In this document: positions 1-64,000 of the stretch, in pieces
Position numbering within the stretch: the first letter of the stretch is position 1
How the letters are laid out: each line of letters starts with the position of its first letter
Assembly (NCBI GenBank): GCA_963969395.1
Contig: OZ017798.1
Span: 19,832,173-19,896,172 of the forward strand
DNA length: 64,000 nt
Source: Pseudoscleropodium purum
Taxonomy: Eukaryota; Streptophyta; Bryopsida; Hypnales; Brachytheciaceae
Direction of reading: 5' to 3'
Made by a program: the position numbers and the translations under genes
Notes under the pieces: generated by a model
What the model was told of the DNA's origin: nothing
What the model saw: only the letters and a program-made list of their open reading frames with translations
The model's database searches: none

Positions 1-1017
1 AAGGTTTAAAAAAAATCGTATGTTAGAGTCTTCATTAATCAATTTGTTTTAGGATTCAAATATATATTGAAATTTTGGAAAAGCAAATCCTCTATTAGAG
101 AAGTTACTTTTCAAATGTATAAATTTATTTTTAAAATATATATTTTTCTTTGGTATCATATGATAGTTCTAAAGCACTTGATAGGAAAATTATCTTTTAG
201 ATGATTTTAGGAGAAGATCTGGAATGAGGGGAAGATCTAGAATGGGAGAAAATATTTTTCATCTAATTTCTTTCGAGGGACCTGCTGGAACTTGTTTTTA
301 CTGAATGGTATTGGATCTTTTTTTCGAAAAATATTTTCGACTTTCCTACAAAAGAAAATAGAAAATTCATATAGTGTATGTGGCAACTTATATTTGTTTT
401 TTTATTTGAATTTTAACGATAAAAATAAAATAAACCTATGGAGAATTTTTTGGATTTTATGAGCATTAATAACAATTGGTGTAAATTGTTTCACTTTTTA
501 TCCATAAATTCACGATAATTTCAAATTTCTACAAAAAATTGTGAAATTTTTATAACCAATGGAAGACATATAATCACTTTTTCTTTTTTTTTAAAATTCA
601 TTCGTAGATAATTGCAAAATGAAGTTATAAAAATAGTTATCTAAGCACATAAAATTATACATCTGTAGATTTTACTTGACTTAGAAGTCTTGACAGTTGT
701 AAAGTTAACTTGTCATGCTAGACTTTGAGGTACATGTTGACCAATAGCTAGTATTGAATCCTATATTTCTCAATGCACAAAACCCAAAGATCCACCCCAT
801 GGTTGTAAAGTGAACTTTTTATTCTACTCTTTTTTGTAAGTCCTACTCGTTGCTCAAACAACTGGTTTCTATTCCTTTTTTTTCCAATTCCAATTTTTTT
901 GGCTTTGATTTTAGAAATTAATTGAATTGTACAAGTTCCCATTGAATCATCAAAAAACAACTTTTCACCCTCCTCAATTGAAAAGACATTGAATTCTTTA
1001 AGGGCTTTCATTTAAGT
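1..1017. other. AT-rich stretch, no gene seen
   Basis: No coding frame, splice pattern or recognisable repeat stands out here. The 87-codon minus-strand frame at 748-1011 has no recognisable motif and reads like chance. Confidence 0.5.
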
Positions 1018-1020
1018 TGT

Positions 1021-1175
1021 CACTACTAGAAAATTTAGTTTTTTGGTTGATTTGGTTGCATTGATTTGGTTCACTTTTCTATTGATTTCTATCCAAATCA
1101 TTAGTCTAAATCAACAAAAAGGTGAACCAAATCAACATGGACCAATTAACAAAAAAACTAAATATTCTAATATTG
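1021..1175. mobile_element. CACTA-type MITE, 155 bp
   Basis: The left end reads CACTACTAGAAAATTTAG and the right end is its diverged reverse complement, ending TTCTAATATTG. The three bases on either side are TGT and TAT, consistent with a CACTA 3-bp target duplication with one transition. The interior, with repeated TTGATTT and TTCTATTGATTT words, resembles the better preserved copy at 32255-32415, so the two belong to one family. There is no coding capacity, so it would have been mobilised in trans by an autonomous CACTA element. Confidence 0.65.
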
Positions 1176-1313
1176 TATAATTTTGAAATTCTAATAGTTT
1201 TTATGGCTTCAAAATTCTAATATTTTCATCCTAGCTTCATTTCACCATTTCAATCCTAGCTTCATTCTATCATTTTGCCCGTGGCTTCAAATGCATTCAT
1301 TAGTAGAAAACAT

Positions 1314-1395
1314 GGTTGTCACATTGGACAGATTACTATTCCTTTCACGTCCTATAGGACGTGAAATGAATAGTAATCTATCCAATGTGACAACT
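1314..1395. repeat. Near-perfect 41-bp-arm inverted repeat
   Basis: The arms 1314-1354 and 1355-1395 are reverse complements with about three mismatches and essentially no loop, centred on CCTATAGG. It could be the core of a foldback transposon or a small-RNA hairpin. No ends or target duplication were identified. Confidence 0.8.
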
Positions 1396-1421
1396 ATCGT
1401 AGAAAAATAGTCTTTGGGCAC

Positions 1422-1516
1422 CAAAGAATAGTATTAGAGTATGGTACTAGAGGCCCATATTGGCACCAAGCTAGCCAATATGGGCCTCTAGCACCATGTT
1501 GTAACACTATTTTCTA
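1422..1516. repeat. Second hairpin with 24-bp perfect core
   Basis: The core arms 1441-1464 and 1474-1497 pair almost completely around a 9-base loop. Weaker pairing extends outward to about 1422 and 1516. It lies right next to the preceding hairpin, so the two may be parts of one foldback element. Confidence 0.75.
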
Positions 1517-1559
1517 GCGTCCAAAGATCACCTTTCTACTAGTGACTCCATAATTGAAA

Positions 1560-3700
1560 GTACCAAGAACCTAACTATATTTGTCATTTAACAATCCTCA
1601 AAGTTCACTCCAATAATTGACTAAACTAGTTTTGACCTAAAGGTTGTTATTAGAATGCATTTTGATAATCAATTGCACCCATTTATTTGAATAATCTATC
1701 TAAAGTACAACAACCCAATGCCGTCAGTCACCAAAATCCAACATCTATTAGATCCTCCCACATGTGTCATCCACCCACCTCTTACCACAATCTTAGCAAT
1801 CCCTTAGCATCATGACAATGTACTTGGGGAGAAGACACATCAACATGTGGTTTAGCATGGGTCTACCCATGGTTTACCAATTTAGTTCCAACAAACTTTG
1901 AATAATCACAAAAAATTTCATTTCTTGTCAAAATGTCTTCATTCTACTTGTGAATGTCTTCTCTCAAACTTTTCAATCTTTGAAAAATATGTGGATTGGC
2001 AAATAGATTCTCTAGAGTACCTAGATAGCAAATCTATGTGGTGATATGATGATAGAGTCTACAAAAGTGCAACAAGCCTCTTGTGGAGGTCTAGCCAAGG
2101 GTGAATATAAAAAAAAGACCCCCCTATTTTGTGCCATATGAATTTTATTGTTAGCACCCTTAAGAGCTAATTTGGTGCCAGTTATTGCAAATATGAACTC
2201 AAGCTTGCATAAAAGAAATTTTGGATAGCAAATAAAATGTTTCATAGGTTTACCTTAATGGCAAAACCACGTCAGCAAGAGGCTCATTGCACTACTACAG
2301 ACTCGATCTAATATGATCTACCTTCCCTGGGAGTTAAGACACACTTTTGGGTACCAGTACACACTCAGAATTAACTACCCTGATCTTTCCAACATCTCTG
2401 TACACTCTAATTTAGTAAGTTACTGGTAGGACCGTAGGAGTGGTAGCCCACAATCAGTATTTTCCGTTAGCTTATAGTCCTTGTGCAAGTGCTAGTCAGT
2501 CATAAAGGCCTGCTACGTATGATAAGCTTATTGCCTTGCGCCTTCAATTCGTGGGAAGAGTCAACCTGGAAGCAAACAAAGCAAAGGCCAAATTAAAGCA
2601 ACCAACTTGCTCCATACAGTATCGTATAGTATTATGCTTTGCTTTGGGGACCGCCTCCACCGTATCCTATCCAGCCACCACGTAACGTACCTCCCTATTG
2701 ACCGGCCTGCTTGCATGTGCTGTTGTAGCATGATACTATAATTCGTTTCGGCCACGCCGCCCCTCTGGCTGGTGGCGCATGGAAGCTTGCAAGAGCTAAA
2801 TTCCCTGCATAATAGTTTTAAAAGCAGGCAGGAGAGAATACTTTAGAATAGATTGATATGTTCGTGAACCTCGTTCGGATCAAGCTCGAGCTCTTGGCGT
2901 ATCTGAAACATTGACTTATTGCAACCTGCGCCCACAGGATTGTAGTCTAAGAAAACACCCTTCATGTGGTTTAAGATACTAGAAAATCGGTCACACGCAT
3001 AGGTATGTAAGCTTACTGCAACATTAAATTTTATCGTTGTACTGTACATGCATGCATGGAGCTCCTCACCTCACGAAAGAGCTGCTTCAACATCCTTGGA
3101 AAAGGAATTTGGATTCTCTTTGCGCATAATCTTGAGTTAATTACCTGAAGCTACAAGAACGACAGGAAAAAAACTAAAAGCCGGCACATAGACGATAGAC
3201 CCTGCCTGAGGTGCTGGGTTTTCTGAGAATCTTCTCGACAACTACATGTGAACTTCCTTGGGATCATTCTTTTTGTCTTCACAAGATGCATCAATTGATC
3301 TAATAAGTCTTGGGTTTTAAATCACAATTTGAACTTGCTGTTTTTGTATTGGAAAGTTTGATAAAAAAAAATTGAATTGAATAGTGGCTTTGAGGTTGTC
3401 CATGGCCTTGAAGGTGGAAGCTCATCATTGATTGGTCATTTGAACAAGCTACATGATAACCATTTAAAAAAGATTCTGAAATCCAAGTTTAGGCAGCCCC
3501 TCCTAGGACCTCAAATGTGCTTTATAGGTTAATTCCACAGTGCAAGTGTGGAACTTCAGTATGGATTAGAGTCCGAAATTCAAATGGCAATTAATCTGTG
3601 AAATATCATAGAACTTTGCATTATCTATTATATTGGATCTATGCACTTTATGAATCCTCTGGTGCTATACGTGTGTTTGTCACTTTTTTGGATTGCCATC
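1560..3700. other. Gene-free stretch
   Basis: Base composition rises towards average after 2250. The short open frames here (for example 2021-2245, 2561-2755 and 2843-3049, all minus) have no recognisable motifs or consistent splice sites. Nothing supported is seen. Confidence 0.45.
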
Positions 3701-3752
3701 GACTATTGGAGAAGGGTGAGTTCTATCGAATGACGTGGCAGCTCAAAGCAGC

Positions 3753-4103
3753 TCAAATTATACCACCTGGCACAGTAAATTGTGGATAGCAACTGCTTCC
3801 GCAGGAATTGGGGTGCTCATCAACAGCATCAGGATATATACAATGATTAAACATTTTAATTTGCTGTAACCCCTGCTGGGAACAAGGAAGCTTGTTGGTA
3901 CTGTCCGATCTAATTTCACCCCCATTTTCAGCGTCGTCGTTGCAAGTCGTGAGACAGCTTTGGAGTTGAAGCCTCAGAATTGGGACAAAGAACTTCCTCC
4001 ACTCCTCCATCCAGCTGAAGTGCTGGTCAACAAAGTCTTTGTCAGGATAAGTCTGAAAATGCCAGTCGATAACAAACTGATCTGTCGACTTCGCCAAACG
4101 CAA
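3753..4103 (-). pseudogene. Unrecognised possible exon remnant
   Basis: An open minus-strand frame of about 116 codons contains a compositionally protein-like stretch near its start, rich in W, F, D and H, including DWHFQTYPDKDFVDQHF. It has no ATG at its 5' end, and an in-frame stop lies just upstream, so at best it is one exon of a decayed gene. An overlapping plus-strand frame (3960-4229) is less protein-like. No family is recognised and it may be chance in a region of balanced base composition. Confidence 0.18.
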
Positions 4104-4229
4104 TTATTTAAGAGTCTCCATGCAAATCGAGCTGCTTGTCAATCAATGGAAAGCACAGTTCGGAAACTGAGATTTCTGACTGCTGATCAAAGCTTATGCA
4201 TGATTAATCAAGTCAAACGGAACCTTTGA

Positions 4230-5540
4230 ACAAGGTCAAGTGCTGCAGCCACAAGCAGTCATTGAAGCAGTTCATCACTCTCCAAGTCTCCATCATCGGA
4301 ATTCTCACTCCACTGCCTGCCACGCGATATGCAAGTCTTCAAGACCATAATGCCAAGTCTAACTTTTGAAGCAACCATAGTTGTCACTCTCCTGTTGACA
4401 GGTTATAAGAGGGTTTTATAACACTAGTTTGAAAGCTAGTAAGTTATATGACGACCTGGTAAACTATTCATTAAGTTACCCATGAAGACTCAAAACTGAA
4501 CTGAAGTGTAAGTTACCATGTGATCGAGTTCTCACTCGGATCCCTTCCACAATCTACACATTGTAACCTGTAACCTTTTTTAATGACTAATTCGAGGGTC
4601 GAGGACTCTCTTATTGGCTGGTCATGAGAAGGTTACAAACCTTTTTCACTCCATAAGACCTCCATTGACGAACTCAAATTAAAGCACTGTGCATATCAAG
4701 ATGTTCAAGACTCAAGTCAAGATCAATATCCATTGCAGGGATGTTGCTTGCCATTCACGTACTCAGTAGTGTTTCACGCCATTCCTACTTCCACTCAGTG
4801 GTATCCAGTAGTCAATGGTTATGAGTGGCTAGTCTTTTGTTACTAAATGAGGGGCATCAATATGAATGATACCATTCCTTATAAATACACATTCCTTGGC
4901 GGACCGAAGTCTGTGTTAGTTGAAATCCGGTCCCGCGCCAATTGATTGATGATTGACAGTACAGTACTAGCTAGCTGGCCATTCCCTCCAACGAAAGATT
5001 ATTCCGGGACAGGCAAGCGATTCGATCTCACTATACGTAGCTAGGCTGTCCTAGACGGGAGTGGCTCCTCCGGCCAGTGGGTGTGTAAAAAAGTCAAAAC
5101 GCAGCCCGCCAATTTGTTATTTTTTTTTTCCTCCAGCGGTGGTGTGGAGTGGAGTGCAGGAATATATATTCTACCGGTCCCGGACGGAACGGAAGGAGCG
5201 CGCTGGAATATCTCCTGTTCCACATGCAAACCCATCAACAGTAGTATCTTGAAAGTGCAGGAAAGTTCAAAGGCGAGGGAGAAAAAGTGCAGGGATAAGC
5301 ACACTACTCACGTTGTGGCAGCACGGATCGGTTGCTACAGCGCCAATGTGCTCGACACTACTACCCTGAAACGTACGCTTGCTGCTGCTGCTGCAGACGC
5401 AAAACACGCAAAACGATCTTTTCGCCTCACGATGGGAAAACTGAAACGTTGTTTCATCTAATTGCACGGTTTTCAAGGAAGTGGCTTGAGTACATTTTCA
5501 GTGAGGAGTGATGCCAATTCCCTCATTGCGGTATAATAAT
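4230..5540. other. Gene-free stretch of near-average GC
   Basis: A TATA-like TATAAATACA lies at about 4880 and is followed by GC-richer sequence to 5460, which might be an old promoter or a solo LTR. No paired LTR, target duplication or downstream gene was found. The overlapping plus and minus frames at 5041-5476 have no recognisable motif. Confidence 0.3.
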
Positions 5541-5542
5541 TA

Positions 5543-6047
5543 GGGGTTGTCACACCTTCTTCAAGAATGAAATTTTCATGAAGAATGAGAAGTTGTGGGG
5601 AAAAAAAGAGGGGTCAACTAGAAGCCATTCTCCATGAAGAAGGTGTGACACCCCATTTGTTGATGAGGAGAAGGAGAATGGAGAATTGGAGAAGGAGATT
5701 TATCAGTGCAAATTCATAAACTCTTGAATACGTAGAAGTTAGGATGTAGAAATGTGTAGGCAACGCAAAATGCACAATGAGGGCTCACATTGCAAAAATG
5801 AAAGTAAATTTGGGGACGTAGAAAAAATAGAAATATAATGAGTAGGATAAAAGTGAAATCCAAAGCAGTGAAATTTTTTTTGTGAAGTCTTCTTCATGCC
5901 CATTCTTCACCTCCAAAGTTCGAACAGAATGCCCATTTTCAATGTTCAAAGAATGGGACCTCTACTAGCCAAAGAAAGCCAACAAGAAAGTTCCACGTCT
6001 CCATTCTTTGAAAATTGAGAATAGGGTGAAAAAGGTGTGACAACTCC
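5543..6047. mobile_element. 505-bp TIR element flanked by TA
   Basis: The left end GGGGTTGTCACACCTTCTTC matches the reverse complement of the right end, which is GGAGTTGTCACACCTTTTTC read inward. TA lies directly outside both ends (5541-5542 and 6048-6049), as expected for a Tc1/mariner-like non-autonomous element. A third, inverted copy of the terminal motif lies at 5635-5654, so the left 112 bp alone form a smaller foldback. There is no coding capacity. Superfamily assignment rests only on the TA flanks. Confidence 0.6.
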
Positions 6048-6049
6048 TA

Positions 6050-7360
6050 TGAGAAGAAGAAGATTTTTAATCCACAGATCACCTTGTAGTGTGTTTTGAA
6101 TAATTCTTGTTATTTATTCTTATTGCAAATTTTAGCCATAAAAATGATATTTATGAGAATTTGAGTCCAACTAATGAAATGAAGCTTATCAAATGTGGTT
6201 TCTAATCTCATTAGAAATTTTGAAAAATTTATAAGTTTCAATGTTTGATAGCAATATGAACTTTGCGCTTATAAGTATAGGTTGTTGATTTAATAGTATT
6301 AGAGTAAACTTTGGTTTATGCCATTGTGCTATACACTACAACATACATTTATACTAAAAAATTCACATTTTTTAATTTGATGTGAATTTTCTACATTTAA
6401 AAAAAATTCACAATAATTTGAAATTTTTATAACTTGTAATAGACACATGATTTCATCATTCTCTAAAAAATAAATACAATTTTTTTCATTCAAAACTAAT
6501 CGAAAAATGGCAACAAACAAAATTATAGATAATGAGTCTTGAAATGAGTGGTCATAGGCCCATATTTCTAGAGTTAGCTTTATGCAATGAATTCCTTATT
6601 AAAATGATTTAGTTCATAAGATTTGTATTTGTTATACATTGATTTGTTCCAACTTAAACCTTAAAAGACCTTCAATGTTTCCATTTGGTCAAACTTTCTT
6701 AGTTTTTGTTATTAAAATATACCTTTCAAAAATTTGATATATTTCTCATGTGGAAATATATAAATAAAAATATTTCATCCATTTTTATTAATTAAAAAAA
6801 TAAAAATGAATATTATATCCATTTTAAATGTATTTTTGTAAAAATCATAGTAATTGCAATATGCTTAAAATAGTACCAAAATTTTAGTAAAAATTAATGG
6901 AGATGATAGCGATAGATATTATAGTATAATTGGTGAACTAAGAGAAATTTAATAGAAAAGGGTCAAAATTGGTGTATTTTAAACATTCAATATGCTACCT
7001 TCAAAGTTTAAATTGTTATCAAAATTCCAATTTTGAACAATTTTGAAAAAAAATGGAATAAAAGTAGGTTCTTGGAGCTACATTCTTGTAGAAAGCTTGA
7101 AGACATTTAATCCTTAAAGGACCTTTCCAACCCTTGAGGAATTCTTGCTTTGGAAGAATTAAAATTGTTGATGAAGTAGTCAATGGTTCCTTGATTAGGT
7201 AAGCTTGTTGTACTTGTATTTACAAAAGGATCGCATATATTGCATTGGTGCAACACAATTCAAATTTTTTTATTTTCACAAGGAAGATTGTTGATTTGAA
7301 GGCGAGATCATGTGAAGCCCAGAGACATTGCCCATGTAGAAAAATTTGTAGTTAACAATA
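6050..7360. other. AT-rich, nothing recognised
   Basis: The stretch is strongly AT-rich with short homopolymer runs. No credible frame, splice pattern or repeat boundary was seen. Confidence 0.5.
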
Positions 7361-7366
7361 GGTGAG

Positions 7367-7610
7367 CAAAAATTCCTTTTGTTTCTTTGCTTTATTAGGT
7401 TGACTACTCTTATTTATTTTATTGTAGGCCTATTCATTTATTCATGCATGTGTGCTAAAATTTCAAGTAAGATTCATTGGGTTGAACAAAAATACTTCTT
7501 ATTTCCTTACCTTGATAAGTTGACCACTCTCATTTATTTAGTTGTTGACCCACTAATTACTTGTGGTTATGTTCTAACTTTTCATTCAAGATTCTTTAGA
7601 TTGCCCTACT
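7367..7610. repeat. Tandem duplication, ~120-bp unit
   Basis: Two diverged direct copies lie side by side, anchored by CAAAAAT at 7367 and 7487. Both contain similar GTTGACYACTCTYATTTA blocks in register. The open frame that runs through both copies (7379-7612) is a product of the duplication and shows no protein motif. Confidence 0.65.
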
Positions 7611-10600
7611 AGAATCAAATTTGTCTTTAAGGGTTAAAGTCAAGAACTATTTGAAATTTAGGTTTGTTTTTTTAGAATGTTCCTAGGCCTTGGTTTGTCT
7701 TTGAAACATTAATGGTTGATATGGATTTTGAATTGTAGTTTTTGATTTACTTTTTTTTTAAATGGTAAAATACATGCAAAGTGTCATTACTTTTCAATGA
7801 CACTAAACTTAGAGCCATAAAATGAGCATAGACGCATTCTAATAAATGAAGAAAATGTTTTGAAAATGCAAGGATTATTAATTTCCTACATATTTGCAAC
7901 CTATAATGATGATCTTTACTTTGAGAAAACTTAATGGGAAATTTGTGTGGGTTGATTTTAGCTTGTAAATAAAATTTTAGGTCTTAGGAAGATAATCCAA
8001 ATTTGGATTTGAGAATCTTTTCCTATAGGAACATCATGCAATTGGTACACCATAGTTAATTTTGTTAAAGTGGCACAATTTGGTGACAAAATTATGCCAA
8101 ACTTGTGCATCATGGTCTGAAATCTACAATAGGTATTGGATTTATTTTTTAAATCATGCTTCTAAAAAGTGCCAAAGTATTGGAATGACATTAAATGACA
8201 AATCTATGATGAGTACATTTTTGCCCTTTTGATGATAACAAATGAACTCTAAGTTGTTTTTCAAAAATTTTAATAAATTTTCCAATGCAACATCTACACA
8301 TTTAAATTGTGATTTGAAATACAAAACTTAGCTATATAGATGTATCTTTAGCTATATAGAGACAAAGAGAATGGGCATTATAAAATTGGGTTGTAGTTGT
8401 CTATTGAAAATGCAATCCTCAAAATTCCTTGAAAAATTAACCTTTGGGTTTAGGGTTTACATTTAAGGATTAAGAGGGCCACATTTCCACAAAAGAAGAA
8501 CAAGATTGTCCACGTCTCTTCTGTATCCTCAAGAAACAAAGCTTTATAAGGGATTTTCATAGCCACCTACAAATGTTTTGTTTTGTTTTTCAAAACCTAC
8601 TTGACCAAAATACATGTAAGGTTGTTAGTATATGAATCTAGGATCTTAAGCCCATAATCCTAGCTAGGCACCTATGTAATAAGTACCTTTGATATTGACA
8701 CTTTTTGTATAGAATGCCTATGTTACAAGATACTTTCTATGATTATAGGACATCTTCAATGGTTGTAGGTGCCTATGCTATAGGTATCTATATTTTATAT
8801 TTTAAGCACCTTCTATAGTTATAGATATGTATGCTATAGACACCTTCATTAATTACAAGGTACCTACTTACACCTTCTTAGGTCAAGACTCGCATGCTTG
8901 CATTTCTAAGATCATATACTAGTGTTCTTGAAATACATGTGATATATCCCATTTTTTGATAGCCATTTATAAATTTTTTATTTAAATAATTGTGAATCGA
9001 ATAAAACTAAATAAGTGCAATGACCAAAGGATGATTATACTATCTTGTCTTACAATAAATATGCTTGTACTTTTTGCACTCTTACAGTGTTAGTATGTAC
9101 AATAACACCTCTTGCAACACCTAACATCACTTACACTATGAGAGGCTCAAATTTGTCAAAAAGTAAGTTACTTTTGTCCCAAAGTGCCACAATTAATGAC
9201 ACCTTGTAATTTGGCGAAATTGAACTCTCAAAATCAGATGTAGAAATTTTGCTCTCTTTTTTAATTTGATCCTTGCGTATGGTATATTATGCTAAAAAAA
9301 TGTATTACAATTAAATTCTTGTCAAATCATATTTTAGATTTTCTTTTTTTAAATGATCTTAAATGAATTGATTCTTAATGTATGACGATTCTATAAAAAA
9401 AAAATATTTTGCTCTTCCCAATTAAACTTAGTTATTCACATTTGGACCCAAGTTTAAATTCTCTAAACAAAATATGGCCAACAAGCCTTTGAAACTTTGA
9501 CCAATACTATTGTTTTTTACAACTATATATTAATCCCCCAAGACTTAAGAATTTGGGACAAAATACAAATGTGTTATAAAATATAAATTCTATAGTTTTT
9601 TTGAAGTTTGTATTACAAGAAACAATGTTAAACATCAAGAGTAGAAAGCATCTATATAGTCAACATTCCTAAACTATTTATAGATTTGTTTTAATTGAAA
9701 TTTTTAGATTTAACTTCAGAAATTCACCAATAATGCAATTTCTATCATTAGAATTTGATTTTTTTATAATATGTCAAAATTAAAGCTTCATTTGATTTGT
9801 GAAAAGGGCATGAAATTGTAAAAATGAGAATATCAACACTTTTTCCAAATAATAAACTTTACAACAGCAGGGCAAATACTAATCATTTTGTGCTATTTTC
9901 CTTATAGTTTTATTTATTATAGTGATATTAGTTTTAAACATAAAAACAGAAAGACAACCTTATACAGTTTGAACTCTTAAAAAGTCATAATAAAGTTTTC
10001 TTTCTGTGTGAAAACCATGCCAAAAGTTGAGCAACAACCATAAAACGGTTGATTGGGCTATTTCAGGGCTGCTCAACAAATAATTCGTCATTTTATCCCT
10101 ACAGTTGCGGCACTGCCTGCCACTCCAAGTTCGAGCAAAATTTTGTGAGTGAGAAGGCTCATTGGTTTCTTGTGCAAATAAATGTTGGAGGGCTGCTGTT
10201 TTCCCAAAAAATACCTGTAGCCCGGCTGTTGTAAGAGTAATGTTGGGGGAGAATTGTCGGGTAGTCCATTTTTCACTAGTGAATTTGAGAAAAGAAGAAG
10301 TCGGAATGTGAAAATGGAGAATCCAAAACTAAACAAAAAATTGGTAGGACTGGCAACCAAGGATGGTGAGTAAAAATAAAAGGTGGATATATATGTAGCC
10401 ACCCTTTTCTATGAAATTGCTAGATTTTAGCTTCTTGCCATTTGGAATCCAAAGCTAATATCCAAGTTGTTGGAGGTTGGTATGTATTTAGACAAGGCAA
10501 ATATTTCTTTAGGGTTGGTTGTTGAAGGGCTTGGAGTGCTCGGACAAGGCGGGGACAAGTATCAACGTAGGGTTGGTCATGGCAACCATTTCCTACTCAA

Positions 10601-10770
10601 GGTCCATATGTGTTTGCTTGGTGTGGTGGGGTTTGGAGTTAAGTTTCAATACTAGCATGTCTTTGAAAGAGGAGGATTGTAGCCTTTGTAAATTTGAAGT
10701 TGAAGAAAAGTTGTCTAGTGAGAATTTGATACTAGAGGAAATGAAACCAAGAGATTTTAATAAGGAGAGG
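7611..10770. other. AT-rich, gene-free stretch
   Basis: Between 8640 and 8880 degenerate words such as CCTATGCTATAGGTA and CACCTTC recur, suggesting an old tandem repeat. No gene, RNA or transposon boundary could be supported. Confidence 0.4.
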
Positions 10771-10779
10771 ATGCAACTA

Positions 10780-11106
10780 AGGTAAGAAGCTCTGAAATTG
10801 CACAGGCTCTAAAATTGCCCACCCTATTCAGATATACACAGTTTTTACATGTAATTATTCATAGCCTTCAGTGATGTACAAACAATGTACATTTTAGGGG
10901 GTGGGCGATTTTAGAGCCCTATGCCACTTCAACTTCAAAATTTCATAACTAATTTCAAAAAGCTCCAATAAATATGAAACAACTTGGGTTAGATGCCAAT
11001 TCCTCTCATCTTTCAAGGAAAATTTACTGAAAAATATTTCAAGATGTTTCACCTCTCCAAAATTTAGTTTCAGCTCTTAGGTGGGCAATTTCTGAACCTG
11101 TTATCT
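10780..11106. mobile_element. ~330-bp inverted-repeat element with inner hairpin
   Basis: The outer ends pair over 25 bases with about six mismatches (CTAAGGTAAGAAGCTCTGAA against the reverse complement of the right end). Inside, GGCTCTAAAATTGCCCACC near 10805 is repeated inverted near 10905. The same GCCCACC-containing word therefore occurs three times in alternating orientation, as in MITEs. No clean target duplication is visible, so the ends are approximate. Confidence 0.45.
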
Positions 11107-11109
11107 TAG

Positions 11110-12660
11110 TGCCTGTTGGGGGAAAAATGACTCCTACAAAGAGGAGGGAAATTACTTGGGCAGCTCCAAAAACTTCCTGAACATTGTGCCTAAGAGTGCA
11201 AGGTGGGCAGTAGTGACTTGTGAAAACTCAGTTGGCTTGCAAATTGCACTCAATTTGGCCAATGTGAGGACTCGGAAAAGGAAACAAATGGGCAGGCAGG
11301 CAGCTTTTTCGGCTGTGGGAGAGGCTTGCAGCCCAAAGTTTCTTTGCTCAGTTGCGGTGCATTTCTGTTGTTGTTCTCACAAGGAAAGTCATGTTGATTA
11401 TCATGAGTCCAAGGGAATACATGATGAATTTTTGGGCATTGAGTTAGTGAGCTACAGTAGATTCTCAAAGAAAAACAACAACTTAGAACTTCCACATTAT
11501 CCAAGATTAGGGACTTGGTTTTTGTGCACCATCTGACATTTTCTTCACTTTGAAGAGATGCTCATTATAAGGTTGTTTCTAATGAATGTGCAGGGTGGTG
11601 GTGGTGGTGGTGGCAGGTTTCATGATTTCAGATGTGTTTTTTTCTGTTATGAAGTCATCAAAGAAGACACCCAATTTTTTTTCAATTTTTTTTGGGACTC
11701 TCACTAGACAAAAAGAAATTACTCCCCTGGTTCCCTCCCTCGGCTTAAATCATGATTTCTTTTCTGCCTGAATACACCCAATCAAACCTCATATTCTCAG
11801 TCCAATAGTGAGTTGAAACACCTCAACCCAAATCCTCAACAGGGAAGATCATTGCAGTATGCTCCCATGGAAATCATATGGTTACAAATCCAATCCCAAA
11901 TCGCTATGTCTCCAGCGGAGCAAGGGCAAAGCTTTTTTCACCCTGATAAGATCAAAATTTGGGGGAGACAGAATCCCTCTTCCCGGGGGAGGACTCTTAC
12001 TAGGAAGTTAACTATAAAATCTCAGAATAAATAACAATGCCCTTTTTGCTTTTTATCACACTTGGCAACTTGGGACATCCATTTGAACACAATGCACCTT
12101 TGGTATGTTTGCCATGGAAGATTTTTTCCCACTGTTGGGAGCAAAGTACTGAACAGTGTTGTGTCTTATCAGATTGCATTCAGTTGTTTTGCACCATTTG
12201 CAAAGACTCGGGTGTCACCTTGAACCCCAAATTCTCGATCGGGTGGGTCAAGTGGGGCGCCCCGCGGTCCCAGCACCTCCTAGCCCCGCCCACTAGCTGC
12301 CAGAGGAGAAAGACAAAGCCCCATCATGCAAGCATGTGGTGGCACATTGGGTGTGTATCCGGAGTAAAGAAATGGAAGCAAAGGGGTTGGCCTACAATGA
12401 CAAGGGATGCAAACTTGCACCCCCCCTGTCTTCCTTTTCAATGGGGATGGTCACTTGGGGCAACATTGGCAATCATCAGCCCCTTTGACTTGTGCGCAGG
12501 GCTCCTCACCAGGAAGGTGCACATTGCAAAGCTTTTGACCACTTGCTTTTCTCTTAAATTAAAATATAAAAAAAAAAAAAAAAAACTTCCTAAAAGAGGG
12601 CCTACTATCATAAATGGGGTGGCCAAATAGTACAATCATTCTTTTGGGAAGTCCGTTTTC
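11110..12660. other. Higher-GC stretch, unrecognised, ending in poly-A
   Basis: The sequence is markedly less AT-rich than its neighbours, including a GC-rich patch at 12240-12310. A run of about 18 A lies at 12568-12586. A 197-codon plus frame (12037-12630) spans it but has no recognisable motif and runs through the poly-A. It could be a decayed retroelement or processed insertion; the identity is unknown. Confidence 0.3.
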
Positions 12661-12689
12661 TTTTCTCATTGGTCAAGAATTTTATTTAT

Positions 12690-12728
12690 TTTATTATTAT
12701 TATTATTGTTATTATTATTATTATTTGT
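12690..12728. repeat. (TTA)n microsatellite
   Basis: About 13 TTA/TTG trinucleotide units run in tandem with one interruption. Confidence 0.85.
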
Positions 12729-13009
12729 TTAATAATTTCTAAATTCTTTCCATTGATAATTTTGGCATTTTAAGATGCTATAGTCTTTAGCTTAATAAGT
12801 TACCTTCCTTTTTGTACATGCACAACGTACTGAAAGATACTAAAATTGTTTTTAGATTTTTTTGATTGAAATAATTGAAAATCTTTGAACATATTTGTGT
12901 CATTGATCCAAGTCAAATAACACTCAAATGAACCAAAAAAAAGGCATCACACAATGTAAAACTACACTTTAACTCGTGGATTCCTGAAGTCTTTTTTCAT
13001 AAAAAACAT

Positions 13010-14760
13010 TCAAAACAGTCATTTCTATTGCAAAAAGTAAAAAAACTTTCAAAATTGTTATTTTTGCATATCTAACTATAGGAAGTTGTATTAGACTAAT
13101 GCAAAAATACGTGGAAGAATCTTCAGAGACTTTGATGGCATATAGTGCAAAATATCTACATTTAACCCTTAAAGGACCATCATGCATTTTTTGGCTACAC
13201 AACAATTTTGGAGCAAGTAAGTGTAATTGGAGATTTCCATTGTTTATTACCCAAATTGTAATAGGAGGTGGGGACAAGGAATATCTTTCATATGCACTAA
13301 ATTTCATGACATTTGGAAATATGAGTCAAAAGTTATGACCTAATATGTTATTTTTTTCATAAATGGGCAATCCAAGAAGATAAAAAATATCACTCTCTAA
13401 AATATTAAAATTTGAGATTGATTTTTTAGAATTATATATACATAGAAAGATTTGAATCATTCCATGTTGATCAATGAGTCAAAACTAACTTGAAGATTTT
13501 TTGTTTGCAGGTAGTTATAGATTCTCTACTTTGAAATGAACTTTGAAGTCCTTTATCCTATTCAATTTTCAATATTTTGGGAATAAAATAAAATTATAGG
13601 ATGGAGATTTTTTATTACAAAATTGCAACCATTGGAATTGGCATTTTTCAATTCCAAAATTAAATTCTTAACAATTTAGTATTTTGAATCATTTTCTACT
13701 ACTAAAAACTTACTCTTTTTTTCCCATATGTTTTACAATTCCAAATAATTGGAAATTTTTTAAACATGTGGACAACTTGCCTATGGAAAATAATCCAAAA
13801 AAGCACCAACGTTTTGGACATTTTTTCATAGAAAAGTGAGCGTGTAAAGAGTAGTTGCCTTGTTTCTTACAAGCCTAAAAAATGATTTTAGTGACTTTGA
13901 ATGCTTATATTTTGCAATCCACATGGTGGAAATTTCTAAAAATTTATTACATGTTCTCAAGTGAGCATACTACAAGATCTTATATTACATGTGTTAAAAA
14001 ATGTTTTTTTTCAAAATTTTAATACTTGTGCTAAAAATGGCAATTTTTGAGCATTTTTGATGAAAATATAGTCATGGAACTTTAGGAGTTAAAGTGAAGA
14101 AGACAATTTTTAACACACCTTGTTTGACTAGATTTTTTTGGCTTTGAATCATTTGAACTTAAAAATTTGGCACTATTGATTTTGAATTTTGAATTTTTTA
14201 TGTTGAAAAATTGGGTCAAGAGTCAAAAAATAATAATTACGAAAAGAATACACTTAATTTTTGCTCATTAAAAAATTATCAGGTACAAGTAGATTGAAGA
14301 TTGAAGGGAATATAAAACCATTGACAGCTTGAAAATAAAATTGAAATACACTAATCTCAAGAATGAGGTTGTTCTAGCAAGAGATATTACCCTTGCAAAT
14401 TTATTTTTTGAAAAATGTGAAAAAGATTGTCCATAATTTTCTCATAACAAATCCAAATGGAACGAATCAAAGCTATTTATGTAGATATGGATACAATCCA
14501 TCAGGAAAAAAATAATTTTTTATATTTAAAGTTTTGTGAGAGACTTTTGGTACTCATCAAACTAAAATTTGAGCCTATTGTGCCATAACTTTTTCTCTTG
14601 GGCGCTAGTTGAAATACATATATTCCACAAAATCTTATATTATTTTCTATTTTAAAATAAAATTCAAAAAATTACAACAAATATGGAGAACTTAATAAGC
14701 TATCCAAAATCTACTTTGTTCTTACAAGATAATAGAACTTTAGGTGTTAATTTCTCTTAA
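13010..14760. repeat. Diverged repeat B with a nested TTAA element
   Basis: The outer sequence (13010-13165 joined to 14089-14760) is the same repeat as 15650-16560. Both begin with CATTTCTATTG and a stretch on GACTAATGCAAAAATACGTG, and both continue with a CACCTTGTTTG segment. In this copy a 923-bp element interrupts the repeat exactly at a TTAA. No coding function is seen. Confidence 0.65.
13166..14088. mobile_element. TTAA-flanked non-autonomous element, copy 1
   Basis: The element begins CCCTTAAAGGACCA and ends as the inverted TGGAACTTTAGGAG. TTAA occurs on both sides (13162-13165 and 14089-14092). The related repeat at 15804 carries a single TTAA with matching flanks, so the insertion and its duplication can be read directly. 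TTAA duplication with C-rich ends is the hallmark of the piggyBac superfamily, but no transposase is present. Related copies lie at 17243-18147, 19300-20226 and, inverted and truncated, 24463-25085. Confidence 0.7.
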
Positions 14761-15649
14761 AATAAAGTTTATTTACGTTTAGTTTATTTAATTATAGTTA
14801 ATTTAGTCTTTCTCTACTAATATCTTACTATAGATTATGATTGGTATAATTTTTTCTACAAAAAAAATGTAATTTCTTAACTAAAGTTTTTATTGTTCAA
14901 AGTTTGAATATTAACCTATCAGCTTTTACAATGATAGAAACGTGTCTATTACCTAATGAATATCAATGTGATTGATTATAAAAAATTATGTGATTGCATG
15001 ATTATAAGATAGAATAGGAAAGAACTTTTCTACTACAATTTGAAAACTTTCAAATTGTGTATAATATTCAAAAGTAAAGCATTTGTCATTTGAAAGTCTT
15101 TTCCAATATAAAGATCAACCTAAATGTTGATCATATAAAAAAATGTATATATTATTCAAAAAAAGGGCACTATATGAACTACTTTAGAAAAACTTTCTTT
15201 AAATTTCTTATTTGAAAAAAAATTATCAACAATTGATTTACTAATTTGAAAAAATTCCTATTTTGTATGCAAGATTTAATCACTACAAATCCTTGCAAAT
15301 TATAAGTGTAAACTTGAAAAGTATGAAAAATTTGGGTAAAACTTCTTTGAAATTGTTGTATTGTAATGTAGACATTGATTTAGCCTTGCACCAAATAATT
15401 TACGTCCTTCCAAGGATTTGTCTAATGGACTTTGTCACCAATTATGCATTGTTACATTATCCATCTATAGTCTTTTTATTTACATATTACATGATTTTTC
15501 TTGAAGTTTCTTCAATGAAAACTAATTGGATAAGGTGTACTTTTCATAGCATCCATCATCTATCTAATGGATAATTGAGTGCTTAGAAGCTAAGTTAATA
15601 GCCAAAACAAAACAAAACTTAAACCCCCAAATTCCAAGTTTTTTGTTTG
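14761..15649. other. AT-rich gene-free stretch
   Basis: No repeat boundary is visible. The 103-codon plus frame at 15263-15574 has no recognisable motif. Confidence 0.4.
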
Positions 15650-16560
15650 TCAAAATACACTCAACATTGCCATTTCTATTGTAAAAAGAAAAAACTTTGA
15701 ATTTTTTACACATTTAATAGTAGGATCCTACATTAGACTAGCACAAAAATGTGTGGAAGAAATTTCAAAAACTTTGATTGCATAGATTGCAAGATATTTG
15801 CATTTAAAGTGACAAAAATAATTTTTTTGCACCTTGTTTGGCTAGATTTTTAGGCTTTGTATCTTCTTGGCTGAAACTTTTTGCATTACTAATTTTGAAT
15901 TTCTAATTTCTTATATTGTATAATTTAGTTGTGAATTGGATAAAAAAAAATTAAAAAAACACGTTTGATTTTCATTCTTAATAGAATTGTTAAATAGAGG
16001 TAGGTATGAGATAGAAAAGAATCTAAATTGTTAATAGTTCTAAGTTGGAATTGAAATATACTAATTCCAATAATAAAATTTTTCTAGCAAGAAAAGTCAA
16101 TTATGTGGGACCTTTTTTTTTAAATTGTGAGGATTGAATTAATAAACGAATCCTATAAGTTATTTTCTCAAGATGATGCAATGATTGCCTATAAAATCTA
16201 AAAGTTTTATAACTTTCACATCACAAATCCAAATGGAATGAGTCAAAGCTTCACATTATGACAAACAGATAATCTTTGAGGATAAAAATTAAATATAAAA
16301 AAAAATCATTTTTTGTTATTTTTTTCTTAGTGCTTGAAAAATTAATTTTGGACTTAAATTGGCATAACTTTTGTTTCCAAACAACACTAATTGAAATGAA
16401 AGCAACATTATCCAAAAGCTAATGTGATTTCCTATATTCAAAAAGGTTTTAAGGAAATTATGTCAAAATTGAGGTCATAGTCATAATATTACAAAAGCCT
16501 ATCCAAAATTCCAAGAGTCTTTCAAGGGAACATTTAGGTTTAAGGGATTAAGAAAAAATA
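15650..16560. repeat. Diverged repeat B, uninterrupted copy
   Basis: This stretch aligns with 13010-13165 plus 14089-14760 and lacks the 923-bp element. The junction reads CATTTAAAGTGAC with one TTAA at 15804-15807. It serves as the empty site for the neighbouring insertion. Confidence 0.65.
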
Positions 16561-17242
16561 TATTATTACAATAAAAAGAAAAAACCTTGAGTTCAAAAAT
16601 AAATTGTAATCTAGGTTTATTCTATTATTGTGTCATTTAATAGTAATACTAATTTGCATTCATTTTGAAATTATGCAAATTTGTGGGGTACATTAATATG
16701 GAAAGTTTTAGTGTCTTGGATAACATCAAAATAATGTTGTCTATAACACTTTTATTCTATTTTGAATAGTAATATTGTGATTTAGACTTCATATTATTTT
16801 CAATTCATCTGCCTTGATTCCAATATACAATCACACTAGTTAGGCTACATTCCTTCAAATTTCATCCATTTTGTCTTGCACTACTCAAATTTTTGTACTA
16901 ATTGAATTTAATCAAGCAATATTATATAATTATCATATGCAATCCTCACTATATGTTCAACATTGTCTAACAAAAGACAATGATTTTTTTTAGTAACCAA
17001 ACATATAGACCATGAGTCCTTCACTACAAGTCTATAAAATAATAAATAATGCTATTTGTAATAGAAGCTAGTAGTTGATGACCCTTTCAAGGTCATTTAG
17101 TTGAAATACTTTAAATTTCATCAATGTGTTTTTCCTGTCCAAGGAGAAAATTCAAGAAATCTATAATTGTATACATTATTTATTGGATTTTCCTCTTTAC
17201 ATCCTTTGGTTATCAACCTTTGAATTTTATTAGTTATATTAA

Positions 17243-17501
17243 TCCCTAATGGTCAAAACCGCGTTTTTTTTGGCAACATAGTGATTTTCGGCAACTCACT
17301 TTGAATGGAGTTTTAATTTTTTTTGGGCTGAAATTTTCACATAACATGCACCCATGGAGTATCTTTAAGGCTCAATAATTTTCATAACTTTTGACTACAT
17401 GATTCAAAAGTTATTGCATGATATGTAATTTTTTATGCTCAGTGGGTAGTCCAAAAATTTCTTAAAAAATTATTTTTTTCAAAAATAAAACTTTGAAATT
17501 G

Positions 17502-17578
<77 letters not shown>

Positions 17579-18147
17579 GTGTGTGTGTGTGAAGCTTTAA
17601 ATCATTCCATTTTGATTTATGAGATGAAAGTTATGAGGTGCTCAAATTTGCTAGGCATGGATTTCCTGCTCAAAAATAAACTTCGTTGCCACTGTTAGGA
17701 TTGGAATTTTTCAATTCCATTATTAAATTCTTAACAATTTAGTGTTTTGAAGCACTTTGTACTTTTTTCTACTTACTGTTTTTTCCTATATGTTTTGCAA
17801 TTCCAAATGATCTAAAAATTTTCAAGCATGTATCCAACTTGACTTGAAGAATGAGTCCAAAGAGTAACCATCATTTTGGACCTTTATTCATACAAATATG
17901 AGCTTGTGAAGTTCAACTACCCGTATTTTCATAGGGTCAAAAAATATTTTTTGCCAATGCAAACGTTAATATCTTGCTATCTACACAATGTAAAATCTTG
18001 AAATTTTTCACATCTTTTCAAACTAGTTTATAAGATCCTATGGTTACATTTGTCCAAAAATGGTTTCCATCTAAAATTTGATGCTTGCATCAAAAATGAC
18101 AATTTTGGAGCATTTTTGGTGAAAACATAGTCTCTGACCTTTAGGGG
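17243..18147. mobile_element. TTAA-type element, copy 2
   Basis: The ends TCCCTAATGGTCA and TGACCTTTAGGGG pair as inverted repeats. TTAA is present on the left, and the right flank has mutated to TTGT. The body aligns with copies at 13166 and 19300, sharing words such as AAATTGATTCT and TCCTATATGTTTTGCAATTCC. A compound microsatellite has expanded inside it. Confidence 0.65.
17501..17591. repeat. Compound (CT)n(AT)n(GT)n microsatellite
   Basis: About 17 CT, 20 AT and 6 GT dinucleotides follow one another directly. The array sits where related copies have only ATTCTCTAGATTTAATAT-like sequence, so it expanded after the element inserted. Confidence 0.9.
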
Positions 18148-19299
18148 TTGTCAACTTATCCTTAGCCATTTACTACAAAATAATACTAAATTCTTCATCT
18201 TTATTTATTTATTGGTAAATTCAACTATACAATCTTTAACTTGAAATATACCTTCCCAAAATTTTAGAGATCATGTTAGCAATTGCAAGATTAATCCATA
18301 CTCAAGTTGAAGTTTGATCTTTCAAATTTCAAATTTCAAAATGTATGTATCCCACAACTTCAGAGGAAAAATATTGCATGTAGGAATAATAAATTTAGAA
18401 TAGATCAATATTTTGAGCAATTAATGCTTTATAATTATTTTTATAAATAAATAGCTATTTTTTTAATTGAAAACTATTATTTCCAAAATTGTGAAAATAT
18501 TTTAGTGGGCATTGACAAGCTACACCCTATACTTTTTTCTTAAACTATTTAAAACTAAGTTCAAAAAAGAGATTGAGATATTATTTTGGAAAAAATGCCA
18601 CAATTGCCTATATAATGAAACTTATAATAAATTTTAATTTATCAATTACAATAGAATGATCCAAAGATATTGAAATAAATATACTCCTTCAAAAGCAAAT
18701 GCAAGTTGTTCTTTTATTAAAAGATTAAAAGATGGAAAAACTATTTGTCCGTTTGGAGTGCCAAATTTTGTTTAAATTGTAAAGATCTAATACCTCTAGC
18801 ATTATTTAACAAAATTATACAAAAAAATCTTGACACAAAGAGGATGATGTTTAACCATTTTATATAAAACACTAGAAAATAAATAAGCATTTCAAAGTTA
18901 TCAAAAGCCTTTTTAAAACTAGTAAAGCAATTCATTTTGGTGCATGAAAGGATTCAATATTTATCCCTTATTGCCTAAATTACTATATTTTTATTGTCGA
19001 TCATTCTTTGAAATTAAATAAAATTTTAACAACTTACTGTTCTTGATAGTCCTTTTGGAAGTTGAATACCCTTTAAAGTTCATTTTGATATCGAATTTTG
19101 TTTTAATGATTTTTTTGTTAAGATTTTTGTGCAAGAGTGTATAGACCAAATTGTGATTCTTTAGTGTTCGGGTCTCTTGGAGATGAAAAATACACTAGAT
19201 CTTGGCAAAAAATCACATTACAAATTCATGAAAAAAAATGATAGAATAGATTCAAAAAGGTTATAAATTAATTGTGGTTACGCATGTTATGTCCTTTAA

Positions 19300-20226
19300 C
19301 CCCTAATGCCCAAATTACATTTTTTTGGCAACATAATAATTTTGGGCAACTCACTATGAATGGAGTTTTTGTTTTTTTTGCAGAATTTTTAACACAACAT
19401 GGGCCCAAGGAGTAGTTTTAAGGCCCCACAATTTTCATAACTATAGACTACATGGTTAAAAAGTTATTGAATGATATGTGTTTTCATTACTTGCCAAGCA
19501 ACTTGGACAACAAAAAACTTCCTTAAAAATTATTTTTTCAAGTAATTAAAATTTGAAATTGATTCTCTAGATTTAATATACTTGGAAAGCTTTGAACCAT
19601 TCCATTTTGATCAATGAGTCAAAAGTTATGAGTTTTAGTTTGTGGGAGTTTGAGGGTTCTCTACTCTAAGACAAACTTTGAAGTCCTTTATTTAATTCAA
19701 TTTTCAATATTTTTGGAAAAAAATAAAAATATTGCGTGCAAATTGTTTATCACACCATTACAACCATTAGAATTGGAATTTTTTAAATTTCATAAATAAA
19801 TTGTTAACAATTTAGTATTTTAAATCATTTTCTACTCCTTTCTACTTACTATTTTTTCCTATATGTTGTACAATTCCAAAAGATCTGAAAATTTTCAAGC
19901 ATGTAGTGAACTTGACTTTATAAATTAATTCAAAGAGTATTCACCATTTTGTACATTTTTTCATACAAATGTGACCTTTTGAAGTGCAACTGCCCAGACT
20001 TTTGTAGAGCCAAAAAAACGAAATTCATTACTTCAAATGCTAATATCTTGCAATTTACATAGTGGAAATTTTTGAAATTTTCTCTACATGTTTTCAAACA
20101 AGATTAATACAAGATCTATGGTTACATGTGTCCAAAAATGTTTTTTTTCCTAAAATTTGGTACATATACTAGAAATGGCAGTTTAGAAGTGGTTTAGATG
20201 AAGTTTTAGTCAAAATCATTTAGGGA
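19300..20226. mobile_element. TTAA-type element, copy 3
   Basis: The element runs from CCCCTAATGCCCA to the inverted TTTAGGGA and is flanked by TTAA at 19296-19299 and 20227-20230. At 927 bp it is nearly the same length as copy 1. No transposase frame is present. Confidence 0.7.
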
Positions 20227-20230
20227 TTAA

Positions 20231-21234
20231 AAAAATGATTTTTCTCAGTTGCATGTGTTATATAAGCTAAAAAAGAACTATGTATCATACAAAACCTTTT
20301 TAACCATGTAGTAAAAAATGATGAAAATTGTTCCCTTGTAAAAGCTACTTCCTGTAGTACATGTTATGCAAAAATTTCAAAAGAAAATTGAATATTCCAT
20401 TTGTAAATGGATGACCCAAAATGCTATGTTGCTAAATAATGCTATTTGGTACTTTAAGGATTAAACTTATATCTTTGTAGAAAATTATCTTTTAATGTCA
20501 ATTAATGCATGCGGTTAGTTATGACTATCATAAGTTTATATTCAACAAGAAATAATGGTAGTTATACATGAGAATATATTTACTTCAAATTTTTAGGTAT
20601 ATCATAAACTAAAAGAATCACATTTAATTTGTTGAATGCAATTACATAATTGTTTATTTTGGAGGTTGATTTTCATCCATCTTTTTTCTTGAATATGTAC
20701 TATAAATGTCAACTAAGACAAATTTAAATAAATAAAAGAATTTGTCAACAATTTATAATTGAGTGATGTTTTTATACTAGAATTTTTTTATGTATTAAGC
20801 ATGAAGCTCGTTCTTATTTGATTTGCAAATATTTTAATTATCAATGGAAGAATAATTAATTTAGGTTTGGTGGGTACATTTAAACTTTGTTTCACATCAC
20901 CCTTTTTTTCTAGCTGAAATGGTGTGAATGAAGTTCATCTAAAAAAATTTATAGGCAAAACCAATTTGTAAAATAAACAAGGTGAAAAGTAAAATATTAG
21001 TTATATTGCATTTTTAGCAAGATAGTCTATCACCTCTTTCATGTCCTTTTGGTCTTTAATATCAAGAGAGTTTACTAATGTAATATAAGAATTGCAATCC
21101 ACAATTTTGAGAATTCACCAAAGGCTTTAGCAACATGTGGGAGCTTTTTCCCACCCTTGGAATGACATGATTACAATAAGGTTCTAAGTGAATTTGTCAT
21201 AATGAAATCCAACTAGGTGTTTAACAATGTGTAA
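20231..21234. other. AT-rich gene-free stretch
   Basis: No frame, splice pattern or repeat boundary could be supported here. Confidence 0.4.
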
Positions 21235-21690
21235 TCCAATTATACCTTTTGAGCAATGGATCTTTTGTTGTTGGTTTTTGCTTATACTTTCCTTGTGGAA
21301 AATGCTAATCAAATCAAATGAGTTTGTAATTAGGTTGGTTTTAGCTACGCCAACCAAAATTTAAAACCAATGGGAGTTAGTCAAATGAAAAAGTTAAATA
21401 GCCTAAGTTTTAGGGCTCATTTTTCCCTTTTGAAAATGATAAAGAAATCTAAATTTGTTGTAGTACTCTAAAATGTATTTATGGATGAAGTTTGACACTA
21501 GAATCACCTTCTAAAACTTCATTTATCAATTTGTAATATTCTAATTATCAAAATTCACTTTTGATTTTCGAATTATTTTCTATTTTTTTAATCTTCAACC
21601 TAAATTCTGATTTTCACTACGTTTGATCAACTTTGGTTTAGTTTCATCAATTCTACTTTATTTTGGTTTAAGACTTCAACCTCCTCTAAC
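21235..21690 (+). repeat. Repeat D, copy 1
   Basis: This stretch matches the reverse complement of 59700-60150 over about 450 bp, including GATAAAGAAATCTAA, GATGAAGTTTGA and AAATTCACTTTTGATTTT blocks in the same order. The repeat ends were not found. It may be part of a larger retroelement. Confidence 0.6.
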
Positions 21691-22120
21691 TATTTTGATG
21701 TTTATTTAGTTTGTTAGGTTAAACTATTTTAGGAATCTCAAGAATGTTTTTTTTAAAGATTCTACTTCTAACTTGTTCCTTGATTATTTTTTTTAACTTA
21801 AGTGGTAAATTTTCTAGTCATTTTTATTACTTCTGACTTGGAAATTTGGGTTTGATTTTACCTTTCTATAAAGGTAAAAACTTCTTATTTTTAACCTTCT
21901 TTAAAAAGTAATTTATGAAAAAAATTTGATTATTAATTGATTCATCAAAATTCACCTATTGATTTTTTTCACCTTTGAATTTGGAAATTACTTTTATCTT
22001 CTACTTTTGGACTTAGACTTTTATTCTAGATTCCAAAATTTCTATTAAGATTTTTTTAAATGACTTCCTACTTTTTCATCTATTCTTACTCCTACTTGTC
22101 ATCCAAGGTAAATTTTGAAT

Positions 22121-22306
22121 AATTTCTATTTAATTTTGTAGACTTTAGTTTGAACTCAATTCCTCAATATAATTTCTATTTAGTTTTTCGACTTTAGTTT
22201 GAGCTCAATTCCTCAATATAATTTCTATTTAGTTTTTCGACTTTAGTTTGAGCTCAATTCCTCAATATAATTTCTATTTATTTTTTAGACTTTAGTTTGA
22301 GCTCAA
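22121..22306. repeat. Minisatellite, 49-50-bp unit, ~4 copies
   Basis: Units starting AATTTCTATTTA at 22121, 22171, 22220 and 22269 share ACTTTAGTTTGAGCTC followed by AATTCCTCAATAT. Copies 2 and 3 are nearly identical, indicating recent expansion. An inverted fragment of the unit (TATTGAGGAATTGAG) follows immediately. Confidence 0.9.
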
Positions 22307-22329
22307 GCTAGAGTATTGAGGAATTGAGC

Positions 22330-23219
22330 CTTGTTTAATCTTTTCTAAATAATTACTCAATTCTAAACCTCCTACAAAGTCAATGCTATCCTATTTTTTT
22401 TTCTTTTGGCTTGTAATTGAAAAATAAAGTATAGTTAATAAAGTTAACAATTCCAAATGAGTGGTATACAATTAGTTGAAGCCTTCTTTCTTTTCCTTTT
22501 TTCAAATACGAAGTACTAATCTCTTGTCTTAGCCTCCCTTGTGCATTTGTATGTATTTTTGAGTTGAGATCTTAGCTCTAAAATGAAGTTTTATCAATAT
22601 TTGGCCTATTTAGTATGCACAACAAATGGAGATTTCTATTTAAGCTAGTATGATTGCTTATTAAGACGTTTTACCTCCCAATCACTCTACAAGGCTCAAT
22701 TTCTCAATACTCTCACTTGATCTCTTCTAATTTACTCACTTGACTTGTAGGCCTTTGGTCAACTCTAGTTGACCTTGATAAATTTGATTTTTTGAACTCT
22801 CCAACCTCATTCTTTGAAATTTGGTCACTCTAGACTTTGGTCAAACTTGATTGACCTTTGAAAAATCTGATTTATGAACTCTCACACCTCTCCAATTACT
22901 TTGGCTTTACTTTACAAAATCAACCCTTTCACCTTTTTAACTTTAGAAATTCAAAGGAACACTTTGTTGTTCAATTTTTCATTCTCTAATTTGTCAAAAA
23001 TTGAATTCTATGTTTGAAACTTGGTTTTGTCTTGAACATAAGTAATTGTATAGAAAAAGTCAAATTTTGGAAAAAAAAAACAAATTTGGGACCCACTGGA
23101 TATCCTTATAATTTTAATTTCTAGAAAACTAGATGTATATGAAGAAATTGAGGTGTGATGGGATCAACCAAGCAACCTATCATCCAATCTCAATATCTAC
23201 CGCTCAATATTAATTCTCT
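22330..23219. other. Gene-free stretch
   Basis: The stretch contains diverged internal words (TTGGTCAACTCTAGTTGACC and TTGGTCAAACTTGATTGACC) suggesting an old local duplication at 22750-22870. No gene is seen. Confidence 0.35.
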
Positions 23220-23222
23220 TGG

Positions 23223-24027
23223 CACTACTAGAAAATGATGTCCAAGTCAACAAAAAATTGAGAAGTTTTTGTTGATTAGGATATTATATCAACCTTTTTA
23301 ACAATTTTTTGTTGATTTGTACAAGTTAACAAAATGGTCATTGAATTTTTGTTGATTTAAATAGTACAACATCCAAATCAACAAAAAAAAATTAGCACTT
23401 ATTTGTTCATTTTGGATTCTAAAAGTTTCAAATAAGTTTTCATAATTTGGGCAATGTTTCAATAACTACAAAAGGAATTCAATGTCAAAAAGTTTTAATT
23501 ACAAGAAAGAAAACATATCTTTTATACATTGGTGATAGAAGAGAGGTATTTTCGATGATTGAAAAGAAGAGAAGACAAGCACTACATACAAATGGGGTGG
23601 TAAAACAAATCATATGGGATATGCAAACCATTCATAGTCTTTAATAACATATTCCATATGATTTGTTCTACCTTCTACCACTTCATTTGTATAAAGATCT
23701 CATCTTGTCTTCTCTTTAATCCTTATAGTCACGTCTCTTCTATTGCCAAGGTTCAAAAGATTTTTTCCTTTCTTCTAACTAAATTTGAATTTGCCTATGT
23801 GGTAGTCAATGCTAGATTGGTTTATGGCCTACCATATGGTAGCCATTTATTGAGCAAATTCAAAAATGAACTATTATTTAAATTTTTTTCACTTGACCAC
23901 TATGACAAAATGGACAACAATTTTTTGTTTTAAGTACTATTCAAGACAATGCAACTGGCAACACAAATGACATCAATACTTTTTTTGTTGATTTTTTATT
24001 ATGGTGAACACTATTTTTCTAATAGTG
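23223..24027. mobile_element. 805-bp CACTA foldback element
   Basis: The element starts CACTACTAGAAAA and ends TTTTTCTAATAGTG. It is flanked on both sides by TGG (23220-23222 and 24028-24030), a perfect 3-bp CACTA target duplication. The two halves are roughly inverted copies of one another: for example 23570-23620 pairs with 23650-23715, and 23475-23545 pairs with 23727-23795. It therefore forms one long imperfect hairpin centred near 23640. The frames at 23447-23644 and 23658-23933 follow from this symmetry and are not genes. Confidence 0.8.
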
Positions 24028-24462
24028 TGGTAGACGAATTGGCCACTATTGGTTGGTTGGTCTAGTTTCTAGTTTGGCCCTTGGATTGGTACTTTTGGCT
24101 TCTAAATTGGTTCTTAAACCTTAGCAGTTATTGCTAATTTTTTTATTCTTAAATCCCTTATTTTTGAATTTAAACCAAACAATTGAGTTTTTTTTGGGGT
24201 ACCTTCAACAAAACAAACCTTAGAAATTTAAATTAGGAGCAAAGCTTCTCTAGTCAAGGGATTAACCCCAATAATTTAGAACTAAGAATTAGTCCTAAGT
24301 CGATAGCTTTGCCATATGGTTTTTTAGACCTCAACCTTAAACAATAAGGGAAATAACAATTAACGTAAAACTTTGTCTAGCTTGGGAGTGATAGCTTCAC
24401 CATAAAGTGGTCTAGTACCACTTTTCAAGACAAAAACATGAAGGGGTTAGTTAGAACTTTAA

Positions 24463-25085
24463 CCCCTAAATGTTTAGGACTAGGTTTTCAATAAAACTGT
24501 TCTAAATCTATTATTTTTAGAGCAAGTACCAAATTTTAGAAAAAATACATTTTTAGACACATATAGTTATAGGATCTTGTAGTAATCTGGTTTGAAAAGA
24601 TGTAGAATTTTTCTAGAATTTCCCCCTTTATAGATAACAACGGTTGTAATAAATAATTACAATTGTTGGGATTGCAAAAAAACTTCAACCCCTTAGTAGT
24701 AATAAATAATCTACATCATCTTTTTTTGTTTTTTTCAAAATACTAAAAATTGAATTAAATAAAGAACTCCTAAGTTTATTTTAGAGTAGAGAATCCATAA
24801 CTGCCTTCAAACTAGAGCACCCTATAATTTTCATCTCATAAATCAAAATAAAATGATTCAAAGCTTTTCACGTATATATAAATCTAAAAAACTAATTTCA
24901 AATTTTTATTTTTGAAAAAAGTGATTTTTTAGGAAATTTTTGGGCTACCCACCAAGCATTGAAAATGACATATTATACAATATCTTTTTAACTGTGAAGT
25001 GAAAAATTATAAAAACTTTTGGCCTTAAAGCTACTCTTTGGACACATGTTGTGTGAAAATTTCAAGGAAAAATAAATAAAAGGGG
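24463..25085 (-). mobile_element. TTAA-type element, inverted truncated copy 4
   Basis: TTAA is followed by CCCCTAAATG at 24463. The rest aligns, in reverse, with the right and middle parts of the 923-927-bp elements. Similarity stops near 25085, before the other terminus, so this copy is truncated. Confidence 0.55.
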
Positions 25086-25299
25086 GAATTTTGCAACAAC
25101 AAAGTTGTGAAATCTCTCTTCAAGAAAAGCTTGATTAAAATTGGTTAGTAGAACAAGATACAAAGATGCAAAATCGTTAGTACTTCAACACAAAACATAA
25201 AAAATCCAAATGTTGAAATTTGCCTTTTCTCAAGATTTTGATTAGTCTTAGTTGTTTGGAAGGTTCAAAAAGTAAAAAGAGAGTTCAAGTTGACTTCAT

Positions 25300-26098
25300 T
25301 CACACGTTGTCTACTCCTTGTACACTGGTCAATTCATTGAATGTTTTCAAAATCCTTTAAAATTTGTTGTTGCCTCTAAGTCTAGTACATTTGGTGTCAA
25401 AATGTCTTAAAATCTATTTGGGTGCTAATTTAGGCTAAAATACATTATTTTAATTTACATTGGGATTTTATTGCTACTAGGGTAATTTCTATGAATTTCC
25501 CGTTGCCAGGAAATGTAGTTGACTTCCATGGAGTTATCTTCTGCAATTCAGAAATTTACGAAACCTTTTGTGCAACCTCTAAGAAGTTTTGAAATGCTAA
25601 TTGCAAATTTATATGTTTACTTGTGCTAATTATGGAAGGGTGTAAAATTAATACTTCCTACTTTTAATTTTTTCGGAAAGAAATCATTCCTTTACCAAGA
25701 AATCTTCACAAACCAACTTTGTTGTTGAGCTGGTAGAGTGTTTTAAAACTAAAAATACCTCTTTTCAATCTTTGATGCATGTTCTTTTTGAATCAATGGA
25801 TTTAAGTAAATCTGGTAATAACTTCATTTAAGTGTTTCTACTATTTTGTCTATCACGGCTCAAACCTATCTCAAGCTCCTAATTGACATTCTAAACACCT
25901 AATTAGACAAAAAAAATGTTAAATGGAAGTACTTAGAGCACTTCTGGATTTAAAAAAAATAACACACCGTAATTGTAGGGACTTCTACAAACACAATGTC
26001 AATAATTTAATTAGGTCTATTGAAATGAAAATACTAATAAACAATGAGCAAAAACAAACAAACAAACAAAATCTTAAGGCCTAGGTGACAACTATGGG
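25300..26098 (+). repeat. Repeat A, copy 1 (uninterrupted)
   Basis: This stretch aligns, in reverse complement, with 48982-49148 joined to 52421-53040, and more weakly in direct orientation with 62990-63470. It contains GAAGTACTTAGAGCACTTCT, the equivalent of the site that carries a 3.27-kb insertion in copy 2. The boundaries are approximate and the nature of the repeat is unknown. Confidence 0.75.
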
Positions 26099-29000
26099 GT
26101 TCACACAACCAAAGCCTAGTTAGTGACCAAAAACTAACTTTATTTGTGTTTTTGCAAATTGTTGGATTTTGCATTATAGTCTAGATTTCGGTTGACTTAG
26201 TTGAAGGCTTAGGATTTACACACTAAATAGTCTTCATAATTGCATTTGCATCCACTTATTAATAGAATGGTGTAGAAAAGCTTGATGCCCAAATTGAAAT
26301 ATTCAAGCTAGAGGGTTAAGTTTGTTTTAGGAGGCTATTGAATGGGGTTATTTCCTATTTAGCTCTCACTAGGACATTGCACCAAAAAAAATTAGAAAGT
26401 ATATTTTCTTTTAACTACATACAATTATAAACCTCACATGTAAATTCTAATTTCTAAATTTTATTACTCCACTCTTAAAGGCCACAAAGGTGAAAGAATC
26501 TCTCAAATTAGTTCTTATTAAATTTAATCTTTAATAATTTGAAACCTCATATTTTTTTCTAATTCTAATTTGGGTTTGATTCAAGGATAGTTTGATATTG
26601 TAATGCAATACACTACATTTTTTGAGCACAGTGTCTTTGTGACAAACTATCACAATGAGCTCAAAAACAACAACTGAATTGACTTTATTTCATCCCCCCA
26701 TCCTCCAACTCAATCTAAATTGATTTGAATCAAATTAATTATAATATCCCCTCCCCCCTTTCCCATTTGTAATTTTCAAGTGGCCTTTGTGTGCCATTCA
26801 ATATGGGATATATCAAGTATATTTTAGGTGTGTAGCCATAGCTATATTTTAGTACATATACGTATCCAAATATCATATTTGATTACATATCCATATGTTA
26901 GTGATGTATTTGTATCTCAGGATTTTTGAAGATCTATGGCATCAAAGTGGGTAGAAATTTTTTTAATTACAAATCAACAACTCTCATTTTTTTTAGGAGA
27001 GGTGTGTGTTAATTAATTGCAAATTTGTGTTTCGTCTCTTTTTGCCTCATTGTCATTGTCAACTAAAGCTTTTGGACTTTCAATTAAGACCAAGTCACTT
27101 TTTAGCATCAATCTTGTCTTTTACTTTGGGAACCATTGAATCTTTATTTATGAATTTAAATTTCCTATCTTGCATTTCACAAATTGGTTTCATATAGTTG
27201 CTATATTTGCAAAATTTACATTCCTTTCTCACCAACTTGGAAATGACTTTCTTCACCCCAACATTCTTTATTATTTATATACCAAACTTTTTAATTCAAA
27301 CTTTTCTTTAGCATTTTTCATACACTCAAAAACCCTTACTTAACTGGTAGACAACATTTTTTCCTCACAACACCAACTTGAATTCAAAGAAAAGAGAAGA
27401 TTCAGGCTTTATAAATTCCAAATTGGACTTCATTCACATTCAGAATGTTTGATACATCTCAGATCAACCAGAACACTCCTACATCACATACTCAAATTAC
27501 ACTCACAGACTTGACAAATCCATTTGATTATAATTAAATTTCAATTTGATTCATACACCAATGAATGCAGATCAACATATTACTCTAAGGTGTACATACT
27601 TTGCTTCACTCCTGAATTTTCAGGCTTAAAACTAAACTCAAAAAATTCTCACTACTCATATTAACGATTAACAACAATTTCTTTTATTACGGTGTGTAGC
27701 AAGCCTCTAACATTCATACATGCACATTCACACATAATTTACAACTCCCTCATCTCTTTGCACCTTCATCAATCTTTGTCTTTGTGTAAAAGACTCACAT
27801 TCATAAGCAATAAATTCCAATTAGATTCATTGTTACGCACTTGTAAATTGAACCTGACTCACTTGACTCACAATCACATCACACTCAAAGGAACCAATTT
27901 GGTATATAATTTTCAATTAGATTAATCTAAATGGGTAAGTAATCACCATTATACACTTAAAGTTTTGCTTAATAGTTGATATATTTCATCACAATTCCTT
28001 TACCACTTACATCGTCATAGTTTCCCATCATCATTAAACATATTTTTCATTAGAACTCAACCTCTTCTCCACTCATTCAAACTTTCACTTAGGGGATTGT
28101 TGGTATGTGAGTAGTGAGTGCTAAGCAAGGAGTGGTGAGGAAGGATTGGTGAGTGGGAACTTGCAATATTGACATTTTTTTAAAGTAAAAAAAGGTTGAA
28201 AAAGTAGATGGTTTCAGGAGACAATGGATGAAAGCTCATTAAATTATTTTTTAAAGATGTTGGAAAGTTGGAAAAATGGATGAAAGTAGATGGATGGAAT
28301 GGATGAAAGTAGTTGGATCACTTAGATGAAATGGATGAAAAAAATGAATGAAATCAAAAGATGAAAAAGTTAGATGGAACACTTGGATAAAATCTAATTA
28401 CAATGTATGACAAAAATGAATGAAAAAGGTTAGAAAAAATGGGTGAAGGATTAGGAAAGTAAGGAAGAATATATAATTGGGTATGAGGCAAAATGGCAGG
28501 AGCAAGAAAAGCAAGTGAGGAATAAGGATTTTATTAAAAAATATTCAAAATCCTATTATTGTGAAGATAAGTACCTAAAACCATGGATTCAATTTGTTTT
28601 AAATAATTTAGATTGATTTTATAAATCTAAGCTTAACTTGAAGTCGTGGAATCTTGGGAGCTCAAACCTATAGCCATGCTTGGATGTAAGCATTATGATC
28701 CTTTAATTTTTAGATATTTGAAGTCTTGTACAATTATATGAGAGCCCAAAGCAAAGATGAGAGAACAAAGAATTGGGTATTGAAGTTTCATTTATGAAAT
28801 ATAAAAGACCCTATTATTGTGTATTTTACGTTAGAATTTAATTATTGGAGTAAAAAAGCATGTAAAATGGTGAGTTTAAAAATAATGAGGTTAATATATA
28901 AAATGATGGTTTATTATTTTAGTGAAAGTGGGAGGAAATCTATGACCATCAAACCGGACTTAAGATGATAAGATTAATCAGCTTAAAATAAAATAAATGA

Positions 29001-29880
29001 AAAACTATAATTGTACAATACCACCCAAAAAATGACACCTATAGCAATGGCATGATACTGAAACTTTTAAGATTATAGGCATTTGTGAAACATTTACAAA
29101 CAAATCTAGTCTTAAAAATAGGCATAGAGAACCAATATTTATGTAGAAAAGAAGATGGAATAGTTTAATTTGTTTGATCAGCTTGCATATATCATTTAAA
29201 ATTGAGAGCATCTATAATTTAATGTTAGGATATTATAACGAAAATAAAGAATATATTACAAAACTATAGGGCAATTTAGAGCCACAATAGTCAACTCCAT
29301 TGAAAAATGAAAACCATTCAAAGACCATCACTAGAATTGCAATTACTTGAGGCAACACCTTTAATCTCCCATTCTTCTCTTTGCTCTGCTTCTATATCCA
29401 AAAACTCTTTGATCTTTAGATTATATCGACGTTTCCATTGATTCAATACACGAGAGGGGGCTTCAACATATACTTGAGCAATCTTTTCTATATAAATTGG
29501 GAGATTGAAATTGAAAGGCGGACTCTGTTAATTTGTATCTTGCACTTGTTCTACTACATTGCTTCTACAAGACAAAAAAGAAAGGTTGCAATAAGTAAAA
29601 TACAATGCAAAAATCATTTAAGAAGAATGTAATATATTCATATAATAGGTGTTTATGAAAAAACAAGTAAACTACAATTTACGCACAAGAGATGAATTGA
29701 TTCTTTTTTGGTTTCTTTGTAGGTGGTTGATTAGGTGGTGGTGTAGTGACCCTCCCCTTGCCTTTAGAAGTACACATTGCAATAGGGACAAATGGAGAAA
29801 TTTTGGCTTTGAAGATGAGAGATTCATCTTCTATTGTAAGGCCAAGATGTGTCGCCTTGTAGATTGGAGTTTTATGAATT
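26099..29880. other. Gene-free stretch
   Basis: The word ACTCTTAAAGGCCACAAAGG at about 26470 recurs in variant form at 30040 and 30445. From about 26990 the plus strand becomes rich in C and A and poor in G for long runs, while 28080-29000 is the opposite. No gene or transposon boundary could be supported. Confidence 0.35.
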
Positions 29881-29889
29881 ACCCATAGG

Positions 29890-30490
29890 CAATCTACCCC
29901 TAGTATAGAAAGTTCATTTGTAGGAGAATTTAAAATAGGAATCTAGATAAGTAGATTTCTTTAATCCTACTAGTAAACACAACCAATTGATTTTGTATTA
30001 TAATCCTTCCAACTAGGCCTAATTGCAAACTACTCTCCCTTCTTAAAGGCCATAAAGGTGAGAATCAATATCTTCCAATCTCGGCTCTTTTTCTTTATTT
30101 TTAACTTGGTACTCTTTTACCAATTGGTCCAAATACTTAAGACAGCTTTGCTTTATCGATTCAACATCTAACTTGGTCTCTTATCTTCACAATCATATTC
30201 CTAATTGATACTTCTTATAGCGTAGATCAGCATGTGTAGAAGGATGTTAGAACCAAATTCGGATTTACCCAACTAGTATAGTTCGTTCCGGAGGGGACTA
30301 TTTAAATAGGATTGTTTCTAACTGAATCTAAATTAATTCCTAATGAGTCATTGCAACATGGTATTTTGAAGAAAATAAAGTTCCTTAAATCAACTATAAC
30401 TATGTTTTCCTCACATGATAGCTAATTACACAATTTGTCACTCCACTCTTAATGGCCACAAAGGTAAGAAATGCTCCCAATTTGTATCTT
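29890..30490. repeat. Diverged ~400-bp tandem direct repeat
   Basis: The segment from AGTATAGAAAGTTCATTTG near 29900 to GGCCATAAAGGTGAG near 30065 recurs from AGTATAGTTCGTTCC near 30275 to GGCCACAAAGGTAAG near 30470. Both copies end in a splice-donor-like AAAGGTRAG. They could be duplicated exon ends or remnants of LTRs. Confidence 0.4.
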
Positions 30491-32250
30491 TAATTATCTT
30501 ATTTATTACGCTTGAATTCCTTTATCTTTATCTTCCAGCAACTTGGGTCTTTATCTTTCCAACTGGGATCTCCATCAGCCATTGGGCCGCCTGCTTCCGA
30601 CTTGGATTACTGGATTGCCACAGCACTGCCGCAGGGCAGTCTGGACTCCTACTCCCTATTCGGTATTCGGCCTACTCACAGACATACCAAATCGGCAATC
30701 GATTTCAGCCAGACTCTCTACAATGCTCCAAATTGGTTTCAACCATACACTCTCAATTGTTCAATAATACGCATATCAATACACAATAAAAATTACTCAA
30801 TAAATTCACAACTGGGTTGCTCCAGTTTACTACAACGACACTTCACACATACAGAAAGACAATTTGGAAAGCAATTCCGTTATATTCATCATGCCAAATT
30901 GACAACCAAGATCACCATTACAATTTGCCATTATACTTGTTCATACTCACAAAACCATCTCATAATTACTCACAATATAATTCTAATCTCTCCTACTGGC
31001 AATCGGACAAATAACTCCAATTAGGCTCGTAACATCTCAATCTTATATTGCAATCCAGCTCAAATCTAATTTCCACACTTCTGCACTAAACTGCCTGATT
31101 GAACATTACAATCACTATTCTCCCAAATTGATCTCATCTTTTCTACACACTACAATCCAAGCTCAAATCTAATTCAGATTTTTCTGCACCAACTTGGAAT
31201 CTCCTGCATTCACTACATCTCACTTCCTTGAAGCACACACTAACATAAATCCTCCATAACGTACGCACCAAATCATCACCCGATTTGGTAAATCTTCAAC
31301 ATTCATCTTTTCCCTTCCACATCTGCATCAACATTCACTGCCCAACAACACTCCGACTTGGACACAATCTCAAACACTCTGACTCGACACCAGACCACGT
31401 ACTCACAATTCCCAATTCGGAATTCACACACACACACAAGAACATGAACAGAAAACACAAAGAAAACGGAAATACACAGCCTGCACCAACTGGGACTCGC
31501 ACTGGACTCTCTCAAACAGTGGGTAAAAAGAAATGACAGCAAAAACAACCCAAATAGGCACTAGAGACGACGACTCGCAACTGCCCAACCAACTCGGCAG
31601 CTTCAATTGGAACAACTGACATTCCTACTTGGACCCCACACACCTCCTGACTTGCCAACTCAGACTCGGCAAACAACATCCTAATAGGCAAGCAGACCAT
31701 CAACCAATTTGGAACCTTCTGACTTGGACTCCAAACCACCCTAATTGACCCATTCAACTCCGAATTGGACACCATTCAATGCTCTAAAACAATCAAAATA
31801 GCACTCTCAATTAACCAATTGTTTGCAACAAATTGCAAATTACACTCCGATTAGTACAAAATAAAACAAAAATTTACTTCCTATCAGACTATCTACAGCA
31901 TGGCAGTCTACCAACTCGGAATTGACTCTCTTCTATTTATAGGCACTCACATTTTCATTATTACTCACTTGCTTTCCACTTGACAAATTGCTCCTTATTA
32001 TCTTTATTTCTTTTAGCCTCCCATTTGGTCCTCACGTCAACTCAAATTACTCTCAATTCACACCAGTATTTAACACAACTATTGACTAGATAATATCATG
32101 CACAAATCAAGTCTTTTGATTTGGTTTACAATTTAAAGATTTGTTAAACTTCCATTTGAATCCATACTCCAAATTTAACATATAAACATCATACAACCAG
32201 GACATTCACATAACCATTTAAACATACACAACTCGGATTTGGCAAATTCA
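30490..32250. other. C-rich, G-poor plus strand, no gene seen
   Basis: Long runs rich in CAC, ACTC and AATTGG/ACTCGG words give a strong strand asymmetry. Overlapping frames on both strands (30415-31024 plus, 31285-31775 both) are compositional and carry no motif. The origin is unknown. Confidence 0.4.
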
Positions 32251-32254
32251 CTAC

Positions 32255-32415
32255 CACTACTAGAAACTTTAGTTTCTCTATTGTTTCAGTTGCGTTGATT
32301 TGATTGTTTTTCTATTGATTTTCAATAGAAATTAATAGAATTTTGTCAAAATCAACAGAAAAATGACTACATCAACGTAATTAAAACAATAGAAAAACTA
32401 AAGTTTCTAGTAGTG
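32255..32415. mobile_element. CACTA-type MITE, 161 bp
   Basis: The perfect inverted ends are CACTACTAGAAACTTTAGTT and its complement, and the element is flanked on both sides by TAC (32252-32254 and 32416-32418). The whole element is close to palindromic. It belongs to the same family as 1021-1175. No coding capacity. Confidence 0.88.
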
Positions 32416-32419
32416 TACC

Positions 32420-33087
32420 AATCTGTTATTCAACATTATATCGATTACAACGATACATCGAATTGAACATACAGGATGACACTATAACAATTCCCATTAG
32501 ACACACATCCAACTTCACCTAATACACTTATACATGTAAATCAATTCACAAGCATTCATAATGGAGCCATACACTTGTACAATCATAGATTTACACTTAA
32601 ACTTCAATTTCTCACACAATTCAATCTAGTTTATTACTCATCACAACAACTACACATCCAATAATAACAACTGCACATACACAACCAGATACATCACATA
32701 CTCCAATACAAACACACCATACTACACTCCAATTAAGCAAACGACCACTTAATATATTAATTGCAACGAAAACACAAGAATGAAAATAAGTAACTCTGAC
32801 TGAACTCGCACTAGACACGCTTGACAATGGGTAAGTTGCTCCATGCTCTACAACACCAAATAGGCAACCCCGAAGATGACCAACTGCCATCAAATTGGAT
32901 CACCTAAATTCAAATCCGAATAGGCACATACTAGTCCCTACTGAGCTTTTTTACTACTTGATGTTAACCCAACTGGTAAGATAAACCGATTAGAAAATAA
33001 CTAGCACTAACATATTGAAATGCACTTTCAACAACTAAAATTAGCTCACTACAACCCATAGCACCAAACAAAAATGAAAATTCTTAC
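32420..33087. other. Gene-free stretch, may hold lost 3' exons
   Basis: C-rich plus-strand sequence continues here. It lies just downstream of the last recognisable exon of the minus-strand ParB-methylase pseudogene and should contain its end, but no further exon could be read. Confidence 0.3.
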
Positions 33088-34036
33088 CAACTAGGTATAG
33101 ACTCCTATCTACACGCCTATCCTAGTCTCCAAACAAGCTTTGATGAATGATCCTGATGGAAAATAAAAGATATATGAATGAAATTTCAAAGAGTCAATTA
33201 AATGCAATAATGAAAACAATTTGAAATTGTAGAAAATAAAAAAAATACTTGTTGTAGCTTTGCAATCAAGGACAATATCTCTAGGCTTGCAAAATTGTTG
33301 AATGAGATCTTGTATGAAGGGTAAGTTTTTCTCGCACGGTCCTCTCTATGGAACTTCTTCATTCATAGAAAGGTTTTTGGTGTCTCTCAAATTGAAAACA
33401 ACATCATTTTTCTCTATTGATTCACCATTATAAAAAGAGCCACGGTTCTCTTGGAATGAAAATCGCAAAGGAATGTCTCAATGAATGAACAATTGAATCC
33501 AGAACCTAACAGATTAGAGCATTCAAAAGTTAAATATTAGAAGAGAAATTGTATTCATTATGCCCATTTCTACAATTCAAGCATGTATTAAAATTCAATT
33601 CAACCATTCTTCTTAATCCTTACAAGTAGTAGTGAAGATGTAAATTGCAAATTTTCTATATATCATCATTGATGGGTTGCAAATAGATGCAAGATGCTAT
33701 TCATTGATTTCCCACCAATCTTTAGTCAACTTCATATCATATTAGTCGGCCAACTCATTAACTTCTTTTAGCAAACTATGGTTGTCACAATGTATGAGTA
33801 GTAAGGCACCATCGTTGTGCAAATACATGTTAGCCATCTCTCAACATAGTTTTTTGAGCATAAATTCTAGTCTAGAATTGAAGTCAAAATACTTGGAACG
33901 GGGAGATTCTCAGGAATGTCTGCAATAATCAAATCAATCCTTGTATGCTTGTACTTTTTACAAAGTCGAAGGTGATAGTACGATTGCGAGTAGCACTAAT
34001 TTGTACATTTCATACATCTCAAGTTAGAATTAGAAT
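33088..34036 (-). other. N4/N6 DNA methylase domain exons
   Basis: Three exons (34036-33624, 33505-33249, 33152-33088) carry the domain. The motif order, catalytic IV then SAM-binding I, is that of the permuted beta-type methylases of the N6_N4_Mtase family. Motif IV is degraded to ADIPEN from the family's DPPY-like form. Motif I is split by an intron exactly after ATT and reads ATTRSFIKAC, a plausible decay of the glycine-rich loop. The donor at 33624 is GTAAGG and the acceptor before 33152 is CATCAG. Base specificity (N4-cytosine or N6-adenine) cannot be told. Confidence 0.7.
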
Positions 34037-36186
34037 CTTCAAAAACAATGGTATAAAAAAATACTAGATTTAAGTTTAGAATACAATACCTTAGCAATGG
34101 TATTATGCAACTTTATCCATTGAAGATCAGGGCCAGTGGGCTCTTCTAAACTATTCAAGAGAGTAGTAATAGAAATGCATTCTACAAAGACATGAAAAAA
34201 ATGTGGTTTTATCCTAAAAGAGCTTATTGAAGGGAACAATACTTTTTTCTTCTTCCAAATTCAATAAGTAGTGGCGTGAACAACATTTGATAAAGAGGAA
34301 TCTAGAGTAGCACATGCAAAGCCATCATTAGGGCCTTGGTTTGACATAGGTGTTGTTTCAAGACTCTTTGAGAGCAAAGCCACAAGCTCATTCTCTACCT
34401 CCTCTTTATCCACCTTCTCTTTTGCCACCTTTTTTTGTCTATACCTTCTCTTTTGCCGCCATTCTATCTCCATTTTCTCCTTTGTGAGCTTCTTCTTCTT
34501 TGGTGTCTTCTTGTGTGGTTGAATTTCTTTAGAATTATCTTCTTGCACATCCTCAAGGTCAATAGGAATAAGCTTACCACCATGAAAAGTTCTTTTCTCT
34601 ACCACCTCTGAGTCTGAAATGTAGTTTTGATGACAATTAAGGTACCACCCTCTTGCTTCAAAGTGTGGAGGTTTGAATTTCTTCAATTGCTCAAAAGTGT
34701 ATATATAGAGATCAAAGTCTTTCTCCAACCAATATACAAAAAATGGTGATTAAGCCTTTGTTGAGATTGCATTCTTTTGAAGTAGAGCTCGTATGAAGTA
34801 CTTGAAGTTGAAGATACAAGTGGCATGATGAGCAATCAATTCATGAAATATCTTGCAAAAATAACAAATGAAACATTTTCATCTATTAAATAGGCAAAAA
34901 AGGATCCAAAATTAAAAGACAATAAAAACCTAAACAATTGTAAATGCCATCAATTTGAATAGTATTATAGTACTTGTATACAATACATTTCATTGTACTT
35001 TTAGTTCTAAGGAACTCTTTAAATAAAGACTTCTTCATGTAGAATTTTTTTTTTAATTTCCAAAGAAAGAAGTGAATGCTTTATCCCATAGAAGGATGCA
35101 CCAACTTTCAACATAATCAAAGGGCTTTTGAATTCCTTAAATGGTCCAATCTACAATGATTTTTTCATCTTTGCAAGTGTTTGTAACCATTTTCACAATT
35201 ACCTCCTCCAATTGTTAAAATAAAATAGAGAATGTTAAGAAAGTAAAGTGTAAGACTATAATAATTGTCATTGAAGAGTTCATTTGTAATGTGAGAACAA
35301 TATCGTAGCCCCAAAAGATGCTTTGTTGATTCAAGAATCCCAAAAGACTTCCTTACCTTTAAACCTTGGAAAACAATAAGATTGTCGAATTGTCAACAAC
35401 ATATTCCACCATCTTAACCACTATGCCTTGTGTTTTGATTCAATGTTAGCAGTGTCTATCTTTTGTATTTTTTTTATTGTCATTTTAAGAGTTGAATTTT
35501 CACTAAAGTGACGATTAATCTAAACATGTGATAACATTTATTGTAGAGCAAAACAAATATAATGAAATATTTTGAGATTGCAATTATAAATGGAATAAAA
35601 ATGAATTTATACCTCTTTCAAAAAATCATTTTCATTATTTGAATTTGCCACCACAAAATACTTAACAAAGTCTTTGGTATAAATAGCCTTCATAAACTTG
35701 TCTAAGGCATTTTTCATTGCTTTCCAAATGCCTAGAGTAGTTCTTTCTTGGAGTGTTGTTTGCATTGTACATTTTTGAGCTGCTTCATTGGTGGCCATTG
35801 CAATCTCCTGCTACGATTGGAAATAGAATGTCAAGAGGATTATATAAATTATACAAACTATATGAAAAAAATAATTAAAAAGACAATTGTACCTTATATA
35901 AGATGGAGATGAAGACATTGACTATCAAGGAAAACTAACTTGGTCTCATTGCCTTGACCTTCTTACAATATTGGTACTCTTAAGGGGAAATAAGGTCTAT
36001 GAAATCAACGAGGGGTAGAACTCCAAAATTCTTAACTTGGCACAATCTAGTTGGAATTGTGCTTTTAACATGATTGTATTCAGTAGACTTATACAATGCA
36101 TTTAAATGGGAATAAAAACAAATTCAATTGCAAGACATTCATAATGAAATCATACAAATTTAATTTAAATCAAGTAGGAAATATAC

Positions 36187-36779
36187 CAATTAATGTCGCT
36201 CATGGCATTTAGTAAGTTTGCCACTTGACCTCTTGAATCTAATATAATGCAATGTACTTACCAATGCCAATGCAATTTTTCAAGATGACAATTGGTAATA
36301 TGGTGCATCCATGCCATCAAATAGTGATTCCCGTCCCAAACATAAAACATCTTAATTCTCAATTGGACAAGGTTATCATTTGCCATCAACTCCTTCTTAA
36401 ATTCCTCATTAATAAGTTGCCAAAGAAGATCCTACTTTGCAATTTTTTCTTTGCTCATTTTTACAGTTTTTTAAAAATTGTTGTATAAAAAAATGTGCAA
36501 AACATGATCACTTTTATGATAATCAACTATGAATTTACTCTCCAATCTTTGGATGCTCACTTCATCAATTGGTCAAATCTCATTCATTACAATCATTTTG
36601 TAAAGAAGAATTTGGAGGCAGAACTTCGTACTTGGCTGTATATGTAGTGAGTTGATGAGACCTATGAAGTTCATTTTCAGTTGTCAATAGTGGAGTTGCT
36701 CACTTTCTACTACGCTCGTTATATGAAGTGGACACTCGCATATGTATTCATCATCTTCTTCAAGATCAATTGAAACAAC
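36187..36779 (-). other. ParB/Srx-like domain exon
   Basis: This exon is one long frame with five stops. Its first part has a PIDEVSIQRLES segment, like the start of ParB nuclease folds, after MIVMNEI. The core LRIKMFYVWDGNHYLMAW follows, then HCIILDSRGQVANLLNAM. In ParB/sulfiredoxin folds the DGNHR loop contacts nucleotide; here R to Y requires both changes expected from decay of a CpG. The acceptor is at 36780 and the donor after 36187. Confidence 0.6.
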
Positions 36780-37702
36780 CTTCAAATGCATAATTTACAA
36801 ATATGAATATGACATAATGAAAGATATGACTCCAAGATGTAAACTAGAAGTAAATTCATATCAAATGCTATAAACTTGGTATTTACAATATCTCAAAGTA
36901 GATTGAAATGTGCAATTTGTGTCAAGTGATATGAAGTACGACCATAAAACTTCAATGCTATTTGCATCACTACTCGTGCCCGCAAATGGATAGGGATAAC
37001 CGACAAAACCTTAACAACATCTTTAGCATGTGTAGAAGCTACAAATGGTTTTGACGTAAATATGGACATTGGAGACGTACAAATGTAATCTATGGATGAA
37101 GGCTAAGGTTATGTTGGCACATATACTAGTGAGGTCACCATATGTGAAGGCTTAAGCCATGACATTAGAGTATGAGGTAGAGAGGACTTAGCCTCCTCGA
37201 ATGCTAAAGACGTATTTCTTACAACATTAGACTAGCAATGGTAGTACATTATCTCATTGCTTTTGATATTGTTGAGGTCAATCACCTCATAAGTTGCATT
37301 TGTAAGCACGATCTGTAAAACCTAAATTGAAAATGGACATTTACAAAAATTAAAGTAAATATTAAAAATAATGGTAGATGATATTGAATGGAAATAGATA
37401 ATATTGAATTGAAGTAGATGAATTGAAATATGCTTACAATTAGCATATATCTGGATTGGTAGTGGTGGCAAATCTCTTGTAAGTACAATTAGAGATGTTG
37501 TAATTGTGCATGTTTCTCCTTTAATAGTTTTGTTGACATTGTCTTCATTCTCGCCCTCTTCTTTAGTAACATTGTTAATGTTGATAGTCTTATCTTTGTC
37601 TTTAGTATATGAAGCAATAATAATAATTTCCTTATCTCTTCATCTTTTTCATTCACTTCATTAATATATACATTCGAAAATAAAATGTGAGTGATGATCC
37701 TT

Positions 37703-38362
37703 ATCAACGAGTAACTCTAAAAAATTTAGTACGCTAGTGGACTAAGAATTCTAAACCGTAAGATTCTAAAAAAAGCATCTTTGTCAACAAGTAACCCTAA
37801 AAAATTCATCACATTAGTGACCCTAAATCCTAAACCATAAAACCCTAAATACTAAATCTTTATTGACAAGGGATTCTAAAAAATTCAATACATTAGAAGA
37901 CTGAAAACCCTAAACTGTAAGACCCTAAACTTTAAATCCTTATTAGTGAGGGACCTTCAAAAAAATCAGCACACGAATGAATCTAAAACCCCAAACTGCA
38001 AGATCTTAAAGAAAATATCCTCATTAATGAGGGACCTTCAAAAATTTAGCACACTAATGAACTGAAAATACTAAGCTGTTTAGCTGCAAGACTCTAAAAA
38101 AGCATCTTTGTCAACGAAAGATCTTAAAAAATTCAACACACTACTGGACTGAAAATACTAAATTGCAAGATGTTAAAAAAGCATTCTTGTCAACGAGGGA
38201 CTCCGAAAAATTTAGCACACTAGTGGACTGAAAATACTAAACCGCCAAACATTAAAAAAGCGTCTTTATCAATGAGGGACTTTGAAAAATTTAGCACACT
38301 AGTGGATTGAAAATACTAAATTACAAAACGTTGAGAAAGCATCTTCGTCAATGAGGGGCCCT
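37703..38362. repeat. 79-80-bp tandem array, ~8 copies
   Basis: The anchor TCAACGAGGGA or a variant recurs at 37704, 37784, 37864, 37944, 38024, 38111, 38190, 38269 and 38348, giving periods of 79-80 with one of 87. Units share TTTAGCACACTAGTGGACTGA and CTAAAAAAGCATCTTTG. The array fills the first intron of the ParB-methylase pseudogene. Some units contain CCCTAAA-like words. Confidence 0.9.
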
Positions 38363-38518
38363 AAAACAACAACAATGTAAAAAACAACAAGTTTTGGACC
38401 ACTTTTTTGAAATCCTAAACCAAAAAAGAATGAACATGTATATAGCAGTTTTTATCTCAATGTCTAGTTGGATATTTGCCTCTCTTCCATCCATTGTATA
38501 TTTCTCCTCATCTTCCAT

Positions 38519-39019
38519 GATCTACAATGAGCAAAAATTCCTAAACCTTGAGTGAAAAGGCTCCTTGCCAACGAGTATTCAAAATAATCTAATAATACAA
38601 ACTATAGTGTGTATAATATCTGAAAACTGAAGTATTCATTGGAAAAAGAAAAGAAAAAAAGAGAGTATAAAACTAGTAGATGTAGAGCAAAAGAATCTTC
38701 TTCTTAATAATTGTTTTAATTTTTAAGATTTCAAAGTCAATTATTTTTTGCTTGTACATTATAACCTCATAGTTTAGCTCAGTTTTAAAAAAATTGGACT
38801 CATAACTGATTTTATAAAAGTCCGCTAAATCCACTAAAAAGTCCATGGGCAAGATTTGGACAAAAAACTTTTGACTTCAAAGATTTCAAGTTACATTCTA
38901 ACATTGTGTTTTGTTTTTTGGACTATAAAACATTCAATAAGTGTCTGTTTGGAGCATGCTATATACCATTGGAATTGTATTCTCAAACTACACATTCTTT
39001 TCATTTTATTGTGTAATGC
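38519..39019. other. Gene-free stretch
   Basis: This is the region upstream of the ParB-methylase pseudogene start on the minus strand. No promoter element could be assigned. Confidence 0.35.
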
Positions 39020-39027
39020 ACCTCTAT

Positions 39028-39287
39028 CAGGGGTGACAAATCAGTACGTCCGCCCCAAAATAGCGTCCGTAATCCGGACGTCCGTCTTCACGGACGCCAG
39101 TGGACGCAGCGTCCCTCCCGCAGTCGGAAGGCGGACGGGCGGGGCGGGGCGGGGTGGACGGGCAGACAGGCGGACGGGGCGGTCCCAACGGACACTGCAT
39201 CCGTCGGGACCGCAAATGTCAGTGGACGCTGCGGACACAACGTCCGTGTCCGGACGTCCCGGACGTCTGACCGTCCTGTCAACCCTA
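39028..39287. mobile_element. GC-rich hAT-type MITE, 260 bp
   Basis: The ends CAGGGGTGACA and (inverted) TAGGGTTGACA match, and the element is flanked by a perfect 8-bp duplication ACCTCTAT at 39020-39027 and 39288-39295, as hAT transposition produces. The interior is very GC-rich, with many GGACGTCCG/GTCCGT words, and stands out sharply from the AT-rich surroundings. A G-run cluster at 39137-39154 could form a quadruplex. Overlapping frames on both strands (38856-39308 plus, 39027-39282 minus) are compositional. Confidence 0.88.
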
Positions 39288-39295
39288 ACCTCTAT

Positions 39296-41050
39296 GATAA
39301 AAATCTAATGGAAATTCAAAACACTATCTTCTAAATTGGATAGCTTTCTTCTTACACTTACAACCTTCTACTTACATCGATATGCACTAAGATTGTAAAT
39401 AATTACATACCAATTATATTTCTACTTTCTTGACTTTCTCAAAATGCTTATTAAAAACATTCATTGCAAATGACTTAATATTATGATATACCTACTAAAT
39501 CTTTTCTACCTTCATTATCATTCTTGTTTTCATTCTCTTCTATGTCATTTTTATTGCTTTTTTCTCTTGCTATCATAGGCACTAGTTCTTCAATAATTTA
39601 ATCTAAGCTCAAAAAACCATCGCCAATAATATTGTTCACCTCTTGGCCTCCAAAATCAAGTGCCTTAGACACTTCACTATAGCCTTCTTTTCTTCGAGTC
39701 AAAACTTTGGTGGCCCCTTTTATCTTAGATTTCAACCTTTCAATTTGAATGGTGTAATACAATTTTTTTTTTCTTTGTTTGTCTACTTGCAACCTAAAAC
39801 TTCAAAATGCATTCAAGCATTTAAGCATTTAAGCATTTAAATTACTACACATACATCTCTAAACAATGAACATCTCAATATTTTTCTATTGCCTATGTAC
39901 TATTCATTGTTTACCCTTTCTATCTTTTGATAATGTTCCTATAGACATTAATTCTATCGAAAAGAAAATACACTTAATTATTCAAAATCTTCAATAACAA
40001 CACATGTCATATGTAATAATCTCTTACAATTTCCCTTTAAATAATAGAAAACAACTATCCAATGCACTAACGTAGAACAAACACTAAGTGCCAAGAAAAT
40101 ATAGAAAGTGAGAATATAAGGTCCTTCAATTCTGATGAAGGTAGTAAATAAAAGGTAATTTAGGATAAGTGTTTCAAATCTCTAAGAAGTAAGAATTACA
40201 CAGTTCTCAAGCAAATCAAAATTATAAAATCTAATAAATCTATTGCTATAAATAATACTTTTGGCATAAATACACTACCACCATTTTCTTAAAACGTATA
40301 CAAAAAAGTTGATTAGGCATTCTTTTTATTAGTATCACCAAATATCAAAATAAATGGGAAGTATTCAAAATGTTAAGTAATACTTTAGATTTTTCTTTAA
40401 CATATTCTGATTCAATATTATATTTAAGGTTTCAAACTAAAGCACATAAGCATTTATTTAAATGTTTATCACTATTAATAAAAAATCTTAATATGTATAG
40501 TACTTTGGATCTTTACTTCTGCTTCCTGTTCTTAATAGTAATTTTTAAATTAATTCATAATAAATATACCTATTTATGTTGTTGCATTGTAAATGCTTTT
40601 ACTATGTAAAAATATATAATTATATTTCAAATCGGAGGGTTATTTTAAAGTATCAAAAGGTAGTTGAAATGACATTTTTTTTTATATTTTATTTTCTTAC
40701 CTTTGTTAGATATTCATTTGATTATAGTTTTTTTTATTTTCATATCAAAAGATATTTTGAAACTTACTTCATATATTAAAAGTTATTAAAATAAAAGGTG
40801 AAGTTTGTTTTACTTTTTTTAAATTTTAATTGATTTTAATTTCACTTAGAGATGCGAATAGAGTTATGGAGAAGAAAAGAATTAGCCAATGGATGAAATG
40901 TGGTCTATGTAGCTTGTTTGGAAAAATCCACTTGCTTAAGTAAAGGAGATGGAAGATGAGGTGAAAAATGAGGTGGAAGAGTCTTCTTCTTCCTCTTCAC
41001 AATTTGCTTAGAAGAGCCATGAGTTTGAAAAAACATAACATGTTGAATTT
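39296..41050. other. AT-rich gene-free stretch
   Basis: Several short frames lie on both strands (for example 39598-39792 minus and 40370-40779 plus). None has a recognisable motif or consistent splice borders. Confidence 0.4.
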
Positions 41051-41059
41051 TGTAAATGT

Positions 41060-41900
41060 TGTAATGAAGTTTTGAAAAAATGTTCTTTTTCTTCTTGTAA
41101 TTCCAAAACCCTATCACTTTCTTTATTTGGAGTTTCTATATGAAAATTATGCTTGAGGGAGTGAGAAAGATTTATTTACTATAAAGTTTGAGTGCAGAAT
41201 TTTTGAGAGCAAAATCTTTAAGAGCCTATAATTTATGAAAAATATTTTTGTTGTAGTTCAGTTTTATAAATATTGTAAATGCTTGTGTTAAATTTCCAAA
41301 AAACTATTACAAACTTGATTTGAGTTTGTAGAATGAAAGTTATGTACTTAGAAGCAAAGTAGTGATGAATTGCCTTTGAATTGAAAAGAGAATTTTGACC
41401 ACTTATAAAATATAAATTTTTTTTTTTATTTTAGTTGAATTTTAGAAGATTGATAGATACTTGTATTAGATTTTCAAAAAGTTATTATATACTTCATTTG
41501 GAGTTGTATAGTAGAAGATTTGGTGTTAAAAATATGAAGGTGTAGAGTTGCTGCCAAAATTGAAAGTATCATTTTCAACATAGTATAAAACATAGGCAGT
41601 ACTTTATTTTGAGTTGAAATTTGTAAAGATTATATATATTGGTATTAGCTTTTTAGAAAGCTATTACACTTTCAATTTAGAGTTATATAATGAGAAATAT
41701 ATATTTGGAAGTGAAGTAGTATTAAACTACCTTTAATTTGAGAAGAAGAAACTTTAGATGGATATAAAATATGTATAATATCTTTTTTTGACTTGAATTT
41801 TTGAGAAGTTGTAGATATGAGTGTTTATCTTTTAAAAAGATATCACATTCTTCATTTGGAATTTTGAAGCAATCATGGCATTCATTTGAGTTCTATGTAC
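41060..41900. repeat. Diverged ~178-bp tandem array, ~5 copies
   Basis: The anchor CTTCATTTGGAG or a variant recurs at 41121, 41314, 41492, 41670 and 41850, with spacings of 193, 178, 178 and 180. Each unit also has a block like TTTAGTTGAATTTTAGAAG and TTGTATTAGATTTTCAAAAA. The unit length is satellite-like, but the copies are strongly diverged. Confidence 0.7.
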
Positions 41901-42088
41901 TTCATTGAAGCATTTTACAAGTTTTATTTTCAATTCATTTAACTTTTTTATAAGTTTTGGTAGTATATTTTGAATTATACTATTTTCTATGGAGCATATA
42001 TAATATATATTCAATTGAAAGCATTATATGAGCATGATATAAGTATTTATACAACTTGGAGAATTCTATAAATATTTAAACGGCTTCA

Positions 42089-42093
<5 letters not shown>

Positions 42094-42142
<49 letters not shown>
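42094..42142. repeat. (AT)n microsatellite
   Basis: About 24 uninterrupted AT dinucleotides. Confidence 0.95.
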
Positions 42143-43740
42143 TAATACACATTAGGAAAAAATTAAGGCCATGGGAAGGTTGAAAGTTTGGAAAGGAGAA
42201 TGATTTTGAGTGCTAGCCTGTTGATTGCTTATGTACGGTGTCTAATGTCCAAATTGGCACTACTAATGCCAATACAACTTTGAAAAATATGAAGATGATT
42301 TGCTAGAAATTCAAAAAAATTGTTCAAAATCCACTAGGCAAATTACCAATTTATTATTTGAACATTTATATTCAAGTCAATTTTCAAAGGCAAAATGAAG
42401 AAATTTATTCATTGATGTATAATGAGATTAAAGTTTGGAGAGGTCATTTTTAGAATGAAAACTATTGTCCATTTTGAATCTTCGAAAGGTATGAGATAAA
42501 TTAAAGATGAGAGTTTGATTGCTTATTGTCAAAACATAAGTGAAACTCTTACTAATCCTACATATTCCACATAGATTGTTTTTCTTCCCACTACCTCACT
42601 TGTATAAGTATCTTTCTTCAACTCATTTTCAAAGTGACTCTTTTTCAATTAGATGGATCCTAAAACAATTTATAATTTTCACTTAAATGTCAAATTTCTA
42701 AAAATTAAATAATGAAGTGTCGAACTTTATTTTTTAACTTTAATTAATTATTCAGTATCAAAATGCCGAACCTACTATCTAAATACAGTAGTCATCAAAA
42801 TAGAAAAATAACTAAGTTTGCGATTTCATTTGGACAATTCATTAGTGAGCCTGATTGTGCACTACTTGCCCATCAAACTAAGTTGGTATAGAGGAAAGTA
42901 TACTTCTAAAAAACACTAACAATGGTGAACAAATCTTCTTAACAACCTTCTACAAGGCTAAATTTTTTTGTAATGCATATTGTTTACATGTATTGTACTT
43001 GTATGGAGATGTCGTATTTCAAATATATTGGTTGAATTTCATTTCTATTTAGTTATGGTATCTTTCATATTCTAGACCAATTCTAGTTGTAGCTAGAAAC
43101 TCTACGTTTTTCCAAGCCAAATTCTCTCTCCAAGACAACGTAATCAATTATTAAACATTTAACTACTTTATTAAAAAAAATTCTAATTTTCTCAAATATG
43201 ATTGTATACTTCTCTATTCACTTTGTAACTATCATGTGTTTGTAATTTACTTAAGTATTTATTCTGGTAAGGTTTCCTTGGACCAATTCAAATTCACCTT
43301 ACTTCCTAAATTCTTATCAAGGTCCCTCATTGTTATACTTTTCTTATCATTTTCTATCCATACATATTATAAAAAACTAGATCATCATCCATTTGTTTTA
43401 CTATATGTTTGTTTCTAATAAAGAACCCTTTCTTTCAATTCATTTTTTTAAAGTGCGATTTTTTTTTAAAACAATATTTATTCATTGTATTATTGTTCAA
43501 GAACATCTTTCAAGTTTGAAAAATATGATTACTTATTTTAACTATACTGTTGCATAAAAGAAGTCAAAGATAATTGCATTGTATAGTACATGATGTTTTA
43601 TATTATTTGTCTTCATTGCCTTATATATACGATGTCAATATAGTTTCTTCCAATATGCTTCCAAAATAAATTTATGTAGATTCCACCTCAAAGTAATATC
43701 CAACCATTTAAAGTCTAAATGTTTTTCTACCACATTTGGG
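42143..43740. other. Gene-free stretch
   Basis: No frame, splice pattern or transposon boundary could be supported in this AT-rich stretch. Confidence 0.4.
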
Positions 43741-43746
43741 TGCCAT

Positions 43747-44588
43747 TTGATAGAGCAATTTATAGATTTGGTGGTTATAAGAGAAAATGGTAAGGAATTA
43801 CCTGTAATTTTTCCAATAGAAATAGATGAGAGTACTTTTGTATTAGTACTGAAGTTAAGTCTTAGGTTTAAACTTAAGTTTTATTCTTTTTATCTAGATG
43901 AAAACATTATTGATCCTAATTTTAGAAACCTTACTTACATTGTTGGACAACTACCATTTTTAGTTATAGAAAATACAATGTAGATCCTCAAGGTTGGAAG
44001 ATATAGGGCTTACAAAGTTGCTAGTAAAGTTGAATCCAACTCTAAAAGTGTAAGAACCATTCCTTTATCCTCTTTTGCTTTCTTTCAAACTCAATTTTTG
44101 AATAGTGCACTACAAAGGAATGCTGCCAATTTTTTTGTCATTTTGAATATGTTTTTTGTCAATTTTTTGTCAAGTGACAGAAAATTGACAGAAAACATGT
44201 CCAAAATGACAAAAAATTGGCAACATTCCTTTGTAGTGGTGTCAAAATTGAACCTTGATTGTACTCTATCACCATCCTTAATTTAGATTCAAAAGCAAAC
44301 TTTTCTAAACCAAGCTTGAATTTAAAGACTCCTTCCATTGCAATTTTATCTACCAATCCTTCATTTATATCAATAGTGACCCTTAATCCAAGTGTCTTTA
44401 TTAGATTAGGAGCATCTATAATTGATTGCTTGAGAGGATTGCATAATTTGAAAGGATGTAAGATTGTCTTATCCAAACTAAACTATAGTAGTATACAAAT
44501 TCAAAAAGTGACAATATCACCTCCATCTTTCAATGACAATGTTATATTTGAATTGTTTGCAATTGATACAAGTGACACCCTATTTTAA
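43747..44588 (+). pseudogene. Unrecognised decayed coding sequence split by a MITE
   Basis: A plus-strand frame with IRENGKELPVIFPIEIDEST and a following LKLSLRFKLKFYSFYLDE stretch runs from 43747 to a stop at 43981. It continues past that stop in the same frame (ILKVGRYRAYKVASKVES) up to a CACTA MITE at 44108. Beyond the MITE a further open frame (to 44588) encodes LNLDSKANFSKPSLNLKTPS and a Ser/Ile/Leu-rich tail. Codon use and continuity look protein-like, and the MITE appears to split one reading unit. No family is recognised. A minus-strand frame at 44159-44476 overlaps and is less convincing. Confidence 0.35.
44108..44238. mobile_element. CACTA-type MITE, 131 bp
   Basis: The ends CACTACAAAGGAATG and CATTCCTTTGTAGTG are perfectly inverted, and GTG flanks both sides (44105-44107 and 44239-44241). 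The element is nearly a full palindrome, with TTTTTTGTCATTTTG arms. The sequence differs from the CACTACTAGAAA family elsewhere in the window, so it is a second CACTA family. Confidence 0.9.
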
Positions 44589-45400
44589 GCAAAACAAATG
44601 GTTGACATGGATAAATGGTACATTGGCTGACATAGGTAAATGGTACGATGGCCATGTTTGATCAAAGACAATAACTACAAATGTAATTAATCAAATGGGT
44701 TTATCTTTCCGAAAATCTAATTGCTTGGGGACATTTCATTAATCCTTAAAAGACAAAGAGATTTGCTATGAACTAAATGTATTAAAAAAAAAAATTCTAC
44801 ATCTCCTTTTACGAAATTATAGGCAATATAGAAGTTATTATAAAAAGCCTCTAATTTGATTTTTATAATTAAATACCATATAAATATTTTTATTTCTTTA
44901 CAAATCAAATTCAAATATTTTAAAACAACTATTCAAATAATTGACAAAATAGAAATCATATTAATTTAATTTTGTTTTATATATATACAATTAATTATAA
45001 TAATCTTCAAAAAATACTAAATACTAAATAATCAAACCAAATTTTTTTTGTTCTTTAATTCAAAAAGATTTCATACTATAATCATAAATATAATAACAAT
45101 TAAATAAAATCTATAAATTAAAATAAAATTTGAAAATATTGTGATGTATTCATCTTATTGAAAAATTAAAATTCATTGGATTTGAAATGTTGGAAGAAAT
45201 GTGCACTATAATTTTGAACATTCAATCTAATACTTCGTAGTATATATTGGCTTAGAATTTCAAAACCAATTTCAATCCAATCATTAAATATGAACATTCA
45301 CTAATTGAATTTATTAAATAAATTCTAAAATAATAAACAATATTTGAAAAGATAATTTTTCATTCAATCAAAACAAAAATCATAAAACAATTTAGAAATC
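44589..45400. other. AT-rich gene-free stretch
   Basis: Downstream (minus strand) of the dioxygenase-like pseudogene. No polyadenylation signal was distinguished from the general AT background. Confidence 0.35.
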
Positions 45401-45403
45401 ACT

Positions 45404-46939
45404 TTAAAACAACTTTCCTTCTACCAATTTCTTGTGGTAGATACTCTTTCTAATTTCAAAGTCAGCCTTCCTTTCAACAATGGTCTTTGTTGGAACTTTA
45501 TCCTTCTTTAGAACATAGTCTTCAATTATTCCATCCATAGGAAGATTTAATAACCTTCTCATTTGCCTAAATAGAGAAGCTTTTTGGAAAAAAACTAATC
45601 CTAGTTGAGATTTCTTCTTGAAAACTCTTGTACAATGATACATAGAACCTGCCCTAAAGCATAAAACATTCCCATGTTTGGGAATAAAGAAGACTCTAAA
45701 TTCAGGCATTGTAAAAATTGAAACTTCTTCACCAACTTCTACATCACCTATTATAAAAACAAATCAATCTTAGTAAAATTTTATATAAATAATGATATAA
45801 TATTAAAAAATTAAAGTAAAAAATCAAAATACTTACCTTTTTATAATTATAGAAAAAATCCATGATTATAATCATCCCGGTCGACATGTGGGCAATAATT
45901 GTAATTCTTTATTAGAGCAAAAGATGTAAATGGCATATTTCTAATGTATAGATTCACATCGCCAAAACCTTTAACCGTTAATATTTTCTTCAAATGAAGA
46001 AAAACCACAAGGTACTTTAACTGATTAACTCAAGACGATCAGAGATAAATGTAGCCAATTCTTCTGAAAGTTTATAAACATTTGTATTTTTGTGTACATA
46101 CCTATAAAATAAATATATACTAATATTAAAAATATTGACCAAAAATACAAAATTAATTCAAAAAGACATAACAAACATTGAAAAGATTATATTATAAAAT
46201 ACATTGAAAAAATACATTAAACTATTTACCAATCAATGTCACCCATTGTGCAACACATTCCAAATGCTTTCATGTTAGAACTTTGAATCTTCTTCGAACT
46301 ATCCACCAGATATCCTTTCATCTTTAAATATGATGATGCTCTTGTGATTAAAGCCAAATCAACTTTAGAAAAGATATCATTCTTTAAACTCTCAATAAAA
46401 GAATTTGAAGGTGAGTCTTCATGAAGAATGAAAGGATGCTCTAACCTTGTAAAATTCGATAATAGTATGTTTAATCCAACATTTGTATGTTTGAAATCCT
46501 TTTGCCATAACTTATATATGAAGAATTTTGTTACCAAAGCAAGATCTTGGAAATTTTCTTCACTTCTTTTTATAACAATTTGTTTCAACTTCCCATGTTT
46601 CTCAACATGTTTAAGTAATGTCTTCAACTTCACCTCCAACTCTTCTTCACATTTTTCACAATAAAACTTTTTCTTTCTAAAAACCCAATCTATGCCATAC
46701 TTGACAAACATAAGTAGTAAATTATAAATAGTCTCATTGCTAATATGTCGACTAAATGAATAGTGGTCTTCAAGACTCTTCCTATTGATGGAAACTTCAA
46801 CATTACAATAAATGCAAAGATCAAAACCATTTGAAGTTGAATCCTTCCCCAACTTCAATTGCCATATAAAACGACCTTGGAATATTTCAGCATCCCCTTC
46901 TTCAATGATTTATGATTGATCTCTTCTTCTTTGAGCCAT
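45404..46939 (-). pseudogene. C2H2 zinc fingers + 2OG-Fe(II) dioxygenase-like pseudogene
   Basis: Three minus-strand exons (46939-46230, 46101-45837, 45747-45404) have GT/AG borders and matching phases. Exon 1 begins MAQRRRDQS, has a stop at codon 10, then FDLCIYCNVEVSINRKS followed by a histidine pair and FYCEKCEEELEVKLKT followed by HVEKH, which look like two C2H2 fingers. Exon 2 has one frameshift and then NYNYCPHVDRDDYNHGFF, giving the H-x-D iron-binding pair. Exon 3 has GEEVSIFTMPEFRVFFIPKH and NVLCFRAGSMYHCT, with the distal iron-binding histidine and downstream basic residues that could bind 2-oxoglutarate. Two stops lie just before the exon 2 donor. The order fits the 2OG-Fe(II) dioxygenase fold. 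TET/JBP-type DNA hydroxylases are one candidate subfamily, but I cannot separate them from other branches. Confidence 0.6.
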
Positions 46940-48981
46940 CTTCGTTTCTTGTTTTTTTTTCCATCATGTTATAAATATTAAATGGTATAAATAAATTAGT
47001 ATTGAACATATTATAGTTTATTGGTTATATAAGACAAAAATTTAATTTGCTTAAACTAAATATTCATTGATTTAGAAATAAGATTATCAATGTTGATGAA
47101 GATATAAACCAAAATATAAATTTGTGAATGGCTTTCACCTTGAATACTAAACCACAATACGTAATGTAAAAGGATTTTTTTCAGATTTAAATAAAAAGCT
47201 ACTATTAAGGATACTACTTAATGTAAGCCACTTTTCACTTATACCAAAGCCATTTCACAAATTTATATTGAAATTAAAATTTTTACCATCAAACAAACAA
47301 TCTTTGAAATAAATAAAAATATAAAATGAAGATAAGTTTTCTCTCTAAATCCTACATAATCAAACTACTTAAAGATATATCTATTAAACCTTCAAAAGAT
47401 GATAATATACATACATTTAAGAATTTGCTTCAGAACTAAAAGAAAATAAGCTTGAGTTGAAGATAGTAAGCTTTAGCCTTTTAAATATATAGGCCGCATA
47501 GTTTAAAGAAAAAATGAGAGACAATAGAAGGTTCTCCATCTTAAACGTTAAAAATAGTGAAGTATTTACCACTATCGATTTCTACATCCAACAATAACCA
47601 TGACCTCTTGCGTCTATGTACTAATAGAATCTCAAACAAAGGCTGAGAATTCGTGAACTCAAACTAAATATCTAGTACTATATAAATTTTGAGCAATATG
47701 CAATGGGTAGGTAATGGTTATGGAGTGATTTACAATTTAGAAGCAAGTGTTTAGCGGGTTTGAAGGCATTGCAAATTGACATTACTCAATTTAAAAAAAT
47801 TAACTTGTAATGGACTTGATCCATCTAAAATGGTCAAACTTCTTATTTAAGCTAAAATTAGTCTTTTAAATTGTACTTAAACAACAATTTTCAAGTTGTA
47901 CACTCCCTGTTCACCAGTTTCCACTCTCCGCTCTTTGCTTGTATACTAGCAACGTTACTGTTATTTAGATATTCACACTATATTTTATACTCAAACTTTT
48001 CAATCAAAACACCCATATACAAATAAAAAATACACAACTCAATATGACTAGGACATATAATGGATGCTCTTTCAATAATGAATAAGAATAATATAAGAAA
48101 AATATAGCCTAATAGGAATTGAAAACAAAATAGTTATCAATTAGAAAAAAAGGATGACAACTGAATTTCAACTACCAATTTGAAATTGATTTCAATTGCA
48201 ACCATGCTAATCCATTTCCAACTTGACTTGAATAAACTCCAACTTGGTAACCTCATTCATTTAACTTGACAACTACCATCTTAATTTATTTACCTATTTG
48301 GTGAACTTTAGTTCATCGAACTAAACTAATTTCAAAAGAATACTAAACAATACATCCAATTTGATAAAAGAATATACACATTTATCAAATTGACAAACAA
48401 ACAATTCAATAAAAATGATAAGAGAACACAAAGCACACAAAAATAACCTCAAAAGTCCAAAAAAAATTTTGAATAGCATATTTATAAATGGTGATGAATT
48501 AGAGAACCATCCAAAGTACACAATTAAAGTAAGGGCACTTACATATCCCATAATTATTTTTTTGTTTTTACACAATATGAGAATTCATATTGTCAAAGCA
48601 CAACTAAAAAAGAAATAAATAAAGTTATTAATCCACCTATCCATTAAAATAGTATTGAATACAAAACTCCAATTATATACATTCTATATAATTAAATATA
48701 AATCTATATAAATGTCCAATGTATAAGTAACATGTGTCTTATGAATTTAAAGAAAAAACCATGCTCAATTGGCACTTGACAATAACAAGGCTTCAACTTG
48801 TAACATCTTAAGACCTATTTTCAATCATTTAAAGAACTGAGCATAGTTATTGGATGTGTTTAGAGAATAATTTTTTTCCCATCTTATAAAATAGATTTTT
48901 TAAGAAATCGAATTTTTTTCATTTTTTTCTTCAAAAATGAAATTATTATAAATTTTTTTATTAAAATAATTGTGAGCTCAA
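46940..48981. other. AT-rich gene-free stretch
   Basis: Frames at 48321-48575 (minus) and 48415-48618 (plus) overlap and lack motifs. No transposon boundary was found. Confidence 0.4.
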
Positions 48982-49148
48982 TAGTTGTCACCTAGGCCTC
49001 AGGATTTTCTTTTTTTTACTTTCACTTATTTTTTATAGCCTTTTTTAAAGTCTAAAATACCTAAGAAGTGTATTAACACTATATTAGTAGAAGTTCCTAC
49101 AATTATAAGGTATTATTTTCCAAAAGTTTGGAAGTGCTTTAAGCACTT
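48982..49148 (-). repeat. Repeat A, copy 2, part before the insertion
   Basis: This stretch aligns with the reverse complement of about 25922-26098, sharing AGTTGTCACCTAGGCCT and TAGAAGTYCCTACAATTA. It is broken after GAAGTGCTTTAAGCACTT by the 3.27-kb insertion and resumes at 52421. Confidence 0.75.
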
Positions 49149-50331
49149 TATCGCAGCACAGGGCAGGTAAATTCCCCATTATACTCACAAAAATCGCTCT
49201 AGAGTATAACTAAGTGACTCTAAAGATCGAACCCACGAGATCCTGTGAAGTATCTAGCTCTATTAAGCAGTTAAGCTCAGTCAGTATTCCAATCTTACTT
49301 TCTGGTCCTAGATCTAGAACCAGAAACACCACCACACCGGATAACTATAGACCGGAATACTCCTTCTTCCGATCCTACTAACTATCCGGTCTGTGCAAAT
49401 ATCCAAATCCCAGGATCTTACAACTTCCGGTCCTGGAAATCCATCCTGACCAATCCGGTCCGGATGGTCATCATGTATCCGTAATCCTATCTGGTTTGGT
49501 TTTGCCTCTGTTTCACCATCAGAGGGGTCGCCGCTTACATTTGAGAGTGGTAGGCCCACCACTCCTTCCGTGACTTATAGTGGCTGAAGACCCACTGTCC
49601 TACTTCCTAAACTCCTAAGCTAATCCAGATCCGGTTTGGTCCTTCACAACAACCCAGATAGCAATCCGGGTTGTAGGTCACACAAAGACCCCACACTCGA
49701 CCCTCTCATACTACAACGACCTTGATGCTACTTCCGATCCGTGCGAAGATAGGTGGTAACAAGTGTACTCGTCCGTTCCAACATCGACTAAAGCTCTTCC
49801 GTTTGCCAACTAAGGCGGTAAGACCTCACAGGAGATCGGACACTCGACCGGATTTCCCACACGGGAGTTCTAGCGCAGCTAAGGAATCCCTCCCTATTTG
49901 TCTAGCCTAACAACGGCTTTCTCACCCGGAACCTGGAACTCTAGAAGTGCTGAGGAACTAAGTTCACTCCCAACTCTTAGATACCTACTCACATGCACAT
50001 AGAATCAGAAAAGAAAACACCAAGGGGAGAAATCACTCGCAAACCGGCTTACACTATCCTAACTCCACATCATATAATCCTGTCGCACTAGAGAGAGACA
50101 CACAATGAGGAGAAGGGGAAGGCACAAGAGATTTACAAAATGAAGACTCCCAGTTCCCATTGCAGGAACCGATTTATATACCAAATGTAAAAACCCTAAA
50201 AGTACAAAGCGGAGCGGAAAACCCGTGGGGGTCCGCCGCCACCCTAATTCAACTTCCGGTCTAACCTAATACTATTGAGCCGGATCCGGATCCAGATCCG
50301 CTCCTACTCCTAACTCAAATCAAAATCCTAT

Positions 50332-51993
50332 CTACTCTACAACCCTAGATCCTACTGTCGGGCTTCTGCTCTGCGGATCCAGCTGCTCGAAGACTTCACT
50401 CAAGTTCCGGTTCCGTTCCCCCTCCCCAGGGTTAGATCCGGGTGAAGACTCTAGGTCGATTGTAATATCCGGTCTCGTGCCCGGATTCTCAGTCCGTGCT
50501 GACTTCTTGGACTCGGGAGTCCAATCCTTCCCACCCTTCGGAACGGTCGCATCCGGAAAGGAATCCGGTAGCGAGAGGTCCGAGAGGTGTATCCCCTTGG
50601 AGCACGTTGCTCCAGTCAGCTTCCGGCTGCTTTCCTCAATCCGGTCCGCAGCCTTCCGCCCCTCCATCATCGCCGTCTCCACCTGCTCAGCAAAGTCGGT
50701 GAGAATCCGGACCATCCGGGAACCGGATAGTTTCTTCTCCTCGTGCATCTTCTCGTCGAAGAGCTTCGCTTTGGTGGCGGCCGTTCCAGTCGCTCCCAGG
50801 GTGGCCTTGATTTGCTCGGCTATCTTCCGAGTCTCCTCCGCCATCTCCTGGGTGGCCGTCACGTCTTCCTGATAGGCAAAGAGGGTTGCCTTCAGGGTGT
50901 CCACTTCCTCCTGCAGCCGGCGGATCTCCGCTTCCTGTTTCCGGGTCTCTTCCGGATTGGTGATGCAATTCGCCACCCGTTCCGCCAACTGACTGTCCAG
51001 TGGCGCATCTACCAACTTCCCGATCGCCGAAAGCGTTCTGTGTTTGACCTCCCAATCCGCCCTGATGTTGCAGAGGAGGTTGATGAGGCCGTTGAACGGA
51101 TCTTGCACTTCCGTGTCTTCCCCGGAAACGGTCTTCTTGACTTCCGGTCTTTCTTCCGGGGCCGGTTTGTCGTGACCGGGAGGTGTCCCGCGCTTGTGGG
51201 GAGGCGTCATCTTCTGTCGCTTGATGGGCGGCATCGGCAGCTCCTCCTCTTCCTCACTTGACTCCCGGTCTGACCCGGAATCGGACTCGGCCTCGTCATC
51301 CGTTTCCGACTCCCCATACTTCAGGAGGACTTCTTGAGTCCTCCACACCTTCTCCTCCGCATTGGTGAGGAGTTGGTGTTCCCGATAGAAGTGGAAGAGG
51401 TAAGGGCACACTGGACTGGCCCTCTTCTTCCCAACTCTACTAATGAGCTGGGCCACAAGATCGGAAATGATCCGTGCCCAGTCCACTTTCCGGTTACCAC
51501 TTAGGGCACCGAAAATGGTGTTGCCAAGGGTGATCGTCACCCTTGTCGGTTTTTCCGGGTGAAGGACCGGAACCAAGAACTGCAGAAGTCGACGGTGTCG
51601 GTCATCCACGCAATCCTCGACCGCGTACCCGTCCTTCGGATTGACGGCCCCCTGGAATTTGCCCCGGACGAACTCATCCTTCCGGTTTGCCATTCCTAAC
51701 CCTCCTGCCCGGAAACCATAAACACCTCTCCACAGTTCCTCGTTCCAACGGGTAGGGGATCCTCTCACGGTGTTATCAAATTGGTTGGACAGTTTGCCGA
51801 GGAGTTCCTTGACCATTCTCTCCTCCCTAAAACCCCAGGGTTTCTCTGCAAACCCTAGGCAACCCATAGAGGTGAGGTCCTCCATGAGTTGAGATTTCTC
51901 CGGCTCTGTGGAGGGAATAACCGGAATGACTTTCCGAAGCTTCACCTCGCTTCCAGAGGGACTCGCTGGTCTCGCCCTACGTAGCGGCGGCAT
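50332..51993 (-). CDS. 553-aa transposon protein, acidic and coiled-coil
   Basis: This is the only long intact reading frame in the window. The first ATG is at 51993, two codons inside the longest open frame. Residues about 80-225 have a globular domain with RWNEELWRGVYGF, DGYAVEDCVDDRHRRLLQFL and NRKVDWARIISDLVAQLI, resembling the plant transposon-associated domain (Transposase_32-like) often found in retrotransposon-related ORFs. An acidic stretch follows (about 228-252, DDEAESDSGSD), then a basic PPIKRQK nuclear-signal-like motif. Residues about 330-470 are heptad-rich and probably coiled coil. The C-terminus is Ser/Pro/Gly-rich. A TATATAAGG lies about 165 bp upstream. GC and codon use differ sharply from the surroundings. 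No catalytic residues are recognised, and a structural or gag-like role is possible. Confidence 0.7.
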   Translation of the reverse strand: MPPLRRARPASPSGSEVKLRKVIPVIPSTEPEKSQLMEDLTSMGCLGFAEKPWGFREERMVKELLGKLSNQFDNTVRGSPTRWNEELWRGVYGFRAGGLGMANRKDEFVRGKFQGAVNPKDGYAVEDCVDDRHRRLLQFLVPVLHPEKPTRVTITLGNTIFGALSGNRKVDWARIISDLVAQLISRVGKKRASPVCPYLFHFYREHQLLTNAEEKVWRTQEVLLKYGESETDDEAESDSGSDRESSEEEEELPMPPIKRQKMTPPHKRGTPPGHDKPAPEERPEVKKTVSGEDTEVQDPFNGLINLLCNIRADWEVKHRTLSAIGKLVDAPLDSQLAERVANCITNPEETRKQEAEIRRLQEEVDTLKATLFAYQEDVTATQEMAEETRKIAEQIKATLGATGTAATKAKLFDEKMHEEKKLSGSRMVRILTDFAEQVETAMMEGRKAADRIEESSRKLTGATCSKGIHLSDLSLPDSFPDATVPKGGKDWTPESKKSARTENPGTRPDITIDLESSPGSNPGEGERNRNLSEVFEQLDPQSRSPTVGSRVVE

Positions 51994-52157
51994 TCCCACT
52001 CCAATCTACCTCACTCTCTCCTAGCCGCACGTCCCATTCCTCACGTTCTCTCTCCGATCTCAACCGGAATCAAAGTCTGCAGCACACAAACGCAAAAACT
52101 CTACAACGCGCGCTCAAGGTCGAGTTTGTAAGAGGGGGTGCAACTGCGAAGGCTCCT

Positions 52158-52166
52158 CCTTATATA
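52158..52166 (-). promoter_or_regulatory. TATA box of the 553-aa ORF
   Basis: TATATAAGG on the minus strand lies inside the inserted element, 165 bp upstream of the ATG. It is followed by a GC-rich leader and is well placed to drive the ORF. It is consistent with a U3-type promoter if the element is an LTR. Confidence 0.5.
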
Positions 52167-52420
52167 GTCTCTGGACCATTTCCGGTTTGGTCGTCTTGAA
52201 TCCGGTTCACCCATAATCCGGTCCTAGACCTAATCCATGTTGCATTCCGTTTCAGTCGATAGTTACTCCTGATCGGATTAGATCTAAGAGGCCCACTACT
52301 TCATGTTCTGTGCTAGTTTTGAGTTTTCCTTCTTCACCTAATCGGATCCGGTTCCCTAATGGCTAGTTTCCGTTCCTATTTTGGTGCATGCTAAGAAAAT
52401 CAAAATTTTAAGCTGCGACA

Positions 52421-53040
52421 CACTTCCATTTATAATTTTTAATGTCTAAGTAGTTGTCTAGTATGTCAATTAGAGTTTAAGATAAAGTTGAGCCCTCATA
52501 AACAAAGTCATAAAAAATACTTATTTTAGACTGTTATCGGATTTATTCAAATCCACTAATTCATAAAGATTGTGTATCAAAGATTGAAAAAAGATATTTA
52601 TAGCATAAAAACATGTTGGGAGTTCAATAGGAAAGTTGATTTGTGAAAATTTCCTTGTCAAAAATGATTCTTCCTTGAAAGAATTAAATACAAGAGGTAA
52701 AAAATTTAGACCTCTCTACATTTAATACAATTAAACATCTAAACTTGCAATTAGCATTTGAAGACTTCTTAAAGGTTGTCAAAAAAATTTCGTAATTTTT
52801 CGGATCACAAAAGATGACTCCATAGAAAGTCAACTACATTTTACCGACAACTAGAAATTCATAGAAATTATTTAGATAGCAATAAAATTCCACTAAAAAT
52901 TAGGGTAGTGTGCTTTAGCTTAAATAAGCATCCAACCAAATTTCAAGACATTCCAACATCGATAAGTGCTAGAATTGGTGAAGGCTTGAAACTTTAATGG
53001 TTTTCAAAAACATTTGATAGGTTGATCGATGTGCCACACG
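52421..53040 (-). repeat. Repeat A, copy 2, part after the insertion
   Basis: This stretch aligns with the reverse complement of about 25300-25925 over its whole length, for example TCAAAGATTGAAAARAG, TGCAATTAGCATTT and AAGTCAACTACATTT. Similarity ends at about 53035, where the chromovirus-like long-terminal region begins. Confidence 0.75.
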
Positions 53041-53084
53041 TATATAGTATTCAAATGGTATTACAGATATAGTAGATAGTACTA

Positions 53085-53265
53085 ATATCTTCTAAAAATT
53101 TTCATAGTCTTTTAAAAACATCTATAGTCTTTTAGAAACATTCTAAAGTATTTCGGAAACTTCTATAGTCTTCTATAATATTCTATAGTCTTCCGAAAGC
53201 TTCTATAGTCTTTTTAAAACCTCTATAGAAGTCTGGGAACTTCTATAGAGTTCTAAAAGAATTTC
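53085..53265. repeat. ~20-bp tandem repeats in LTR-like region
   Basis: About nine degenerate units of the type TTCTATAGTCTTYYGAAA lie in tandem, immediately upstream of a TATATAAAAAA at 53278. Such arrays are common in retrotransposon U3 regions. Confidence 0.7.
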
Positions 53266-53816
53266 TTAGATAGTAGTATATAAAAAATTATAACTAAGAT
53301 AGTCCTTAGTCTCGACAATACATCTCTTGAGTGTTAGTTTTCAATCTTAGTTCTAATCTTGTACCTTTTTTGACTTTAATACTAATTTTGTTTCTAAAAA
53401 ACCATCTTGTCTTATCTCTCTTGCTATTCATAACAATTTGTTGAAATTGAATTCAAATTTTGTTTTGCAAAATTGTTCTTGAACTTTTTGTTGTCAACAG
53501 ATGTAACATTCAAAGTTCAAAGTTCACTGTTCTTGTTCTTGCTATTGACACAGGCAAAGAAAAACTAATACTTAGACTTGATTTTTTTTGCTCAAGTATG
53601 GATTATCCCTCTATTTGAGAAATTTCAAAGTGTTTAGAAGTTGTGGATTACCTTCCTCTAAACTAGTATTATTTTTTCTTATAAAACGTTTTTTTCTTTG
53701 ATTGTATATAGACTACCGTCCTTTTTGAAAACAACCTTAGTATTTAGAGATTGTAGATTATCTATTTTTAAATTGGTATTGTTAATTAAATCAATAATCT
53801 TACCAAATGAACTAAG

Positions 53817-54820
53817 ATGTCAAAAAGCAAAGACGCTAATATGGCAGAGTCCAAATTAGAACTTATATTGAAGGCTATTGAATCTTTGTCTATGAAAACA
53901 AATATTCTAGAAAACTTTATTACAAAGATCAATACTAATTAAAGAGTAATAGAAGTTCCTTAATCTATGTTGTTTATTTCTACTTTACAAGTAAGCTTGT
54001 CAATGCAAGGCTTCAATCAAAATATTTCAACTTCAAAAGAACTGAAGATTATTCTTCTTAGAAAATTCAATAGTACACATTCAAAGTTTAAGAGATTTGT
54101 AAATGAAATTCAATTTATTACTACTCTATAACCTCAATGGTACCTTACAAATGAATCGCAAGTGGATTTGATTGAAATTCTACTTACTAGACAAGCTTTG
54201 TCGTGATTTGCACTATTATTCAAAACAAAATCACCTATCTTGAGCAATTTTAATATGTTTTTGGCATCTTTTGTCGAGACATTTGAAGAGTACAATAGGA
54301 ATTGTTGAACAACAACCAAGATCCATGCTTTGCAATAAGGATCGTGCTCAACTTTATATTATGCATTTGAATTTTCACAACTTGCTTGCGATATTAATTG
54401 GAGCAAAGAAACATTTATAAGTCAATTTCAATGGAGGCTACAAGACAATGTGAAGGACTTACTACTATCATTTTGTAATTCTCAAACATTAAATGAAGCA
54501 ATAATTCAAGTAATGAAATACAACAATTGATTATTCCAAAGACATTGAGATTGTTGATTCTGGACTATACCAACACCTCCCACATTAATAGCTAAAACAG
54601 TACATATTTCAAACATTTTTTTTAAGCACCAAAAGACATCCAAATTGATGTTGTACGATTTAAACCACTCACTACATAACAAAAAATACAATGCTCTAAT
54701 GGAAGCCTATGTTTATATTGTAAAGAGGTCAACTACAAGATAATTAATTGCTACAAAAAGAACAAACAACAACCTCTGAAGATAAAAAAGTACACAAGTA
54801 TTAGAAAACAAGGATATTCA
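53817..54820 (+). pseudogene. Chromovirus gag remnant with decayed zinc knuckle
   Basis: The ATG at 53817 is followed by a frame with several stops. It keeps the retrotransposon gag pattern: KFNSTHSKFKRFVNEIQFI, then PQWYLTNESQVDLIEILLT, then the FALLF and SNFNMFLASFVETFEEYN blocks. Near 54710 CLYCKEVNYKIINC is a CCHC knuckle whose histidine is now tyrosine. Confidence 0.7.
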
Positions 54821-54929
54821 ATTACAATAGGGACCGTGTGATTCGAGTCTACTATTGTACAAACAAAATCAGGTCCTCATATTTCTTTTCAACCTTCTCA
54901 ATGCTTTATTATATCTTTACGTTTGGGCT

Positions 54930-55680
54930 TAAAAAAAAAACTTCGAATTCAAGCCCTCTTAGACTCAAGCACTTTAGTTTGTTTCATGGATAAAGAATCT
55001 GTAAAATTGCACAAACTTCCACTTGTCTAAAAACCAACTTCCATACATGTAAAGGCTATTAATGATTGAGCTTCATCGTTAAAAATATTACGCATGAGAT
55101 CAAACCATCAGAGATTTCATTTGCGAGACATAAAAATACGATTACATTCAATGTGATCTACAATCTATCACAAAATGAACTTTTAACACTGAAGAAGTAC
55201 ATTGATAAAAATCTTGCAAAGAATTTTATTCAACATTTTATATTCCAAATAGGAACACCAATATTTTTTGTAAAAAAAAAAGACAACTCTTTACAAATGT
55301 ATATTGACTATTGCGGTCTAAACAAAATCATAGTAAAAAGTCGATATCTTTTATCATTGATATTTGGACTTCTCGATTAATTCAAACAAATCAAAATTTA
55401 TACCAAAATTGATCTTCATAGAATATATAACTTTATACGTATAAAAGAAAAAAACAAATGGAAGACAACTTTTCGAACAAAATATGGACATTTTGAATAT
55501 AATATCATACCATTTGGACTTACAAATGCACCAACTATTTTTGAACACTCGATGAACAATATTTTTTTTCAAATACTTGGACCAATTTGTTGTTTTCTAT
55601 CTTGATGACATTTTATTTTATTCCAAGAATATTGAAGAATACGAAAGACATGTACAATTTTTGCTACATCACATCAAGTA
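54930..55680 (+). pseudogene. Chromovirus protease and reverse transcriptase remnant
   Basis: ALLDSSTLVCFMDKES near 54960 is the aspartic protease active-site region, with the expected glycine replaced. The reverse transcriptase follows, with NELLTLKKYIDKNLAKNFI, PIFFVKKKDNSLQMYIDY and [19 protein letters not shown]. The catalytic YLDD at 55598-55609 is preserved. Stops and frame changes separate these blocks. It ends abruptly after LLHHIK. Confidence 0.8.
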
Positions 55681-57360
55681 ACTATACATACAAATCACAA
55701 AAATCTTAAATATTTTATCTCAACTCATGTTTTAAATCAATGTCAAACTCGTTAAAATATGTTATTATCTTACTTTAACTTCATTATCATGTACTACCCT
55801 TGAAAGTAACAAGGATTGTCAGATGTCTTATCTCGGAGATCATATTTGGTGCTAAAAGAAGAAGAAATAGTATATGATCAACAACAAACAACTCTTTTTA
55901 AATTTGAATAATTCTAGTTTTATGCAACAATTATGACGATGCCAATTAATTTCTTCTTTCTTAATTAAATTCATACAACATCGACTTTAAATCCTCTAAT
56001 TCTTAATATCAAGTGTAAATCTCACTATAATGGCAACAACTTCAAGTATTTTAACAATCTCTTATACTTTAAAAAACATTTATACATTCCCAAAGGACCT
56101 TTGGATCTTTGAGTTCTTTAAACTTAATATGATTTTCTTACTATCGGACAGTTTAGATTCAATAAAACATCAGAGCTTATGTCTCGAAACTTTTGGTAAT
56201 TTCAAATGTGAAAGGCCATCAAAGACTTTATACTCTCTTGTAATACTTGTTCAAAGACTAAAAATCCTCAGCATCGGCCACATGAACTTCTCCAACCATT
56301 ACCCATTTCAAAGCAGTCTTCAATTTTTATGGATTTTATTACGGATCCACCTCCATCCGTGACTTATGATTCTATATGCATGATTGTAAATCGACTTACA
56401 AAAATGGTACAGTTTATTCTTTGTAAGAAGACAATTACTAGCAAAGAAACAATGAAGCTCTTCTTTGACAACATCTATCAATATCATAGGCTACCAAATG
56501 ATATTGTATCGAATCAAGGAGTGCAATTTGTTTTTAAATTTTGAAAATCCTTTTTTGAAACTCTAAAGGTGGATATCAAATTCTCTTCTACCTTTTCTCC
56601 TTAGACAAATGGACAAACTAAATGCATAAATTAAGTATTGAAATAGTATTTACAATATACTATCAACTATCAATAAAATAATTAAACTTTGTATTTAACT
56701 TCGGCAGAATTTGTATACAATGATACAATCTATGCTTCCACTCGTCAAACGCCATTCTACGCCAATTATGAATATCATCAAAAATTTGATTTATTCAATG
56801 TTTTATAGATAGACAATCCAATAACCCAAGATTTGGCCTCGTCTTTATTAAAACTTCAAAAAACCATGAAACTTCATCTTTAAGAAGCTCAAAAACATTA
56901 TAAAATATTAACAAACATATTGCGTAAAAAGTCGTCTCTATTTCAAATTGACGATAGATTTGGCTCTTTCAATGTATTATTAAGACTTCTCGACCATGCA
57001 GCAAATTGAATTATCAACGATTTGGACCATTTCCTATAACCGAACAAATTAATCATTTTGTATGTCATTTAAAACTTCCAATAGCCATGAAAATTCATCA
57101 TGTCTTTCATATTTCTCTTTTTGAACTGTACAAAGAGTCAAATTTATTTGACCAAAGTCAAAGACTACCACCTTTCATTAAAATTGACAACTATAAAGAA
57201 TACAAGGTAGAGAACATATTTAACTCATGATACAAATGTAGCAAATTGGAATATCTTGTATATTGGCATAGTTATGACATTAATGAAAGAACATAAGAAG
57301 CAACAACAAATTTAGTCAATGTGTTGCAAAAGATATATGAGTTTTACCAACTCTATTCTA
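55681..57360 (+). pseudogene. Chromovirus RNase H tail, integrase and chromodomain remnant
   Basis: An RNase H tail (ITKILNILSQLMF in place of the usual TDHKNLEYF-like block) runs to about 55860, directly abutting the reverse transcriptase, so roughly the second half of RT and most of RNase H are missing. The integrase core follows, with the first Asp intact at 56329-56345 (MDFITDPPPS), the second Asp changed to Asn near 56511 and the Glu changed to Lys near 56617. A chromodomain (EYKVENIFNS, KLEYLVYWHSYD) lies at about 57195-57340, with stops. Confidence 0.8.
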
Positions 57361-59690
57361 ATAAATTGCGACTTATATAAATAATAGCTTTTTAAAAAAA
57401 CTCTCTCCAAAAACTAGATATAAAGAAAAGAGAGTCAATTCAAAAAGAAACATTCACAATAGTTGCTAAAAATTTCAATAATCTATAGTTAATAGCCATA
57501 ACATCTCCAATATATCTAATTGGAGGATTTTTAGATATTTTTTAAAATTTGAGCCTAAGCCCGAGCCCGAGCTTGAATTTTTTATGTTGCAATTACCGAA
57601 CCAACATTTGCAACTTTTAATTTCTCCACTACTATAAGCTCGAAACAAAAGTGAATCTTTTGCATAACAAAAACAACCACGAATCAACCAGCTATAGCAT
57701 GATACTTTTCAACACAATACTCTAACTTTAATAATCTTATTGCAAGTTGGAAGACTTGAGATTGATGGACTAAAAGTTATTTTTTTTTAAATCTTTTAAA
57801 GGCCTCAATATGAAGTAGTACTTTGATTTTCTTCCAGTTGAAGTCACAATCAATGGCTAGATGGTCATGTTCATTTTTTGTCAATAGATCAGCATAAAAT
57901 TTATGTTGTAAATATTTTTTGTCAAATTTCTAAATTCTTATAAATACAAAATACGAGTTACTAGTGCTCCTCTTAGAACTCATCACTCAAAAATGAAGTG
58001 ATGTCACGGTGTTGTGTTGAAAGCATTTACCTTGAAAAATCATAGAAATTTTGGCTGCAACAAAAAATGGCTTAAAAATGAAAGAAGTCACAAGATAATA
58101 AAAAACAAGTGAACTTGTTACTCGCAAATTCATCTTACTAAAAATCAATAAAATAATAAAAATAAAATATATGAGTGAACTTATTACAATAAATTCACCT
58201 ACTAAATTATTATGGTTCAAAACTGAAAATCGTAGTCATATAGAATTTTCAATCTTAAACGTTGAATCTTCTAAATTGTCGTCGAACTGTTACTCATTAA
58301 CCTATCATATATAAAATTGACTCTAAATAGATATAAAGTTTAAGGTATGTGATAAGATCCCACAGCTTCGAACAAGTAAAATGGAACGGCCAAACCACTA
58401 GATGACCATCTGAAAATTGGCTCCTAAAGTTCAAACTCTAGTAATCAGCTTTAAGAATCAAACTTCACCGTAAGAACAAACAAATCTTAACCATGTGAGC
58501 CATTAATCCCACTTCGTCAACACGACACAAAATAAGACTAAGCATTGATGTAAATCAAGCTGCCTGCAATAACAAATGTTTACAAAGTCACAACACACAA
58601 CACACAAATCTTCTTTGTCTTCAACTTCAACTCCAACCACAACTTCAATTTTAAAGATGAATTTTGAATGATTGCCACCATTGCTCTATAATTTCAAATA
58701 AAGTAAATGATAGCTTTTTTAAAAGCTAACACAAATTACTACTCTCTTTCAAAATCTCAAGTCATTCTAACACTTTATTCAACATTTATGGTCGTTCAAA
58801 ATTTTGACCTCTATAATTAAAGGCAACAAATCCTCTTTCATTTCAATGCTTACTAATCACTCATATAAATTCCAAATAGAACATGTAATATCTTTATAGA
58901 AAACTAACATCTTCTATACTCCCTCAAAATTTTATAATAAACAAAAGACATGTCTGTATTCTATAGATGTTTAAAGTCTCTACCTTTTCACTTAAGAAAC
59001 AACAGACCTTTCTCTACTCAAACTAGCATAATTTTTAGATGCTAACTTCAAATCAAGTAAGTGAGATCTTCATAAAATTACACCACCATGATACACAACT
59101 CCTCAAATTTTCATTTTCAAATTTTCCATAACCAGTATACAATGAGCCTCTTAACATACAAGTTCCTCCAAAACTAATAACAAAAGAGAAGATGAATAAT
59201 GTCCATCTTTTCCTCAACTTTTTCTATTCTTATCCACAAACAAGTGGACATCGGATCCTAACTTGCTCACAAAGCTATAACACCAATAATGAATCAACAA
59301 CTTGATCCCATAACTATCTCTTTATCTTTATCTTTAAAGAAAATTCACTTCAAAGTTCACCTAAAAGGCAAACTAACTCCATGTCTCCCTTCTACAACTA
59401 TAATCACATTATAAAATTTTAATAAGATACTCCAAGCATAAATATAAAGACTAAGACTAAATAAATGTCTGATAAAAGTAAAAAACTAAAGTTTCAATCG
59501 AAATATCACTCTATCTTCAAGAATTTGAAAATGTGGTTGATAGTAATAGTAACCTAATCGACACAATTCGCTTTAGATAAAGGGTTGAATAGTTTTATAA
59601 CCATCGTTAATGATCATGACTCCCCTCGATAGGCCTAACTATACAACAATACTGAACATTGTTTAAACCTTCTAAATATTTTTCAAATGT
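57361..59690. other. Gene-free stretch
   Basis: The expected 3' LTR of the chromovirus is not recognisable here. Minus-strand frames at 57475-57687 and 57987-58220 have no motif. Nothing else supported. Confidence 0.4.
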
Positions 59691-59699
59691 AACTTCATG

Positions 59700-60150
59700 G
59701 CTGTTAGGTTCAACGCATCCAATCTACAACAAAATCACCAATGTAAAATAGAATTGGATGAAAGTCAATTAAAGTTGACCAACTCAAGTGAAATTCAAAA
59801 TTTAGGTAGGAAATAAAAAATAGAAAACAATCCAAAAATCAAAAGTGAATTTCGATAGTTAGATTTTTAGAAATCAACGAATGAAATTTTAGGAGGTAGT
59901 TTTAGTATCAAACTTCATCTGTGAATATTTCCTAGAGAATTAAGTCTAATTAGAATTTCTTTATCATTTTAGAAAGGAAAAAATTAAAAATTAAACTTAA
60001 ACTTCTTAATCTTTCTACTAGTCTAACTTCCATTGGCTCCCAATTTTGGTTGTCATAGCCAAAATCGACCTCTTTTACTAACTGTTTGAACTTGGTTAGC
60101 AATTACTTTAAAGAAAGTTTAGGTAGAACAAACAACAAAAGATTCATTGC
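59700..60150 (-). repeat. Repeat D, copy 2
   Basis: This is the reverse complement match of 21235-21690. It lies immediately downstream, on the minus strand, of the SUVR pseudogene and may be the reason its 3' end is missing. Confidence 0.6.
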
Positions 60151-60249
60151 TTGAAAGACGTAATTGGATTATATATTGTTAGACATCCATTAGGAATTTT
60201 ACTACGACAAAACAACTAGAATCTAGTTGTGTACATTGTATTCTAAGGT

Positions 60250-61590
60250 TGGGAATAAAGCGCCCACACCACCACATTAGCATCTTTACATCTATTTGTA
60301 TATAACATTTCAATGTTTTATTAAACTAACTTCAATGAAATTATAGAAGAAATTGAACTTATGTAGCAAAGACTGAAAGAGCAACAAATATCTTACCTAT
60401 GATTCATTAATCTTGCAACATTCCCAAACAATGTTGTATCTATATACAAAACAATGTTATTTGTAGCCTTGCTTTCTGATGGCCAATTTGCATCCAATTA
60501 CAAGGAGTAAGATTTTTTGAATCCCATTTGGTTATGCCACTTTTCATTTTGTTGCATCATTTTGAAATTCATTAGTATCTTCCCTACAGATTCAAATATG
60601 AAACTCTAAGCTTCCAAATTCACCATTGTTTTTACACTCCAACCTCAATTCCCAATGTAAAAGACCTATACAAAAAGATTGACCACTACAAATTCAAAAC
60701 CAAAAAAACAATCTTGCACTAGATAAGCATTGATTTTTCACTTCCAAAATTAAAAAATTTTAATTTTTTTAGTATATGACAAATTCTATTTTTATTCTCA
60801 TGCAGCAAATGCAGCAATTGTCCAATCTAAATTTCAGCAGTCTTCTCCTCCCAAACCAATTCTTTATTGTAATGCTTAATACTAATTTAGTAACTACAAT
60901 GCAAAATAATTTTACAATAAGATTACAAATACCCTTGAACTTGATTTAATGACAACTGAAGAGTTTAGAATTTAGAATACTCACCTGAACTTGGCATTGC
61001 ATGCCTTACTGAATCACACGATTCCTATACAAAGCATGGCACTTGCATTTAACATTACATTCTTCAATAAATAAAAAATGGCAAAGGTGTCTAGGACATG
61101 TGATTTCTTCAAAATCCATTGCTCCTTTTTCATCTTCGGAATAACATGATCCCTCTCCCTTGCAACAAAACAAGATCTAGTTTTGATTGGCCTACATAGC
61201 ATATCTACACCAACGTCAAAATATATTGCAAGGTCTACAACTAACAAAGTACTAAAGATAAACTATAACTCCATAATAAAAACAACATGAAGATTTACCT
61301 ATTCAATATATTTTGACTTTAGCAATCTTCCATGCAAATAGGCAAACTTTTGAAGTTTGGAATGGCATGAGTATGACTTTGGGAGAGAGAAAGAGCAACC
61401 TTGGCGGTCACTACAACCACTTCCAATTTGATCCAAAATTGAATTCACAAAAGCGGCTTTTGAAAATATACTTTTGATTAGATATTGAAAATCTCTAGGT
61501 GGAGAGGCTTCTTTTAAAGATGACAACACTAGAATTGCATAGCATTCAAGGCCCCGTGACAAATCTTCTTTTATACAAAGAGAATACTAG
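60250..61590 (-). pseudogene. SUVR-like histone H3K9 methyltransferase (pre-SET/SET) pseudogene
   Basis: Four minus-strand exons were read: ~61590-61299, ~61235-60985, 60665-60397 and 60291-~60250, with GT/AG borders and consistent phases. Exon 1 begins the pre-SET region, with EDLSRGLECYAILVLSS, PPRDFQYLIKSIF and a cysteine-bearing GSGCSDRQGCS segment. Exon 2 carries the rest of the zinc-binding cysteines, with CPRHLCHFLFIEEC, KCKCHAL and NRVIQ. Exon 3 is the SET domain start, with VFYIGN then GWSVKT, FESVGKILMN, LDANWPSES and DTTLFGNVARLMNHR. Exon 4 continues with CKDANV, so the intron splits the NH-x-C cofactor motif exactly as AG|A TGT. The match to plant SUVR1/2/4-type proteins is strong. 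It has at least four in-frame stops and lacks the rest of the SET and post-SET regions, so it is a dead fragment. Confidence 0.82.
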
Positions 61591-61715
61591 CCAAGACTCC
61601 ACAAGCAACAAAAATAACAAAAACCCTAAACTAGTAATATACAGATTAACATTAAGTTATATGGATCAATAAATTAAAACAAAACAAAACCATAGGAGCA
61701 CATGATTTTTGTAGA

Positions 61716-61898
61716 AACTCTAAATTCTATCAAACCACAAACTACTCAAAGTCAAAACTTTGTCATAATTTTAGTAAACTCTAAATTTTATCAAACCACA
61801 AACTATTCAAAGTCAAAGCTTCACCATGCTTTTAGTATAACTCTAAATTCTATCAAACTGCAAATCACTCAAAGTCAAAGCTTCATTGTAATTGACCA
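61716..61898. repeat. ~61-bp tandem repeat, 3 copies
   Basis: Units starting AACTCTAAATTYTATCAAAC at 61716, 61777 and 61839 share CAAACTAYTCAAAGTCAAAGCTT. It lies just upstream (minus strand) of the SUVR pseudogene exons. Confidence 0.88.
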
Positions 61899-61899
61899 A

Positions 61900-62980
61900 A
61901 CCATGAACATACTACAATAATTCCAACAAGGTTAGCTCAAATATTAATCCAAAACACACATGAATATATTAATGCACGTGGGTTAATACAACCACTTGTT
62001 CATACAAACTAAGATACAAAACAAATTAGTACAACCAATTGTTAGTGTAAAACCAAAGAAAATACAACAAGTTAGTACAAATACTTCAAAATTCCACACT
62101 TAAAAACTCCCTAATCAACATTGCCAAGGTACAAAGGGGGATTGCTTTAGGATTAGTACAAAAATACAAACAAATCCCAAACTTCAACAAAAAAAAATCA
62201 AAAAACTTGCACAAAATTTCAACAAATTAGTAAACAATTCAAAACAAGGTCCAAAACAAGTTAGTAAAGATTTGAAGGAACCCCTAAGTCTTTCAAAGCT
62301 TGTAAAAATGCAACAAATGGAGCTTGAAATGCTTCAAAAAATACACATTTACAACTATAGCCCTAAAATGGCCCAAAAGTTCAACTAAATGAACAAACGC
62401 ATTAGTAAGCCAAAAAATGCCTAGAAAGGATATTTTGAGAGGATATTGAATGCCCTTTTACATGTTTCTAATGTCACTCACCTCCCCCCCCCCCCCCCCC
62501 CTTCATTTCCTATGCAATAATCTTATCATTTAAAATTTTCATCCTAATCTTCAACTTTTGATTTTCTATAGTAGTCCAAAACTCTAACATTTGGAAAAAG
62601 ACTCCAAATCATAAATTAATTGCACCACCAGCTTCAAAAGTCCATTTGCATTCTACTAAGACTCTCTACCCCTTTTTCTATTGCCAAAACTCATCAAAAA
62701 CTAACACCTACTTGAAACGAAAAAAAGTTTTAAATCCAACTTTGGGAGATTGATTTTTTGTGGAAAGTAACTAGCCTAGGCTCTTAATTAAGTATTGGAG
62801 AGGAAGGAAAGACCTAATTTGGGACCCATTCCAACTTTGTACACTCCTAGAACACCAGTCAACTCCACCATAATCTTTAATTTTGTCGGTATGTAGAGGA
62901 TCTTGCTAAGCTAGGGATTTTTGGCTATTCGAATCTCTTGAAACTTATAGAAATGTGTTATTAGTATAAAAGAAGATAGT
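61900..62980. other. Gene-free stretch
   Basis: No further SUVR exons could be read upstream of the pre-SET exon. The stretch includes a C18 run. Confidence 0.35.
62484..62501. repeat. Poly-C run (C18)
   Basis: Eighteen consecutive C residues in AT-rich DNA. The length is prone to sequencing and assembly error. Confidence 0.9.
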
Positions 62981-62989
62981 CTCATTTTT

Positions 62990-63470
62990 AGTGAGATTTT
63001 ACTACACTGAGGATAATTTTTGCAAATTTCTTATTATAAATTTTAGCTATTGACCATTCAAAAGAATATTTTCTAATAATCAAAAAATTTCAGAACTTTT
63101 TGTGGAACCTTTCATGAAATTTTACAAAAGATGCAAAAGCTCATATTATTAATTTGCACATTCAAAGAAGGAGAATCAAATCCCACAATCTCCTTTAACT
63201 TCTAGTAAACATGAAATTTTTTTATACAGGGAAATGCTAACAAACTGATTTTGTCATTGAACTCTTAGCGTTATTTCAACCAAAAACCACCATATTTATG
63301 TCATAGATACCCTCCAATGGTCCATCTTGAGTTTTCTTCACTTTTAGGCTAACAATTGAGGTTTCTACTATTTTGTCAATACAATAAGAAAATTGAAACC
63401 TCTTTCTAGGATTGACTTAAGGTTCTCACGTATGTTTCTTTAGACCAATTTAGCCATGCCCTATTACATG
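62990..63470 (+). repeat. Repeat A, copy 3 (most diverged)
   Basis: This stretch aligns in direct orientation with about 25455-25910. Shared blocks include GATTTTA...GATAATTT, AAATTTCAGAACTTTTTGTG and GGTTTCTACTATTTTGTC. Identity is low and boundaries are uncertain. Confidence 0.5.
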
Positions 63471-64000
63471 CAAGTTAAGTTTAGACAATTTAGACAATTT
63501 CTACTTAACTACTATAATATGTACACTTTTCAAGTTCTATCCTATTTATATGCAGAATTTGGGTTTAGTTTGAAGAAAAAACTCTATTTAGGACCAAATG
63601 TTTTATAAACTACCTATTTTGGTTTTATACTCTCTTTTGGATTTTTTTTTATTAAAAACTTCACTCAAAATAACAAAAGCAAAAGCAAAAAAGAAATAGT
63701 GAGCTCGAAACAAAAAAATGGGAACTCACAACTTTCAAGATGCTTGAGTGATGTTCAATCATATTAAACATGTTAAGGTTAGAATTATTGTAGCATGCCA
63801 TTTCTATGACTCTCTTTATTGTCACATGATGGTCATTGTTATTGCAATCTAAAGATTGTGTTGTGCAAATTGCATTTTAACTTGAACTTAATCCTTGCAA
63901 GACATGGTGTATTCCACCCTGAATTCAAGGGATTCATAATTAATTGTGCCCAAGCAAATTAGAATGTTGTAAAGATGATCAATAAGTTGGGTGACATTGC
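63471..64000. other. Gene-free stretch to window end
   Basis: Nothing recognisable. Confidence 0.4.

What the first reader, a model, noticed from the sequence alone, without database searches (positions are those of the whole stretch)
33088..38518. Intron-rich ParB-like + N4/N6 DNA-methylase gene, decayed, in a plant genome
Seen directly: about eleven exons with GT/AG borders on the minus strand, an N-terminal ParB/sulfiredoxin-like core (VWDGNHYLMAW) and a C-terminal permuted DNA methylase (IIADIPEN ... DIVLDCKATT joined to RSFIKACLET). Known: ParB-methylase fusions occur in bacteria and phages, and N4/N6 methylases of bacterial type are rare in eukaryotes, with captured N4-cytosine methylases reported in bdelloid rotifers and bryophytes. 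Inference: an ancient capture gained introns and became a plant gene or repeat-borne family, of which this is a dead copy.
Basis: partly seen in the sequence, partly recalled or inferred. Interest (0 to 1): 0.92.

Follow-up and report, generated by a model that had tools for sequence, protein, structure and literature searches.

The report
Methylase-related cargo gene of a transposon
This is a decayed copy of a gene related to bacterial DNA methylases; relatives of it elsewhere in the same genome sit inside a mobile DNA element with many nearly identical copies, and the protein likely helps such elements deal with the methylation or silencing of their own DNA, a kind of tool known from only a few mobile elements.

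Summary
The minus strand of 33.1-37.6 kb carries an intron-rich, broken gene; its C-terminal half is a permuted N6_N4-type DNA methylase (family profile against PDB adenine methyltransferase 1.3e-5; Pfam 2.6e-5 on a relative, just under the curated cut-off). The ParB label is not supported: a DGNHR-type motif is there, but no ParB profile matches significantly. The 313-Mb genome could be searched: the gene has at least 38 exon matches, and 11 copies are 97-99% identical over 7-8 kb on seven contigs. One was delimited as a 16,363-bp element; three have 9-10-bp target-site duplications. A putative transposase gene lies head-to-head with it: 18 of 36 merged copies have a listed one within 40 kb, always upstream on the opposite strand. 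Transposase remains lie in the window too (44.3-44.7 and 63.7-64.0 kb). So this is transposon cargo, and the window copy is most likely a dead member of an older subfamily whose own ends were not read. The catalytic DPPY motif is replaced in all nine sequences where it could be read, while the SAM-site region persists. Likely role, untested: a methylase-derived accessory factor against silencing, by analogy with VANC of VANDAL transposons.

The parts
37438..37609 (-). putative N-terminal exon, donor GT at 37437
   Evidence: frame and donor; tblastn to L140, L141 and L143 at 50-60% identity; its 5' border is not set
36887..37321 (-). exon with in-frame stops
   Evidence: AG/GT borders; relatives in L140, L141 and L143
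   Evidence: AG/GT borders; the open exon of L151 matches 36677-36189 at E=9e-23
35893..36087 (-). exon
   Evidence: AG/GT borders; tblastn to relatives
35613..35807 (-). exon
   Evidence: AG/GT borders; tblastn to relatives
35270..35522 (-). probable further exon, by eye, borders uncertain
   Evidence: open frame after a TTTAG acceptor; not tested further
35056..35205 (-). exon, donor not set
34090..34851 (-). exon with the 162-codon open stretch 34261-34749, lysine-rich linker
   Evidence: 38 matches in the genome at E<=1e-3, its own place included
33624..33995 (-). methylase exon, motif IV region (IIADIPEN in place of DPPYN)
33249..33505 (-). methylase exon, target-recognition part, motif X and start of motif I
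   Evidence: best hit of methylase profiles in the window
33080..33152 (-). last methylase exon, SAM-site region; 3' end not set
   Evidence: phase-compatible GT-AG join; same intron position as in L151 within one alignment column
37689..38357 (.). 79-81-bp tandem array just upstream of the exons read; related arrays in L140 and L143
44295..44730 (+). remains of the putative transposase gene, N-terminal part
   Evidence: tblastn E=2.5e-7 and 4.4e-5
63730..63980 (+). remains of the putative transposase gene, core part
   Evidence: tblastn E=5.5e-11, 46-48% identity
28512..43279 (-). stretch matching copy L140 in pieces (28512-29856, 33126-38260, 39288-40580, 43138-43279); the gaps 29857-33125, 39027-39287 and 40581-43137 are extra relative to L140
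   Evidence: blastn

Best explanation
The window holds a decayed, intron-rich gene whose C-terminal half is related to permuted (N6_N4-type) DNA methylases; relatives of it lie inside mobile DNA elements with 9-10-bp target-site duplications, so this copy is likely a dead member of that transposon family, and the protein likely serves the element by acting on the methylation or silencing of the element's own DNA. Shown: the methylase relationship; a 16,363-bp element in the one copy delimited at both ends, target-site duplications in three, and 11 near-identical copies; the head-to-head pairing with a putative transposase gene; selection on the DGNHR exon between subfamilies; replacement of the catalytic motif IV in every sequence where it could be read. 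Inferred: the partner is the transposase and the element is Mutator-like; the DGNHR part and the linker give DNA or chromatin contact; the protein binds SAM but no longer methylates bases in the usual way; it acts on tandem arrays upstream of its own gene, much as VANC proteins of VANDAL transposons bind motif arrays and strip methylation. The window copy was later cut up by insertions.
For: Genome search: 38 matches, 20 of 38 without stops inside the match. Of 36 merged places 20 were fetched; 11 are near-identical and share a right border. Target-site duplications GTCAAATGA, CTGTAGAGAG and GCACTAGAAG in 3 of 3 copies with both ends read; terminal inverted repeats 16 of 21 alike. Pairing: 18 of 36 merged copies have a listed transposase exon within 40 kb, all upstream and opposite; 0 of 36 in each other layout; random placement mean 0.23, maximum 4 in 1000 draws. 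Same layout in the window. Methylase: PDB 5hfj/5hek E=1.3e-5 with motif IV and motif X-I regions colinear, the first of them weak (2.9 bits); Pfam N6_N4_Mtase E=2.6e-5 over positions 30-217 of 221 on joined L151 exons. Selection in the DGNHR exon: third codon positions differ most (0.60-0.72), second least (0.22-0.42), in 15 of 15 pairs of six copies. DPPY absent in 9 of 9 sequences readable there. Tandem arrays of unlike unit upstream of the gene in both subfamilies. VANC parallel: passages of PMC5735166.
Against: No expression, binding or methylation data. The transposase is not matched by Pfam MULE; the 22 PF10551 places in the genome are other places, and the SWIM match is weak (E=0.18). 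ParB profiles do not match. Among the 11 young copies pN/pS is 0.65 overall, 0.99 in one exon and 1.45 in the motif IV exon, so selection within the young family is weak or masked by decay; several of them carry stops (for example L144, L150 and L153 in methylase exons). Half of the merged copies (18 of 36), the window's included, have no listed transposase exon within 40 kb, though only 90 of 886 candidates were scored and listed. The ends of the window's own subfamily were not read. Pfam scores stay below the curated cut-off (24.7 against 26.7 bits).
Confidence: 0.6

Rival explanations
1. The cargo is a working N4- or N6-methylase that marks the element's DNA with a bacterial-type base, for protection or for recruiting host factors; the changed motif IV is a tolerated variant.
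For: The SAM-site region is kept across subfamilies; the nearest solved structures are adenine methylases; a working amino-methylase captured from bacteria exists in bdelloid rotifers (PMC8885841, abstract and passages).
Against: The DPPY motif of the active site is missing in 9 of 9 sequences readable there.
Confidence: 0.2
2. The gene is a passenger captured by the transposon, without a role in its life cycle.
For: Gene capture by plant transposons is described at length (review PMC13317346, passages); pN/pS within the young family is 0.65.
Against: The codon-position pattern shows protein-level selection between copies at 26-52% identity; the layout with the transposase is seen in the old subfamily too.
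Confidence: 0.15
3. An ordinary host gene family with dead copies, not transposon cargo.
For: Introns, and no Pfam MULE match in the partner gene.
Against: Target-site duplications, common borders, 97-99% identity on seven contigs and the fixed partner gene.
Confidence: 0.03
4. A viral (giant-virus) insertion or bacterial contamination.
For: Methylases of this class are frequent in bacteria and large viruses (recalled).
Against: GT-AG introns, one at a shared position; 36 merged places in the assembly, those fetched on contigs of 12.7-48.2 Mb; no relative found in two viral-contig scans.
Confidence: 0.02

Closest known systems
VANDAL transposons of Arabidopsis with the accessory gene VANC
   Same: DNA transposon with 9-bp duplications, transposase with a zinc knuckle, an intron-bearing accessory gene and tandem arrays near the genes (passages of PMC6446971 and PMC5735166)
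   Different: No DUF1985 or DUF287 was reported in the pieces scanned; the cargo here is methylase-related; anti-silencing is untested here
Retrotransposons of dinoflagellates and charophytes that carry C5 methyltransferases (PMC5890265, search listing with start of abstract only)
   Same: A mobile element carrying a DNA-methylase gene
   Different: Those are C5 cytosine methylases in retrotransposons; this is an amino-methylase relative in a DNA transposon
N4CMT of bdelloid rotifers (PMC8885841, abstract and passages)
   Same: Permuted N6_N4 methylase of bacterial type with introns in a eukaryote
   Different: N4CMT is a host gene with a chromodomain and 4mC activity; here no chromodomain was found in the pieces scanned, motif IV is replaced and the gene is mobile
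Adenine methylase of PDB 5hfj and 5hek (entry name DpnA; M1.HpyAVI is recalled)
   Same: Colinear motif IV and motif X-I regions
   Different: DPPY there, D-x-x-E-N and similar here
Phage methylases with an IADIPYN motif (Solobacterium phage SMO_1P and relatives)
   Same: The two best unspliced hits in the window lie in the right order
   Different: 255-aa phage protein; reached through a weak hit (E=2), so partly chosen for likeness

Membership tests
N6_N4_Mtase (PF01555) | profile match above the curated cut-off | tested here: inconclusive
   joined L151 exons 24.7 bits against 26.7, E=2.6e-5; window with exact joints 0.011; 4 of 8 members of A2 match at E<=1 (A2 has flawed rows); PDB methylases E=1.3e-5 with the clean alignment
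N6_N4_Mtase (PF01555) | permuted order: motif IV before motif X-I | tested here: met
N6_N4_Mtase (PF01555) | catalytic motif (D/N/S)PP(Y/F) (recalled) | tested here: not met
   DLQEN, DYQEN, DCPKN, NYLDG, NILEN (twice), DIPED, DILEN, DIPEN: 0 of 9 sequences has it; five of the nine are one subfamily; L154 and L158 could not be read there
N6_N4_Mtase (PF01555) | base methylation activity | not testable with these tools
   no wet assay
ParB/sulfiredoxin-like (PF02195) | profile match | tested here: not met
   no ParBc hit in window or relatives (best other hit KMP11, 1 of 9 at 0.0011); no ParB in two PDB profile searches (best BstEII 0.12); one PHROG ParB-like hit at E=0.1 in 1 of 9
ParB/sulfiredoxin-like (PF02195) | DGxHR-type core motif (recalled) | tested here: inconclusive
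   DGNHR in 3 of 9 rows of A1, variants in the other six, four of which are the broken old subfamily
ParB/sulfiredoxin-like (PF02195) | fold | tested here: inconclusive
   single-sequence model of the broken exon, mean pLDDT 44
Mutator-like transposons | 8-11-bp target-site duplication | tested here: met
   9, 10, 10 bp in 3 of 3; the range is from PMC6446971
Mutator-like transposons | transposase with MULE domain PF10551 | tested here: not met
Mutator-like transposons | SWIM-type zinc knuckle in the transposase | tested here: inconclusive
   CxC...CxH visible; Pfam SWIM E=0.18
VANDAL/VANC | sequence-specific loss of methylation on the element | not testable with these tools
   no methylation data

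The most novel reading that the evidence does not exclude
A DNA transposon lineage has turned a bacterial-type amino-methylase into its own epigenetic editor: a DNA-targeted, SAM-binding protein that recognises tandem arrays beside its gene and co-evolves with them, so that each subfamily controls only its own copies. It would be the methylase-based counterpart of VANC and a system in which bacterial-type DNA modification, or its reading, is fought over inside a eukaryotic genome.
Probability: 0.28. Interest if true: 0.9.

Novelty: new variant of a known kind. Interest (0 to 1): 0.72.

Why it matters
Accessory genes by which DNA transposons counter silencing are known in few cases (recalled, with VANC seen). 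A methylase-derived one, with recent near-identical copies, an older dead subfamily and tandem arrays beside the gene in the same genome, makes co-evolution of such a gene with its targets directly testable. It also warns that domain libraries miss this family: an exon-by-exon search of the genome with PF01555 found 0 places at E<=0.001, so kin elsewhere may be unannotated.

Tried and rejected
Homologue searches of the 5.8-billion-protein collection with the read-through (whole, methylase part, DGNHR part) gave nothing. Viral-contig scans with the window's own pieces: nothing. The pattern for VWDGNH[R/S][L/F] found 2 viral and 4 genomic loci; their reading frames show six unlike proteins, one phage ORF perhaps ParB-like by eye, so the motif alone was dropped as proof. 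Splice-gain test at the last intron: the true GT-AG join scores 18.5 bits, but the best join in 200 shuffles averages 16.8 and reaches 28.1, so it is no evidence for that intron; the intron rests on the shared position in L151. Phage ParB-like proteins fetched to build a ParB profile gave too few relatives. Copy count by DNA did not complete, nor a ParB family search of the genome. Literature: ten searches listed no paper on an amino-methylase gene in a plant DNA transposon; two lists were cut (12 of 20, 8 of 20), the library lacks most subscription papers, and one relevant review was not held.
Full report
What was checked. The minus strand of 33.1-37.6 kb was read in all frames. Coding-like stretches are split by T-rich gaps, most of them 85-120 nt, with GT/AG borders (exons 30% T, gaps 43% T). 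The frame is broken: 19 stops in a 1060-residue read-through and at least three frame changes.

Methylase part. Pfam and PHROG hits on the exactly joined window sequence are weak (N6_N4_Mtase 0.011; phrog_3008 1.6e-4). An unspliced test does better: a profile of phage methylases run over all six frames of the window puts the best hit at about 33.34-33.26 kb (10.1 bits, next place 1.9; best of 60 shuffled windows 8.1), and a profile of the family of one phage methylase puts the two best places of the window on the motif X-I exon (12.2 bits) and the motif IV exon (7.6 bits), in the right order (best of 60 shuffles 8.0, next 5.8). Both phage families were found with the window as query, so these tests are not fully independent. 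The test with the genome's other copies is clear: 71.5, 65.5 and 19.9 bits in order against 1.2 elsewhere and 10.2 in the best of 60 shuffles.

Relatives in the genome. After ten unanswered tries, the genome search showed the window to lie in a 313,191,705-base assembly of 52 contigs. The 162-codon exon has 38 matches at E<=1e-3, its own place included, 20 of 38 without stops inside. Of the 36 places left after merging I fetched 20. Four (L140-L143) are close kin of the window copy (about 80% DNA identity over the gene) and carry stops as well. Eleven (L144-L153, L156) are 97-99% identical to L151 or L144 over 6.9-8.1 kb, on seven contigs, and share a right border. Five more (L154, L155, L157-L159) are other types.

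The element. One young copy extended upstream gives a 16,363-bp unit from CAACGACGCTAGCG to CGCTAGCAACCCTG; the ends are inverted over 21 bp (16 of 21 alike), and duplications of 9, 10 and 10 bp flank the three copies whose two ends I read. Of five further left ends sought, two are in those three; for two copies (L145, L150) the stretch fetched showed no match and for one (L147) the match began inside. At the left, on the opposite strand, lies a gene with a CxC...CxH knuckle; Pfam gives SWIM at E=0.18 and no MULE domain, and the 22 places with a MULE domain are elsewhere. It is called a putative transposase here because it holds the other long open exon (473 aa) seen between the inverted ends and is itself repeated: 90 matches scored of 886 candidates. 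Of 36 merged cargo places 18 have such an exon within 40 kb, all upstream on the opposite strand; 0 of 36 in each of the other three layouts. Among the best 25 transposase places, nos. 11, 15 and 21-24 have no listed cargo within 100 kb, so the transposase may also travel without it.

The window copy as an element. The same layout is seen: transposase remains on the plus strand at 44295-44730 and 63730-63980, with the cargo gene on the minus strand below. Against copy L140 the window carries extra stretches at 29857-33125, 39027-39287 and 40581-43137. Its own ends lie outside what was compared, so duplications for this subfamily are not shown.

The protein. In the young copies the DGNHR exon and the methylase exons keep order, strand and spacing in 11 of 11; several carry stops, so how many are whole is not known. 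The family profile of the methylase part, clean alignment, finds adenine methylases in the PDB (5hfj, 5hek; E=1.3e-5), the motif X-I region strongly (23.1 bits) and the motif IV region weakly (2.9 bits) but in line. Motif IV reads DLQEN in 10 of 11 young copies (a stop at the fourth place in L153) and DYQEN, DCPKN, NYLDG, NILEN, DIPED, DILEN or DIPEN in the others; DPPY was seen in 0 of 9 sequences, the young family counted once; L154 and L158 could not be read there. The last intron sits at the same place within one column in the window and in L151, whose DGNHR exons are 30% identical; the intron before it does not line up (columns 118 and 135). Divergence in the DGNHR exon is greatest at third and least at second codon positions in 15 of 15 pairs of six copies, the mark of selection on protein sequence. 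Within the young family 83 synonymous and 203 other changes were counted on 629 and 2380 sites (pN/pS 0.65; 1.45 in the motif IV exon), so recent selection is weak or hidden by decay.

ParB. The DGNHR motif and its surroundings recall ParB/sulfiredoxin proteins, but 9 family members give no ParB hit in Pfam (the best hit of any kind is KMP11 at 0.0011 in one member), one hit at E=0.1 in PHROGs and none in the PDB with two profiles. The window exon alone gives DUF6551 at 0.059. I keep it as a DGNHR-motif part and do not file it under ParB.

How it may work. Tandem arrays lie upstream of the cargo exons in both the young family (177-217-bp units; two in L151, five in L152) and the old one (78-81-bp units), with unlike units. 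In VANDAL transposons the accessory protein VANC binds short motifs held in tandem arrays and strips methylation from its own family (passages of PMC5735166). The cargo here has the right company: a mobile element, an intron-bearing second gene under selection, a DNA-methylase ancestry and arrays that change with the subfamily. The step from likeness to function is inference.

Known or new. Mutator-type elements with extra genes (SET, OTU, ULP proteases, VANC) are described (passages of PMC6446971 and PMC13317346), and so are C5 methylases in retrotransposons (PMC5890265, listing and start of abstract) and a captured amino-methylase as a rotifer host gene (PMC8885841, passages). My ten searches listed none with an amino-methylase in a DNA transposon. 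I therefore rate it a new variant of a known kind.

Limits.

Noticed in passing
window 39027-39287: GC-rich small insertion with hAT-like ends (TAGGGTTGACA / TTGTCACCCCTG) and an 8-bp repeat ATAGAGGT on both sides (by eye); absent from copy L140, kin in L154 and L157.
   Followed up: partly
window 29857-33125: 3.3-kb stretch absent from L140-L143, with two overlapping open frames at 30400-31024; not identified.
   Followed up: no
window 49151-52426: Repeat 88-92% identical to stretches of L155 and L158, with a 557-aa open frame (50332-52005, minus) in a GC-rich stretch; gag-like by eye, no significant Pfam hit.
   Followed up: partly
window 13155-14095, 17224-18149, 19296-20230, 24451-25080: A dispersed repeat in both orientations, also in or next to copies L142, L145 and L150 (70-82%).
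   Followed up: no
window 46226-46909: 227-aa open frame on the minus strand with CxxC pairs and no Pfam family above its cut-off.
   Followed up: no
window 21133-21239: snR85-like H/ACA snoRNA match just over the gathering score (37.5 against 37, E=0.0018).
   Followed up: no
L144 8297-8887: A second, different transposase-like exon (55% identical) just outside the right end of a young copy.
   Followed up: no
own genome: The putative transposase family is large (886 first-look candidates) yet Pfam MULE does not see it; some of its copies have no listed methylase cargo nearby.
   Followed up: partly
own genome C45:10187944 and 10217454; C47:8858291, 8992424 and 9144741: Equal or nearly equal transposase scores at nearby places suggest local segmental duplications.
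   Followed up: no
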